A program made the position numbers and the translations under genes. From Beroe forskalii (Eukaryota; Ctenophora; Nuda; Beroida; Beroidae), in NCBI GenBank assembly GCA_011033025.1, contig WFMF01000003.1:868001-932000 (forward strand): a stretch of DNA of 64,000 nt, read 5' to 3'. Under the pieces are notes generated by a model. That model saw only the letters and a program-made list of their open reading frames with translations, was not told the origin of the DNA and ran no database searches. Below are positions 1 through 64,000 of the stretch, piece by piece; positions within the stretch are counted from its first letter, which is position 1, and every line of letters begins with the position of its first letter.

Positions 1-1192
1 TAGAAGACAAAATATTGGAAGTGAGGAGGAATGGTTCCCAGAAGTAAACTTTAAGATCACTGACTCATCATGAGAATTTTTCGTCATTATACGTGCCAGG
101 GCCTATCCACGATTATCTATGCCCATTAAACAGAGTTACCTTTCACGCCTGCTGTAGTCTTTACTCTTGCTGCAAAGGTTCAAGGTTCTATAGGTAGCAG
201 GTATATGTGATCAAAGTTTTCGTTGTGGGTGATATCATGGACTCAGCCACAACACATTTCACACCAGCCAACATTTCCAGTTATGCAAGTTGCATACTAC
301 ATAAATACTACGCTTGATGAAACCAATCAATCACATGAAGGTACATTCCTTGAACTTCAGCTCAAATGACACGACGTTTTGATTTAAATTGCCAGGCATG
401 ATGTGTCCTAAACTGTGAACAAACGCCAGTACTCCTTCCCTTCATCAGCACATAAGGAAATGCCTATACTTTTTAACCACCTTGAGTTACCTCTTATCTC
501 AATTCAAGTCTTAAGTTATCAAAATAGCCGTCAATTTTCGAGCAAATACTAAATTTCCGTGTTTCAAATAGCCGCCACTACTCCATGTACATTTTCTAAT
601 CTAACATATCGGACATATTATTTGATTTTTGATGTAAAATAAACTATTTCTTTTACTGAACTATTTCTTTTACTGATAGATGTAAAGATGTAATAATCTG
701 CCGTTAAATTTCGCACGTCAGTCACATTTATATTTTATATACCTATCTAACTACAAACTACAGGACAGATCAAGTGCTTTTTAATAATACCGAGTTGACG
801 GGGTGAAACTTGAAAGGGTAACATTCAAAAAGCACGATGAACCCAGAAGAATTTAACTCAATTTGAATATCTGCGTTAAAATCTGCGACTGCAACTTATC
901 AAAAATGTGCCGAATTTCATTGATAAAATTGGTAGCATTTCGTTAGAAATGGCACAAATGGGGGTCAGTAGGGGTTCATCATGGGGTCAGTGGGGGTTCA
1001 CAAGGGGTCAGTAGGGGGGTCGATATTGATTCATTTCAAGATAGATTTTGAAGTTCAAATCGACAAAAAAATTGGGTTCAAGAGGTTTTACGATCAAATT
1101 GTGATGTGATCCATGTATACAATCAGAAAGGAAAATAACATATTATGGTGATTTGTGTGCAGCGTGAATGTTGTATTGAAGTACCGAAACAG
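1..1192. other. No gene recognised
   Basis: AT-rich non-coding DNA. I see no exon with convincing splice sites and no repeat beyond short GGGGTCAGT-type triplications near 960-1020. It may be an upstream intron of the exchanger gene at 5.7 kb, but nothing here proves that. Confidence 0.5.
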
Positions 1193-1315
1193 ATATTTCA
1201 AAATTTTTAGTTCTTTCTCAGTAGACTCAATTAGAAGCAGTTTTCAAATTACTCGAGCTTCATGAAACTGCTTGTAATTGAGTCAACTCAGAAAGAATAA
1301 AAAATTTTGAAATAT
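1193..1315. repeat. Imperfect foldback (about 50-bp arms)
   Basis: The arm at about 1193-1245 (ATATTTCAAAATTTTT...) is matched in inverse by the arm at about 1265-1315 (...AAAAAATTTTGAAATAT), with few mismatches and a short loop. No target-site duplication is clear. Probably a small MITE remnant. Confidence 0.6.
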
Positions 1316-2155
1316 ACCTAAGTTATCATGAGACTCAGAAACAGCGCACTGCTACTAAAGTACTAAGCGTTGAATGGTCATGATTACCTAATGAAACTTT
1401 TCACAAAATCGAAATTATATCTATCCTGTATGATGAGTAATCAAAACAGAAAATGTGGCCTAGATCTAAATGTCAAAAATACCAGATCTTCAATTTTTAG
1501 GTCGGTTGCTATGGGAACTCGTGTGGTTGCTATGGATGTATATACCTATGATATGCGGGACAAAACCATGTGATCAGCATGCTTGTATATAGATATACAT
1601 TTGCTCACCTTATATAGAGTGTATTGTACCTATAGCCTGCTCTGTACGTAATCTTATTCATGTGAAATGCCTTGAATGTACCTTCATCACCGCGTTGCTG
1701 TTGAAGTCCCATTGGCTCATCGGCACCCCTGCCTGAAAATGTTACTTTTCATAATTACATCGCATAATTAGTTGTGTACAATCACGAGATTAACACCCTG
1801 CTATTGAGTTTTGTGAAAACATGAATGTTGTACTGAAGTACCGCCACACTGTTTAATGTACTAAAGGGTGTACAATGTACAATGTACATTACATTCTAAA
1901 TCTAAGTAGGTACACTGCATCACCATCCAGTGATGACGTGTGCTGTATATGCGCATATTATATGATAACTTGTTAGTAGTCATTGATAACATAACTTAAA
2001 AATGAAATTGACAAAAGCATCTACTTCGATTTTATACTCATTGTCCATGTCACCGGTACTACTGTTGAAACAAGAATAAGTTTGTTGCTCCTTATCGAAT
2101 CACTGCCGGTTGCCACACTTGCAGGAAATCTGAAATGGTATCACTGTTAACGACG

Positions 2156-2652
2156 GTGGGGTGGACAAGGGTCTCTCGCTATTTTGGCAAACAAGAGTCT
2201 GGCGTTTTAAATTGCGCGCGCGCGTTGTCCACCCCACGAAATAGCACAACTGTGTGCTTTTTTCCAACAATTGACTGGCAATCCCTAAGGCTCCTACATT
2301 TTTGAGCTATCGACATGGGGTTTTTGTAATGCCTAGATAAATCTATTCTACACTGAAAGTCCATCTTCTTTTTTTGAATTAGGCCTCACAAGCTCGTCAA
2401 TCAATCAATGTTCACGCGCAATTGGAACTCGACGTTTTTCAACATTTGTACATAATGAGACATTGCGAACGTTGTGATTGGAGTTCCCAGATGATCCTCA
2501 TATCTCTGGATAGCTGAGACTTTCTCTATTGATTCCATGCAAGTTTTAAGAGAAATTTTGACTCTTTTGTCGTTTTTCGAACAGGAACGTTGTTCTAATT
2601 GGCGACTCGTCGCTACCTGCGCACAAAGTACTAGCAAAGGTGTCCACCCCAC
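2156..2652. repeat. Possible MITE bounded by 12-bp inverted repeats
   Basis: GTGGGGTGGACA at 2156-2167 is matched by its exact complement TGTCCACCCCAC at 2641-2652. A third copy of the right-end motif occurs at about 2227-2238. No target-site duplication could be assigned, so the mobile-element reading is tentative. Confidence 0.4.
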
Positions 2653-2668
2653 GTGCGCAGGGTGATTA

Positions 2669-2813
2669 CACCACCAAAACCGTTGGACGGTTGGTCTAGT
2701 AACCCCCCGCTGGTTTGGATGTGATCAGCCCATTTTGTCTCTTTTCAGGTTCCGTTGTCACCTCCAAACCCGCGGGGGGTTACTAGACCAACCGTCCAAC
2801 GGTTTTGGTGGTG
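2669..2813. repeat. 145-bp foldback element with about 50-bp inverted arms
   Basis: The left arm starts CACCACCAAAACCGTTGG at 2669 and the right arm ends in its complement at 2813. The arms continue inward through GGTCTAGTAACCCCCCGC and its complement before small mismatches. Part of the unit recurs near 37.86 kb, which marks it as a dispersed repeat. Confidence 0.7.
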
Positions 2814-2937
2814 ATATCTTGACAGATGTATGTTTGAACCCTTGTTACTTGCCCAAAGTCAGTTTGGACCCACGTAACTTGCCCTCACATAGTCCAAACC
2901 CTCGTTACTAGCCCATGCAAGTCTAACCCACATAAAT

Positions 2938-3333
2938 CATTAGTCGCATTTGAACTCATTTCAACGTAACCAAGTCGAAAATCCCGTGTAAATAACAATT
3001 TCTTCAAATCCCCTAATTTCTACAGAACGTCCGTGTACTCACGTGCTAAAATATGGCAACCAGATCTAATTTCATGTGCATTAGTCGTATTTAAACTCAT
3101 TTCAACATAATCAAGTCGAAAATGCTGCGTAAATATCAATTTCTTCAAATCCCCTAATTTCTACAAAACGTCCGCGTGAACTCACGTGCTAAAATATGGC
3201 AACCAGATCTAATTTCATGTGCATTAGTCGTATTTAAACTCATTTCAACATAATCAAGTCGAAAATCCTGCGTAAATATCAATTTCTTCAAATCCCTAAT
3301 TTCTACAAAACGTCCGCGTGAACTCACGTGCTT
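2938..3333. repeat. Three tandem copies of a ~142-bp repeat
   Basis: Copies begin at 2938, 3079 and 3222 with CATTAGTCG, each running to ACGTCCGCGTGAACTCACGTG-type sequence; the third is partial. Related single copies occur near 4310-4400 and 38040-38190, so the unit is also dispersed. Confidence 0.8.
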
Positions 3334-3349
3334 CACTAGTCCATTGTAT

Positions 3350-3566
3350 ATTTTCCGTTATTCGGACCCCCGTTATTCGGACCCCCGATATTCAGACCCC
3401 CGTTATTCGGACCCCCGTTACTCGGACCCCCGTTATTCGGACCCCCCGTTATTCGGACCCCCGTTACTCGGACCCCGTTATTTGGAACCCCGTTATTCGG
3501 ACCCCCGATATTCGGACCCCCGTTATTCGGACCCCCGTTATTCGGACCCCCGTTATTCGGACCCAC
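3350..3566. repeat. 15-bp minisatellite (GTTATTCGGACCCCC)
   Basis: About 14 copies with small variants (GATATTCGG, GTTACTCGG). The period is a multiple of three, so several frames stay open on both strands as Pro/Arg/Thr or Gly/Asn repeats. I do not regard these as genes. Confidence 0.9.
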
Positions 3567-5290
3567 ATAATCCGATGAAAACTCTATGAGTTGGAGATGT
3601 AAAAGTAGCGCAAAATAGCGTTCTATCACAAAATACGCTATTTTAGTGGTTTTACGCGATTTTGATGACGTCATCACAGCACCCAAATAAGCTCAAACCA
3701 ACTTCCCATATAGCCTATCACACAATTCCGCCTTAGTAAAACATACTTTGACCAGTCTCATCTCAAGATAAGTCGCAGTTCTTGACATCTCACTCTTTTA
3801 AGTTTTGTCCTATAATTTGGAAATCGATTTTTCACCGTACCTTAGAAAATCGCGTATATCTCGATGAAAAATCGAGATAGCCCAATGATCCATATGATTT
3901 TCTGAAAGCTCTTTAAATTTGCTAAAAATCATTCTGAAAAATCAGACAGCTATCTCCTTTCCTTCTTGGTGAAAAATGCGCTCGAAAATAGCCTATTTTC
4001 GCTAAAAGAAATAAAATTTCGCTAAGTTGATGACGTCATAGTGACGTGAAATGACGTCACCAGAACTTCTCTTATAGCCTATAACATTTTCCCATCTTAG
4101 ATCAACAAAACCTGACCTCGATCATGGCTCTACCATTTCCCGTTCTTGAGATCTCATCGTTTTAAATTAGCTCCCAATTATCATGATATATCTTATATCT
4201 ACCTCAGACAAAACCGCAAGCGGTCGTCATAGCAACCCCCTCACAGAGTCACAGGGGCGCCGCCTTTTAATTGTAAGAGGTTTTTGTCTATTACATTGTG
4301 ACTTGTTTCAATCAAATCAAGTCGAAAATTCGGTCTTAAGACTCAAATTTCAAATTTGCCTAATTTCTACAAAACGTCCACGTGAACTCACGTGCACTTC
4401 ATTTCCATGGGCCATTTCTTGTTCTATTTGAGTACCAAGTAAATCAAAAATGTTGATTCAGTCACTATCGTATAGCACAACAGCCCTGCACTTTTGGAAT
4501 TCGGCCTGAAATTGGACTTAGCCAAATTTTCGACTTTTCGCGCGGCTCAAATTTACGTTTTTGAGGGGCTACCACACCTTCCCTTAAATCAGGAAGACTT
4601 GAAACTTTTTTACCCTTGATATTTGACTGAAAAAGAACATTGATTCGCCTGGAAAAGATGGAGCAATGTTGGTGAACTGAGATATAGATGCTCAAAGTCA
4701 CCATATTTTGGCCTAGTAAAGATCCTCGATTTTTGAGGCCCCCCACGACCTCATTTTTCACCCAATCACCATGAAACTTCTTTTGTGGCTAAATCTCGAG
4801 GTCTAGATGCTACATAAGTCGGGAAATCATGACGCGGTAGAAAACTTTTCAGATACAGTGCTTCAAAGTGGTCCAAAATTACGTTTTTCGCTAAAAATCG
4901 TGATTTCATCGATTTTGATGACGTCATAACAGCAAAAAAAAAAATCGATCCGCGAAACTTCCTACATAGCCTATTACATTCTCCCATCTTAGTTGAAAAA
5001 AACCCGCCTCGATCAAGGCTCTACCATTTGTGGTTCTCGAGATCTCAGCGATTCAAATTTGCTCCTAAATTATCAGCTATACCATATAAGTATATATTAT
5101 ATAAATATTCCCATCTTTTTCTTTTTAGTATAGTGTCCTGGCAAGGTTACGTTCGAGGGGAGGATATCTCGAGATTTTGGTATACGCATTCACTCGAGAG
5201 GGGTCGACTCCTACGTAAAATTTGACGAGGAATCGTTTAAGATAGGTTTCGAAGCTCTCAGATGCTTCCTTCACCATTTTCAAACGCAAG
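3567..5290. repeat. Diverged long repeat with four TGACGTCA palindromes
   Basis: Blocks around 3660-3840, 4020-4180 and 4915-5070 share the order GATGACGTCAT, TATAGCCTAT(T)ACA, CCATCTTAG and ATCTCA. They look like old copies of one repeat. TGACGTCA occurs at 3666-3673, 4031-4038, 4052-4059 and 4919-4926. No exon is seen. Confidence 0.55.
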
Positions 5291-5314
5291 TTTTTTTTTT
5301 TTTTTTTTTTTTTT
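5291..5314. repeat. Poly(T) run of 24
   Basis: Uninterrupted T homopolymer. It may be the poly(A) tail of a minus-strand retroposon, but no body could be recognised beside it. Confidence 0.8.
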
Positions 5315-5339
5315 CTTACTGTGAGGGGGTTGCCGTCCT

Positions 5340-5570
5340 TGCCAGGACGGAAATATTATTATTAATCTTATTATTATATCACCCTGTGACACTCGTTCGT
5401 CTAATATATACCCTGGCCAGTCTTTTCTATTACCGCGGGGGGTTACCGCCCTGGCCAGGGCGGGAATATATTATTATATCACCCTGTGACACTCAAATCT
5501 CTAATATATATACCCTGGCCAGTCTTTTTTATTACCGCGGGGGGTTACCGCCCTGGCCAGGGCGGGAAAA
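5340..5570. repeat. Two tandem copies of a ~100-bp repeat with GCCCTGGCCAGGGC
   Basis: The blocks share TATACCCTGGCCAGTCTTTT, ACCGCGGGGGGTTACCG and CCCTGGCCAGGGCGGGAA. Related single copies are seen near 38.67-38.71 kb and, inverted, near 56.15 kb. Confidence 0.7.
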
Positions 5571-5733
5571 GGAATAGATGAATTTCAACATGATATTTCC
5601 GAAATGGGCATTTCCGAAATGGACACTGATTTCGTGATTTTTGGACTATTAGATTTTTTTCAATTGGAAAAATGTATCAATTTACTCAATAAGTCAATAA
5701 ATCGTGTAGTCCTAATCAGTCACTTCGTTTCAG

Positions 5734-5768
5734 GCTAACATATCCTACCAGTTAACGGCCAAACAAAG
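5734..5768 (+). CDS. NHE8-like sodium/proton exchanger, 35-nt exon
   Basis: A tiny exon between a good acceptor (TTCGTTTCAG) and donor (GTAAGA). It reads ANISYQLTAKQ with two bases left over. Those two bases join the next exon's first base to give Ser, so the protein continues as ...[17 protein letters not shown]. That matches the NHE8 family segment before the conserved ISAVDPVA motif. The consistent phase and family match make it believable despite its length. The exons that should precede it (N-terminus and first membrane helices) were not found in the upstream 5.7 kb. Confidence 0.6.
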
Positions 5769-7140
5769 GTAAGATTTAATAAACTTAATTTCAACTTAAT
5801 ACGTGCTTATTAACGATTGAACATGTTATTTTGCCATTGCCAAATGATATTTGATACTCTGTAAGTCTGTATAATCAAGTACCACAGTTTAGTATCTTGC
5901 TTTATGAGAATTCTGAGAAGAGCTGAAATGTGCTGGCCCCAACTCTGAGTCTCACATCTGTTGAAAATGACAAAGCAAATTATCCCGGGTTAATTACATT
6001 TCTGTTGAATTGATTCCATGTGGCGCTGTATTTTTAAAGATTTAAACATAGTGTACAACTGTAGGATTTTAATTTCCCTTCAATCACAGACGAAAATGTA
6101 CATTGGTTAGTGCGTTAGTGGTTCTGGTGTTGGCCTTACACTGGTTCTGTTTTGTGAGTTAGTGGTTCTGGTGTTCCCTATTAACTTATTAAACTGACAC
6201 TGGAACTGGAATATAAAACATGGAACTGCTATTTAATACAGCTACTGTGTCTAATGCTGGTAGTGGTATACTATTAAAACACACCATGAACAATGCCAAG
6301 TTTCATACACAGAGAGTATTGTCATTGTGTGTTGTATCACATATCAGATGAGCCGGTGTGTGTGTGTGTGTCTCCTTTATTATGACAATGTGACTGTGAC
6401 GATTGTATTGTTATGATCTCGTAGAGATCAACTTGTAGAATTAGTTCGGTTATATAAAATCAAGGTGCCCTCACATGATATTTAATAAATAATTAACACG
6501 TAAGAGATTAACATTTAGATAATGTAGCCCAGTAATTACGATCAATGATATAATTCTCAATTATAAGATGCCAAGTCCTGCATGTGGAGATGTAGCTATA
6601 CAGTAATTACAATAATGCTAACTCTGCCACTTTAATAATTGTTTACTATACATTAATCTTATGGCAGGTGACCGAGTTTGATTAATCTACTGTCATTAAT
6701 AACGAGCAATCTTCTCTGAAATGCATACTTGCTTATTATCAAGTTCTCGCTATCAGTAGTATTAGAATCCGACTACCAAGGTTATAGCTTGGCACGTGTC
6801 TGATTTTGCATACTTTATCAATGGCAGGAGTATTATTGACCTCTGTAAGAACTAGGACTTGAGGAACTCCATTGATAATATCATTTTAGGTTAAGTTAAT
6901 TATACAAGTAGCAAGTTGGTGTTTTTAAGATGCCCTGAAAGCGGCCCTACGGACAAAATCCCCATTGTTTTCCCTGAGATGGCTGCAGGGCACATGACAG
7001 CGCCCTGATTTAACATTGACCTAAGTAAATCACAATCAACGACTCCCCAAACCCCGTAAATTCTTTGCTGTTCTTATATGTTTATATTCTTTTCGCTTTC
7101 ATGGTTGGAGACATAAACTTCATTAATCTATCTGTTTCAG
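5769..7140 (+). other. Intron, no embedded gene seen
   Basis: AT-rich sequence between two exchanger exons. It has a (GT)n run at about 6355-6371 and nothing else that I recognise. Confidence 0.6.
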
Positions 7141-7284
7141 TTTTGGTTTCGGAGCGCTGATCTCAGCAGTAGATCCGGTGGCAACTCTCGCCATATTCTC
7201 AGCCATTGATGTGCACCCGACTCTTTACATGCTGGTGTTTGGGGAAAGTGTTCTCAACGACGCAGTCTCCATTGTCATGACAGA
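7141..7284 (+). CDS. SLC9A8: NHE8-like sodium/proton exchanger, core exon
   Basis: Acceptor TCTGTTTCAG, donor GA|GTAAGT. It encodes [19 protein letters not shown]...[23 protein letters not shown]. The DPVA and [13 protein letters not shown] motifs belong to the transport core of CPA1 Na+/H+ exchangers. ISAVDPVAT together with [15 protein letters not shown] points to NHE8 rather than to NHE6/7/9 or the plasma-membrane NHEs. NHE8 proteins exchange luminal or cytosolic H+ for Na+/K+ in Golgi, endosomal and apical membranes. The Asp of ISAVDPV and the E/D pair of GES.LND are present. The donor is repeated several times just downstream. Confidence 0.9.
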
Positions 7285-7435
7285 GTAAGTGATGTCATGT
7301 GTTGTCATGATAGAGTAAGTGTTGTCATGTGTTGTCAGGACGGAGTGAGTGTTGTCATGACAGAGTGAGTGTTGTCATGTGTTGACATGACAGAGTGAGT
7401 GTTGTCATGTGTTGTCATTCGACAGAGTAAATAAA
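7272..7435 (+). repeat. 30-bp tandem repeat copying the exon 3' end and donor
   Basis: About six units of GTTGTCATGACAGAGTGAGT plus GTTGTCATGT. The first unit is the real exon end (ATTGTCATGACAGA|GTAAGT). Later units keep GA|GTAAGT or GA|GTGAGT, giving several potential donors in a row. The last unit is degraded (CAGAGTAAATAA). Confidence 0.85.
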
Positions 7436-7969
7436 GTGATTCAACTTTCTGAAAAAATGAATGCTTCAGTCAACTCTAGTTCAGTGAATGCCTCAAAGTT
7501 TGAGCTATTGGTGTGTACACCAGACGTGCCTAAATTTTCCTGCTTTGACTTTTAAAACTTTAAATATAGAAACCACTAGCTGAGTTTAAAAATAGGAAAG
7601 GAAATCGATAGTATTTAACCCCTTATAAATTCTTGGTATTTTTAAATGGCCGATATAATATCTCAATTCGGTATTTAGTGTGGTATACTTTAATGATGCG
7701 GACACGGAGTGTTTCCTAATTTCAAAAGTTCAAAATACCCCACATACAGTTTATTAGCGTGTAGGGAAATAGGAAAGACGTCACATAGTACACCTCAGCA
7801 AGTTGGTAAATATAGGTAAATATAGGTAATTACCGTCAAGAATCAAGAGGCGTGGCCTATGAATTAGAGATGCCTTGCAAATCCGAAAATTTGCAGTTAT
7901 GGCATCTATGTATTATCATGAACTGGACCCTTAAGGCTATCTACTCATCTAACCTACTCCTTCCCTCAG
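7436..7969 (+). other. Intron, no embedded gene seen
   Basis: AT-rich intronic sequence. Pyrimidine-rich DNA leads into the acceptor at 7967-7969. Confidence 0.5.
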
Positions 7970-8018
7970 CACTATCATCCACTTCAACGACACAGAAGCA
8001 GGGAGTGCCATTGGCTCC
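7970..8018 (+). CDS. SLC9A8: NHE8-like exon, first (truncated) of two tandem copies
   Basis: Acceptor CTTCCCTCAG, then C ACT ATC ATC CAC TTC..., giving TIIHFNDTEAGSAIGS in phase with the preceding exon (GA+C = Asp). The copy breaks off into a C run at about 8019, where the second copy continues with CGCGTTCGGGGAC. It looks like a duplicated exon start, acceptor included. This copy keeps the reading frame through the Gly-Ser-Ala stretch. The more complete copy has an extra base. Confidence 0.6.
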
Positions 8019-8057
8019 CCCCCCCCCGCCGCTTATCTAATATACCCCTCCCCTCAG

Positions 8058-8158
8058 TACGATCATCCACTTCAACGACACTGAAGCAGGGGAGTGCTAT
8101 CGGCTCCGCGTTCGGGGACTTCTTCCTCTCCTTCAGCATGAGTGGAGTAGTAGGCGTG
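8058..8158 (+). CDS. SLC9A8: NHE8-like exon, second copy, with a 1-base frameshift
   Basis: Acceptor CCCCTCAG, then T ACG ATC ATC, giving TIIHFNDTEAG. At about 8090 the copy has GCAGGGGAGTGC where the first copy has GCAGGGAGTGCC. This one extra G moves the frame. After it, the sequence resumes in the expected frame as SAIGSAFGDFFLSFSMSGVV, similar to the membrane segment that follows [11 protein letters not shown] in NHE8. The donor is uncertain (GTG|GTATTT at 8159 would give phase 0). Either an assembly error or a real disabling change is possible. Confidence 0.6.
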
Positions 8159-8240
8159 GTATTTGCCCCCCCCCTAGCCCCTCCTCCTCAAACATACATT
8201 TCTCCACTGAAGACACCTTCCTCCCCCCGAGTTCTGTCAG

Positions 8241-8391
8241 CACTATTACATGCCTCTTTGCGTACGGTCCGTCTTCCTCTCCTTCAGTATGCAGAGGACT
8301 GGGCATCTGAGCGTCCTCGATCATGGCGATACTATCCAGTGGGATTGTCATGAGTCATTACGCTCATTACAACCTCTCCTTCATGACACAG
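8241..8391 (+). CDS. SLC9A8: NHE8-like exon, with probable frameshifts
   Basis: After CTGTCAG the text resembles ALLHASLRTV. After a frame break near 8290-8310 it reads IMAILSSGIVMSHYAHYNLS and ends MTQ|GTTAGA. That second part is a clear match to the NHE8 helix ...SGIMAILFSGIVMSHY. The exon's 5' border and the middle (YAED/EGLG...) are unsure. At least one single-base indel is needed to join the halves. The 3' end is in phase 0 with the next exon. Confidence 0.6.
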
Positions 8392-8485
8392 GTTAGATCC
8401 AGTGGCATTGTCAGGGTGATTAGTACGCTAATTAATGACACAGGTTAATATGCGGTTTGAAAGGAGGATTAACGTGAATAATGAC
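8330..8485 (+). repeat. Degenerate triplicate of exon end plus donor
   Basis: CCAGTGGGATTGTCA...CATGACACAG|GTTAGA (the real exon end, 8391) is followed by CCAGTGGCATTGTCA...AATGACACAG|GTTAAT and then by AATAATGACACAG|GTCGTT. Each copy places ATGACACAG before a GT. Confidence 0.65.
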
Positions 8486-9541
8486 ACAGGTCGTTATTAC
8501 GTCATTTATGAATGGGCGTGCTGCCAAATTATGTTGAAAAATTGATGAAAATAACCACATATTATTTGACGCGCGGTATAGCAGTGGGCTGTTTAACGCG
8601 CTAATTAGTGCTGCGTTAATTGGCTTAACACACACAAACACACACGCGCGTTTGGTAATTGGTTTCGTCACACGGGTTACTGCACACCTGTAGTAAATAT
8701 GGGTGTGTCGCAATGCCTGGGTTATATGTACAACACCACATTACCCCTCTTACGTCAGGGGTTAAATACTTTAAGATAATGTACCGCAGGCTCTTATTAA
8801 TGTACCACAGGCTCTTATTAATGTACCGCAGCTCCTCCTTGATGTCATGCCATACGTCTTTAAATATCATATACCAAATAGTGCATATTGTTTTGCATGC
8901 GGTACAGTGTTTACTGCACGGTATTATTGTAACTATTGCATTGTCATTATAACATTCAATACACAGAACACAACTCATAGTGCTGGAAGGTGTAAACGGT
9001 TCCCCTCGCTCTTTTAATGACCGGTGCCTGAGGTAATTGACAACACTGCCCCTGTGTGGTAATCATGCAACCCGTAATGTGACGAAGTGGGGTAAATTAT
9101 AGGGCCCCCTTGTCGTGTGGATGTGTGTAGTTATAACAAGTCAGAGGCTATTAATTGAGGTCAACTAACTTTAGATGTGTATAATGTGGTATTGGCTAGG
9201 AAATGACTGGTGGTTGCTGGTGAGGCCGTGAGAATAGCCCGGTACCCGCATAGGTTATTAAACACCACTTAAAAGTAAAGCATACCTATGCCACTTAAAA
9301 CATGCCTGAGATAACACCGACAATCGATGTATGCACACATCCACAGTGATTCACTGCCTCAAATAAACCGACACTCTGTCCCTTGTCTTTCGCATCTCCA
9401 CGCACCCATATGACTCTCAAAAGCTAAAATTGTAAAACTCCTACAGTATGTATGGACTAAACATCCCTACAGTTCAGCTGCAAGTGTTTACTATTCCCAC
9501 TTCTACAGTTCAGAAAGTGTTAACTATGTTCTTCTCTCCAG
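8486..9541 (+). other. Intron, no embedded gene seen
   Basis: It holds a CA-rich microsatellite (about 8627-8650) and a short triplicate of TGTACCGCAGGCTCTTATTAA-type units (8778-8840). No exon is recognised. Confidence 0.5.
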
Positions 9542-9667
9542 GTGACAGTTCAGCAAGTGTTCAGGACCTTTGCCTTCTTAGCAGAGTCGTGTGTGTTCGC
9601 CTACCTGGGTATGGCGATATTCAGCTTCTCTCATTCCTTCCAACCTGCCTTCATAGTCTGGAGCATT
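9542..9667 (+). CDS. SLC9A8: NHE8-like sodium/proton exchanger exon
   Basis: Acceptor TTCTCTCCAG, donor ATT|GTAAGT, 42 codons, phase 0 at both ends. It begins VTVQQVFRTFAFLAESCVFA and continues YLGMAIFSFSHSFQPAFIVWSI. This is the NHE8 segment with T(L/F)RT.AFL.E(T/S)CVFA.LG..IFSF, the helix carrying the conserved Glu of AFLAE. The frame joins cleanly to MTQ of the exon before and to ILCLVGRG of the exon after. The exon is intact. Its last ~28 bases are copied twice in the following intron. Confidence 0.9.
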
Positions 9668-10040
9668 GTAAGTACCTGATTAACTGCTAAACCAGGGTTC
9701 AGCGGTCCTTAGTTACCGCTTTCCTGGGAAGTCTTGGGTTTTACTAAACACTCTTTAGCTTTTACTCCAACCTGCTTTCATAGTTGTAAGAAAACATCCA
9801 GGGTTCAGTCATAATTACCGCTTTCCTGGGAAGTCTTAGGTTTTTAAACACTCCTTTATTAACACTCCAACCTGATTTGAAATTGTGAGTAATAATATCG
9901 TAAATTTTTAAAACTTCTCGTATCAACGCTTTCAACATACTCCCTAAATTTGGTGAGATCAGTTGACTGCTAAACCAGGGTTCAACGCCCCAGAAGTCCT
10001 ACTTTTCTGGGAATTCTTGGGTTTAGCTTTTAGCTTTTAC
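9640..10040 (+). repeat. Three diverged ~120-bp repeats starting in the exon end
   Basis: CCAACCTGCCTTCATAG...ATTGTAAGT at the exon end is echoed by CCAACCTGCTTTCATAGTTGTAAG (about 9765) and CCAACCTGATTTGAAATTGTGAGT (about 9867). Each copy is followed by CCAGGGTTCA and then by CTGGGAA(G/T)TCTT.GGTTT. The copies carry donor-like GT sites. Confidence 0.75.
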
Positions 10041-10260
10041 ACCGTAGGAATTTAATTTCAAAAGGCATTCTTCAAATTCAAATTACTAGGTACTTCACTG
10101 CTTTACTACTTTACTAGGTAGTTCTTTGATTTCTACTATCAATCGTCAGTGCCGTACCCTCGGTACCCTCTCTTTATACCTTGCCCATACCTATTTAGAT
10201 TTTGCCCATAAAAGCGGCACCCCTCCACAGAGGGTTTTCAATCAATCATTCATTCATTCA

Positions 10261-10945
10261 ATCTCCCTAGATACTGTGTCTGGTTGGACGAGGCCTGAAC
10301 ATCACCCTCCTCTCCCTGCTAACCACTGTACCCTCCCTAGATACTGTGTCTGGTTGGACGAGGCCTGAACATCACCCTCCTCTCCCTGCTAACCACTGTA
10401 CTCTCCCTAGATACTGTGCCTGGTTGGACGAGGACTGAACATCACCCTCCTCTCCCTGCTAACCACTGTACCCTCCCTAGATACTGTGTCTGGTTGGACG
10501 AGGACTGAACATCACCCTCCTCTCCCTGCTAACCACTGTACCCTCCCTAGATACTGTGTCTGGTTGGACGGGGACTGAACATCACCCTCCTCTCCCTGCT
10601 AACCACTGCTGCCCTCTAGATAACTGTGTCTGGTTGGACGGGGACTGAACATCACCCTCCTCTCCCTGCTAACCACTGTACCCTCCCTAGATACTGTGTC
10701 TGGTTGGACGAGGACTGAACATCACCACTCCCTCTCCTGCTAACCACTGTACCCTCCCTAGATACTGTGTCTGGTTGGACGAGGACTGAACATCACCCTC
10801 CTCTCCCTGCTAACCACTGTACCCTCCCTAGATACTGTGTCTGGTTGGACGAGGACTGAACATCACCCTCCTCTCCCTGCTAACCACTGTACCTCCCTAG
10901 ATACTGTGCCTGGTTGGACGAGGACTGAACATGCCCTCTCTCCCC
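10261..10945 (+). repeat. 70-bp tandem array of splice acceptor plus exon start, ~10 copies
   Basis: Unit starts are at 10271, 10341, 10411, 10481, 10551, ~10619, 10691, 10762, 10832 and ~10901. Each has CCCTCCCTAG (acceptor) followed by the exchanger-coding 54 bp and ACTGTA. Within the coding part, base differences between complete copies are third-position and silent (TGT/TGC, CGA/CGG, GGC/GGA), apart from small indels. The unit of 70 is not a multiple of three, so reading through the array would shift the frame. Confidence 0.9.
10271..10324 (+). CDS. SLC9A8: NHE8-like exon start, first copy of a tandem array
   Basis: Acceptor CAATCTCCCTAG, then ATA CTG TGT CTG GTT GGA CGA GGC CTG AAC..., giving ILCLVGRGLNITLLSLLT. 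It follows the previous exon in phase 0 (...FIVWSI|ILCLVGRGLN) and matches the NHE8 segment ..LVLFGRAxNI.PLSYLLN. The true 3' end of the exon is hidden because this piece is repeated about ten times up to the assembly gap. Which copy is spliced cannot be told. Confidence 0.75.
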
Positions 10946-11045
10946 NNNNNNNNNNNNNNNNNNNNNNNNNNNNNNNNNNNNNNNNNNNNNNNNNNNNNNN
11001 NNNNNNNNNNNNNNNNNNNNNNNNNNNNNNNNNNNNNNNNNNNNN
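10946..11045. other. Assembly gap (100 N)
   Basis: Exactly 100 Ns placed inside or at the end of the exon-copy array. A fixed 100 usually marks a gap of unknown size, so array length and missing exchanger exons cannot be judged. Confidence 0.95.
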
Positions 11046-13189
11046 CAGTCGATCCTGAGCTCCTGAGCGACAGAATGATTTATCTTATGTCCTCGGTATT
11101 ATCAAACGTTACGGTTAATCTTGGCCAAAACGGAGGCCAATCGTCGGCGTCCGAGGCTGTAGTACGTACACGTTTTGGTACGTCTTATGGATGTCCATAC
11201 CATTGGACGTCCAAACTCAATGGACAACAAACCTCTGACTTTTACCACAATCTTATAAATGAAATTTGATAATATTTATATCATTAATTCTAATTATGGT
11301 CGCAGGTGTTAAATTTTGACGAGCTTCGAACAAGCATCACGCAATAACATTAACAGTAACAGGAGCAGCGAATCTAAACTTTGGATCGGTAGGTATTTTA
11401 AACTTTTAACGTTTTAAAATTCCATTTCTATATTAATTGAATGTGACAGAGATTGGATTCTTCAGGATCGATATTTTGCATCTGTGATCCATGGCTTCAT
11501 AGACTATCACTATAGAATAGAGCCAATAGCTTATCATTATAACGTCAAGCGTTTCGAGATTAAGCTTTTTATTCAAAGGCGCTATTTGAAATTGATGTTC
11601 ACATATTTTGATTTTATCATTTTCCATTCACGTACAATTGCGGTGCATGATTTGCAATTATGAAATTGACTGTCTGATCATAACTCAGTACCTATACTTT
11701 ATTAACGTTTTCTGCCGTTATGCTCAGTTATTTTCAGTCTGTTATGCTCTGAACTTCTTGAACTTGATTTTGAAAAGTTACTGGTCGATGTGTTGGGCCG
11801 GTGCCTGCAGAACTTCCTGAGTTCCTGGACAGAAAATCTCGGACGGAAGCCGAAGATCATGAGATTGGGCAGCAGCAGTTCTTGAACACGGAATCCTCAA
11901 CGACGACAGAAACTATGCTTAAAGTATACAGCGTTTTTAAAAGTACAGCGTTTAGTAAGTTCGAAGAAATGTTGACGGTTGCAACAGATGCAAGCTGACG
12001 TTATAAAGGAATAGGACGGGGTTTGAATATTCAGCCCTAAAATAGTAGCATATTGCCAATTAGCTATTAATTGAGAGTTGGATAATGAATCAAGCATGAA
12101 CGCAATATATTACTTTTAACACAGGACGATGGTGTCAAATAGGAATATCCGAATATAACCTACTCGAAGGCCGGGGCTGTGTTTCATTGCCAAATGCCAC
12201 GTCATCCGTCTATCAAGCTATAACATAAGAGTAATAGTATAATGATTTGAACTTTTTCGTTGTGATGTCAGTAATACGGTGAATATGTTGATTTTAATAT
12301 GCTGTTTCGTAATCAAAATTATAATGTGACAATGCAAAGTTTGTTTTCATTATCCAGCTGTCCATATGATTATACGAACCAGAAAAGCACTGTTATGAAA
12401 CTGTTTTTAGAAACGAATACTATAAAAAATGCGCGAAATGCGCGCGTGTTTGGTGTTGTTTCTTTCGAAATCGTGCGATTTAAGTCGGAGTCCCTCTTTT
12501 CAAATTCAATTTTGGACATGTTTGCCAATATCTGGCAAACCAACTCATACACCAATCGAAAGATGAGACTCTGAATTTTAATATGATGTAAAAAATCCCA
12601 CGTAGTTCCGTTTAGTTTCCAAGATATGGCATAATGAAATACAACAATATTTGCTCCTTTTCAATTTGTTATAACTCAGCATAGGAATGTGCTCTGGAGA
12701 TGGGAAAAAGACCATCTTGTACTTTAACGATAGTATTAACTAGCACAAATGATCGCAGAATCGCAGCTTTCATGGTTGATTTACAAGACACCGATGATGA
12801 CGACGCACTTTTCCGTAATTGAAATTGTCGCTGCGCGCGCGACAATAATTTGTTCGCTTCGACGCGAAAGGCAGTCTTACTAGTTACTGATACTCATAAA
12901 GTCGTGTTTTCTGTTCTTGTACGTTACACCCCATGGCAACGGGCGCGCAAAGGGAAAAGTGCATGTGCAGATCGATTTAATACTGTTTCGATTTCGTTAC
13001 TCATCACTTTTTATCTGATTGTAATTTTTGATATAGTAAAAAGTATTCAATTAATTTGATTTGTTCAATTGTAGTAAAGGTTTTCTCTTTTCCTCGGAGT
13101 AACACCTCACCCCTAACGCCGCCTTCGGGCATTTGGCTTAAGGATTGGGTTAGGATTTGTTTGGGTTGGGGTCATTGGGTTTGGGTCTG
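11046..13189. other. No gene firmly recognised
   Basis: Directly after the gap, 11046-11269 has an open frame (SDRMIYLMSSVLSNVTVNLG...) that I cannot place. About 11801-11997 has another (ELPEFLDRKSRTEAEDHEIG...) after an acceptor-like CCTGCAG. Neither resembles the missing exchanger helices. The remainder is AT-rich without repeats I recognise. Confidence 0.4.
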
Positions 13190-13650
13190 AGTTAACCCTA
13201 ACCCAACACCTAGCCCTAAACCCAAAGGGGCCATCCATAAAGGACGTCCGCAATGAGGGGGGAGGGGGGAGTCTGGCCAATGCGGACGTTTGCAGACGTA
13301 GGGGGGGGGGTTGGCCAAATGCGGACGTCCGCAATTCTTAAAAATTTTGGGCAATTTGACGGTCGTAGGATGTTACCCTACCCGCGCGCGCGGCGCAACG
13401 TTCCACATTTGGACGTCACTTTGCAACCTCGCCATCCAGTCAGAAGAAATAGACGGGGCAACGTCCGTCGATTTGACGGCTATTTCACTATAAAATCATG
13501 AAATTTTGCGGCGAAAAATGATGACCCAAAAAATTTTGAAGAAAAATGCGGACGTCCGGGGGGAGGGAGGGGTTTCTGGATTGCGGACGTTTGCGGACAA
13601 GGGGGGAGGGAGGGGTCTCAAATGGCCGAAATTTTGCGGATGACCTTTAT
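13190..13650. repeat. GCGGACGTCC-type dispersed repeat, copy 1
   Basis: It contains paired TGCGGACGTCCGCAA, GGGGGGAGGG and ACCTTTATGAATGGCC blocks. The same order of blocks recurs at about 58565-59570. This copy lacks the 695-bp insertion present there and carries a different 108-bp insertion (13363-13470). Confidence 0.75.
13363..13470. mobile_element. 108-bp insertion flanked by a 9-bp direct repeat
   Basis: ATTTGACGG occurs at 13354-13362 and 13471-13479, and the other copy of the host repeat has the site only once (GATTTCAAGGATATTTC). The inserted text (TCGTAGGATGTTACCCTACC...) has a second copy at about 13903-13972. That second copy shows it is itself a repeat. Confidence 0.65.
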
Positions 13651-13779
13651 GAATGGCCCAAACTCTTGGTCGGTCTCCCATATAAACGGGAGCCTTCATT
13701 ATCTATGACAATGACATCACTCAGAAATCTATATAATTAAGTGCACCTAGCGCTTTAAGGACTAAGGTTAGGGTCAGGA

Positions 13780-13990
13780 TTTGCTAAACACGTATATCCC
13801 TGTGTGGCTCGCGCGGCGCGCTTCCCCAGCACATGTGTCCCGTAGGGAAGCGCGCGGCGCGTACACACACCTATGCGGGCTTAGGAAGGTCAGGATTTGT
13901 TTCGTAGGATGTTACCCTACCCTCGCGCGCGGCGCAACGTTCCACATTTGGACGTCACTTTGCGACCTCGCCCGGGGTAGGGGGAAACTG
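13780..13990. repeat. GC-rich foldback plus second copy of the 13363 insertion sequence
   Basis: GCGCGGCGCGCTTCCC at about 13811 faces GGGAAGCGCGCGGCGC at about 13844 (one mismatch). The GTAGGATGTTACCCTACC unit follows. Confidence 0.6.
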
Positions 13991-14394
13991 GCCAGATTTT
14001 GCAGCAGAAAGTGCTGCACAATCTGATTGGTCGAGCGCGTACTACGTCATTATCATAAGTTAACGTATTGCGCTACGAAACGACGCGCGCGCACCAATAT
14101 TGCAAAAAATTGTATGGTAGGGCAAATTGAGTGAAATTTATTGAAAAAACTTTTGTCAAATGTTACATCATTGGAAAGATCTCATTCTCAGCTATAAATT
14201 AAAAAAAGAATCGTGGAAAAAGATGCTTTGGATCGGGAGTTATGGGCGTTTTACTGAAATTTTGTTGTGAAATCGTATCTCTTCTTGCTCGAATAATCGA
14301 GCGCTATTGTTCCAGAACTTTCTCACCTCGTGTTTGCTAGATGTTAAATGCTTGCTTACGGTGTGTGATTGTTGCCGGTCATGAGCAATTCAGT
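13991..14394. other. No gene or repeat recognised
   Basis: Unremarkable AT-rich DNA between two repeat blocks. Confidence 0.4.
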
Positions 14395-15310
14395 CATGAT
14401 TTAATCTTCCAGTCATGATTTTCATCTTTCTTTTGGGCTGTTCCTTGTGTGGGCGTTGCCGTTCTTCTTCTTTCTTCACTTCATGTCGAGTGTTTCGAAT
14501 CTTTCAGTTATTTACAGCCATAGTTGTAATCTTTTTCTGGGCTTTTGCTTGTGAGGGTGTTGCCGGTCTCAGATCTTTATTTTTTTCATTTCGAGTCGAT
14601 CAGTGTTTTGAAACTTTCGCTCTTTCAGTTATCTTCAGGCATAATTCTAATAGATTAGAATTATGCCTGAAGATAACTTATAATGCCTGAAGGTAGCTTG
14701 CTTTTGCAATTAATTTGAGAATGTGATGGCGTTGCCGGTCTCAGATCTTTGTTCTTTCTTCATAGTATAGAGAATATCATGTCGAGTGTTCTGAATCTTT
14801 TGCTCTTTCAGCATTTTAGTTATTTTCAGTAATATTTTTAATCATTCTTCTGGGCTTTTGCTAATTGTGAGGGTTTTGCCGGTCTCAGATCTATACTCTT
14901 TCTTCATTTTAAGTCGATTCTTTTGAATCTTTCAGTAATTTTCAGTCATGATTTTGATCTTTCGATTATAATAACATTAACCTGTTGTTGGTGAGGGCGT
15001 TGACATTCTTAGATCTTTAGGCATTCTTTCTTCATGCTTTCATGCCATGTCGAGTGTTTTGAATCTTTCAGTCATTTACAGCCATAATTTTAATCTTTTG
15101 AGCTGTTGTTAAATGTGAGGGCTTTGCCGGTCACAGATCAATATATTCTTCCTTCATTGTATGTCTTGTAATTTGAATCATTCACTCTTTCAGTCACAAT
15201 TTTAATCTTTCTTTTGAGTTTTTGCTTGTGACTGTGAGGGCGTTGCCCGTCTCAGATCTTAATTCTTTGTTTCATGTGATGTGATTTATGAAGCTGTCAG
15301 CTTGTCAGTA
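14395..15310. repeat. Diverged ~115-bp tandem repeats
   Basis: Six to eight copies share TTTCAGT.ATTTTCAG.CAT.ATTTT.ATCTTT, TTTTGCT..TGTGAGGGCGTTGCCGGTCTCAGATCTT and CTTCATTTCATGTCGAGTGTTTTGAATCTTTC-like blocks in that order. They are heavily diverged, hence old. Confidence 0.75.
14627..14678. repeat. Perfect 25-bp-arm hairpin
   Basis: The arm at 14627-14651 (AGTTATCTTCAGGCATAATT...) and the arm at 14654-14678 are exact complements separated by only AG. It lies inside one unit of the ~115-bp repeat array. Confidence 0.95.
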
Positions 15311-15907
15311 ATTTTCTGTCATAATTTTAGACTTTCTTGAAGTACCTATTTCGATAATTATGTGAAACTCAGAAATAGTACTGGAATGATGTCAACATCT
15401 AATCACTAATAACTTGCTGTAGGTACCTACATTCTTTTATCACAATCAGAGACATCGTTGATATATGTACTGAGTAGGTCCTCGCCTGTGACTCTGAAGC
15501 TGTGATACCAGCATATTTCTTGACTTTTTCAAGAGCCTTCAAACTCACCTAATATCCTAATACTCTAATAAAGGAATTGTTATTTTTCAGCAAGCATGGC
15601 TGAGATGTTTTATGGGCCGGTAATGCCAAGTTCATAGCTTCTTAGGCGCCTTTTTGTGCCTGCCTTCTTTTCATGGTGTAGGTAATTTTTAAATCATTCA
15701 AGTCTTCCAGCTTTCCAGTAATCAGTAATTTTGAATATTCCTGCTTGAAGCGTTTCAGTGTTTTTTAATTTTTGAATAAAGTGCTATAGATAATATTCTC
15801 TTACCCAATTTCATATCAGAGCAGAAATCTTTTGCTTTTTACATATACCAGTGCCTCAAGATTGATTGCAGTTTAAACTTTTAAAGTGCTCAATCGACTA
15901 TACCTGA
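15311..15907. other. No gene recognised
   Basis: AT-rich DNA with a possible 3' flank of the minus-strand retrotransposon that begins at 15908. No second feature is seen. Confidence 0.4.
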
Positions 15908-17750
15908 TTAAACTTGATAAGTGCTACATTCTGCTTTGTTCCTGCACCAATCCAACAGCGAATTATTATTCACTGTTGTGTAGTCTCCCGTTGGCGGGTT
16001 GTCTGGGAATGTAAGCAAAAAATTTGTCAATTTTTGCTTAAACTGCTCCAGGTCTGCTATTTGTGGCAAGCTGCTAGGGAGGCAGTTCCATAATTTTGGG
16101 CCGATCACAGCGAAGGAAGAATCATACAGAGACTGATTATGCTGACTGCTGTGCCTCGAAAGACTAGGAATCTTAGCCTTGATGCCATTACGGGATGGTG
16201 CTGAGAACTGAACATTTACATCATTTTGACAGAGGCCATGGAGTATTTTCCACATTTGGATTATGATGTATCGCTCACGTCTGCGTTGAAGTGACATGAG
16301 TCCAAGACATTTAAGCCGCTGCCAGTAATTGAGATGTTGAACACCATTGATCTTAGAGGTGAATGATCGCTGTACCCCTTCAATGAGCTTTATGTCTTGG
16401 ATTGCTGACGGATGCCAAAGTGGACAGCAGTATTCTAAGTGGCAGCGGACAAGAGACTTGTAGAGCGTTACCATTGTTGTTGAATCCCTTGCTCTAAAAG
16501 CACTAAGGACCCAAGATGCAACAGAGCGAGCTCGCTGGACAATACTACTCAGATGAGGGCGCCAAGAGAGAGATGCTGAAACAGTAACACCTAGGTCTTT
16601 GAGTTGTTCAACTGGGGTGATGGTTTCCCCAGTGGAGACATTGTATGACATGACTTCTGGCATGAATGGTAACTCATATATAGCTGATTTAGGCTTATTC
16701 TTATGGATTATGAGTTCAAATTTGTCTTCATGGAGCATCATATTGTTGGATTTCGACCAGTCAATGACATAGTCTAAATCCTCTTGAAGCAGATGGACAT
16801 CCTGTTCAGAAGATATCTGCTTGGATACACGTGTGTCATCAGCAAAGAAACTGATTTTGGAGTGTATGATGCCATTTTCCATATCATTTATGAAAATGAT
16901 GAAAAGGATAGGGCCTAAGACGGTTCCCTGGGGAACACCACTTATGATGATGGCTAAGAATGAATGGACTCCATTTAGAACTACACTCTGAGGCCGGTTG
17001 GAGAGGAATGACTTGATCCATTCAATGAATTGCTGGCTGAAACCATACCTTTTCAGCTTTTCAAGTAGCAGCCGGTGGTCCACTTTGTCAAATGCTTTTG
17101 CATAGTCCAAGTAGATTGCATCAGTGTCCTTACCAAGGGTAAGGCCTTCAATGATCTCGTCGAAGTGGCTTAACATCTGCGTGAGACAGCTTTTACCAGA
17201 ACGGAACCCATGCTGCTTGCTACTTAGGATGTTATTTTCTTCAAGGTAATCCACGACTACTTTGCGTAGGATACGCTCAAATATCTTCACAACATGTGAA
17301 GTGAGAGTCACTGGCCTGTAGTTGATGACTCTGGCTCTGTCACCCTTCTTGTACAAGGGTGTCACATGGCTACATTTGTAGTACTCAGGGACAATGCCTA
17401 GCCTATAGGACTCAGACCAAATATTTGTGATGGGCTCAGAAAGTTCAGCAGCACAATTTTTGAGCACAATCACAGGCACTCCATCTGGTCCTGCTGCAGC
17501 ATCTGCTTTAATGGAATGAATTGCTGCGATGACATCATCTTTGGAGAAGGAAATATCATAGTCTTGGAATGGAATATGCTTTTCTGGACAGTTGAAACTT
17601 GGCATTTTAAGTTCCGGATTGTTTGGATCACTGAAAACAGATACAAACTGCTTTTGAAGTAGATCAGCAACTCTTTTCTCGTTTGTGACAACTTCATTGT
17701 TTTTTTCAGTGTTATTAATTTCTAATTGTAATTTCTAGTTGTTATTTGCC
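15908..17750 (-). mobile_element. CR1/Jockey-like non-LTR retrotransposon, reverse transcriptase part
   Basis: An open reading frame of 565 codons from the first Met (17605). It is open without a stop up to about 17750 (...NNEVVTNEKRVADLLQ...). It encodes a reverse transcriptase with AAGPDGVP, a YKKGDRARVINYRPVTLTS-type block, YAKAFDKVDH, SGVPQGTVLGPILF and the catalytic FFADD. The post-RT C-terminal part follows. The typical upstream apurinic endonuclease and ORF1 are absent, so the copy is 5'-truncated. The intact frame suggests a rather recent insertion. It ends near 15908, and a near-identical 3' fragment lies at 35098-35705. The catalytic Asp pair is intact. Whether the copy is mobile cannot be said, but it lacks its own endonuclease. 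Confidence 0.9.
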
Positions 17751-18265
17751 TGTTTTTAGGGGTTTTTGGCGGTGGAACCGTAATTTTTGAGTGCTCCTGG
17801 AATTGGTTGTGAATTATTTCATAATGTATGTTAATTTTTGAGCTGATAGAGAGGTAACCGTGGTCTGGGAATTTTCTTCATGGATGGATTGAGAGGGCTG
17901 GACTCTAGAAGTCGGGTTCAAGAGGTTTCAGCGTTTGAAGCCGTTTTTTTGGCTGGAGTTTGGCCGCTGCTTGCTCTTCTAGGTGGGGGGGGGGCTGCTC
18001 TTCTGAATTTATGGTGGAAGGCTTTACACTGCCTGGTCCCGGCTTGGCAGTGGATGCTCGCTTGAGTGGGAGACTTACATTGCATACGGACCATAATATA
18101 CTAATGATGAAAAATAATTTGTGCTATAATAGTTTGTGCTGTAAAAGTTTATCATTCAATTGAATTCAATTCAAATTTGAGGCGATGGACTTAATGTACA
18201 AACGACATGACAGAGAACTAAAGAACTGAAATGGTGTTTTTCGAATCCTCTGATAGTACCTGCAG
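17751..18265. other. No gene firmly recognised
   Basis: A G-rich stretch (17860-18080) has short open frames without homology that I can see. It may be flank of the retrotransposon or intron of the weak gene candidate that follows. Confidence 0.35.
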
Positions 18266-18334
18266 CTGCGTACGGTTTCTGCTGAATGCCGTAGATCACA
18301 ACCAGAACAATCTTCAATGCTCCCCGTGCCAAAG
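18266..18334 (+). CDS. Candidate exon 1 of an unidentified gene
   Basis: Acceptor-like ACCTGCAG and donor AAG|GTCAGT enclose 23 whole codons (LRTVSAECRRSQPEQSSMLP...). Another frame (CSCVRFLLNAVDHNQNNLQC...) is also open, and so is the reverse strand, so frame and even strand are uncertain. It is chosen because it joins in phase 0 to the next candidate exon. Confidence 0.25.
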
Positions 18335-18558
18335 GTCAGTATTCTAAAATTATTTTCTCTACAATGATGAAGAATTTATGCATATTTTGTGAATTATGTT
18401 CATAAGGTAAACTTCTGTGCCAGTGTGGCTATCATGAATTCACGTGTAAGTTTATCGATCATTACATAATATATGCACTTGTATATAAGGAAAAATAATA
18501 CCTACCATGATTCGGTAACTTATATCATTGATTTGATTGAATGGTTGATTACATTGTG

Positions 18559-18789
18559 AGGCGCCCGTAACGTTCGTCGGTCGATCGATTGGAATTGGTC
18601 GATCGATCAACTCCATTTGAACGAATGATGTGTTTCAATGCCCCCTGTTGACTTGAATCGTGTTTAAATGAGCAATATTTAGTTGTTTCCTACTATTAAA
18701 GATTTTCATTAAAAACACGTCAGTTGATCAAATGAAGTTGATCGATCGACCAATTCCATTCGATCGACCAACGAACGTTACATGCACCT
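18559..18789. mobile_element. 231-bp MITE with ~60-bp imperfect terminal inverted repeats
   Basis: The left end AGGCGCCCGTAACGTTCGTC and the right end (complement AGGTGCATGTAACGTTCGTT) continue inward as GGTCGATCGATTGGAATTGG and related sequence with few mismatches. The arms are rich in GATCGATC. No target duplication is certain. It lies in the intron between the two candidate exons. Confidence 0.75.
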
Positions 18790-18815
18790 AATACTATTAG
18801 TTTGTCAATTTCCAG

Positions 18816-18942
18816 GCAACGGATCGCGCCCGGTCTATTTCAACACAGGATGACTGGACACTGAATATTGCCTTCCAACAGTTGCTGCCAAATACCGTCC
18901 GTATCACAGCCTTAACGATGATCTTTAACTACTCTCCCAGGG
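18816..18942 (+). CDS. Candidate exon 2 of an unidentified gene
   Basis: Good acceptor (GTCAATTTCCAG) and consensus donor (AGGG|GTAAGT). It encodes ATDRARSISTQDDWTLNIAF followed by QQLLPNTVRITALTMIFNYS, which has protein-like composition. It ends with one extra base that pairs in phase with the exon at 20201. I do not recognise the family. Confidence 0.4.
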
Positions 18943-20200
18943 GTAAGTATGGGGCTCCACGGTCGACCAACGGCCTGAAATTCTCAATTTCGGCCAATTA
19001 ACCGTTGGCCGTTTTATTTTTTTCATTCACAGGGCTTCTAGAATCATTTTAGTTGATAGTCGTGGGAGAGAAAGTTATTCTTATTTCCTTAACAAGCATT
19101 TCCTGCTATTCAGATGGCGGGAGTGTGAGTAGGGCATGTCGTTGATATTTCATGATGGTTTTGCTGAGTAAAACCATCGTTGACTGCTCTGTCGACGTCC
19201 TCTTTTTGCAACTTTTTTGCCCCTCTCCCTCCCTGGTTTCATAAAATCCCTATCCTGTGTAAGGACTGACATGATAGCACAGATGTGAGCTTTGCTCACT
19301 TGGCTGCAGGTCTCTTAGTCTAAAGAAATCTAATTACAAGACTAGACTGTCAAAGAATCAAGTAAAGACACCATTTCCCACTATAAATAGTACCAAAAAA
19401 GCATCTCCAGACAGTTAGAAGATATGACAGGACTTTCTACTTTCCAGTTGGGTGAGCTTGAGAGGGTACAGTTGATTGAACTCTTCCCTGTCACATGCCT
19501 GATTTCGGAGGACTTCTCATCCGAAGGAAAAAGTTGAATCTTCATAGTTCCTCCCCCTTGGATGGTGTTTAGTTCCTCCCCTTGTAGTTGTAAAACTAAC
19601 ATTTCATTAAATGCACCTTTGGTGCCCTTCATTGCACCCTTACCAGCCCCTTGGACGATTCTTTATAGTGGTTGTCAGATTAGCAGATCAAGGATTTTAT
19701 GCTCTAAAATGGCCACTTAAACCCATTTATACTTAATAAATTGCATCAAATTCGAAAAACCCAAATCACAGTCCATGACTGGAATAAAGTCTCCTCGAGT
19801 TCCCGACGGGAACTGAAAAATGAAAAACCGATTCTGAAATTTTTAATAAAATCTGAAACTAAACAAACTTTGGCAATGGTACCTGATTCATGAAGTAAAA
19901 CAATATAACTCAAGCAGCTATCAGAGCTTACCAATATCATATTGCAATTTTGATGTCATCAATTCAGTTTAATAAGTTAACAGTAACACCAGACTGAATC
20001 AGTTTACCAGCTAAAGTAGGTACAGATTTTCAGTTCGATGTAAAACCTTTAAAATTTTCGCTCGATGTAAAACCTTAATTTTTTTTCCACGCACTGGAGC
20101 ACTATACTATAGCTAAGAACTTGCTGCGTTTGCGCGGAAATAAAAGGTCTCTGTCGTCCGTTTGTATGTTTGCTGATTAATATAATTATTAAATTCTCAG
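18943..20200 (+). other. Putative intron, no gene recognised
   Basis: Mostly AT-rich. Short open frames on the minus strand at 19381-19632 and 19746-19940 have no splice or homology support. Confidence 0.4.
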
Positions 20201-20298
20201 GCACTGGATCAAAGCCCCAAGTTTCACAGAAGATAATGAAACAGGCACCCTACCTGCACTTGGGGTACCATTTCCTGCGGATGTTGCCCAAAACGTAG
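20201..20298 (+). CDS. Candidate terminal exon of the unidentified gene
   Basis: Acceptor TTAAATTCTCAG. With the one base carried over from the exon at 18816, it reads GTGSKPQVSQKIMKQAPYLH... to a stop at 20296-20298. No polyadenylation signal is seen close by. A competing minus-strand reading (GYVLGNIRRKWYPKC between AG and GT sites) exists, so this is only a suggestion. Confidence 0.25.
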
Positions 20299-20392
20299 CC
20301 TTGTAATCTCCTATGGCCACAGGTGAGTAATGTGGGTAATTCAAAAACCCATGAAATTGAATTGCAAACGAGGAAATTCTGTGGATCTTGGT

Positions 20393-20850
20393 TCCAACTT
20401 CCATTGCTATATAATATACATGGCCATGTTGTTTTCGAGCGTGCTCCATACGTATAACCAACACTGATCACTGATGTTGAATCAAAACCAGAGATGAAGT
20501 TACCTATATAAACACGCGGGAAAGTCTTTCTCTGAAAAGTCCATCAGTAGTTTTCGAAAGTCGATCTTTAGTTTTAATCCGGATTCCGACAGCTGAATTA
20601 CTGAATGTGACAAAACTTAACTAAACATGCTTACACTGTTTATTTACCCCGTTTGGTGTTAATTTACCCCGTTTATTTACGCTGTTTGTTATTAATGTTT
20701 ACCCTGTTTATTTACCCTGTTTATTTACTTAATTAATTTACCCTGTTTTATCTACTCCATTTAACGTACATAGGCAAATGTACGTTAAATGGAAACGGTT
20801 CGCAAATGTATTCACTATACAGCTGTTATTACAAGGTGCTGATTTAGGGG
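20393..20850. repeat. Dispersed repeat A, partial copy
   Basis: It shares GCTCCATACGTATAACCA, TATATAAACACGCG.GAAAGTCT, TCCATCAGTAG and TTTATTTACCCTGTTT blocks with 45470-45780. It ends in a small palindrome (TTTAACGTACAT/ATGTACGTTAAA, about 20760-20790). The last part is the inverse complement of about 25705-25765. Confidence 0.65.
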
Positions 20851-21640
20851 GGGGGGGGGGGTCACCCCTCATATTTTGGAAAACACGAATTTGAGTTATA
20901 TGTTGACCAGGATGGCCAGGGCGTGTACCAACATTTTGAGCCAGATAATATTTTTTTGCAGTTCCCGAAAAATTTCTTGCAGTTCGAGTTTCATTGCAGC
21001 TCACTCATGGCGCTTCGCGCCACCTTGTTCGCACAGGTTAATAAGTTGGGCATTTTGTAAAGGGCAGCCCCCAGAAGCCAGAGGTTCCAAATATTTGGAA
21101 ATTGGGTGGAATCACTATATCTGCAAGGGGCAAATTTCATTGCTAAGTTTACATTATAAATTTATATTGGTACTGAATGAAAGGCGGGGGTCTGAGGGCA
21201 CAGCTCCCAGGAGCCAGAGGTTTCGAACATGAAAACAAAACCAAAGACACCAGAAATGACTGATAAAGCAGATTTTCTTGTGATCATGAAGAAACAAACT
21301 GCAGATTGAACCATAACTTTATTGAAAGGTCTGTCTTGAATGCTTTGGCACTCGAACAAACTGCAAATTATTCATAACTTATTAAGATGTTGATAGCAAA
21401 CTAAAATTCACAGAATATTTGTGGCACATCTTTTTAGATTTGATGCATTTAACATCCATGAAAATTACTCTGCAATCTAAGAAATTTTGCAGTTTGCTCT
21501 GGAAATTTGCAGTTTTCGTCAGTATCTACAGTCACCATATATGCAGTGGTGATTTTGATGGTGTTCTTGAGTCCATAGGCCCAATATTGCCCATATGAGG
21601 CCTCGTAGCATAAATGGCGTCAGTATTATCACTTTCAGTC
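20851..21640 (+). repeat. Dispersed repeat B (G-run end), interrupted copy
   Basis: It starts with a G run and TCACCCCTCATATTTTGGAA, as at 43849-44300 (+) and, inverted, 25270-25720. The homology to the 43.9-kb copy breaks at about 20942 and resumes at about 21558 (TCTTGAGTCCATAGGCCCAA). About 600 bp is therefore inserted or differs here. Confidence 0.65.
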
Positions 21641-21699
21641 CAGTGAGTGCGTTGCTATTTTCTTACTCTCTTATCGCAACGTTTATCAGTTAAAGATTT

Positions 21700-22590
21700 G
21701 TGACTGCTGTACATCGTGCAACCTTGTTTAGCATTGAAATGCGTAGTACAATTACATCGCAGTGGGACCCTCAGGACGTAGAGGAATTGAAGAAAAGCAG
21801 TGTGGATCACATCCAGGAGATACTCCAGGAGCTCGGTGTGGAGAGTACGGGGAAACTCAGCATCTTCGTGATCGGCAACCTGAAGAAGGACAGAATTATC
21901 ACGTTACTGCTTGATACTCTCAGTATGCTGGATAACCTGACGTGTCATGTTGTAAACAGCTCATACGCACCCCGTGGTATGACTGCCGAGCTTCTGGAAG
22001 CTCAGAGGAAGATAATCTCGCTCCAGTCAGAGCTACTGGAGTGCAAGCAGGAGAAGTTGGACTCAGTCAAGACTGTATTACAGTCATCAGTGTGCGAGAC
22101 CGTGAAAGAAGAGATCAAATCCTTCAGTGCAGTTGTCCATATTGGTACAGGAGGCTCACAGAAGCCTTTGAGCCAATTGGTGCTGAAGAAATTCGTTCAG
22201 GACATTGTTAAGACTGAAGATCGCGGCAATGACGCCATGACTTTTGGAATGAGTGACGAGGAAAATGAAGACACGAGTGCCAAGGTCAGCGAGCTGTTCG
22301 GTGCGTTGGGGGAGAAACCACGAATCGATGTCTGCAGAGTGGGGAATCATGTTCCCGATGGCTCACCGAGGCCGGTGAAGGTAGTGTCTACGTCCTCGAC
22401 CGTAGCAGATCAGCTGATGCAGAAGGGGAGGAGACTCAGTCATCTGGAGAAGTACAAGAGGGTGTACGTGAATCTGGAACGTTCACTGGAGCAAAGGGAG
22501 CAGCGCAGGGAGCTGGTGAAGGCGGTCAAACGGTTAACGGATTTGGACAAGGATAAGCGTAACTTCATCAGTGTAATTCTGAACATGTAG
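21700..22590 (+). mobile_element. Non-LTR retrotransposon ORF1-like protein (296 codons)
   Basis: An open frame with a Leu/Glu/Lys-rich coiled-coil centre (LLEAQRKIISLQSELLECKQ). Its basic C-terminal part reads VKVVSTSSTVADQLMQKGRR...YKRVYVNLERS and then EQREQRRELVKAVKR. Such a domain is typical of ORF1 RNA-binding/chaperone proteins of LINE-type elements. The start Met is uncertain (21700, or the Met at 21739). The frame ends at TAG 22588-22590, exactly where the reverse-transcriptase part begins in another frame. Confidence 0.7.
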
Positions 22591-24170
22591 GCAACAACCA
22601 GGTCAACAAAAAATTTTGGTCATTCATTAAATCTAGTACAAAATGTGGACGCATTCCTGAATCTGTACAATATAAAGGCAGATACCGTTCTGAAACCCAA
22701 GACCAATGTGATATTTTTAACAAATTTTTCTGTGATCAATTTTCCCAGGCAAGCAAATATGATATTAACTTACAAGATTTCCGGGCCCCTGAGGAATTCT
22801 CTCCTGCGGAAATTTTTAGCTATCTCAAAAATGTCAAGCCTAGCAAAGCCCCAGGACCGGACGGAATTAGTGGGCATATCTTGAAAAACTGTGCCGGCGC
22901 TCTGTGCTTGCCATTTGCACTACTCTTTAATAAGTCTTACCAACTCGGAGAGCTGCCACAGGATTGGAAAAATGCTAATGTAGTACCTATTCATAAAAAA
23001 GGCAGAAAGGACGACGTTGAAAATTACAGGCCCATTTCTCTCACAAGTTTGCACAATATCCTCCATGAAAAATGCAAAGACAAAATTTCTACCCTACAGC
23101 ACGGTTTTTTGCCTAATCGCTCATGCACAACACAAATGATAAATTACGTTGACGCTCTTACGTTAAATCTAAATGATAAAATCTCCACTGATGTTATATA
23201 TTTCGATTTTGCAAAAAGCATTTGATAGTGTTCATCATGACATAATTTTAGAGAAACTGAAATTTTCTTATGGCATCGATGGGTACCTACTGAGATTCAT
23301 TAAAGAATACCTTAAAGGAAGGCAACAGTGCGTATCCATTGATGGTTCTCTTTCAGGCATGTCCCCAGTTCTGTCTGGGGTACCCCAAGGATCTATTTTT
23401 AGGTCCATTGCTCTTTGTCTTGTTTATTAACGATATAACTGAGGTTATTGATATTTCAACCAAGATTCTTCTCTATGCTGATGATATGAAAATCTTTAGG
23501 CAAATAAACAATGAACATGATCGTGTAATCTTGCAACAAGATATCAGCTCTCTCCAAAAGTGGGCTGAACGTAATAAAATGCGTTTCCACCTTGATAAAT
23601 GTAAAGTTCTCAATTGTAAATTAAGTAATAAGGCAAGCAGTAATTTTGAATATTATCTCTATGATACGAAACTTGACTACGGATAACGAAAAGATTTAGG
23701 AGTGCAAGTTATCCCGTCTCTAAAATGGAATGCCCAGCACAAAAAACTACTAAATAAGGCCAGTCAAAAAATTGGCCTCCTGCGAAGAAATTGCTCCTTC
23801 AATAGAAACACCAATCAACGTAAAATTCTATTTTTAGCCATAATTCGGTCACAGTTTGAGCATTGTTCACAAATCTGGAGGCCAGTGCACAAAACAAACA
23901 CTGATAAGTTTGAAGCCATGCAGAAAAGAGCCATTAAGTGGGTTTTCAGTGAAGATTTCTGCAGTTACACTAAATCAGAATACCACCTAAAATTGAAGAA
24001 TCTAGATGTCCTGCCGATGAAGTACAAGTTTGATTATAATGACTTGGTCTTGTTCTATAAGATGTTCAATCATCCAAGCCCATTTTCAAGTATCCCTGGT
24101 TATCTTAGGAAGAAGCACCTCCCCGACCCAAAATTAACTCGATATATACTAGAGTATGTCATCATCTGAT
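22591..24170 (+). mobile_element. Broken CR1/Jockey-like reverse transcriptase, no endonuclease
   Basis: It opens with the pre-RT linker (NKKFWSFIKSSTKCGRIPES), then PSKAPGPDGISG, VPIHKKGRKDDVENYRPISL, YFDFAKAFDSVHHDIILEKL (across a frameshift near 23220), SGVPQGS (second break near 23400), LLYADDMKIFRQ and a post-RT tail. A stop or frame break lies at 23685-23700. Between RPISLTSL and CKDKISTLQHGF a short internal stretch is missing. No apurinic endonuclease lies between ORF1 and RT. At least three frame breaks make this a dead copy. Confidence 0.85.
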
Positions 24171-25269
24171 GAACTCCAATTAGAATGTTCTATAAAACCT
24201 AGAATAGACGTTTTCAAAACTCATTTTTCTACCGTACACATCTACGTTGGAATGAAGTTCCATTGAATATAAGATCTGAAAATTGCTTAACAGCCTTTAA
24301 GACTAACTAAAGGAATATCTCTGGATGAAGGCGGACAGTGAATTTGACTAATTTTGGTAAACATGAATAATGAGAGAACAGCGATTTGTTGCCAGTGTTT
24401 TCCTATGACATGCATAATAAAAGGCAGAAAGGTACAGGCAAGGGACAGAAGGATTGGTAAGGGACAGGAGACGAGGAAAAGGTTCAAAAAGGGATGCATA
24501 TTTTGTTCATGATAGGGACCACCAGGATCAGGCTCACCACCCACATCACACATTCCATACATCTTTTTGAATATTTCAGAGTTTTATATCACTCAGAGTA
24601 ATAAAAGCAATTCATCATTATTATTCTATTATATTTGACATCATTATTATTTTATTATATTTGCAATTTTACCAACTATGTAATCAACCAATTGTGTGAT
24701 TTAAGATTTTTGAGGGCGTAATTGTGCAGCATAGAGTAGTCTCGACTACTCTGCACGTGCCCCACTCATAGCATATGCAACAAGTTAGGCTTTACTATGT
24801 TTATGTTTTATTCAACTATGATTATTCAAATCTTTTGGTTGGGGCACCCTCATGTTTCATGAATGATTTTATATAGGGCAAATGACAATGTATAATTTGT
24901 TGTGTATACTATTTGTGATTTTAAATAAAAACAGAAATGGGAAGGTGTGTAGTGTCGCCCGGTCAGCAACTTGATAGCGGCGCGTATGTGTATTGTGTTT
25001 TTTGAAACGTGTGTTTTGAGTGTGAATCCTGGATTTTAACATGTGTTTTTGTGTCGACAGATGGAGTAACTGAGCATTCAAGTGGGCGGACACAAAACTT
25101 AATTGTTTTCCCAATCATTTCAACCATTCCTGGTGTTTTATAAGTAGCGCTTCAACACTTGTTATAAGAGTCCTTGATTGGCGTGCAGCACCCAATTTTT
25201 GGTCGATTTCAATGATTATTTAATGTATATTATATTTTGTTTAGAAGCCCTCTGCGGTACCCTTCATAG
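24171..25269. other. Retroelement 3' tail, then no gene recognised
   Basis: About 24171-24310 still reads like the retroelement tail in broken frames. Beyond it there is AT-rich DNA with a small palindrome (AGAGTAGTCTCGACTACTCT near 24733). No other feature is supported. Confidence 0.4.
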
Positions 25270-25720
25270 GTTTTCAAACAAACAAAACAAAAATCGTAAT
25301 TTTACCGGGAGGAGCAAAGGTTTTTATGTGCTAAAATGGCCAAATAAAGTCCAATTCACTGATAAATTGGTTTGTCCATCAATTTTAGCCTAAATGATTA
25401 GCAGAACAAGTTTGAAGCTCATATCTCCAAAATGTGGCCATAATGGCCATTTTAGGCCCATAATAGGCCACTGGCCTACTGCAGCCACTTTGGCGCGCGC
25501 TTATCGAATGCAATAAAAATAAATTAAAAGCTAAGCTCTATCTCCATCTGGCGAAATTTCGGTTTTTTTTGGAATTTGGACGCATTTTTTGCTCTGAGGC
25601 CTCACATGGGCAATGTTGGACCTATGTTGGTACACGCCCGGGCAATCCTGGCCAATCTCAAATCCGTGTTTTCCAAAATATGAAAGTTGACCCCCCCTCC
25701 CCCTTTAAATCAGCACCTGG
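25270..25720 (-). repeat. Dispersed repeat B, inverted copy
   Basis: The reverse complement matches 43849-44300 in order: G run, TTTGGAAAACACGGATTTGAG, CCAACATTGCCCATGTGAGG, CTAAGCTCTATCTC, then GGCCATTTTGGCCACATTTT-like text. This end abuts repeat A in the same way as at 20.85 kb. Confidence 0.7.
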
Positions 25721-26220
25721 TAATAACAGCTGTATAGTGTATACATTTGCAAACCGTTATTATATAGACAAGTATGTCACGTGTAACGTCGCCCCGTAAT
25801 AGTAATACAGGTATAGATGTGGCTGCTATACATTTTTTAGAGTAATTGCAATTGCCAATGGCGCGATGTACACCATGAGTGGTTACATCGTTCTCCCTTT
25901 TGATATTGTACACTTTGTTTTGTCGGTCGTTCAGTGTTCACATTCCGATGCATTGGTCTGTTGCTGCTGATTTGTACATTACCAACTACGTTATACATTC
26001 AGATGTGAATGGATTAGTGAGAATGTGGGAAAGTGTGCGTATTGAATATTCACATCGTGATCGCATCTTTTGGATTTGTTTGTATCGTTGCCTTTGCAGA
26101 AGTTTATCGATATGAACGTTTTGATACACAAATTATGTGATAACTGAATATGAATAATTCATAAACATAAAGTGATTAAGTGACTCATTGTCGTTCGTGT
26201 ATATGTGCAATTATACACTT
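25721..26220 (+). repeat. Dispersed repeat A, right part
   Basis: It matches 45845-46280 block by block: ACATTTGCAAACCGTTAT, GACAAGTATGTCACGTG, GTGGCTGCTATACATTTTT, CACCATGAGTGGT, CAGTGTTCACATTCCGATG. Confidence 0.7.
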
Positions 26221-26819
26221 GCTGAATTATAATTCACCATGCTGCCCCTCAGCTAAATTTTTGCCTGTCAATAATATGTTAATTAGATTGAAACGGGACA
26301 GAACTGCAACAACAGCTTTTTACTAGCAAATTTAGGGACAAAAAAGTAATGGGAGTACATTTTGTGAGCATTCAGCAGTGCAGCGCATGTAACGTATTCT
26401 AGCTCTATGTTTAGAGTGCATTAGTGTAAACTAAGCTTGCTTCATGTATACCATTTTTGTGTAAACTGTAACTGATGAGGGGACACTGGTGAATTAGGGT
26501 AAGTGGTGTGCCAGTTATACAGTACCAATCAGTATCTTTAGCTACTCAAATTCTGATCAACTGTTTGATCGGAGGATTTGATGCGTGATCGGTGTAATTT
26601 CTTGATGAATTTTGGGTTCTGGAGAGCTGGTGCTTCAATAATTATACTCCATACCTACCTTCAAGCGTACCTGCTATAAATTCTGCGCTTGTCAGCATGG
26701 CCATATGCTGTTAAGTCTACCTATCCAATGAATACCTTTCCAATGTACGGTAATTATATATTTCTTATAACAAATTGTAATCATTCTTGTTGAAATATTA
26801 TTTGAATTTACATTGTCAG
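26221..26819. other. No gene recognised
   Basis: AT-rich DNA leading to the acceptor of the orphan exon at 26820. Confidence 0.4.
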
Positions 26820-26911
26820 GTGATTGATCGATGGATCGAGTTCGACGTATATCCTGAAACTTCCTGCCGCGATGCCGTCTTGAGCCCTATCAATCTTCTT
26901 TGCGTTCATAG
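26820..26911 (+). CDS. Orphan candidate exon, unidentified
   Basis: Acceptor TTACATTGTCAG and donor AG|GTCAGT enclose 30 codons plus two bases (VIDRWIEFDVYPETSCRDAV, then LSPINLLCVH). Two Cys and balanced composition look protein-like. I cannot assign a family, and no partner exon was found nearby. Confidence 0.35.
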
Positions 26912-27162
26912 GTCAGTAATGATAAAGAGATTATAACGCCTCCCACAACAACCTTCTTACTTTTAGGATTTCAAGATTTATATTATGTGACGGGTACCTT
27001 CTACCTATTTATGAAGTAGAGAGGGATAGAGAGTTTATTTCAAATTTTACTGTGCTGTAAAATATTATAATTGAATTGAATTGAATTAAGGACATCATAT
27101 AAAAAGGGGGTATAGTAAGGCAAACTTTAATCGAAATAATTCCACATTTTTTGGGTTTTGGC

Positions 27163-28449
27163 CTTAGTTGTAGTGAACGCTGAATTTGGTCGTAGTGAAC
27201 GCACGTTCCAATCATTTTTTAGTGAACGTTTGTGAACGTTAGTGAACGTTCATAATTGAGGAACAATTTTCTGCTGAAGTATGTTATAAAGTAACGCCCA
27301 GGAAACAAACTTCATGTTCCAAACGGCTAACTATAGGAATGATTTCATTTTCGTAATCTCAGTTTGATCCAACTATTTTGATCAGTGTCTGGCCGGGGGG
27401 GGGTCCTCCTACTAAACTTACTAGTTAACTCATGAAATTTTGCAGGTCAGTACAGTTTGATCCAAATAAGAAAATGCTGCTTTCAGAATTTTGAATTTCG
27501 ACCATTTTCACGATTTACAGCCTCTCGAAAACCCCCATTTTGGGCTAAAAATGGACTTCTTCGTCTATAATGGGCCACAAGGACCAAAAATAAGACTGAA
27601 AACTGCTTTTTCCCATGTGACTGATTTCCAGAGAGTGCACTAGAACCAAATAATGATGCATTTTTACGCAGAGTATTCCCCAAGTCCAAGTATGTCCGAG
27701 AATTTTCTGAATTTTGATCAGTGTCTGGCCGGAGGGGAGGGGGGGTCCTCCTACTAAACTTACTAGTTAACTCATGAAATTTTGCAGGTCAGTACAGTTT
27801 GATCCAACTAAGAAAATGCTGCTTTCAGAATTTTGAATTTCGGCCATTTTCACGATTTACAGCCTCTCGAAAACCCCCCATTTTGGGCTAAAATGGACTT
27901 CTTCGTCTATAATGGGCCACAAGGACCAAAAATAAGACTGAAAACTGCTTTTCCCCATGTGACTGATTTCCAGAGAGTGCACTAGAACCAAATACTGATG
28001 CATTTTTTTAACCATAATTATCCCCAAGTCCAAGTATGTCCGAGAATTTTCTGAATTTTTGATCAGTGTTTGGCCGGAGGGGGGGGGTCGTCCAATTTTG
28101 AATTTCAACCATTTTCACGATTTACAGCCTCTCGAGAACCCCCATTTTTGGGCTAAAAATGGACTTTTTCTTCTATAATAGTATAATGGGCCACAAGGAC
28201 CAAAAATAAGGCTGAAAACTGCTTTTCCCCATGTGACTGATTTCCAGAGAGTACACTAGAACCACTTTGAATGAATTTTGTTTGCACATTTTGGAGTATT
28301 TTATATTTCAAGGCGTGTGCGTCACGTGTTTCGAATGTGGCTCTCGGAACTTCGGTTTTTTAGAAAAACGTTCTGAACGTGAAACTGTTTTAATGAACGC
28401 GTTCACAAAAATTTTTTAGTGAACGTTCCGTACGTTCACTACAACTAAG
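27163..28449. mobile_element. 1287-bp hAT-like non-autonomous transposon
   Basis: Perfect 17-bp terminal inverted repeats (CTTAGTTGTAGTGAACG at 27163-27179, complement at 28433-28449) are flanked by an exact 8-bp direct repeat, GTTTTGGC, at 27155-27162 and 28450-28457. Several GTGAACG motifs lie just inside both ends, as subterminal transposase-binding repeats often do. There is no transposase; the core is a ~340-bp tandem repeat. The 8-bp target duplication fits the hAT superfamily, though the TIR sequence itself is not one I know. Confidence 0.85.
27373..28260. repeat. ~340-bp tandem repeat, 2.6 copies, inside the transposon
   Basis: Units start with TTTTGATCAGTGTCTGGCCGG near 27376, 27714 and 28056. 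Each contains CGATTTACAGCCTCTCGA and GGGCCACAAGGACCAAAAAT. The third is shortened. Confidence 0.85.
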
Positions 28450-28457
28450 GTTTTGGC

Positions 28458-29026
28458 AAATAAGTGCTTTATCGGAAATAATTTGGGCGGACCAAGTTAT
28501 TTGTTATTAGTGGACATGATCAAGGATGCTCGAAGGTCAGTCTGATGCACCCCTGGCACCATGCTGAATTCTGACAATCTAAAATCATGAACCAATGACC
28601 TTGTGCCCTTAAATGTGAGCTCTGAGAGCCTCCTCAAAGAAGTACCTATGAGCTCTTAGTCATAAGAGTTTATGAGGGGAATTGAGTCGGTAATTAGGGC
28701 TAAGACTTCACTTGCGATAGAATGTTTTTACTGTTATGATGCCGCTGGAATACTAACATCAAAAATCGATTCAGCAACCTTTGACTTTAGAAGTATTAGT
28801 GTGGACTCCTAAAGTGCTGACAAAGCGTCTAAAAAGCTGAAATTCGTTTTATTTTTATGTTTTTGGCAAATTTCTAGTGTTATGGAGTTTGCCAAAATAT
28901 AGTGCTTGCCTTCTTAGTTTCCCTTAAACTCGCCTCTGAATACCACACTAAGATTTTGTCATACTTTTCATGTACAGTTTCTTGGATTTCACGTTGGCAG
29001 CCAATTGGGCAGTTAACGTTAGTTTG
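28458..29026. other. No gene recognised
   Basis: AT-rich spacer between two transposons; nothing supported. Confidence 0.4.
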
Positions 29027-29662
29027 GGGTCGTTCACATATTACGGAATCAATTTTTGGTCATTTTCAACCCCTATCCATCTGCCACGTAATTAAACGTG
29101 ATCAAAGCCAAACCCCCTCTTGAGGAGAATAGTACGTAATCATGGAACGTAGCCAGGAAGAAGGTGACACAGGCGGCTGCGATCCCCTTTTGGACAGACA
29201 ACGTGAAAATGTCGTTAAGATGAAAGCTCGCTAACCTGATAAGGAATTATACACTAGGTTTGAATGTAACCCGCCACCTCCTTAACTCAAAAATCTACAT
29301 ACGTCCCTGCCCCCCACCTACTTGATATGAGTTGACGCAATGAAGTAAATGGAAGGTGTAAAATAGTAACATGTAAATAAGTAAATACTCTAATATTGAT
29401 TATTTCTCAACTAATTAGAAAAATTGTTGATGAATAAAATGTAGAGGAATGGTTTGAAAAATGTTGCTTTTGAGTCGAGATTCTGGAAATTTTCGCCAGA
29501 AAAATATCGAGAATTCGGGCAAAAATTTCAGAAACTTGTGTCGAAAACTGGATACTTCAATTAAATAATCAACCACTGAAACACCCATCCCCCTCACTGC
29601 GACACTGCGGTAATTTGAAAATACCCCTCGCCCTCGATGATTACGTAATATGTGAACGATCC
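29027..29662. mobile_element. 636-bp inverted-repeat element (MITE type)
   Basis: GGGTCGTTCACATATTACG at 29027 and the complement of GGATCGTTCACATATTACG at 29662 form 24-bp ends with two mismatches. A 4-bp direct repeat TTTG lies at 29023-29026 and 29663-29666. No coding capacity is seen. Confidence 0.7.
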
Positions 29663-29717
29663 TTTGATGAAGGTACCAGGTACCTATAGCTCTATAGAAA
29701 GCTGATTTTTGTTTTTT

Positions 29718-32700
29718 CTCAAATGAATCTCCGCAAAGTTCTGAGCAATTGTTTTCTCGATTTAGAGCTGACGCCTAACAGTATGCGTACTCTCACGTCG
29801 GCAGTGCATGACGCTTTGTATTGCAGCTGTCGTTACAAACTTACAAACAGACAGGCATATCCAATTTAACACTGTCTGACGTCGCAGGGAAATTTAGAAG
29901 AATAGAAGGCATGACCCCTGACGAAAATTAGGCGCTTTGACATGAGCAATTCCTCACTCAAAGTGATAATGACGACATTACTCCAACTGTCCGTGATTTG
30001 TGTGTCACTAGTAATATAGACGTCGAAAGAAGAAGGGATAATTTTAATTTCTACGATAATTCCACCGATAATGAAAATCTCACACGATAATTCAGATAAC
30101 TTCAACATCATAATATAATGAACTGTGTCGAGCAATGATCATTTCGTCATCTCTTTCGCCTGTTTGTATTGCTATCATTATTTTCGGATACGTTATTCTG
30201 TTATGGCAGAACCCTTGTTATGGGCCTTGTTCTTACTTTCCTTATTTTACCTTGGAAAACACAAAGTTTACCGTTGGTCGCGCAGATATAGGTCTTATTT
30301 TCAGAAAATAGGCAGTTGATAGCGTTCTAACCCTTGGCTTGATGTACCCTAGACATATTTGTGACTTCATTAATCGCTAATTATCCCTTCAATTTGTCGC
30401 CGAATCATGTTTACCCGAACGCTCAATCTTAAAAAATAGCTGTCGTGTGATTTGAATTTGATGATCTTGTGATGATTGATGATAATCATTGTGCACTGCA
30501 GGAACTTTGCATGAAAAATGTAAATGTGAATATTGTTTGATGTCGCGTTGTCGTGGGGATATTTATTATAACACACTTGTGTCTTGCTTAATCATCTCAG
30601 CTGCTGCGCTGGCTAACAAAACTTCGTACATTTGATAATACATTTGACAGTAAACATTATACATTCGTAGAGTAAACATTATACATTCGTACATACAGCA
30701 AACATTATACTTTCGTACATACAGTAAACATTATACATTCGTACATGCAGTAAACATTATACATTCGTACATACAGTAAACATTATACATTCGTACATAA
30801 AGAAAACATTACATTCGTAAACATTATACATTCGTACATACAGTAAACATTTACATTCGTACACATGGTAAACATTAAACATTCGTACATACAGTAAACA
30901 TTATACATTCGTACATACAGTAAACATTATACATTCGTACATACATTATACATTCGTACATACAGTAAACATTATACATTCGTACATAAATAAACATTAG
31001 TAATACACATTTACAGTAAAACATTATACATTTGTACATACAGTAAACATTATACATTCATACAGTAAACATACAGTAAACATTATACATTCGTACAAAC
31101 AGTAAATATTATACATTCGTACATACAGTAAACATTATACATTCGTACATACAGTAAACATTATACATTCGTACATACAGTAAACATTATACATTTGTAC
31201 ATACAGTAAACATTATACATTCGTACATACAGTAAACATTATACATTAAACATTATACAGTAAACATTATACATTCGTACATACAGTAAACATTATACAT
31301 TCGTACATACAGTAAACATTATACATTCGTACATACAGTAAACATTATACATTCGTACATACAGTAAACATTATACATTCGTACATACAGTAAACATTAT
31401 ACATTCGTACATACAGTAAACATTATACGTACACATACAGTAAACATTCGTACATACAGTAAACATTATACATTCGTACATACAGTAAACATTATACATT
31501 CGTACATACAGTAAAACATTATACATTCGTACATACAGTAAACATTATACATTCGTACATACAGTAAACATTATACATTCGTACATACAGTAAACATTAT
31601 ACATTCGTACATACAGTAAACATTATACATTCGTACATACAGTAAACATTATTCATTCGTACATACAGTAAACATTATACATTCGTACATACAGTAAACA
31701 TTATACATTCGTACATACATTATACATTCGTACATACAGTAAACATTATACATTCGTACATACAGTAAACATTATACATTCGTACATACAGTAAACATTA
31801 TACATTCACAGTAAACATTATACATTCGTAAACATTATACATTACATTCGTACATACAGTAAACATTATACATTCGTACATACAGTAAACATTATACATT
31901 CCATACAGTAAACATTATACATTCGTACATACAGTAAACATTATACATTCGTACATACAGTAAACATTATACATTCGTACATACAGTAAACATTATACAT
32001 TCGTACATACAGTAAACATTATACATTCAGTAAACATTATACATATACATACAGTAAACATTATACATTCGTACATACAGTAAACATTATACATTCGTAC
32101 ATATATTCGTACATACAGTAAACATTATACATTCGTACATACAGTAAACATTATACATTCGTACATACAGTAAACATTATACATTCGTACATACAGTAAA
32201 CATTATACATTCGTACATACAGTAAACATTATACATTCGTACATACAGTAAACATTATACATTCGTACATACAGTAAACATTATACATTCGTACATACAG
32301 TAAACATTATACAACATACATAAACATTATACATTCGTACATACAGTAAACACATACAGTAAACATTATTCGTACATACAGTAAACATTATACATTCGTA
32401 CATACAGTAAACATTCGTACATACAGTAAACATTATACATTCGTACATACAGTAAACATTATACAGTAAACATTATACAGTAAACATTATACATTCGTAC
32501 ATACAGTAAACATTATACATTCGTACATACAGTAAACATTATACATTCGTACATACAGTAAACATTATACATTCGTACATACAGTAAACATTATACATTC
32601 GTACATACAGTAAACATTATACATTCATTCGTACATACAGTAAACATTATACATTCGTACATACAGTAAACATTATACAATCGTACATACAGTAAACATT

Positions 32701-34428
32701 ATACATTCGTACAGTAAACATACAGTAAACATTATACATTCGTACATATACAGTAAACATTATACATTCGTACATACAGTAAACATTATACATTCGTACA
32801 TACAGTAAACATTATACATTCGTACATACAGTAAACATTATACATTCGTACAGTAAACATTATACATTCGTACATACAGTAAACATTATACATTCGTACA
32901 TACAGTAAACATTATACATTCGTACATACAGTAAACATTATACATTCGTACATACAGTAAACATTATACATTCGTACATACAGTAAACATTATACATTCG
33001 TACATACAGTAAACATTATACATTCGTACATACAGTAAACATTATACATTCGTACATACAGTAAACATTATACATTCGTACATACAGTAAACATTATACA
33101 TTCGTACATACAGTAAACATTATACATTCGTACATACAGTACAGTAAACATTATACATTCGTACATACAGTAAACATTATACATTCATTACATACAGTAA
33201 ACATTATACATTCGTACATACAGTAAACATTATACATTCGTACATACAGTAAACATTATACATTCGTACATACAAGTAAACATTATACATTCGTACATAT
33301 ACAGTAAACATTATACATTCGTACATACAGTAAACATTATACATTCGTACATACAGTAAACATTATACATTCGTACATACAGTAAACATTATACATTCGT
33401 ACATACAGTAAACATTTCGTACACAGTAAACATTCGTACACAGTAAACATTATACATTCATTACATACAGTAAACATTATACATTCATACAGTACGTACA
33501 TACAGTAAACATTATACATTCGTACATACAGTAAACATTATACATTCGTACATACAGTAAACATTATACATTCGTACATACAGTAAACATTATACATTCG
33601 TACATACAGTAAACATTATACATTCGTACATACAGTAAACATTATACATTCGTACATACAGTAAACATTATACATTCGTACATACAGTAAACATTATACA
33701 TTCGTACATACAGTAAACATTATACATTCGTACAGTAAACATTATACATTCGTACATACAGTAAACATTATACATTCGTACATACAGTAAACATTATACA
33801 TTCGCACATACAGCAAACATTATACATTCGCACAGTAAACATTATACATTCGTACATACAGTAAACATTATACATTCGTACATACAGTAAACATTATACA
33901 TTCGTACATACAGTAAACATTATACACCATACAGTTTCTCAAAAGAACGTCATCCGTTTATGGTCATTATGTACGAATACGTCAGATTCTGCCACCATCG
34001 TTTTGACGTCGTGTTTTATGCTTCTTCATTTGTTGTTTTATTTTTGAGTATAAAATCCCTGATTCATGTTGCCCATATTTCTCTTCTCATATTCTAGCTC
34101 GGTAGTTAGACTATCTAACACCCCAATACCCCATTTTATGCCGTTCAGAGTGCACATAATGCCGAGATTTCTAAAGAACGCATCCATTTATGGACATGCT
34201 CGACAAGAATAGATTTTAATTTGTGTGACATTTAGTTCAGCGTAGAGACGGATTAGCTTTTATTGTGGCAGAATTGTTTACTGCTTCCACTGTGCTGCAG
34301 AGTTTCCCTCATCTCTAGATCCATATTTCGTATTTACCACCAACTAGCGTATTTCCGGAAATTAGTGTATTTTCTTTGCATCTCTTTCCTCAATTTTTCT
34401 TTGGAATCCGTTCGAGTTTCCGATATCG
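29718..34428. mobile_element. Large repeated element, copy 1 (left arm, 26-bp array, right arm)
   Basis: The left arm 29718-30647 and the right arm about 33935-34428 are nearly identical to 38872-39818 and 41951-42547. Homology begins abruptly at CTCAAATGAATCTCCGC and ends at CCGATATCG in both copies. The flanks differ on both sides, as expected for inserted copies of one element rather than a simple tandem duplication. There are no obvious terminal inverted repeats and no recognisable protein. Small shared open frames (for example 30125-30319) are frameshifted or changed in the other copy. Confidence 0.75.
30648..33934. repeat. 26-bp minisatellite, ~126 copies (copy 1)
   Basis: The unit is ACATTCGTACATACAGTAAA plus CATTAT. 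It is highly homogeneous, with occasional truncated units. It runs about 3.3 kb, against about 2.1 kb in the second element copy. Confidence 0.97.
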
Positions 34429-34439
34429 GATTTTATTCT

Positions 34440-34645
34440 ATGCCATCTTATCTTACTACCGTGGCTTTCTCGTGGCGTTTCCAGGCCAGCGTCACAGTGG
34501 CGTCCTCGTGGCTTCACAGTGGCACTACCGTGGCGTCACCGTGGCACTGCCATGGCGTCTTCGTGGCTTCATCGTGGCGCCGCAGTGGCGTCCTCGTGGC
34601 GTCACCATGGCCTTGCCGTGGCGTCACCGTGGCGCTACCGAGATG
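34440..34645. repeat. GTGGCGTCnCC minisatellite
   Basis: Irregular 15- to 30-bp units of CCGTGGCGTCACCGTGGC type. A second block of the same motif is at about 37425-37520, as though one array had been split by later insertions. Confidence 0.8.
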
Positions 34646-35097
34646 AATATTATTCACAGAAATCCCCAAACCACAGCTAGATATAAAGTAGGTGTTAAAA
34701 ATATGCGAAAACCCGTTCGACTATTAATTACTTTAGCGAAAGCCGTTCATAACATATCTAAATTAATCACATTCCAGGCTGCGCCTGTCATATAGTAAAT
34801 TTGATATAAATATTTCGTAGCAATATGAAATGACCTTGCATAGTTACGTTATCTATGAATGCACATACAATGGTTCATATTATGTTGCCTTTCTAACCCT
34901 GAGATATGCACGGTCCAAACTACAGCACTTCTGTACTGTAGTTTGTAGATTAAAAAAATATCCTACCTTATCGGACATAATTATCACGGCCATTAAATTC
35001 ACGCTGAGCACATCAGCATACTTACTTGCGTCTGTTTCGTAGAACTTCTACTGGGTCATCACATGTTGTGTCCGCGACTGCCCTAGCAGATTCGCCT
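34646..35097. other. No gene recognised
   Basis: AT-rich DNA up to the 3' end of the CR1-like fragment. Confidence 0.4.
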
Positions 35098-35705
35098 CTG
35101 CTTTGTTCCTGCACCAATCCAACAGCGAATTATTATTCACTGTTGTGTAGTCTCCCGTTGGCGGGTTGTCTGGGAATGTAAGCAAAAAATTTGTCAATTT
35201 TTGCTTAAACTGCTCCAGGTCTGCTATTTGTGGCAAGCTGCTAGGGAGGCAGTTCCATAATTTTGGGCCGATCACAGCGAAGGAAGAATCATACAGAGAC
35301 TGATTATGCTGACTGCTGTGCCTCGAAAGACTAGGAATCTTAGCCTTGATGCCATTACGGGATGGTGCTGAGAACTGAACATTTACATCATTTGACAGAG
35401 GCCATGGAGTATTTTCCACATTTGGATTATGATGTATCGCTCACGTCTGTGTTGAAGTGACATGAGTCCAAGACATTTAAGCCGCTGCCAGTAATTGAGA
35501 TGTTGAACACCATTGATCTTGGAGGTGAATGATCGCTGTACCCCTTCAATGAGCTTTATGTCTTGGATTGCTGACGGATGCCAAAGTGGACAGCAGTATT
35601 CTAAGTGGCAGCGGACAAGAGACTTGTAGAGCGTTACCATTGTTGTTCTAAAAGCACTAAGAACCCAAGATGCAACAGAGCGAGCTCGCTGGACAATACT
35701 ACTCA
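35098..35705 (-). mobile_element. 5'-truncated CR1-like fragment, same family as 15.9-17.7 kb
   Basis: Nearly identical to about 15930-16556: the last ~200 codons of the RT ORF. Differences include a one-base deletion (CATCATTTGACAG for CATCATTTTGACAG) and loss of about 12 bp (GAATCCCTTGCT). The one-base deletion breaks the frame, so this copy is dead. Its shared 3' border with the first copy (AACAAAGCAGA) suggests the element's natural 3' end is near there. Confidence 0.9.
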
Positions 35706-36254
35706 GCATGAATTTAATGTCCGTGAAAATTTTGTCCGTGATACTAAATCCGTGATTTTCAGGTTCGTGAAAATTAAGTCCGGTATTTCCTCTTAAAATT
35801 TCTAGGGCAGAGACGCTAAATTTCTGACTTTATCTCTTTAAACGCAATAATAAAATTTTTAAGGAAGTTACACTTCTTTGTTATGCTTAGAACCTGCAAT
35901 ATGGAAATTTACCATAATTAACGAAATATATTGAAAAAATCTTGAAATCAAGTATTCAAATCTTAGAAAAAAATGGGAAAAATCGAACCGAAAATTTCGA
36001 GATTTTCTTTAAATTTGAAGTGGCAGGATCGAGCGTGAATATTAATGTACGTGAAATTTATGTCCGTGAAACTTAAGTCCGTGATAATTATTTCCGATAA
36101 GGTTTTACATACTCATTGCATTCGTATGTAATAGAGATATATTAATTCCTGGTCTTTCGCTAAAGTACATATAGGTATATGGTTGGTTGGTTGGTTGGCG
36201 ACACCGATTTCAAGAACCTTATTACATGAAATTAAGGTATCATTTAAACGATTT
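35706..36254. repeat. Diffuse GTCCGTGAAA-type repeats
   Basis: ATGTCCGTGAAAATTTTGTC near 35717 and TACGTGAAATTTATGTCCGT near 36047 bracket about 350 bp of AT-rich DNA. There is also a short (GGTT)n run at 36182-36198. Confidence 0.4.
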
Positions 36255-36700
36255 TATATTGAAAATGTCCAAAATGGCGAAATGGGCGTGGCCCGTAGTG
36301 GCTTCGAGGTCGGAGACCAAAACTAACCCTTCCAATCGATTCAGCGTCCCAAAAAACATAACTGTAGACAACCTACATTATATATTACGAAGGTCGATTT
36401 TATATTGAAAATTGCCCAAAATGGCGAAATGGGGGTGCCTGTAGTGGCTTCCCTGAGGGTCGGAGACCAAAACTAACCCTTTCAATCGATTCAGCGTCCC
36501 AAAAACATGACTGTAGGCACCCAACATCGCCTACTTTTGAGTTGGCCGAAAATGAAAATTGGCCATGAAATGCCCAATTAAAATGGGCGTGGCCCGTAGG
36601 TTTCTGAGAAGGTCGGGGACCAAAAATAACCCTTCCAATCGATTCAGCGTCCTAAAAACATAACTTTCGACACCTCATATGCCTCATCTACTAAAAAGTA
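36255..36700. repeat. Three ~160-bp tandem repeats
   Basis: Units share AAATGGGCGTGGCCCGTAG, GGTCGGAGACCAAAACTAAC and CCAATCGATTCAGCGTCC. They begin near 36270, 36418 and 36580. Confidence 0.75.
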
Positions 36701-36874
36701 TATTTTTACCTCAAAATCTCAAATTTTCCCACGCTAAAAAGGGCGTGGCCATTTCACCATGACAAGGTTGAAAAATTTGTATCACGGCGGAGGTTGTCAG
36801 ATGGTCTAAAATACCCTCTACAACCGGTCATTAAAGGGTATAAATATTTGCATCTGATTTCAGTTAAGTCACCA

Positions 36875-37308
36875 GACTATATCTACTCTGAGTTTTGTTA
36901 CTATCTACATTATGATTATCTACTCTGAGTTTTGCTACTATCTACATAATGATTATCTACACTGAGTTTTGTTACTATCTACATAATGATTATCTACACT
37001 GAGTTTTGTTACTATCTACATAATGATTATCTACTCTGAGTTTTGTTACTATCTACATAATGATTATCTACTCTGAGTTTTGTTACTATCTACATAATGA
37101 TTATCTACTCTGAGTTTTGTTACTATCTACATTATGATTATCTACTCTGAGTTTTGTTACTATCTACATTATGATTATCTACTCTGAGTTTTGCTACTAT
37201 CTACATTATGATTATCTACACTGAGTTTTGCTACTATCTACATTAGGATTATCTACTCTGAGTTTTGTTACTATCTACATAATGATTATCTATTCTGAGC
37301 TTTGCTAC
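36875..37308. repeat. 37-bp minisatellite, ~11 copies
   Basis: The unit is TACTCTGAGTTTTGTTACTA plus TCTACATAATGATTATC. Variants are T/A at two or three fixed places. Confidence 0.95.
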
Positions 37309-37424
37309 AGGAATTATCTGAGTTGTGAGATACATGCTGCTTCTTCCCTGATATTTTGTTGCATGTACGATTTCTCTGTGTCGTTAGTTGAGTAAATCAG
37401 TATTTATTTTGGGCATAGATCAGT

Positions 37425-37520
37425 ACACCATAGCGTCACCGTGGCACTGCCATGACGTCTTGGTGGCTTCGTCGTGGCGCCGCAGTGGTGACCTCGTGGC
37501 TTCACCGTGGCGTTGCCCTT
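37425..37520. repeat. GTGGCGTC minisatellite, second block
   Basis: AGCGTCACCGTGGCACTGCC-type units as at 34440-34645. Confidence 0.7.
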
Positions 37521-38871
37521 TATTTCTGCAATTTGAGCAATATTGTACGACTACTTGGATATTTGCACGGAAATATCATCACCTAAACCTACGAAGGCCC
37601 TTTTAAAATGTTTTGACTATTTCACAATCCTCATCAATAAAACCTATCATGTCCCAAAATATCGAAGATATTTGATGTGAAATACCGACCCTAAGTCAAT
37701 ATATATACCGGCATAAGTCAATATAGGCCCCGGAATTTAATTTCATAATACCAATCCATGAAACTTAGAATAGGGGCCTGTATTTTAAATAGACCCCCAT
37801 ATTTTTCGTAGTTCAAGTTTGTTTTGGTGCATACAAAGGCCCTAATTGAAAATGACCTCTAAAACTGTTGGACCCCCTGCTGATTGGGTGTTGTCAGTCC
37901 ATTTTGTCAGTTGGAACCAGCGTAACTTAACCTTACGCAGTCCGAAACAACGTTTTTCGAACTTGCAATTAACAAAATTGACGTATTTCTTTTTTCTACA
38001 ACTCATCGACGTGAACTCACGTGCTACAATACAGCAACCGGCTTCAATTTCATGTGCATTAGTCGTATTTGAACTTGTTTCAACGTAATATAATCAAGTC
38101 GAAAATCCCATGTAAATACTTAAATATCAATTTCTTGAAATCCCCTAATTTCTACAAAACGTCCACGTGAACTCACGTGATTCACCATTTCATCGTACAG
38201 AATATTTCCCATTCCAAGTCAATACAAGACATGAATGAATAAACCATTATTAGTTCACAATCGAATCACATAATAGGGCTACAGTAAAAATTTTCGCCAT
38301 AAACGTAATTTCAACCGTTTTGCGGCCCAATTTTTAGAGGGTAGCCATGACGACAAATTCAGACTGATCGCCCTGGAACTCGTTTAGATTGGGTCCAAAA
38401 TTATCAGCTCTTATTTTTATTTATCTTATTATTATTATTTCACCCTGTGACACCAAATTCTCTAACGTTTCTTTAGCGTGTGATTTTGGCATACGTGTAT
38501 CAATAAGAACGGTTGCTCTTTAAATAATCCGCCGGGCTATGCATATTTTCCAGCGCGCAGCAGTACCAGGTGACGTCATATGCCAGGCGGATTACTAATA
38601 CGCGAAGTATAGACCTGAAATTTTACAACGAATCGTTCTAGATAGGTTCCGACTCTCTATTTTTTTCTGATATGCAGGGGTAACCGTCCTGGTCAGGCCG
38701 GGAATAGGTCTTATTTTTAGTACAATTCTTGAAACATAAAAAGGGCCTATGTTAACATTGTGGCCAATATTCAGTTTTTATCCGTTATTTCAAAACACGT
38801 TTGTTCGATAAAGGTCCTTTCTATGTTTAGGTGACGATATAAGGAATATGCACAGCTCTTTATTCGTACTG
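37521..38871. repeat. Dispersed repeats related to 2.7-5.5 kb
   Basis: 37850-38190 matches parts of 2700-3330 (TGGGTGTTGTCAGTCCATTT-like; TTTCTACAAAACGTCCACGT). 38420-38710 carries ACCCTGTGACAC and GGGGTAACCGTCCTGG, as at 5380-5570. No exon is seen. Confidence 0.55.
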
Positions 38872-41800
38872 CTCAAATGAATCTCCGCAAAGTTCTGAGC
38901 AATTGTTTTCCTCGATTTAGAGCTGACGCCTAACAGTATGCGTACTCTTACGTCGGCAGTGCATGACGCTTTATATTGCAGCTTACAAACTTACAAACAG
39001 ACAGGCATATCCAACACTGTCTGACGTCGCAGGGCAATTTAAAAGAATAGAAGGCATGACCCCTAACGAAAATTAGGCGGTTTGACATGAGCAATTCCTC
39101 ACTCAAAGTGATAATGACGACATTACTCCAACTGTCCGTGATCTGTGTGTCACTAGTAATATAGACGTCGAAAGAAGAAGGGATAATTTTAATTTCTACG
39201 ATAATTCCACCGATAATGAAAATCTCACACGACAATTCAGATGTTCAAACTTCAACATCATAATATAATGAACTGTGTCGAGCAATGATCATTTCGTCAT
39301 CTCTTTCGCCTGTTTGTATTGCTATCATTATTTTCTCGGATACGTTATTCTGTTATGGCAGAACCCTTGTTATGGGCCTTGTTCTTACTTTCCTTATTTT
39401 ACCTTGGAAAACACAAAAGTTTACCGTTGGTCGCGCAGATATAGGTCTTATTTTCAGAAAATAGGCAGTTGATAGCGTCTAACCCTTGGCTTGATGTACC
39501 TAGACATATTTGTGACTTCATTAATCGCTAATTATCCCTTCCAATTTGTCGCCGAATCATAATTGCAGACGCTCAATCTTAAAAATAGCTGTCGTGTGAT
39601 TTGAATTTGATGATCTTGTGATGATTGATGATAATCATTGTGCACTGCAGGAACTTTGCATGAAATGTAAAATGTGAATATTGTTTGATGTCGCGTTGTC
39701 GTGGGGATATTTATTATAACACACTAATTGTGTCTTGCTTAATCATCTCAGCTGCTGCGCTGGCTAACAAAACTTCGTACATTTGATACCTAATACATTT
39801 GAGTTGTACATCTGTTGTACAGTAAACATTATACATTCGTACAGTAAACATTATACATTCGTACATACAGCAAACATTATACTTTCGTACATACAGTAAA
39901 CATTATACATTCGTACATACAGTAAACATTATACATTCGTACATACAGTAAACATTATACATTCGTACATACAGTAAACATTATACATTCGTACATACAG
40001 TAAACATTATACATTCGTACATACAGTAAACATTATACATTCGTACATACAGTAAACATTATACATTCGTACATACAGTAAACATTATACATTCGTACAT
40101 ACAGTAAACATTATACATTCGTACATACAGTAAATATTATACATTCGTACATACAGTAAACATTATACATTCGTATTGTACATACAGTAAACATTATACA
40201 TTCGTACATACAGTAAACATTATACATTCGTACATACAGTAAACATTATACATTCGTACATACAGTAAACATTATACATTCGTACATACAGTAAACATTA
40301 TACATTCAGTAAACATTATACATTCGTACATACAGTAAACATTATACATTCGTACATACAGTAAACATTATACATTCGTACATACAGTAAACATTATACA
40401 TTCGTACATACAGTAAACATTATACATTCGTACATACAGTAAACATTATACATTCGTACATACAGTAAACATTATACATTCGTACATACAGTAAACATTA
40501 TACATTCGTACATACAGTAAACATTATACATTCGTACATACAGTAAACATTATACATTCGTACATACAGCAAACATTATACATTCATACATACAGTAAAC
40601 ATTATACATTCGTACATACAGTAAACATTATACATTCGTACATACAGTAAACATTATACATTCGTACATACAGTAAACATTATACATTCGTACATACAGT
40701 AAACATTATACATTCGTACATACAGTAAACATTACATTCGTACATACAGTAAACATTATACATTCGTACATACAGTAAACATTATACATTGTACATACAG
40801 TAAACATTATACATTCGTACATACAGTAAACATTATACATTCGTACATACAGTAAACATTATACATTCGTACATACAGTAAACATTATACATTCGTACAT
40901 ACAGTAAACATTATACATTCGTACATACAGTAAACATTATACATTCGTACATACAGTAAACATTATACATTCGTACATACAGTAAACATTATACATTCGT
41001 ACATACAGTAAACATTATACATTCGTACATACAGTAAACATTATACATTCGTACATACAGTAAACATTATACATTCGTACATACAGTAAACATTATACAT
41101 TCGTACATACAGTAAACATTATACATTCGTACATACAGTTAACATTATACATCTGTACAGTAAACATTATACATCTGTACATAAACATTATACATTCGTA
41201 CATACAGTAAACTTTATACATTGTACATACAGTAAACAGTATTCATTCGTAAATAAGTAAACATTATACATTCGTACATACAGTAAACATTATACATTCG
41301 TACATACAGTAAACATTATACATTCGTACATACAGTAAACATTATACATTCGTACATACAGTAAAGATTATACATTCGTACATACAGTAAACATTATACA
41401 TTCGCACATACAGTAAACATTATACATTCGTACATACAGTAAACATTATACATTCGTACATACAGTAAACATTATACATTCTTACATACAGTAAACATTA
41501 TACATTGTACATACAGTAAACATTATACATTCGTACATACAGTAAACTTTATACATTCGTACATACAGTAAACATTATTCATTCATACAGTAAACATTAT
41601 ACATTCGTACATACAGTAAACATTATACATTCGTACATACAGTAAACATTATACATTCGTACATACAGCAACATTATACGCATACAGTAAACATTATACA
41701 TTCGTACATACAGTAAACATTATACATTCGTACATACAGCAAACATTATACATTCTTACATGTAAACATTAACAGTATACATTGTACATACAGTAAACAT

Positions 41801-42547
41801 TATACATTCGTACATACAGTAAACTTTATACATTCGTACATACAGTAAACATTATTCATTCGTACATACAGTAAACATTATACATTCGTACATACAGTAA
41901 ACATTATACATTGTACATACAGTAAACTTATACATTCATACATACAGTACCAGGGCATATTGTGCTCATGTCTCTGTGTTGTACGTCATATTGTACGTCA
42001 GGCGTCAGCCCCACCAATTTGTCAGTCATTATGTACGAATGCTTGTGTAACTGGGCATTATTAATAACCCATTTGATAACTTGCTCTGCCACCATCGTTT
42101 TGACGTCGTGTTTATCAACAGCTTCTTAGGAGTATTTGTTGTTTCATCGCCATGTTTTGAGTATAAAATCCCTGATTCATGTTGCCCATATTTCTCTTCT
42201 CATATTCTAGCTCGGTAGTTAGACAGTAGACTATCTAACACCCCAATACCCCATTTTATGCCGTTCAGAGTGCACAAAATGCCGAGATTTCTAAAGAACG
42301 CATCCATTTATGGACATGCTCGACAAGAATAGATTTTAATTTGTGTGACATTTAGTTCAGCGTAGAGACGGATTAGCTTTTATTGTGGCAGAACTGTTTA
42401 CTGCTTCCACTGTGCTGCAGAGTTTCCCTCATCTCTAGATCATATTTAGTATTTACCACCAACTAGAGTATTTCCGGAAATTAGTGTATTTTCTTTGCAT
42501 CTCTTTCCTCAATTTTTCTTTGGAATCCGTTCGAGTTTCCGATATCG
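38872..42547. mobile_element. Large repeated element, copy 2
   Basis: The arms are nearly identical to 29718-34428. The left arm is 38872-39818, the 26-bp array is 39819-41950 and the right arm is 41951-42547. Its right end lies about 100 bp before the first recognised exon of the TMCC-like gene. Point differences and small indels against copy 1 disrupt the small open frames. Confidence 0.75.
39819..41950. repeat. 26-bp minisatellite, ~82 copies (copy 2)
   Basis: Same unit and orientation as 30648-33934. Variant units (TTGTACAT, CTTACAT) cluster at its right end. Confidence 0.97.
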
Positions 42548-42648
42548 TAGGACGGGTACACACCTATTTCTATATAAATTATTCTTATTCTACCCGCCTC
42601 ACCCAAACAGAGCATGTCCCCTTGCTGCTTTCTCCTTTGTTTCCGAAG

Positions 42649-42911
42649 ATGAGCTTCAAGTTAGCTGCCGTCCCTCGGAGAACCTCCATAGCAACTTTCC
42701 ACGTTGCCCCAAGCAACAGTAGCAACCATGGCTCCCCCTCGGAGAGTAACAACAACTCCCCCTCGCCCAGCCTCTCCTCCATCTCCTCCCCCCGCAGTGG
42801 GCGGCAGAATAGGGGGGCCATGACAAGGGCAGACACTGCCCCCGTAGGGCTGTCTTTCAGTGGTCCTGCAGCTAGAGACAAGGATGCAGCTTCCTTCCTT
42901 GTCATGAACGG
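42649..42911 (+). CDS. TMCC-like gene, first recognised exon (Ser-rich)
   Basis: From ATG at 42649 it reads MSFKLAAVPRRTSIATFHVA and then a Ser/Asn/Pro-rich tract to ...ARDKDAASFLVMNG, ending at donor GG|GTGAGA with two bases over. A pyrimidine-rich CTTTCTCCTTTGTTTCCGAAG precedes the ATG. The ATG may therefore be either the true start or an internal Met of an exon beginning at 42649. PRRTSI and RTSF-like motifs (in this and the next exon) look like kinase or 14-3-3 sites; that is inference. The reading frame is clean and composition contrasts with the surrounding AT-rich DNA. Its link to the later exons rests on strand and order. Its phase does not match the next exon, so an exon may be missing between them. 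Confidence 0.55.
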
Positions 42912-43275
42912 GTGAGAGATTAATGCAGGGGACATATTATAGCTGGATTAGGGTTTAGTAATTAGACGGGTGAGAGATTGATAGAATGCAGGGGACATAT
43001 ATTATACCTGGATTAGGGTTTAGTAATTAGACGGGTGAGAGATTGATAGAATGCAGGGGACATATATTATAGCTGGATTAGGGTTTAGTAATTAGACGGG
43101 TGAGAGATTGATAGAATGCAGGGGACATATATTATAGCTGGATTGGTTTAGTAATTAGACAGGTGAGAGATTGATAGAATGCAGGGGACATATATTATAG
43201 CTGGATTAGGGTTTAGTAATTAGACGGGTGAGAGATTGATAGAATGCAGGGGACATATATTATAGCTGGATTAGG
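42909..43275 (+). repeat. 65-bp tandem repeat copying the exon donor, 6 copies
   Basis: The first unit starts in the exon end (AACGG|GTGAGAG). The others start GACGGGTGAGAG or GACAGGTGAGAG near 42966, 43031, 43096, 43159 and 43224, followed by ATGCAGGGGACATATATTAT and so on. Each unit therefore brings a plausible 5' splice site. Confidence 0.9.
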
Positions 43276-43848
43276 GTTTTGAACACAGAGCGAGGATTGG
43301 GTGCTTTCATTCAACCATGGAAGCAAAGTTGTGTTCCACTTTTAAGGTGATGGGTACCAGGACAGGTTCCAAAGTTAGGTCAAGTGACCAAACCAGGTAT
43401 CAGGTATACCAACCATTGCTGTTATTCCTGGCCTATATTTACTTGCTAATAATAAGCATAACTCTATGTCTATATGTATATCTGGATATGACCTGTCACG
43501 TCACAATATCAACTATTTATCCACATCAACTATTCGTTCAGGTGATTGTAGAAGTCTCATCAATCTAGCCCTTTTAATTATTCTTTTTCTTAAAAACCTG
43601 CCAAACCAAAACTTGTCAGTTTATAAATCAATGCACACCAAATCAAGCATAAGGAAAATAAACGTTTTCAATTTCTGGTATCTCATGTTTATGCGAGACA
43701 GCAAAACTAGCATCTTCTACTTAATGACAATTAATATCTTGTTAATCGTGGTAACGTCACCCTGTATAGTCAACCCAGGCCCTTGTTCAAGGCCTTTAAA
43801 AGTTTTCTACAATAATGTACAGGGTTTTGTGAACCCAAATCACCTTAA
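43276..43848 (+). other. Intron, no embedded gene recognised
   Basis: Open frames at 43317-43568 and 43466-43894 lack support. The end joins the G run of repeat B. Confidence 0.4.
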
Positions 43849-44300
43849 GGGGGGGGGGGGTTCACCCCTCAGATTTTGGAAAACACGAATTTGAGATATG
43901 AGTTGGCAAGGATGGCCAGGGCGTATACCAACATTTTGACGGTGGTCTTGAGTCCATAGGTCCAACATTGCCCATGTGAGGCCTCGGAGCAAAAATGGCG
44001 TCCAAAAATCGAAATTTTTCCTAATAGAGATAGAGCTTAGCTTTTGGTTGCATTCGATTCGTCTCGACGAGCTGATCATTTTAGTGTATTTGTTTGTCAA
44101 AATCGGATGAAAAATGGCCAAGTTATGCCCATGCGAAGCGCGCTCGCCAAAGTGGCAGTTGGCCTATTTTGGGCCTTAAGATGGCCATTTTGGCCACATT
44201 TTTGGAGATATGAGCTTCAAACTTGTTTTGCCCATCATTTAGTTCAAAATTGATGGGCAAACCATTGGACCTTATTTGGCCATTTTAGCCCATAAAAACC
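43849..44300 (+). repeat. Dispersed repeat B, most complete copy
   Basis: G run, TTCACCCCTCAGATTTTGGA, AAAATGGCGTCCAAAAATCG, AAGTGGCAGTTGGCCTATTT. The other copies are at 20.85-21.64 kb (+) and 25.27-25.72 kb (-). Confidence 0.7.
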
Positions 44301-45469
44301 TTCAAAAATTCACTTAATCGCTTATATCTCAGTTAGCGCTTTTGCCCAAATTGACTTTACTCTTTTTGCTACTCCTCCGCCATTTTTCAATGTTTCTGCA
44401 TGAAATTTTCAGAATCGCTTTGAAACTTAATTTCGCACTTATGTTATTGACCAAAATTTTCAGTTAGGCCTCCAAAAAATTTTTATGCCCATGAGAGCCA
44501 AAATCCCCGGGGATTTTCTGTGAAAGTTCTGTGAAAGCATTAGCTGAAATCCTGACATTAAATTTCAAACTATCCACAGGGAAAAAGATAAATATTTCAA
44601 CATTCTATTGTGTTGGTAATCTTGAAAATCTTGAATCGGTCAAAACTTATCTCACTACCCTGGCCGGTAAGATAATAATGTACAACATGAGATACCAGGT
44701 TCCTTATAATAATAATAATAATGTACAACATGAGATACCAGGTTCCTTATAATAATAATAATAATGTACAACATGAGATACCAGGTGGTACAAAGGCGGG
44801 CAAGTGACGCCCTCATCACAGTTCAGCGTAGTGAATTGTCACTCCGTGTGACATACACACGTGGGTTGGAGGGAGTATAGCTGGTGGTGTACAGGCGTCT
44901 AAGAACAAAGCGTCATCTGTTTTATGCCCTCGGTTTCTTGTATAGCAATATAGGTCCAGTTTAGAGTTATTGTTCAATTACATCTACATATGTTTTGCAT
45001 TATGTTAGTTGTATTTTATATAGTAAGTTATGTATCAAAACAGCTCCAAAGCATCGTAGTTTTCTCTCCTGCAGAAGACTCACCTTTAGCTAGAAACTCT
45101 ATTTGTTGAACTTGAAGCACTGCAGAACGGTTGAGTTTTTCACGATTTTCATCCGCATTCGTCAGACATGCTGTATGGTGCTTTTTAAGTTGTTAGCTAA
45201 GTGGTTTGGGGGAAATCAGGCAATTAGGAGGCTAGACCACACTCCACGACCTATTCCAGCAGCATACAATGCAGTGTAGTGCAATGCGGCACGTGACCGT
45301 TCTCCGCTTTTCTAATTGGCCGTGAACCTCATGCGCATCTCTCATTGGCTGTAACCTCCATTCTTACGATCCACTCATGATTCGTGTTTCCATGTTTTAA
45401 TGATGTACGGGCTCACGGAGTTTGATAATAAAGGTATTACTTCACCGTGATCGAGTTGTTTGATTATAT
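44301..45469 (+). other. Intron with a 42-bp triplicate and a promoter-like patch
   Basis: 44675-44790 has three copies of GTACAACATGAGATACCAGG plus (AAT)n. At 45230-45430 there are two inverted CCAAT boxes (ATTGG at 45315 and 45344), a CACGTG at 45290 and locally higher GC. This could be an internal promoter, but nothing confirms it. Confidence 0.35.
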
Positions 45470-46600
45470 ACACGGCCGTGTTGTTTTCGCGCGTGCTGCA
45501 TACGTATAACCATCACTGATGGAGTTACGAAACCAGAGATGGAGTTATATAAACACGCGCGAAAGTCTCTCTCTAGAAACTCCATCAGTAGATTTCAAAA
45601 GTCCATCAGTAGATTTCGAAAGTCCATCTCTAGATTTATATTCGGATTCAGATACGCTAAATTACCTAATGTTACAAAACTTAATTAAACATGCTTACAC
45701 TGTTTATTTACCCTGTTTATTTACCCTGTTTAGTGTTTATTTACCTTCATTTACCCTGTTTTTACCTGACACGGTTACTGTATTAAGCAAATGTACACAT
45801 GCACAAAAACGAACACCAAATACCAATCAACACAACACATTGCAATTACTGTGTACATTTGCAAACCGTTATAATATGTTAGACAAGTATGTCACGTGAC
45901 GTCTGCTCGTAACACAGGTATAGAATGGAATGTGGCTGCTATACATTTTTGAGAGTAATTGCAATTGCAAATGTCGATGTACACCATGAGTGGTACCTAG
46001 TTCTTTCGTACTCAATTTTGATATTGTACCTACACTTTGTTTGTTCGGTCCTTCAGTGTTCACATTCCGATGTATTGGTCTGTTGCTGATGATTTACACA
46101 TTACCAATTATCTAATTATGTTGTACTCGTACAATTATCACTCAAATGTGAATGGATTCTTGAGAATGTGAGAATGTGTGTGTCTTTAATATTCACTTCG
46201 TGATTGTATCTTTTCCTTTTCGATTTGTTTGTACCATTGATTTTGCAAAAGTTTATGGAAATGAACGTTTTGATGGAATCTATGTTTTATGCTGATTGCT
46301 GCCTCTTCAAAAAAAGCTTCAAAATACTTAAGTCAATGCACAAATGTGAACACTAATATAAATAATTCATAAGGTGTCCTGCTAGGGTCTAAATCTATCC
46401 AAATTAAACTTACTGAATCGGCCGTGTATATACTATATAACCACGCGCCAAAGAGACTTTTATCTTCACATATAGCACTCACTGGCGTTCGTACTATATG
46501 AGCAATTAGACACTCACTGCGTTCGCGCCTAATTGTAATTCACCACGCTGCGCGTGGCGAATTGCAAAAGTCTCCCTCTAGTCGCGTGGTTATATAGTCT
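45470..46600 (+). repeat. Dispersed repeat A, longest copy
   Basis: It contains both halves seen separately at 20393-20850 and 25721-26220. The edges carry related sequences (CGGCCGTGT, ACGCGCGAAAGTCT, GTCTCCCTCTAGTCGCGTGG), suggesting inverted ends, but the borders are unclear. Confidence 0.6.
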
Positions 46601-46773
46601 ATATTTCTCAGTAAACAAACACGGTTTTTACATTGCGTTTTACAAAACCAAGAGACTTACTTTGAGACTTTTCCCGCCTCTTCGTTTGCAATTATTTTCG
46701 AAAGCAGTTGATAACCAGTGGACTCTTTCGCAGTATTCTGTTGCCGTCTCCCTACATCGTGTCTCATCAATAG

Positions 46774-46997
46774 GTTCCCAACATTCCTGCAACCATCCCT
46801 CTCCAACGGATCCGGACTTCATTCCGCCGTGGGGGCGGCGCTGGTGATGTCGACGCTTCACTCCGCCGGCCGGCGGCAGCGAGCAGTGAGAATGAGGCGC
46901 CAAAGTTCGCCTTCTCTGTGTTCGCTGCGGGAGAAGGCGAAGGAGTGCTGAGTGGGGAGGAGGGACTGTTTGATAGCGGGAATGAGGAGGAAACAAG
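46774..46997 (+). CDS. TMCC-like gene, second recognised exon
   Basis: Acceptor CTCATCAATAG, donor ACAAG|GTAATG, 74 codons plus two bases. It reads VPNIPATIPLQRIRTSFRRG, then a Gly/Ala and Ser tract, then KFAFSVFAAGEGEGVLSGEE and GLFDSGNEEETR. The acidic tail continues in phase into the next exon (AG+T = Ser, then DEEEGTHV). RIRTSF and SLRRP are basic-Ser/Thr motifs. The exon is GC-rich, unlike its flanks. I do not know this N-terminal region in any family, so the gene's name rests on the last exons. Confidence 0.65.
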
Positions 46998-47018
46998 GTA
47001 ATGTCAGTGAGCGGCCAT

Positions 47019-47090
47019 TGTCAGCACTCTCTGTACATGTTTATACGATAGCTGATGCACATTGTCAGCACTCTCTGTACATGTTATTAC
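47019..47090 (+). repeat. Direct repeat pair near the donor
   Basis: TTGTCAGCACTCTCTGTACA plus TGTT occurs at 47019 and 47067, 48 bp apart, starting 21 bp after the donor of the preceding exon. Confidence 0.85.
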
Positions 47091-47097
47091 GTTCATC

Positions 47098-47169
47098 TCC
47101 GGTATGGTGTAGGGGCTAGCATCTGTGGCTCTCACCCACAAGACCCGGGTTCGATTCCCGGTATCGGAA
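47098..47169 (+). tRNA. tRNA-Glu (anticodon CTC)
   Basis: A full cloverleaf. The acceptor stem TCCGGTA (47098-47104) pairs with TATCGGA (47162-47168, one G-T) and is followed by discriminator A. The anticodon arm TGTGG/CCACA has loop CTCTCAC, with CTC at 47131-47133. The T arm CCGGG/CCCGG has loop TTCGATT. The B box is GGTTCGATTCC (47148-47158). A T5 run at 47172-47176 provides a Pol III terminator. No intron, and no encoded CCA, as in eukaryotes. It sits inside an intron of the TMCC-like gene on the same strand. Confidence 0.92.
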
Positions 47170-48167
47170 CATTTTTCCAAACATTTTGCTAAGTTATTTA
47201 CAAATCAAAATCGGCGTGTCTCAGTCAAATGAATAATGATTTGGCAATTATCTTTCAATATTGTATTTCATATCAATTTCATATAACTTATGTGTTCTTG
47301 AATGCGCGTATATCAGCCGGATAGTTGTGTATTTAGAAAGAGTAATTCGATACCTTGCAAGGGTTTCTCTCCTGTAAAAGTAATGTAGCATTCACTAAAT
47401 CACCTTCTGTCACGAGCACATACGGATAACGCCATCAATTCTCCATTTTAAGCCGTGGAAATGACGTAGCCCTCAGACGCCTCTAGTAATTGCAGCTTCC
47501 CCTGGTGAGTGACGCGCGGTGGATATGTGCATGATATTTATTATGTGTCACGTGATGGTGATTTGGCTAATTCTATTATGTTAAAGTGACACATCCCGGC
47601 CGGCGGATGATGTTTGTGTGTAGGAGTTTGTTTCCCGTTTAGAGGTGATTGTTCATGTTAAAAACTTAAAAAGTATCGAAACCAAGTATGAATGTTGTGA
47701 CTTGTGGTATTAAAAAGGGCGTGACTGCTATTAAACCTGTTACCTGTTGACAATTCCCCATTAAACAGTGATGATACTCAATACTCATCTATAAATAGCA
47801 TGACTTATTATTGTACACTGTCCATTCACTTGAGTGTACAGAATAGTACACTAGTCGTGCTGATGTTTAGAATCTTCTTGTTGCCACGTAAACTCATGAT
47901 GATGACGTCATATGAAGCTACCTACCATCTGCCACGTTGTGAGAAGAGCTGATGTGTACAAAGAGACTGCATATTGTGTACTTCGAGAGTTTAAAGTTCT
48001 AAGTCTACATTCAAAGTGTTATATTTTTCAATCATATGGATTCATTCACTACTCCAAGAAATACGTCTAGTATAGCAGATTACGGATACCTTTCACACCT
48101 GATGACCATTACATGCCATAATATGTTATTTTATAGACTTATATTCGCAAATTACTAAATTGGACAT
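47170..48167 (+). other. Intron, no embedded gene recognised
   Basis: Mixed AT-rich DNA with no repeat I recognise. Confidence 0.4.
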
Positions 48168-48404
48168 TGCCTTCTTAGTTGGTGTAATGGTATTCAGTCC
48201 TGCTCGTGATCGAAAGATCCAGGGTTCGATTCCCTGCCATTCCCATGACTGAGCTAAGGGTGAAAGATATCTTGGTATCTCAAGCCTATTCAGCCACACA
48301 GTTCAGCCAAGCTTACAGGAAACTGTGTGGGAGGGTTAAATGAGGAGCTGCCCATTGCAGCGAAGTATCGGGCGAATAAAGTATGGATTACACTTCCTTA
48401 ACCG
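48168..48404 (+). mobile_element. tRNA-derived SINE candidate
   Basis: A-box-like TAGTTGGTGTA (48175-48185) and a perfect B box GGTTCGATTCC (48223-48233) are at normal Pol III spacing. The acceptor arms do not pair (GCCTTCT against CCATTCC), so it is not a working tRNA. A ~160-bp tRNA-unrelated body follows. No tail repeat or target duplication could be fixed. Confidence 0.6.
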
Positions 48405-49194
48405 TCACTGGCTTAATTACTTGGATTTAACTGTATCACACGAACGCCGTACATGAATGCGTGACTCTAAGATTTTGACTAAAAAACTCGACCTGTTTAA
48501 AATCCATCGGTTTTATTTGGTTTACTAGAGTCGTAATCAGCACTCCTCACTCAAGCTAGTTTTCCCACGTGCGGTATAATAGTAGGTTTTCTCTGCCCTC
48601 GGAGGAGCTGGCTATGTTGTTTGGTGAGGATAAAGCCAATTTCAATAATTTGGGTAGATCTACTTTCTTCATCGGAGAAGCAGTCCCCACCAAAGTTACT
48701 GCTCAAGGGTGTGTATAAAGTGTGGCATTTTGAATCTAATCATGATGATTTCGCCCAAAAATTGAGCAAAAGCATCTCTGAGCAAAAAGAAACAATTGCA
48801 TAGTAAACCGATTTTCTCATAATCGCCATTACCCATTATGTCTAGAGAGTAACTCATTCATCAGCCAAAAGTCCTTACAATTATAGCTATTTTACAACAA
48901 TTTAAATTACAATGGATGGATCATCACTCATTCCTTCGCAAGATGTAATGCAGTGCATTATAGATCTAATACGTGTTTCTCTCTGTCCATGAGTCTCAGG
49001 CTACTTAGGGGGAATTCGAATTCTATGTGATTTGGTAGTTTTAAAGGTAATAGTTGTATGGGAAGGAAGAAGCTGAAACTATTCGAAATTAAAGAATACT
49101 TCATGGTTCAATGGCGCAAGATACATTGCATTTTGTGTGCATCAAATTTACGTTTTGTCCAACGATGTTGGACACTAACCCCTTATTATTTCAG
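48405..49194 (+). other. Intron, no embedded gene recognised
   Basis: It ends in a pyrimidine tract and TTATTTCAG acceptor for the exon at 49195. Confidence 0.5.
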
Positions 49195-49251
49195 TGACGA
49201 GGAAGAGGGAACTCACGTGACAGCAGAGGATTTCGAGACCAACTCAGACCG
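49195..49251 (+). CDS. TMCC-like gene, small acidic exon (57 nt)
   Basis: Acceptor CTTATTATTTCAG, donor CCG|GTTAGT. It continues the acidic stretch of the exon at 46774 as SDEEEGTHVTAEDFETNSDR. The first and last residues are completed across the junctions (AG+T and CG+A), so phase is consistent on both sides. Confidence 0.75.
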
Positions 49252-50266
49252 GTTAGTGCGTCACCCCCCCACTCCCCCATCCCCATCACTTCATCCCCGC
49301 CCCCCAGTACGTTACTTCCCCGGTCACTCCCCCCCTCACCTCCCCATCACTCCCCGGTCACTTCACCCCGTCACTTTCCTCCCCCGCCACTCCCCCTCCC
49401 GTCACTTCCCTGCCGTCAATTCCCCTTTACCCCCCCCTCACCTACCCTATCACCCCCCGGTCACTTCCCCCCCCAGCACGTTACTTCCCCGCCACCCCCT
49501 CCCTCCCGTTACTTCCCCATCACCCCCCTCCGGGCACTTCACCCCCCAAAGCACGTTACTTCCCCCGCCACTCCCCCCTCCTCGTTACTTCTCCCCGCCC
49601 CCCCTCCCCCGCCCGTTACTTCCCCGCCACTCCCCCTCCCTCCCGTTACTTCACCCCTCCCCCCCTCCCTCCCCCCGCCCTCCCCCTCCCTCCGTGACTT
49701 CCCCCGCCACCCCCACCCCCTCCCTCCCTCCCTCCCCGCCACTCCCTCCCTCCCTCCCCAGCCCTCCCCGTCCCTCCCTCCCTCCCTCGCCACTCCCCTC
49801 CCTCCCTCCCCTCCCCGCCACTCCCCCTCCCTCCGTGACTTCCCCGCCACCCCCTCCCTCCCGTGACTTCCCCCGCCACTCCCCCCCTCCTCCCCTCCCT
49901 CCCGCCCTCCCTCTCCTCCCCTCCCTCCCCAGCCACTCCCCGTCCTCCCTCCCCTCCCTCGCCACTCCCTCCCTCCTCCCTCCCCGCCACTCCCCCTCCC
50001 TCCCGTGACTTCCCCCCGCCACCCCCTCCCTCCCGTGACTTCCCCGCCACTCCCCCCTCCCTCCCCCGCCACTCCCCTCCCTCCGTGACTTCCCCTCACC
50101 TCCCCATCACCCCCCAGCACGTTAATTCCCCGCCACTCCCCCTCCTCCGTTACTCCCCCCCCTCCCCTCCCCGCCACTCCCCGACAACCCCCAGCACGTT
50201 ACTTCCCCCGGTCACCCAAACCCCCCCCGCCACGTCACTTCCTACCCGTCACTCCCCCCCACGTAG
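49252..50266 (+). repeat. Intron made entirely of a C-rich minisatellite
   Basis: From GTTAGTGCGTCACCCCCCCA at the donor to CACTCCCCCCCACGTAG at the acceptor, the intron is CCCCGCCACTCCCC / CCGTTACTTCCCC / CCCTCCCT units of about 13-27 bp. It has almost no G or A on this strand. Long Pro/Ser/His or Gly/Arg open frames on both strands are by-products. Confidence 0.9.
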
Positions 50267-50353
50267 AGAAGACAGTGTGAGACAGTGGGAAGGTAGCTCC
50301 TTGTACTATTTGAGGAGTAGATCAGATAGCGGGGTGTACAAGTGCCCAGTCGC
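50267..50353 (+). CDS. TMCC-like gene, exon with RQWEGSSLYY
   Basis: Acceptor CCCACGTAG, donor GC|GTGAGT. It encodes EDSVRQWEGSSLYYLRSRSD then SGVYKCPV, in phase with the preceding exon (...NSDR|EDSV). It leaves two bases. The next recognised exon needs only one, so another exon should lie in the 7.7 kb between, or the next exon starts a separate transcript. Confidence 0.7.
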
Positions 50354-50680
50354 GTGAGTGGGCCGTCTTTTGGAGAGTGCAGGCATTCAATAGTGGTTTT
50401 AGTGGTTTGAGCATGCGTTTGCATATTATATCCTTCCAGATTACAAATCAAAGCACATTCATTGAAATGGGAGTGTGTGTGTGTTGTGGTGGTTATGGTT
50501 TGCAATAAAGCTTCACTGACCATTGAGTTTTAAATTTGATTTTTTGTTCTTCTGAAAACAACGTAGGGACTTCTCTGCATGGTTTGAAAGTAGATAGAGT
50601 TTGATTTTCAGTAACCATCTAGGTATTTGATGGCATTTATTACTTAAATTATGCTTCAGCAAAAGCGCTCTTTGCATAAT
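50354..50680 (+). other. Intron, no embedded gene recognised
   Basis: Unremarkable except for a short (GT)n run at about 50471-50485. Confidence 0.5.
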
Positions 50681-53215
50681 CGCTGATGAGTGACTAGGCG
50701 CTGATGAGTGACTAGGCGCTGATGAGTAACTAGGCGCTGATAAGTGACTAGGCGCTGATGAGTAACTAGGCGCTGATAAGTGACTAGGCGCTGATAGCAC
50801 GATAAGTGACTAGGCGCTGATAAGTGACTAGGCGCTGATGAGTGACTAGGCGCTGATAAGTGACTAGGCGCTGATGAGTGACTAGGCGCTGATAAGTGAC
50901 TAGGCGCTGATGAATGACTAGGCGCTGATGAATGACTAGGCGCTGATGAATGAGCGCTGATGGTGACTAGGCGCTGATAAGTGACTAGGCGCTGATGAGT
51001 AAGTGACTAGGCGCTGATGGTGACTAGGCGCTGATGGGTGACTAGGCGCTGATAAGTGACTAGGCGCTGATGAGTGACTAGGCGCTGATGAGTGACTAGG
51101 CGCTGATGAGTGACTAGGCGCTGATGAGTGACTAGGCGCTGATAAGTGACTAGGCGCTGATGAGTGACTAGGCGCTGATAAGTGACTAGGCGCTGATGAG
51201 TGACTAGGCACTGATAAGTGACTAGGCGCTGATAAGTGACTAGGCGCTGATAAGTGACTAGGTGCTGATAAGTGACTAGGCGCTGATAAGTGACTAGGTG
51301 CTGATAAGTGACTAGGCGCTGATGAATGACTAGGCGCTGATGAATGACTAGGCGCTGATAAGTGACTAGGCGCTGATGAATGACTAGGCGCTGATGAGTG
51401 ACTAGGCGCTGATAAGTGACTAGGCGCTGATGGGTGACTAGGCGCTGATGAGTGACTAGGCGCTGATGAGTGACTAGGTGCTGATAGGTGACTAGGCGCT
51501 GATAAGTGACTAGGTGCTGATAAGTGACTAGGCGCTGATGAATGACTAGGCGCTGATGGGTGACTAGGCACTGATAAGTGACTAGGCGCTGATGAGTGAC
51601 TAGACGCTGATGAGTGACTAGACGCTGACGAGTGACTAGGCGCTGATGAGTGACTAGGCGCTGATAAGTGACTAGGCGCTGACGAGTGACTAGGCGCTGA
51701 TGGGTGACTAGGCGCTGATGAATGACTAGGCGCTGATAAGTGACTAGGCGCTGATAAGTGACTAGGCGCTGATGAGTGACTAGGCACTGATGGTTGACTA
51801 GGCGCTGATGGGTGACTAGGCACTGATAAGTGACTAGGCGCTGATAAGTGACTAGGCGCTGATGAGTGACTAGGCGCTGATGGGTGACTATGCGCTGATA
51901 AGTGACTAGGCGCTGACGAGTGACTAGGCGCTGATGACTAGGCGCTGATGAGTGACTAGGCGCTAACTGATAAGTGACTAGGCGCTGATAAGTGACTAGG
52001 CGCTGATGAGTGACTAGGCACTGATGGGTGACTAGGCGCTGATAAGTGACTAGGCGCTGATGAGTGACTAGGCGCTGATGAATGACTAGGCGCTGATGAG
52101 TGACTAGGCGCTGATGAGTGACTAGGTGCTGATGGGTGACTAGGTACTGATGGGTGACTAGGCGCTGATGAGTGACTAGGTGCTGATGAATGACTAGGCG
52201 CTGATGGGTGACTAGGCGCTGATAAGTGACTAGGTGCTGATAAGTGACTAGGCGCTGATGAATGACTAGGCGCTGATGAATGACTAGGCGCTGATGGGTG
52301 ACTAGGCGCTGATAAGTGACTAGGTGCTGATAAGTGACTAGGCGCTGATGAATGACTAGGCGCTGATGGGTGACTAGGCACTGATAAGTGACTAGGCGCT
52401 GATGAGTGACTAGACGCTGATGAGTGACTAGACGCTGACGAGTGACTAGGCGCTGACGAGTGACTAGGCGCTGACGAGTGACTAGGCGCTGATGGGTGAC
52501 TAGGCGCTGATGAATGACTAGGCGCTGATGAGTGACTAGGCGCTGATAAGTGACTAGGCGCTGATAAGTGACTAGGCGCTGATGAGTGACTAGGCACTGA
52601 TGGTTGACTAGGCGCTGATGGGTGACTAGGCACTGATAAGTGACTAGGCGCTGACGAGTGACTAGGCGCTGATGGGTGACTAGGCGCTGATGAATGACTA
52701 GGCGCTGATGAGTGACTAGGCGCTGATGAGTGACTAGGCGCTGATAAGTGACTAGGCGCTGATGAGTGACTAGGCGCTGATGGGTGACTATGCGCTGATA
52801 AGTGACTAGGCGCTGACGAGTGACTAGGCGCTGATGAGTGACTAGGCGCTGATAAGTGACTAGGCGCTGATAAGTGACTAGGCGCTGATAAGTGACTAGG
52901 CGCTGATGAGTGACTAGGCGCTGATAAGTGACTAGGCGCTGATAAGTGACTAGGCGCTGATAAGTGACTAGGCGCTGATGAGTGACTAGGCACTGATGGG
53001 TGACTAGGCGCTGATAAGTGACTAGGCGCTGATGAGTGACTAGGCGCTGATGAGTGACTAGGCGCTGATGAGTGACTAGGTGCTGATGAGTGACTAGGCA
53101 CTGATAAGTGACTAGGCGCTGATGAGTGACTAGGCGCTGATGAATGACTAGGCGCTGATGAGTGACTAGGCGCTGATGAGTGACTAGGCGCTGATGAGTG
53201 ACTACTGACTAGGCG
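50681..53215. repeat. 18-bp minisatellite, ~140 copies
   Basis: The unit is GCTGATGAGTGACTAGGC, with variants GATAAG, GATGGG, GATGAA and GACGAG. The 18-bp period keeps the minus strand open as (SAPSHx)n for 295 and 381 codons, which is a by-product. Blocks of several units recur in the same order (for example about 51.54-51.84 and 52.34-52.64 kb), showing higher-order duplication. Confidence 0.97.
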
Positions 53216-54554
53216 AGTTCAGAGAAAGTGACCTTGATTGCTTCCTCAATGTCCTATATCCGAGGGATGGGCATTTCAGCCAATGATCTTCTACAACTAT
53301 TGGCATTTCAGCCAATGATCTTCTACAACTATTGGATTAAGGAATCTCCATGGTTCTATTTATCACAGTAGTATTTACCATTGGTCCGAAGGCTCAGATA
53401 TATCCACTTCCTACAGAGCTACACATTTCTTGTGTTCTCTTTCATCTAACATGGCATTCAATATCTTTCAAAATGTTCAATTTTTCATCTCTTCGTGCAC
53501 TATTCATATATTAATTATTTTCTTAAGTTGAAACCTGAATACTACTTCATTCCACTGAAAATATACACGGAAAATACCCCCGGTGGGTACATTAACAATC
53601 ATCATTAAATGAAGGAATATCAACTCAATGGGTGGAAGCGCTCTATTTTGTGGCTCGCAGAATGTATAACAGAATATTAACCGCTTGATTACCTGCCACC
53701 AAGTAGCTTCCCCCCTTCCTTCATGGCAACATGTGACAACTCAGAGTATTTCGTGACGACTACAATATACTATTATACCGAGTTTGACAACCACTTTATA
53801 TACTATTAATTTAGGATTCCGCCACTTGTAAAGTTGTAATTTCTCACTTTGAGTTGTCCTTGATATTTCAATGGTGACTGTCGTTGGTTTAATGGCTTTT
53901 AGTTTTGTAACTAAGATGAAGTGGGAGAAATACGTCAGCCGATAGGCGTTAACTTTTAATCTTGACTGCTAATATTTTTGTTCAAATGTTTGTTTTATGA
54001 AAACTCGTTTGGAATGCTTCAAGCCCAACATAGATCAAACCTCCACCTTTGAGACGTGTGTCAACACGTCCCTCAGCTAAATTTTACAGCACTTTGTAAG
54101 ACCCGTTCTAGACAGGGAGTTTTAGGAGCAAGCCTGTCTAGAATGGGGTTTTTCGCTTGCCCGAGCTATTGCTCGAGCAATAGCTTGGGTAATAGTTGAA
54201 GGTATTACCCGAGCAATTGTCCATCAAAGTGGCATTATGCAGCTTTCTGGCGTATCTTTAAACTGTCATCTGAATATTTATCACTCTTAGAGATACCTTG
54301 TTATCAATTTTAAATGCACAGGAAAGTGTCTTATCATCAAAAAATAGTGTTATTGCTACAATAGGCGTATACATAGCAACATTATTACCTAAAGGTGCAG
54401 AACGAACCCTGTGCGGGTTTATTCTATTTTATGTGGCATTAGCGCGTTCATGTTTTAATTCATGTTTTGTCATCAAGTTAATGTTTTATTGTGTTTTTAA
54501 AGTTTTCAGTATTTCTACTATCCCTGTTTAGTAAGGCGTTGCTTTTGCAGGAAT
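53216..54554 (+). other. Intron, no embedded gene recognised
   Basis: A 33-bp direct repeat (TTTCAGCCAATGATCTTCTA plus CAACTATTGG) occurs at about 53273-53333. The rest is AT-rich. Confidence 0.4.
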
Positions 54555-55835
54555 TACACAGTACACACTGTCAGAGTGTACTACAATAACCATACACTAC
54601 CATACACAGTACACACTGTCAGAGTGTTCTATAACACAGTAACACCATACACAGTACACACTGTCAGAGTGTTCTATAACCATTGTAAACTACACAGTAC
54701 ACTGTACACACTATAACCACACAGTTCACAGCACACACTGTCAGAGTGTTCTATAACCATTGTAACTACCATACACACTGTCAGAGTGTTCTATAACCAT
54801 TGTAACTACCATACACAGTACACACTGTCAGAGTGTTCTATAACCATTGTAACTACCATACACAGTACACACTGTCAGAGTGTTCTATAACCATTGTAAC
54901 TACCATACACACTGTCAGAGTGTTCTATAACCATTGTACACTACACAGTACACACTAACACAGTGTACTATAACCACAGTAACTACATACACAGTACACA
55001 CTGTCAGAGTGTTCTATAACCATTGTAACTACCATACACAGTACACACTGTCAGAGTACACATAACCATTGTAACCATTGTAGAGTGTTACACTACACAG
55101 TACACACTGACAGAGTGTTCTATAACCATTGTAACTACCATACACAGTACACACTGTCAGAGTGTTCTATAACCATTGTAACTACCATACACAGTACACA
55201 CTGTCAGAGTGTTCTATAACCATTGTAACTACCATACACAGTACACACTGTCAGAGTGTTCTATAACCACTAACACAGTACATACACAGTACACACTGTC
55301 AGAGTGTTCTATAACCATTGTAACTACCATACACAGTACACACTGTCAGAGTGTTCTATAACCATTGTAACTACCATACACACAGTACACACTGTCAGAG
55401 TGTTCTATAACCATTGTAACTACCATACACAGTACACACTGTCAGAGTGTTCTATAACCATTGTAACTACCATACACAGTACACACTGTCAGAGTGTTCT
55501 ATAACCATAACTAACTACACAGTACACACTGTCACACTACACAGTATAACCATTACACACTACCATACACAGTACACACTACAGAGTGTTCTACACTACA
55601 CAGTACACTACCATACTACACAGTACACACTCACAGTGTTCTATAACCATTGTAACTACCATACACAGTACACCACACTACCATACACACTACACAGTAC
55701 ACACACACATAACACAGTAACTACCTACACACACTACACACCATTGTAACTACCATACACAGTACACACTGTCAGAGTGTTCTATAACCATTGTACACAT
55801 ACACAGTACACACCTACACAGTACACACCTAGTCT
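54555..55835. repeat. ~47-bp minisatellite
   Basis: The unit is ACCATACACAGTACACACTG plus TCAGAGTGTTCTATAACCATTGTAACT. Units are regular to about 55510 and scrambled with truncated pieces afterwards. Confidence 0.95.
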
Positions 55836-58058
55836 ATTTTATTCCCATAACGCGATGAATTGTGCTCATTGACTCGATTTATCACAACGTTGTACATTTA
55901 ATGTCATGACCTGTAAAATGCTACCATATCCTGCCTCTTATCAGCCCTTCCGCAAAGTTTCTGATAGCTAATCACGGTAATTAGGCAATTAAGTAACTCG
56001 TCATTAAAAATCATAAAACGTGATGCACATTCATTATTCAAGCGTGATGATTTTGGTTAGTCGTTACCTTTTTGCTTTTTCAGTTTTCGGTAACATTTTT
56101 TCTCTGATACAACTTCTTATGAAAATACTGCACATATAGGCTCGAATTTCCCCGAACCGCCCTGACCAGGGCGGTTACCCCCTGCGGAAAGAAAATACAG
56201 TAGTCTCACGACATGTAAAGAGCGATTTAAAGGGAGTACTATTGTCTATTTGCATAGAGTCGTGTTACTTCTCGCATGTTATAACATGTGTTTGTTATGA
56301 CATATACTGTGATTTAATACCAATTTAAATGCTAAACGATGAATCCTTTGCATTTGCGTTACAAAAATGCTCAAATCTCCGAAGTTTTTTTTTGCAAACT
56401 TGATGAAACTTTCAGTATATTTAGAGCTTGATAAAAGCAACATCTCAGTGAAGTTCAGATTCATTTTTGAGTTTCAGAAACGGAGTTATGACCGAAAAGC
56501 CAGTTTTTTTAAATTTAAGCGATAACTTTAAAAGCTCGAAAAGTATTTTTCGTTCCGTTCGACTACTATAGCACTATAGATGCTCAAACTCATTGCAGAA
56601 ATGATTTTGAGTGCTCGGCTTCGCCTCGCACTCTAAATCATTTAAATGTCTCTAGCTGCGCTGTCGACATTTAAATCATAAAGCCCTGCTGCCGCAGGGC
56701 TTTATATTTTCTGCGAGTTCGTCTGATGCCTCTATAGTACATTTAGAGGCTCAAACTCACCGCAGAAATTTAGAGCACTCGATTTAGTGCACCTATTCCA
56801 ACGTAGCTGGTAAGACTTTGAAACAGGAGACAGCTTATCAGCTTTCCAGCTCTTGCCAGACCATGAAATAATATGTACCTTGACAGTGTGACCCTTCCGC
56901 ATTCACTCATTTATAAGCTAACTTACGAACACAGCACTGTGTCATCACTACTCACTACTCATGACTTATGCTCGTGATACCGGCCTACTTGTCTTGCTCG
57001 GAGATTGTGCGTAGAGGACTTATTAGTGCTTTATCTACCTGTTGACAACGCACTCAGCTGCTGCTGAAATATGTACTTTTGCCAACAGCCGACGGCTTTT
57101 GTGTCATGATACCTGTATATAATACACTTTACTTATGGTACTTGACTTATAGCGACTTATCGAATCGAGTCTTATTTTCTAATTTTCTTGTACGCATATT
57201 GGATCCGATAAACTTGGCTTATTCTGATCATATAGTATATTGAAACTTTTAAGATTTCATCGACTTGTCTTAACGCTCTGAGGTGTCTCGTTACTGATAT
57301 ACAAAACGTCAGCTGCCACAAGCTGGGAGTTAATATTTATCTTACTCGTTGTTAATTTCCACTTTGAATATGTTCACACCTATTAATAAACATGATGATT
57401 GAAAACCCTCGTGAGGGCACCACAAAGGGCTTCTATGAAAATTCATAGATAATGATATGATATCGTCCGAGTCTATTCTCAATAACAATTAAGTCATGCG
57501 TGGAAATAAACAAGAACAATAAATAAAAATATGAGATGCAGTTTTCCTATGCCGATATTATATCACAAAGTAAAACTCCCATAGTTCTCCTCTATCCATC
57601 TTCTCTTAGTGCTGATATGTGATGTCACCACATGAGCCCATTAAGCCCTGCCCAGTCCGCTCTCCCTCAATTTTTTGAGTATAAACTTTAACTTTCATCA
57701 CTAAATTTTGATTATTGAGGTGAACCTCGTATACATTGAATGAACATTTTATTACTAGTCTCATTATACGAGCATTAGGCATGTTGCCTTTCCACTCATT
57801 CCTTAATCTCTTACTACCCGCAATTTGATATGTTCGTGATTACATTTCTCAGCGTATTATTATTTATTTCGTTTATGAAAAGTTCTCTTTAATCCTGTCT
57901 TGGTGTGTGGTATCATGACAAATCCAATCCGATCATTAAATCTTTGAACGGTTGAGGGTCATTTTATTTCTTCTATTCCAATTTTACGGATTTTGTTCAA
58001 GCAGCCACAATTCGTGCAGGATAGTTGTTTTCACCTAAATCGTCCCTAATATCATCAG
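55836..58058 (+). other. Intron, hairpin cluster but no gene recognised
   Basis: Mostly AT-rich. A GCCCTGACCAGGGCGG motif at about 56158 relates to the repeats at 5.4 and 38.7 kb. Three short hairpins lie in a row at 56609-56703. No missing TMCC-like exon could be found, although splice phase suggests one. Confidence 0.45.
56609..56703. repeat. Three consecutive hairpins
   Basis: GAGTGC/GCACTC (56609-56633), ATTTAAATGTC/GACATTTAAAT (56640-56676) and AAAGCCCTGC/GCAGGGCTTT (56680-56703; loop TGCC). Related GCTCAAACTCA.(C/T)GCAGAAAT boxes flank the cluster on both sides (about 56581 and 56750). Confidence 0.8.
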
Positions 58059-58440
58059 CTCCTACTTCGCCCATGTCTTGGAAAAAGCCCGCATTCCGGG
58101 GGCACCGGAGATGCTCCTCCATAGGGAGTCCTCTGGATCAGCGCATAGTGCTGCCGCCCCACCCACCCAACTCGCTCAGCAGGAGCAACAACTCCAGCTG
58201 CGAGCAAGGCCTGGACAAGGACCGGGGTCTCAAGATGCTCGCTGGCACTTTGCTCGGCTCCCGGGCCATGATGGCTCACGGCCTGATAGTTGGGTATTCG
58301 GCCAATGAGAATGAGACTGGAGGAGGAGAGGTTGAGAGAAGGAACTCTTTGGGTGGGTCCTCTCCAGCTGCAAATGTGGGGAAGTCCCTCTCCATGTCTC
58401 ATTTGTCTTCGGGATGGGACAATGCGGCTGGTGTGTTGCT
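58059..58440 (+). CDS. TMCC-like gene, large Ser-rich exon
   Basis: Acceptor TAATATCATCAG, donor CT|GTGAGT. It encodes PTSPMSWKKPAFRGHRRCSS then IGSPLDQ..., a Ser/Asn stretch, LKMLAGTLLGSRAMMAHGLI, RRNSLGGSS and SLSMSHLSSGWDNAAGVL. RRCSSIGSP and RRNSLGG are strong basophilic-kinase/14-3-3-type motifs (inference). The exon's last two bases join G of the next exon to give Leu-Ala-Asp in frame. An ATG inside (MSWKK, Kozak-poor) could start a shorter isoform, which would also explain the phase mismatch with the exon at 50267. Confidence 0.7.
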
Positions 58441-58559
58441 GTGAGTGTGAGGGGCTCGTGGATTTGGTGCTGCTTTGAAAGAGTGTTTTGAACCAAAGTA
58501 TTTTAGCATTTAGCCGTTGTAACCATTTGAGTTATGACCAATTTTATTTTACCCTAAGG

Positions 58560-59570
58560 AGCCATCTATGAAGGACGTCCGCTAAAGGGGGACCTGTTCA
58601 ATGCGGACGTTTGTGGACATAGGGTAGGAGGTGTTTGATCAAATGCGGACGTCCACAGTTTACTTAAATTTTGGTCGATTTCAAGGATATTTCGGTAAAT
58701 TGAGCGATCCGTCTAGGCCAGTATCGTGCCAGTATCACGCCAGTACCACACCAGTATCGCGCCAGTATCAGGCCTACCTCACGCCGTTATTGCGCCAGTA
58801 TCGCGCCAGTAGCACGCTTGTATCAGGCCAGTACCACGGCAGTATCGCGCCCATATCAGGCCTACCTCACTCCGTTATCGCGCCAGTATCACGCCAGTAG
58901 TGCGCCAGTAGCACGCCAGTAGCACGCCAGTCGAAACTAACTTAAAGCCAGGACGCCAGTATCAGATCATATACTGGCGTTGTGATATTTAGAGTGGAAG
59001 AATACCGGAACCCGTACCCAGAACCAAGGGAGAGTCAGTTTTCAAAGGAGTAAAGAACCATCTAGCCTAGGAAGGAAGAGTATGTTGAGTATATATTCTG
59101 ATATAAGGGAAGGTTATATTCACGGGGGAATAACTATATCAAAGTAAAGGGATATAAGGGGAAATATATTAATCTGAATAATAATATAATATAATAATAA
59201 AAACGGATATCAACAGGCGTGTTACTGGCGTCCTGGCTTTAAGTTTGTTTCGACTGGTTTGATACTGGCGTGATACTGGCGTGATATTGGCGCCATAGTG
59301 GCGTTATACTGGCGCGATAACCACGTGAGGTAGGCCTGATACTGGCACGATACGCCAGTATCGCGCCAGACGGATCGCTCAATTTACCGATATTTCACTA
59401 AAAAATCGTGAAATTTCGGGCCCGAAAGGTTTTCAAGAAAAATTTGGACGTCCGGGGGAATCAGGGATTTCTAAATTGCGGACGTTTGCCGACAAGGGGG
59501 GAGAGAGAGGTCTAAAATGGCCGAAATTTTGCGGACGACCTTTATGGACGACCTTTATGGATGTCTTCAT
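58560..59570. repeat. GCGGACGTCC-type dispersed repeat, copy 2 (split)
   Basis: Left part 58560-58693 and right part 59389-59570 match 13190-13650 in order (GGACGTCCGC, AATGCGGACG, GATTTC..., AAATCGTGAAATTTCGGG, TTGCGGACGTTTGC, GACCTTTATGGA). The insertion at 58694-59388 separates them. Confidence 0.8.
58694..59388. mobile_element. 695-bp foldback transposon with exact 8-bp target duplication
   Basis: The ends GGTAAATTGAGCGATCCGTC and its complement lie at 58694 and 59388. GATATTTC flanks it directly at 58686-58693 and 59389-59396. The related host copy has the site once (GCTATTTC at about 13478). The long arms are filled with 11- to 12-bp CGCCAGTATCAC-type units, inverted between left and right. 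No protein is encoded. The 8-bp duplication fits hAT-type integration. Confidence 0.9.
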
Positions 59571-59603
59571 TCTCTGACAGATCTTACAAAACGTGCAATT
59601 CAG

Positions 59604-59706
59604 GGCTGACAGTGCGTCTAACATCAGCACAGATCCAGTGCAAGAGAACATCAGCAAACTGAGGGATGATTACGCCAACCTCCTTAGGGAAGTGGAAAAC
59701 TTGCGG
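59604..59706 (+). CDS. TMCC-like gene, coiled-coil exon 1
   Basis: Acceptor GTGCAATTCAG, donor CGG|GTAAGT. It encodes ADSASNISTDPVQENISKLR and DDYANLLREVENLR, in phase with both neighbours. LL.E(V/I)..(L/I)RET across the junction to the next exon matches the start of the TMCC coiled coil (F.ALL.EI.EIRETQ..LEE). An alternative upstream AG (59579-59580) would put the exon out of phase. Confidence 0.75.
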
Positions 59707-60348
59707 GTAAGTTGCCTGAAGTGTTGTATCTCCTTTCTTATCTCCTACCTTATTGGCCTTTATTTAGCCGGCCTTTTTTAACCTGCCTTTTTTCAACCAG
59801 CCCTATGGACAAAAATTGGATCAGTTTTGAACCGTTTTAACCGGCCCCTTGGATAAAAATTTTTCAGGAGGTTGCCAGAACAAGGATTTTTTGCTCTGAA
59901 ATGACCTCTAAAACCCTTTTATACTTGATAAATTGCATCAAAAGACCCAAATCCCGGTCTGATATTATGATTTAGGTCGTTATTCGTGTTATGTATTATG
60001 ACGTTCCAGAGAATTTTACACTAGAAATAGAAATAGTTCATTACAGTCAGATTACAGAAATAACGTAATGTCAGACCGAAAACCTTCTACTGGAAAATCC
60101 CCGAAATGTTTCAAAGATAAGAATGATTAAGAAGTGTATGCAAAACTAGAGGTCCTAAATTCTAAAGCCAAGAAATACTGAAGTTAAAAAGGTAGAAAAG
60201 GATGGAATCTCAACTTAAATGAGGCCAAGGAACTAAAATGCTTGAAGTGTCTACTAAAAAGTGGAAATAAAGTTCCTGAGCCATATCCAATAAAGAAAAG
60301 TGTATAGAAGTCACAGTCAGGATTGTCACAAAAATGTAATTTCACTTG
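59707..60348 (+). other. Intron with GGCC-rich degenerate repeats
   Basis: 59750-59870 has repeated (A/T)ACCGGCC(C)TTTT-type units, seen again at 61290-61400 on the other side of the retroelement fragment. Otherwise AT-rich. Confidence 0.5.
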
Positions 60349-61260
60349 CTAATAAACTGTTGTATTAGTTTTTGACTTATGGATGTTGATTTGAGGAGGA
60401 TCTTCCGGAAACCGGATCTTCATCAGTCCATGCACATATCGGGAGAAAGGCACCATGAGGTCTTTGTCAAAGAGTTCCTTCAGACGCAGTGGCTCCCACG
60501 ACAGAAGTGCTGACTTGACATGTTCCAGTAGTGCAAGCCGTGGGGTGTTGTAGAGAGGGCAGGTGACAAGAAAATGCTGCTCGTCTTCAATGATTGGATC
60601 GAAGAATGGGAGGTTGGCAAGCCCTTCTGCATCGTTGTCAGAGCAAGCTTTGCAGGCCTTTCTCCAGGCCTTTGGCTGGGTGTCTGCTCCTTGGGAGAAA
60701 TACCTTCCGGTTTCGCCACAGAGCCGGTGGTTACTTGCTCTAAGTTTGGCCATGCCTTTCTTTCTATCATATTCTCTGATATTTAGATAGTCTTCAAAGA
60801 GAAACTCATGCTTAACCATGGCATAGAACCTCAGCTTGTTGTAGAGCGGAACTGCTGATTTCCATAGGGATATGAATTGTTCTCTTAGCAGTTGACGACC
60901 ACGTGAAGGCATGATGTCATAGGTCATTCCAAGGGCATTTCTGAGTGCTTGAAGTCGAGCATACCAATTCAGAGAAAGCTGCTGCTGTTCAATGTAAGCA
61001 TTTCCAGCCATGGTCTCGGTAGCACTGAGTGAGAGCGATTCGAGCCTAACCACATAGTCTAATGCTTGCTTGATTGCAGTAGTTGCCAGGGGAAATCTCC
61101 CAGTGTCTCCCCAGCAGACTGCATTTGTTGCTTTAGATGATAGGCCTAGGGTCCATTTAAGGAACTTAAGGTGTATGTTCTCAAAAGGATCATTAGATAT
61201 CTTGGTTATCGATGTTCTTGGGTCTGTATCAAGGGCATTGTTTGCCACTATATAAGCCAA
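60349..61260 (-). mobile_element. Non-LTR retroelement C-terminal domain (303 codons, open)
   Basis: It reads ...NDPFENIHLKFLKWTLGLSS KATNAVCWGDTGRFPL..., followed by CKACSD...DEQHFLVTCPLYNTPR. The pattern (F)..(I)H..FLK..LG..SK..N..C.G(E/D)TGR(F/Y)PL, followed by a Cys/His cluster ending HFL..CP.Y...R, is common after the reverse transcriptase in animal non-LTR retrotransposons. No RT motif is included, so it is a fragment. The frame has no stop for 303 codons, which argues for a young insertion. It sits antisense in an intron of the TMCC-like gene. Confidence 0.75.
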
Positions 61261-61410
61261 GGCATAAAAGTTTCATTTAATCTAAATTAACTGGCCTTTA
61301 ATTTGACCAGCCCCACTTTAACCGGCCTTTTTTTAACCGGCCCTTTGGACAAAAATTTCAAAGTCGTTTTGTCATTAAGGGCCGGTTAAATAAGGCCATT
61401 AAGGCAGTTT

Positions 61411-61490
61411 CCTTGCGGGTAAGTTGCTTACCTGAAGTGTGGTATCTCCTTCAATTCCTTATCTCCTAGTTACTTCAAAGTTCAACTTCA
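61411..61490 (+). repeat. Second copy of the coiled-coil exon donor region
   Basis: CTTGCGGGTAAGTTGC, then ACCTGAAGTGTGGTATCTCC and CTTATCTCCTA, repeats 59700-59750 (ACTTGCGG|GTAAGTTGCCTGAA...). The two copies lie 1.7 kb apart and bracket the retroelement fragment. Confidence 0.8.
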
Positions 61491-61567
61491 AGTCCCTAGG
61501 TGCTTTTTGTTACAAAAAAGCTGGCCATTGAAGTGACTTTGCGGCCGTTTTAACAGTCGCGTTGTTT

Positions 61568-62985
61568 CTCATATCGAAGGTTTAAAATGGGGGGTTCAAG
61601 CCAAATTTTTGAAAACATGTTTTTGAGATAATGGTCGACCCTATAAAGGTATGCCCCGTGGGCCAACTTTTTAGCCGGGCTTGGTACTCCTCAGACCCAC
61701 TGGCGTCGCCGTGGGGCTGGCGCCAAAAGTGGGTGCACTTTTCAAAAACTATTTGGACGGGATCTGAGGTGTTCAATCGATAGATAATGGTCCCCTGAAT
61801 TACCTTATCAATTTTGAAGTCGATTTATCAAGAAATGATCGAGTTATGGCCGAAATAAGTATGTCCATATATGTCGACCTATTTTTGTTTTTTGTTTTTT
61901 TGTCAAGATAAATGTTGTTTCCTGAAAAAACAAAAACAAAACCAAGAAAATACAAAACATAAAAAAATACAAAAAAAACAAAAAACAACAGAAAAAAATT
62001 CAAAAAACAATAACATAAAAAACAAAAAACATGAAAACCAAAAAATACGAAAAATATGAAGGGGAAGTCGGTTTGTGCCATTCACGTCGATGAGTTGTAG
62101 AAATTTATCAGAAATACGTCAATGTTTAAACATTAAACATTGTTTTCTCTTATGTGAGCTCGAACTGACAAAATGAATGTGAAGATGGATTTTCCACACT
62201 TAATTCAGCAGAAGGTTACTACGCCAACCTTAATAACTTGATAGTATCAATATTTCCTCTTTAATTTGGTTTTTCAATCTATTTTGCATTTTTGTATTTC
62301 ATGTTTTTTGTTTATGTTTATGTTTTTGTTTCTTGTATTTTTTGTTTTTTTTTTGTTTTTTATGTTTTATATGTTATGTTTTTTTTTGTTTTTTATGTTT
62401 TGTATTTTTTGTTATTTATGTTTTGTATTTTTTTGTTTTTTTGTTGAGGTGAATGTGGTTTTTTGAAAAACAAAAAAACAAAAACAAAAACAAAAACAAA
62501 AAAATTTGTCGGCCACCCCCAAGTTTTGGGCTGATTGCTGCTTAAGTGGCGATTTGAGGTTCAAATAAACCTCTAAAAAACCACAAAATCGCTTTTTCTC
62601 AGGTTGCGTTTTTTCAAAAGTACACTCTATTTAACGGCTAATAACTTCAGCTACGATCGATATTTTTGCACAAAATAGACTAAATTCCGCAGAAACAAAT
62701 GGAGCCGGATTTTTGAATTAGGGCTTTTTCGGCCATAAGTCGGCCATTTCTCGAGATATCGACTTTAAATTTTTTGTGGTAGCTCACGGGACCATAATAT
62801 TTATCTATCGATTGCACACCTCAGATCACGTCCATGTCGCTTTTAAAAAATACACTCATTTTTGGGTGCACTTTTGGGTCTGGAGAGTGGAGGTACCAAA
62901 CCCGGCCAAAAAGTTGGCCCACTGAGTATACCTTTTGGGTCAACCATTACCTTTGAAACGTGTTTTCCACCCCCCCTATTACAAG
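61568..62985. mobile_element. ~1.4-kb foldback with ~230-bp inverted arms
   Basis: The left arm 61568-61800 (GGGGGGTTCAAGCC..., GTGGGCCAACTTTTTAGCCG, ATCTGAGGTGTTCAATCGAT) pairs in inverse with 62800-62985 (ATCGATTGCACACCTCAGAT, CGGCCAAAAAGTTGGCCCAC, CCCCCCTA) at about 75-80% by eye. The inner parts are also inverted A/C-rich (61880-62060) and T/G-rich (62280-62500) tracts. No transposase. Confidence 0.7.
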
Positions 62986-63112
62986 TAAAGAACAAAAACA
63001 CCGCTGCGGACCAACACAACGAAATCACTTTTTATTATGGTTTTGGGAAAATTTTATCTCTGAATCTCTTACATCTGATTGTCTAAATCTCTCATTCTCT
63101 AATGCTGTTCAG

Positions 63113-63252
63113 GAAACTTACAAGGAAAGCCTCTCCCAACTCACCTCAAGTCTGGAGAAGCAGCGAGAGTACTTCGTGGCTGCACTCCAGGACAACACGC
63201 TCCGGATCAGACAAATAGACGACCGGGTGGACGACAAACTCGACCAGTTCCA
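63113..63252 (+). CDS. TMCC-like gene, coiled-coil exon 2
   Basis: Acceptor AATGCTGTTCAG, donor CA|GTGGGT, 46 codons plus two bases. It encodes ETYKESLSQLTSSLEKQREY then FVAALQDNTLRIRQIDDRVD and DKLDQF. It aligns with the TMCC segment ..(RD)Y...(M)QTLQEERYRCERLEEQLNDL (R-[ED]-Y, LQ[DE], then R.....(I/L)[DE][DE]..(V/L).D). TMCC proteins are ER membrane proteins with two C-terminal membrane helices. Those helices would be encoded beyond the window. The family call is by memory of motifs, not by a search. Confidence 0.7.
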
Positions 63253-64000
63253 GTGGGTTGAGATTTGAGATATTACAGTTGGAGATTTGAACTATTAGGG
63301 TTGGAGATTTGATATATTAGAGTTAGAGATTTGAGATATTAGGGTTGAAGATTTGAGATATTAGAGTTGAAGATTTGAGATATTAGATTTGAAGATTTGA
63401 GATATTAGAGTTGGAGATTTGAGATATTAGAGTTGGAGATTTGAGATATTAGGGTTGAAGATTTGAGATATTAGAGTTGGAGATTTGAGATATTAGGGTT
63501 GAAGATTTGAGATATTAGAGTTGAAGATTTGAGATATTAGATTTGAAGATTTGAGATATTAGAGTTGAAGATATGGGATATTAGAGTTGGAGATTTGAGA
63601 TATTAGGGTTGAAGATTTGAGATATTAGAGTTGAAGATTTGAGATATTAGGGTTGAAGATTTGAGATATTAGAGTTGGAGATTTGAGATATTAGAGTTGG
63701 AGATTTGAGATATTAGGGTTGAAGATTTGAGATATTAGAGTTGGAGATTTGAGATATTAGGGTTGAAGATTTGAGATATTAGAGTTGGAGATTTGAGATA
63801 TTAGAGTTGGAGATTTGAGATATTAGGGTTGATTTGAGATATTAGAGTTGGAGATTTGAGATATTAGGGTTGAAGATTTGAGATATTAGAGTTGGAGATT
63901 TGAGATATTAGAGTTGGAGATTTGAGATATTAGAGTTGGAGATTTGAGATATTAGGGTTGGAGATTTGAGATATTAGAGTTGGAGATTTGAGATATTAGA
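63253..64000 (+). repeat. 22-bp minisatellite beginning at the donor
   Basis: The unit is AGATTTGAGATATTAGAGTT plus GG (variants GGGTTGA, ATTTGA). The donor GTGGGTTGAGATTTGAGATATTA already resembles the unit. The array reaches the window end. Confidence 0.95.

Follow-up and report, generated by a model that had tools for sequence, protein, structure and literature searches.

The closest described counterparts of the arrays reported herein are the mirages of amphioxus. In the Branchiostoma globin genes BflGb6 and BflGb9, minisatellite-like tandem units of 150-160 bp lie over exon-intron borders together with splice signals and parts of the exon, on the acceptor as well as the donor side and at one border per gene, with the boundary units being exempt from homogenisation (PMC3087553). 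Border-spanning units of 10-72 bp and somatic length instability were reported for Branchiostoma Adh3 (Canestro et al. 2002, cited in PMC3087553), and imperfect repeats of 60 and 108 bp cover splice sites in two places, at exons 3 and 4 of lancelet PGBD5, their copy number varying between assemblies (PMC3902484). For some amphioxus genes, RT-PCR evidence speaks against splicing interference (PMC3087553, PMC3902484). The introns of amphioxus VCBP3 also contain copies of neighbouring exons, complete or partial and some with splice sites, which, unlike those studied here, the relevant part of the source does not present as arrays in tandem at borders (PMC2632668). The text seen of PMC2206037 mentions tandem repeats and assembly errors but not border copies, and a genome-wide survey of border arrays was absent from the matches listed in the open-licence literature.

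We analysed a single assembled sequence of 64,000 bases, hereafter the window, whose arrays resemble the published amphioxus mirages at an unusual density. Whereas the globin genes have one border each and PGBD5 also has fewer borders hit, the window has six in one gene fragment, with units of about 20 to about 120 bp, and adds an intron filled nearly wall to wall by an array, all of this being known here from the assembled sequence. As in mirages, the unit spans the border and the splice signal at donors 7284, 8391, 9667, and 42911 and at acceptors 8058, 9542, and 10271 (Table 1), and the units of separate loci are unrelated. The likeness to mirages noted in the initial annotation was borne out by the same anatomy in Branchiostoma (PMC3087553, PMC3902484), although its expectation that acceptor-side and exon-body copies would extend the mirage picture failed, because copies of both kinds had already been described in those sources. 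In a host other than a lancelet, such arrays would make the phenomenon broader than these sources describe.

Table 1. Exons and tandem arrays located in the window.
Feature	Position	Strand	Remarks
Exon E1, NHE8-like	7141-7284	+	Covers residues ~190-237 of human NHE8; GTAAGT donor at 7285
Donor array at 7284	7272-7430	+	~13 exonic bases + GTRAGT; 0/1000 shuffles
Duplicated acceptor 7970/8058	7944-8107	+	With ~50 exonic bases; 0/1000 shuffles
Exon E2, NHE8-like	8058-8391	+	Disrupted as assembled; 3' end is donor 8391
Donor-side copies of E2 end	8334-8500	+	Offsets 52-63 bp, 2-3 diverged copies; 0/1000 shuffles
Acceptor-side copies at E3	9455-9561	+	ACAGTTCAG..AAGTGTT three times; 0/1000 local shuffles
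Exon E3, NHE8-like	9542-9667	+	Residues ~344-387; open frame, phase 0
Donor-side array of E3 (donor 9667)	9639-10043	+	Diverged copies; 0/1000 shuffles
Acceptor array at 10271	10263-10945	+	CTCCCTAG acceptor + ~60 coding bases (ILCLVGRGLNITLLSLLTTV)
Predicted exon X1, second gene	42649-42911	+	Frame open, in phase with X2 and X3
Donor array from X1	42908-43279	+	Copies of ACGG/GTGAGAGATT; 0/1000 shuffles
Predicted exon X2	49195-49251	+	Flanks intron 49252-50266
Array intron X2-X3	49252-50266	+	C-rich array 49261-50262, nearly donor to acceptor
Predicted exon X3	50267-50353	+	Flanks intron 49252-50266
22-bp array at donor of predicted exon X5 (63113-63256)	63255-64000	+	Leaves window end

The NHE8-like gene is a fragment of four exons, one of them broken, which runs into an assembly gap. 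A tblastn search with a human NHE8 sequence matched residues 190-237 and 295-387, with 77% identity for E1 and 57% for E3, none of the remaining matches being better than E 0.4; the 70-bp unit at 10271 would carry the match on to about residue 405. E1 matched Pfam PF00999 (E 2e-11), and E3, which gave no Pfam match when searched alone, matched the PDB sequences of NHE6 (E 6e-5) and NHE9. E2 gave no Pfam match and, as assembled, contains a frame change (extra G near 8089) and an in-frame TGA at 8308-8310.

Within this fragment, all six ends of the three visible introns have tandem border copies of their own. The seventh intron end, the upstream acceptor 7141, gave no border copies in the local test (score reached in 555 of 1000 shuffles). 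The claim that such repeats run throughout the gene applies to no more than a fragment of four exons. All five junctions named in the initial annotation (7284, 7970/8058, 8391, 9667, and 10271) were recovered. Acceptor 9542, absent from its list, is a sixth. At 7970/8058 there is a single acceptor present in duplicate, not a pair of exon edges, the exon starts of copies 1 and 2 (7970 and 8058, respectively) lying 88 bp apart. The 30-bp unit at 7284 (5.6 copies by TRF, 5-6 units, one of them 20 bp) and the 70-bp unit at 10271 (9.8 copies over 10263-10944) were as claimed. At donor 8391, about 58 exonic bases are copied with a gap in an array at 8334-8434 (offset 63), and 'atgacacagg' appears again at 8481. 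The two short copies upstream of acceptor 9542 were detected by the local test only, their self-match score of 23 being below the window-wide threshold of 30. Intron 3 contains copies of both adjoining exon ends.

These border arrays are probably mirage-type minisatellites derived from tandem duplications that splicing tolerates and the exon clamps, a reading to which we assign a probability of roughly 0.7. A short border-spanning segment, made up of intron sequence and anything from a few to about 60 bases of exon, would be duplicated in tandem, presumably by slippage or unequal exchange, and an open mRNA would arise only from the copy joined to the intact exon. The intron-side copies would be removed by splicing and, free of selection, could grow, shrink, and decay like an ordinary minisatellite. 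Such duplications would be tolerated because the exon-edge copy alone is used and the others are spliced out; as the exon would clamp one array edge, this edge should be located at the border or just inside it. At E1 and X1, reading through the first donor to splice at a downstream one is predicted to meet an immediate stop, which, like the copies, their positions, and their mutual independence, can be read directly from the bases. Tolerated duplication is in agreement with the copying of all six intron ends, the unrelated arrays, the edges at junctions, the stops met at E1 and X1, and the decay of the intron-side copies, which contain deletions and frame changes, as well as with the same anatomy and the RT-PCR evidence in amphioxus (PMC3087553, PMC3902484). 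On the other hand, the NHE8-like locus is broken and adjoins a gap, so that part of it could be pseudogenic or mis-assembled.

Since the window contains 33 tandem arrays covering 19,816 of its bases, and a tandem copy adjoins 690 of 2981 points chosen at random, lying inside a repeat is unremarkable here; a test of borders in repeated DNA against other points gave little contrast (8 of 17 junctions scoring at least 26 versus 31% of positions). What stands out is the coincidence of array edges with splice sites, which exceeds chance in the window. An edge was found at most 30 bp from a predicted splice site in 7 of the 33 arrays against 1.04 expected, a count matched by none of 5000 random placements and none of 3190 circular shifts. 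For the NHE8 junctions alone, 4 arrays had an edge within 30 bp against 0.48 expected (p 4e-4), and none within 5 bp. The result weakened upon omission of the four second-gene junctions that had been spotted via their arrays, with 4 arrays against 0.79 expected at 30 bp (p 0.004) and 2 against 0.41 at 15 bp (p 0.06). As had been claimed, the arrays are mutually unrelated in sequence: among the 36 pairs of nine blocks (the 70-bp array being represented by two units, the 22-bp array by its first 351 bases), the most similar pair was matched by 2 of 100 shuffles.

That the border itself seeds amplification is a proposal: tolerated, exon-clamped duplication explains much of the anatomy, although tolerance and clamping alone leave unexplained why arrays start at borders more often than within introns. 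Active seeding by a U1-bound donor, a pyrimidine tract, an R-loop, or a nucleosome edge appears unlikely, even though it would fit the excess of array edges at junctions, the hits at each end of the three NHE8 introns that are fully visible (6/7 intron ends), and the GTRAG motif present in each of the four diverged copies of the donor array at 9667 (9668, 9786, 9885, and 9953). No edge lies within 60 bp of any predicted junction in 25 of the 33 arrays, and 5 of 9 junction points in the second gene are without an array edge within 15 bp. Nor does the donor motif by itself seed arrays: the two strands together have 45 non-splice GTRAGT sites, of which 10 have tandem copies, and all 10 lie inside arrays, 4 of them as units of the 7284 array. 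Should borders seed duplication, then changes in intron length, repeats at exon edges, and the gain of introns in such genomes would share one origin that can be counted.

The acceptor copies at 7970 and 8058 show five differences, all synonymous (P 0.0017 if neutral, post hoc), which is unexpected for a free-running intronic copy under the tolerance reading and gives a weak hint that borders seed duplication. In the 70-bp array, 3 of 4 variants present in at least two units were synonymous (P 0.14), as were 6 of all 14 substitutions (P 0.41), many of the others falling in two ragged units; taken together with the acceptor copies, shared variants gave P 6e-4 and the full set of substitutions P 0.03. 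It is conceivable, albeit distinctly unlikely, that splice borders are, in this genome, duplication hot spots at which nearly every intron end of active genes is arrayed, and that acceptor copies swap with the working exon edge by unequal exchange or gene conversion; by changing places in this way, the spare copies would remain protein-coding and could serve as a store for repair and variation. If general, synonymous-only differences between acceptor copies would provide a cheap test of such exchange.

The same differences are allele-like, as might be expected if the arrays were an artefact of assembly or haplotype merging at a difficult heterozygous locus. The frame errors in E2, the 100-N gap (10946-11045) right behind the 70-bp array, and its ragged units at 10612, 10683, and 10893 point in this direction as well. 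We nevertheless consider an artefact very unlikely, since several arrays are old and diverged (73-77% across the two long matches of 9639-10043), which joining of haplotypes does not produce, and comparable repeats of B. floridae reportedly held up when Sanger data were re-examined and new Illumina data added (PMC3902484), albeit with copy numbers that varied between assemblies. Loci with border arrays are themselves likely to be mis-assembled and mis-annotated.

The copies of both adjoining exon ends in intron 3, and the intron 49252-50266 being nearly all array, would also suit the model put forward by Rogers and by Gao and Lynch (cited in PMC3087553), in which introns are born when exonic AGGT segments are duplicated in tandem; the arrays would be leftovers of that birth. 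Such an origin predicts related intron ends, whereas the 5' and 3' NHE8 arrays within one intron are unrelated, and it is accordingly highly improbable. In intron 49252-50266 itself, the ends of X2 and X3 are not copied (scores reached by 994 and 806 of 1000 shuffles); the array is intronic and adjoins the splice site at either end, with no unit spanning a border as in a mirage.

A second gene had been noted to share the habit under the name TMCC. Its array at donor 42911 is real, with a 65-bp unit in about 5.6 units; the name is unsupported, with neither Pfam above its cut-off nor PDB below E 0.05 yielding a match. The 22-bp array that starts at donor 63256 (33.8 copies by TRF) matches the exon end over 15 columns (11 of 1000 shuffles) and includes only about 2 exonic bases. 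Plus-strand translations (stops as X) of 11-21, 53.2-63.1, and 1-7.2 kb in three frames, and of 43.3-49.2 kb in one frame, gave no Pfam match above the cut-off; below it, only Extensin_1 was observed, on a repeat. A 26-bp satellite had no exact match among viral contigs, and just one tRNA was found in the window (Rfam, ARAGORN).

The NHE8-like gene fragment carries tandem copies of its own splice borders at six of its seven intron ends, among them both ends of each of the three introns visible in full, all exon borders in this and the second gene being predictions. When the real intronic flank of 16 junctions was compared with 1000 shuffles of the same flank, no shuffle reached the real score at six junctions (donors 7284, 8391, 9667 and 42911; acceptors 8058 and 9542), and 11 of 1000 did so at donor 63256. 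At acceptor 10271 the score was reached by 607 of 1000 shuffles, yet its array is plain; this junction fails the local test because its copies sit downstream of the first copy. The five NHE8-like junctions described as copied in the initial annotation were thus borne out, four (7284, 8391, 9667 and 8058) at 0/1000 shuffles and 10271 by its array, and acceptor 9542 has the slimmest support among the copied NHE8 ends. The same test gave no copies at three donors (49251, 50353 and 58440) and five acceptors (7141, 49195, 50267, 58059 and 63113, with 57/1000 for 63113). Between about 4 (42911) and about 60 (10271, 8391) exonic bases are copied.

Self-comparison of the window at a score of at least 30 yielded 33 arrays covering 19,816 bases; three Markov-shuffled windows reached top scores of 29, 25 and 30. 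Seven arrays began or ended at most 30 bp from a junction point (17 points in all), as against 1.04 expected from random placement (as many in 0 of 5000) and at most five in 3190 circular shifts. The corresponding counts were 4 against 0.48 for NHE8 junctions only (p 4e-4), 3 against 0.56 for second-gene junctions only (p 0.012), and 4 against 0.79 without the four second-gene junctions first spotted via their arrays (p 0.004), all of these p-values differing from blind-test ones since the window was picked because border copies had been noticed in it. A tandem copy adjoining a random point was common in the window (690/2981; outside arrays, 31/2072), and 10 of 45 non-splice GTRAGT sites had copies, every one inside an array.

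The exchanger (Na+/H+) is represented by a fragment only, on the plus strand. A human NHE8 query matched 7139-7282 (77%), 8227-8430 (44%, with a stop inside the match) and 9539-9670 (57%), beyond which nothing in the window was better than E 0.4. The first exon matched Pfam PF00999 (E 2e-11), the remaining exon pieces gave no Pfam match, and the third exon matched NHE6 and NHE9 chains in PDB. Exon 8058-8391 as assembled has no single open frame; at 8121-8291, an exonic pyrimidine-rich stretch with an AG end recurs 151 bp downstream, immediately before the NHE8 homology restarts, which may reflect damage to the exon or an internal acceptor newly made. At 10271, the 70-bp unit opens with an acceptor and then reads ILCLVGRGLNITLLSLLTTV, which, going by the human NHE8 query, we take to belong immediately after the third exon. 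A 100-N gap directly follows this array, and the rest of the window downstream gave no clear NHE8 match.

Read-through past the working donor meets an immediate stop at 7284 and at 42911. Translation continued from eight of the ten acceptor copies in the 70-bp array reached a stop within 22-55 codons for seven of them and the gap for the eighth. Given such stops, the exon-edge copy alone could yield the normal message, and the intron-side copies would be left free to vary. Counted by eye, the exon-derived copies at donor 7284 carry four different substitutions within their 13 bases, and one of the four is synonymous. After 9667 the donor motif is nevertheless present in all four copies, with about 0.5 such motifs expected in the stretch.

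Between the acceptor copies at 7970 and 8058, 49 exonic bases show five substitutions, every one synonymous (P 0.0017 assuming neutrality and a transition bias of 4), and there is an inserted G besides. This synonymous-only pattern, an unexpected, post hoc and weak point, could arise from exchange between the copies and the working edge, or from alleles mixed in the assembly. The 70-bp array does not contribute much to the signal, with three of four shared variants (P 0.14) and 6 of 14 substitutions overall (P 0.41) synonymous; the joint P is 6e-4 for shared variants and 0.03 for all.

When joined, three exons predicted for the second gene (42649-42911, 49195-49251 and 50267-50353) form one open frame. 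The exon-like stretches 58059-58440 and 63113-63256 have phases that do not join, and therefore intervening exons would be missing. That this gene shares the habit was supported by a 65-bp border array at its first donor (42911), but its proposed name, TMCC, is unsupported because its protein matched nothing that identifies it. A C-rich array fills intron 49252-50266 from 9 bases past one exon to 4 bases short of the next, and a 22-bp array starts at donor 63256 and continues beyond the window end.

Minisatellite-like tandem duplications of exon-intron borders have indeed been described as "mirages" in amphioxus globin genes, as the initial annotation stated (PMC3087553, available part). The same part places them at donor and acceptor sides with exon parts included, so the acceptor-side and exon-body copies proposed as an extension are already in print, and cites Adh3 and further loci; the available part of PMC3902484 adds PGBD5 and cites troponin C. 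Compared with the mirages described in these parts, the NHE8-like fragment is denser, with copies at all ends of three consecutive introns.

Other features of the window are listed in the table. A direct duplication (29868-34321 and 39013-42441, about 8-9 kb apart, with two flank segments matching at 97% over 230 bp and 99% over 215 bp) contains long 26-bp satellite arrays in both copies (30647-33926 and 39818-41949), the latter copy ending upstream of the first predicted exon of the second gene. The presumed intron after the third contains an 18-bp satellite (CGCTGATGAGTGACTAGG, about 140 copies, 50681-53204), which keeps a minus-strand frame of 733 codons open. The 11-bp arrays at 58717-58931 (GCCAGTATCAC) and 59253-59319 (TGATACTGGCG) are mutual reverse complements, save for the choice of start.

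Retroelement-related and tRNA features in the window
Feature	Position	Strand	Evidence
Apparent non-LTR retroelement remains	15908-17734	-	608-aa open frame, PF00078 E 1e-30
Apparent non-LTR retroelement remains	21694-24169	+	several frames; PF00078 E 0.037, below its cut-off
Truncated relative of the retroelement at 15908-17734	35048-35829	-	
tRNA-Glu (CTC) gene	47098-47170
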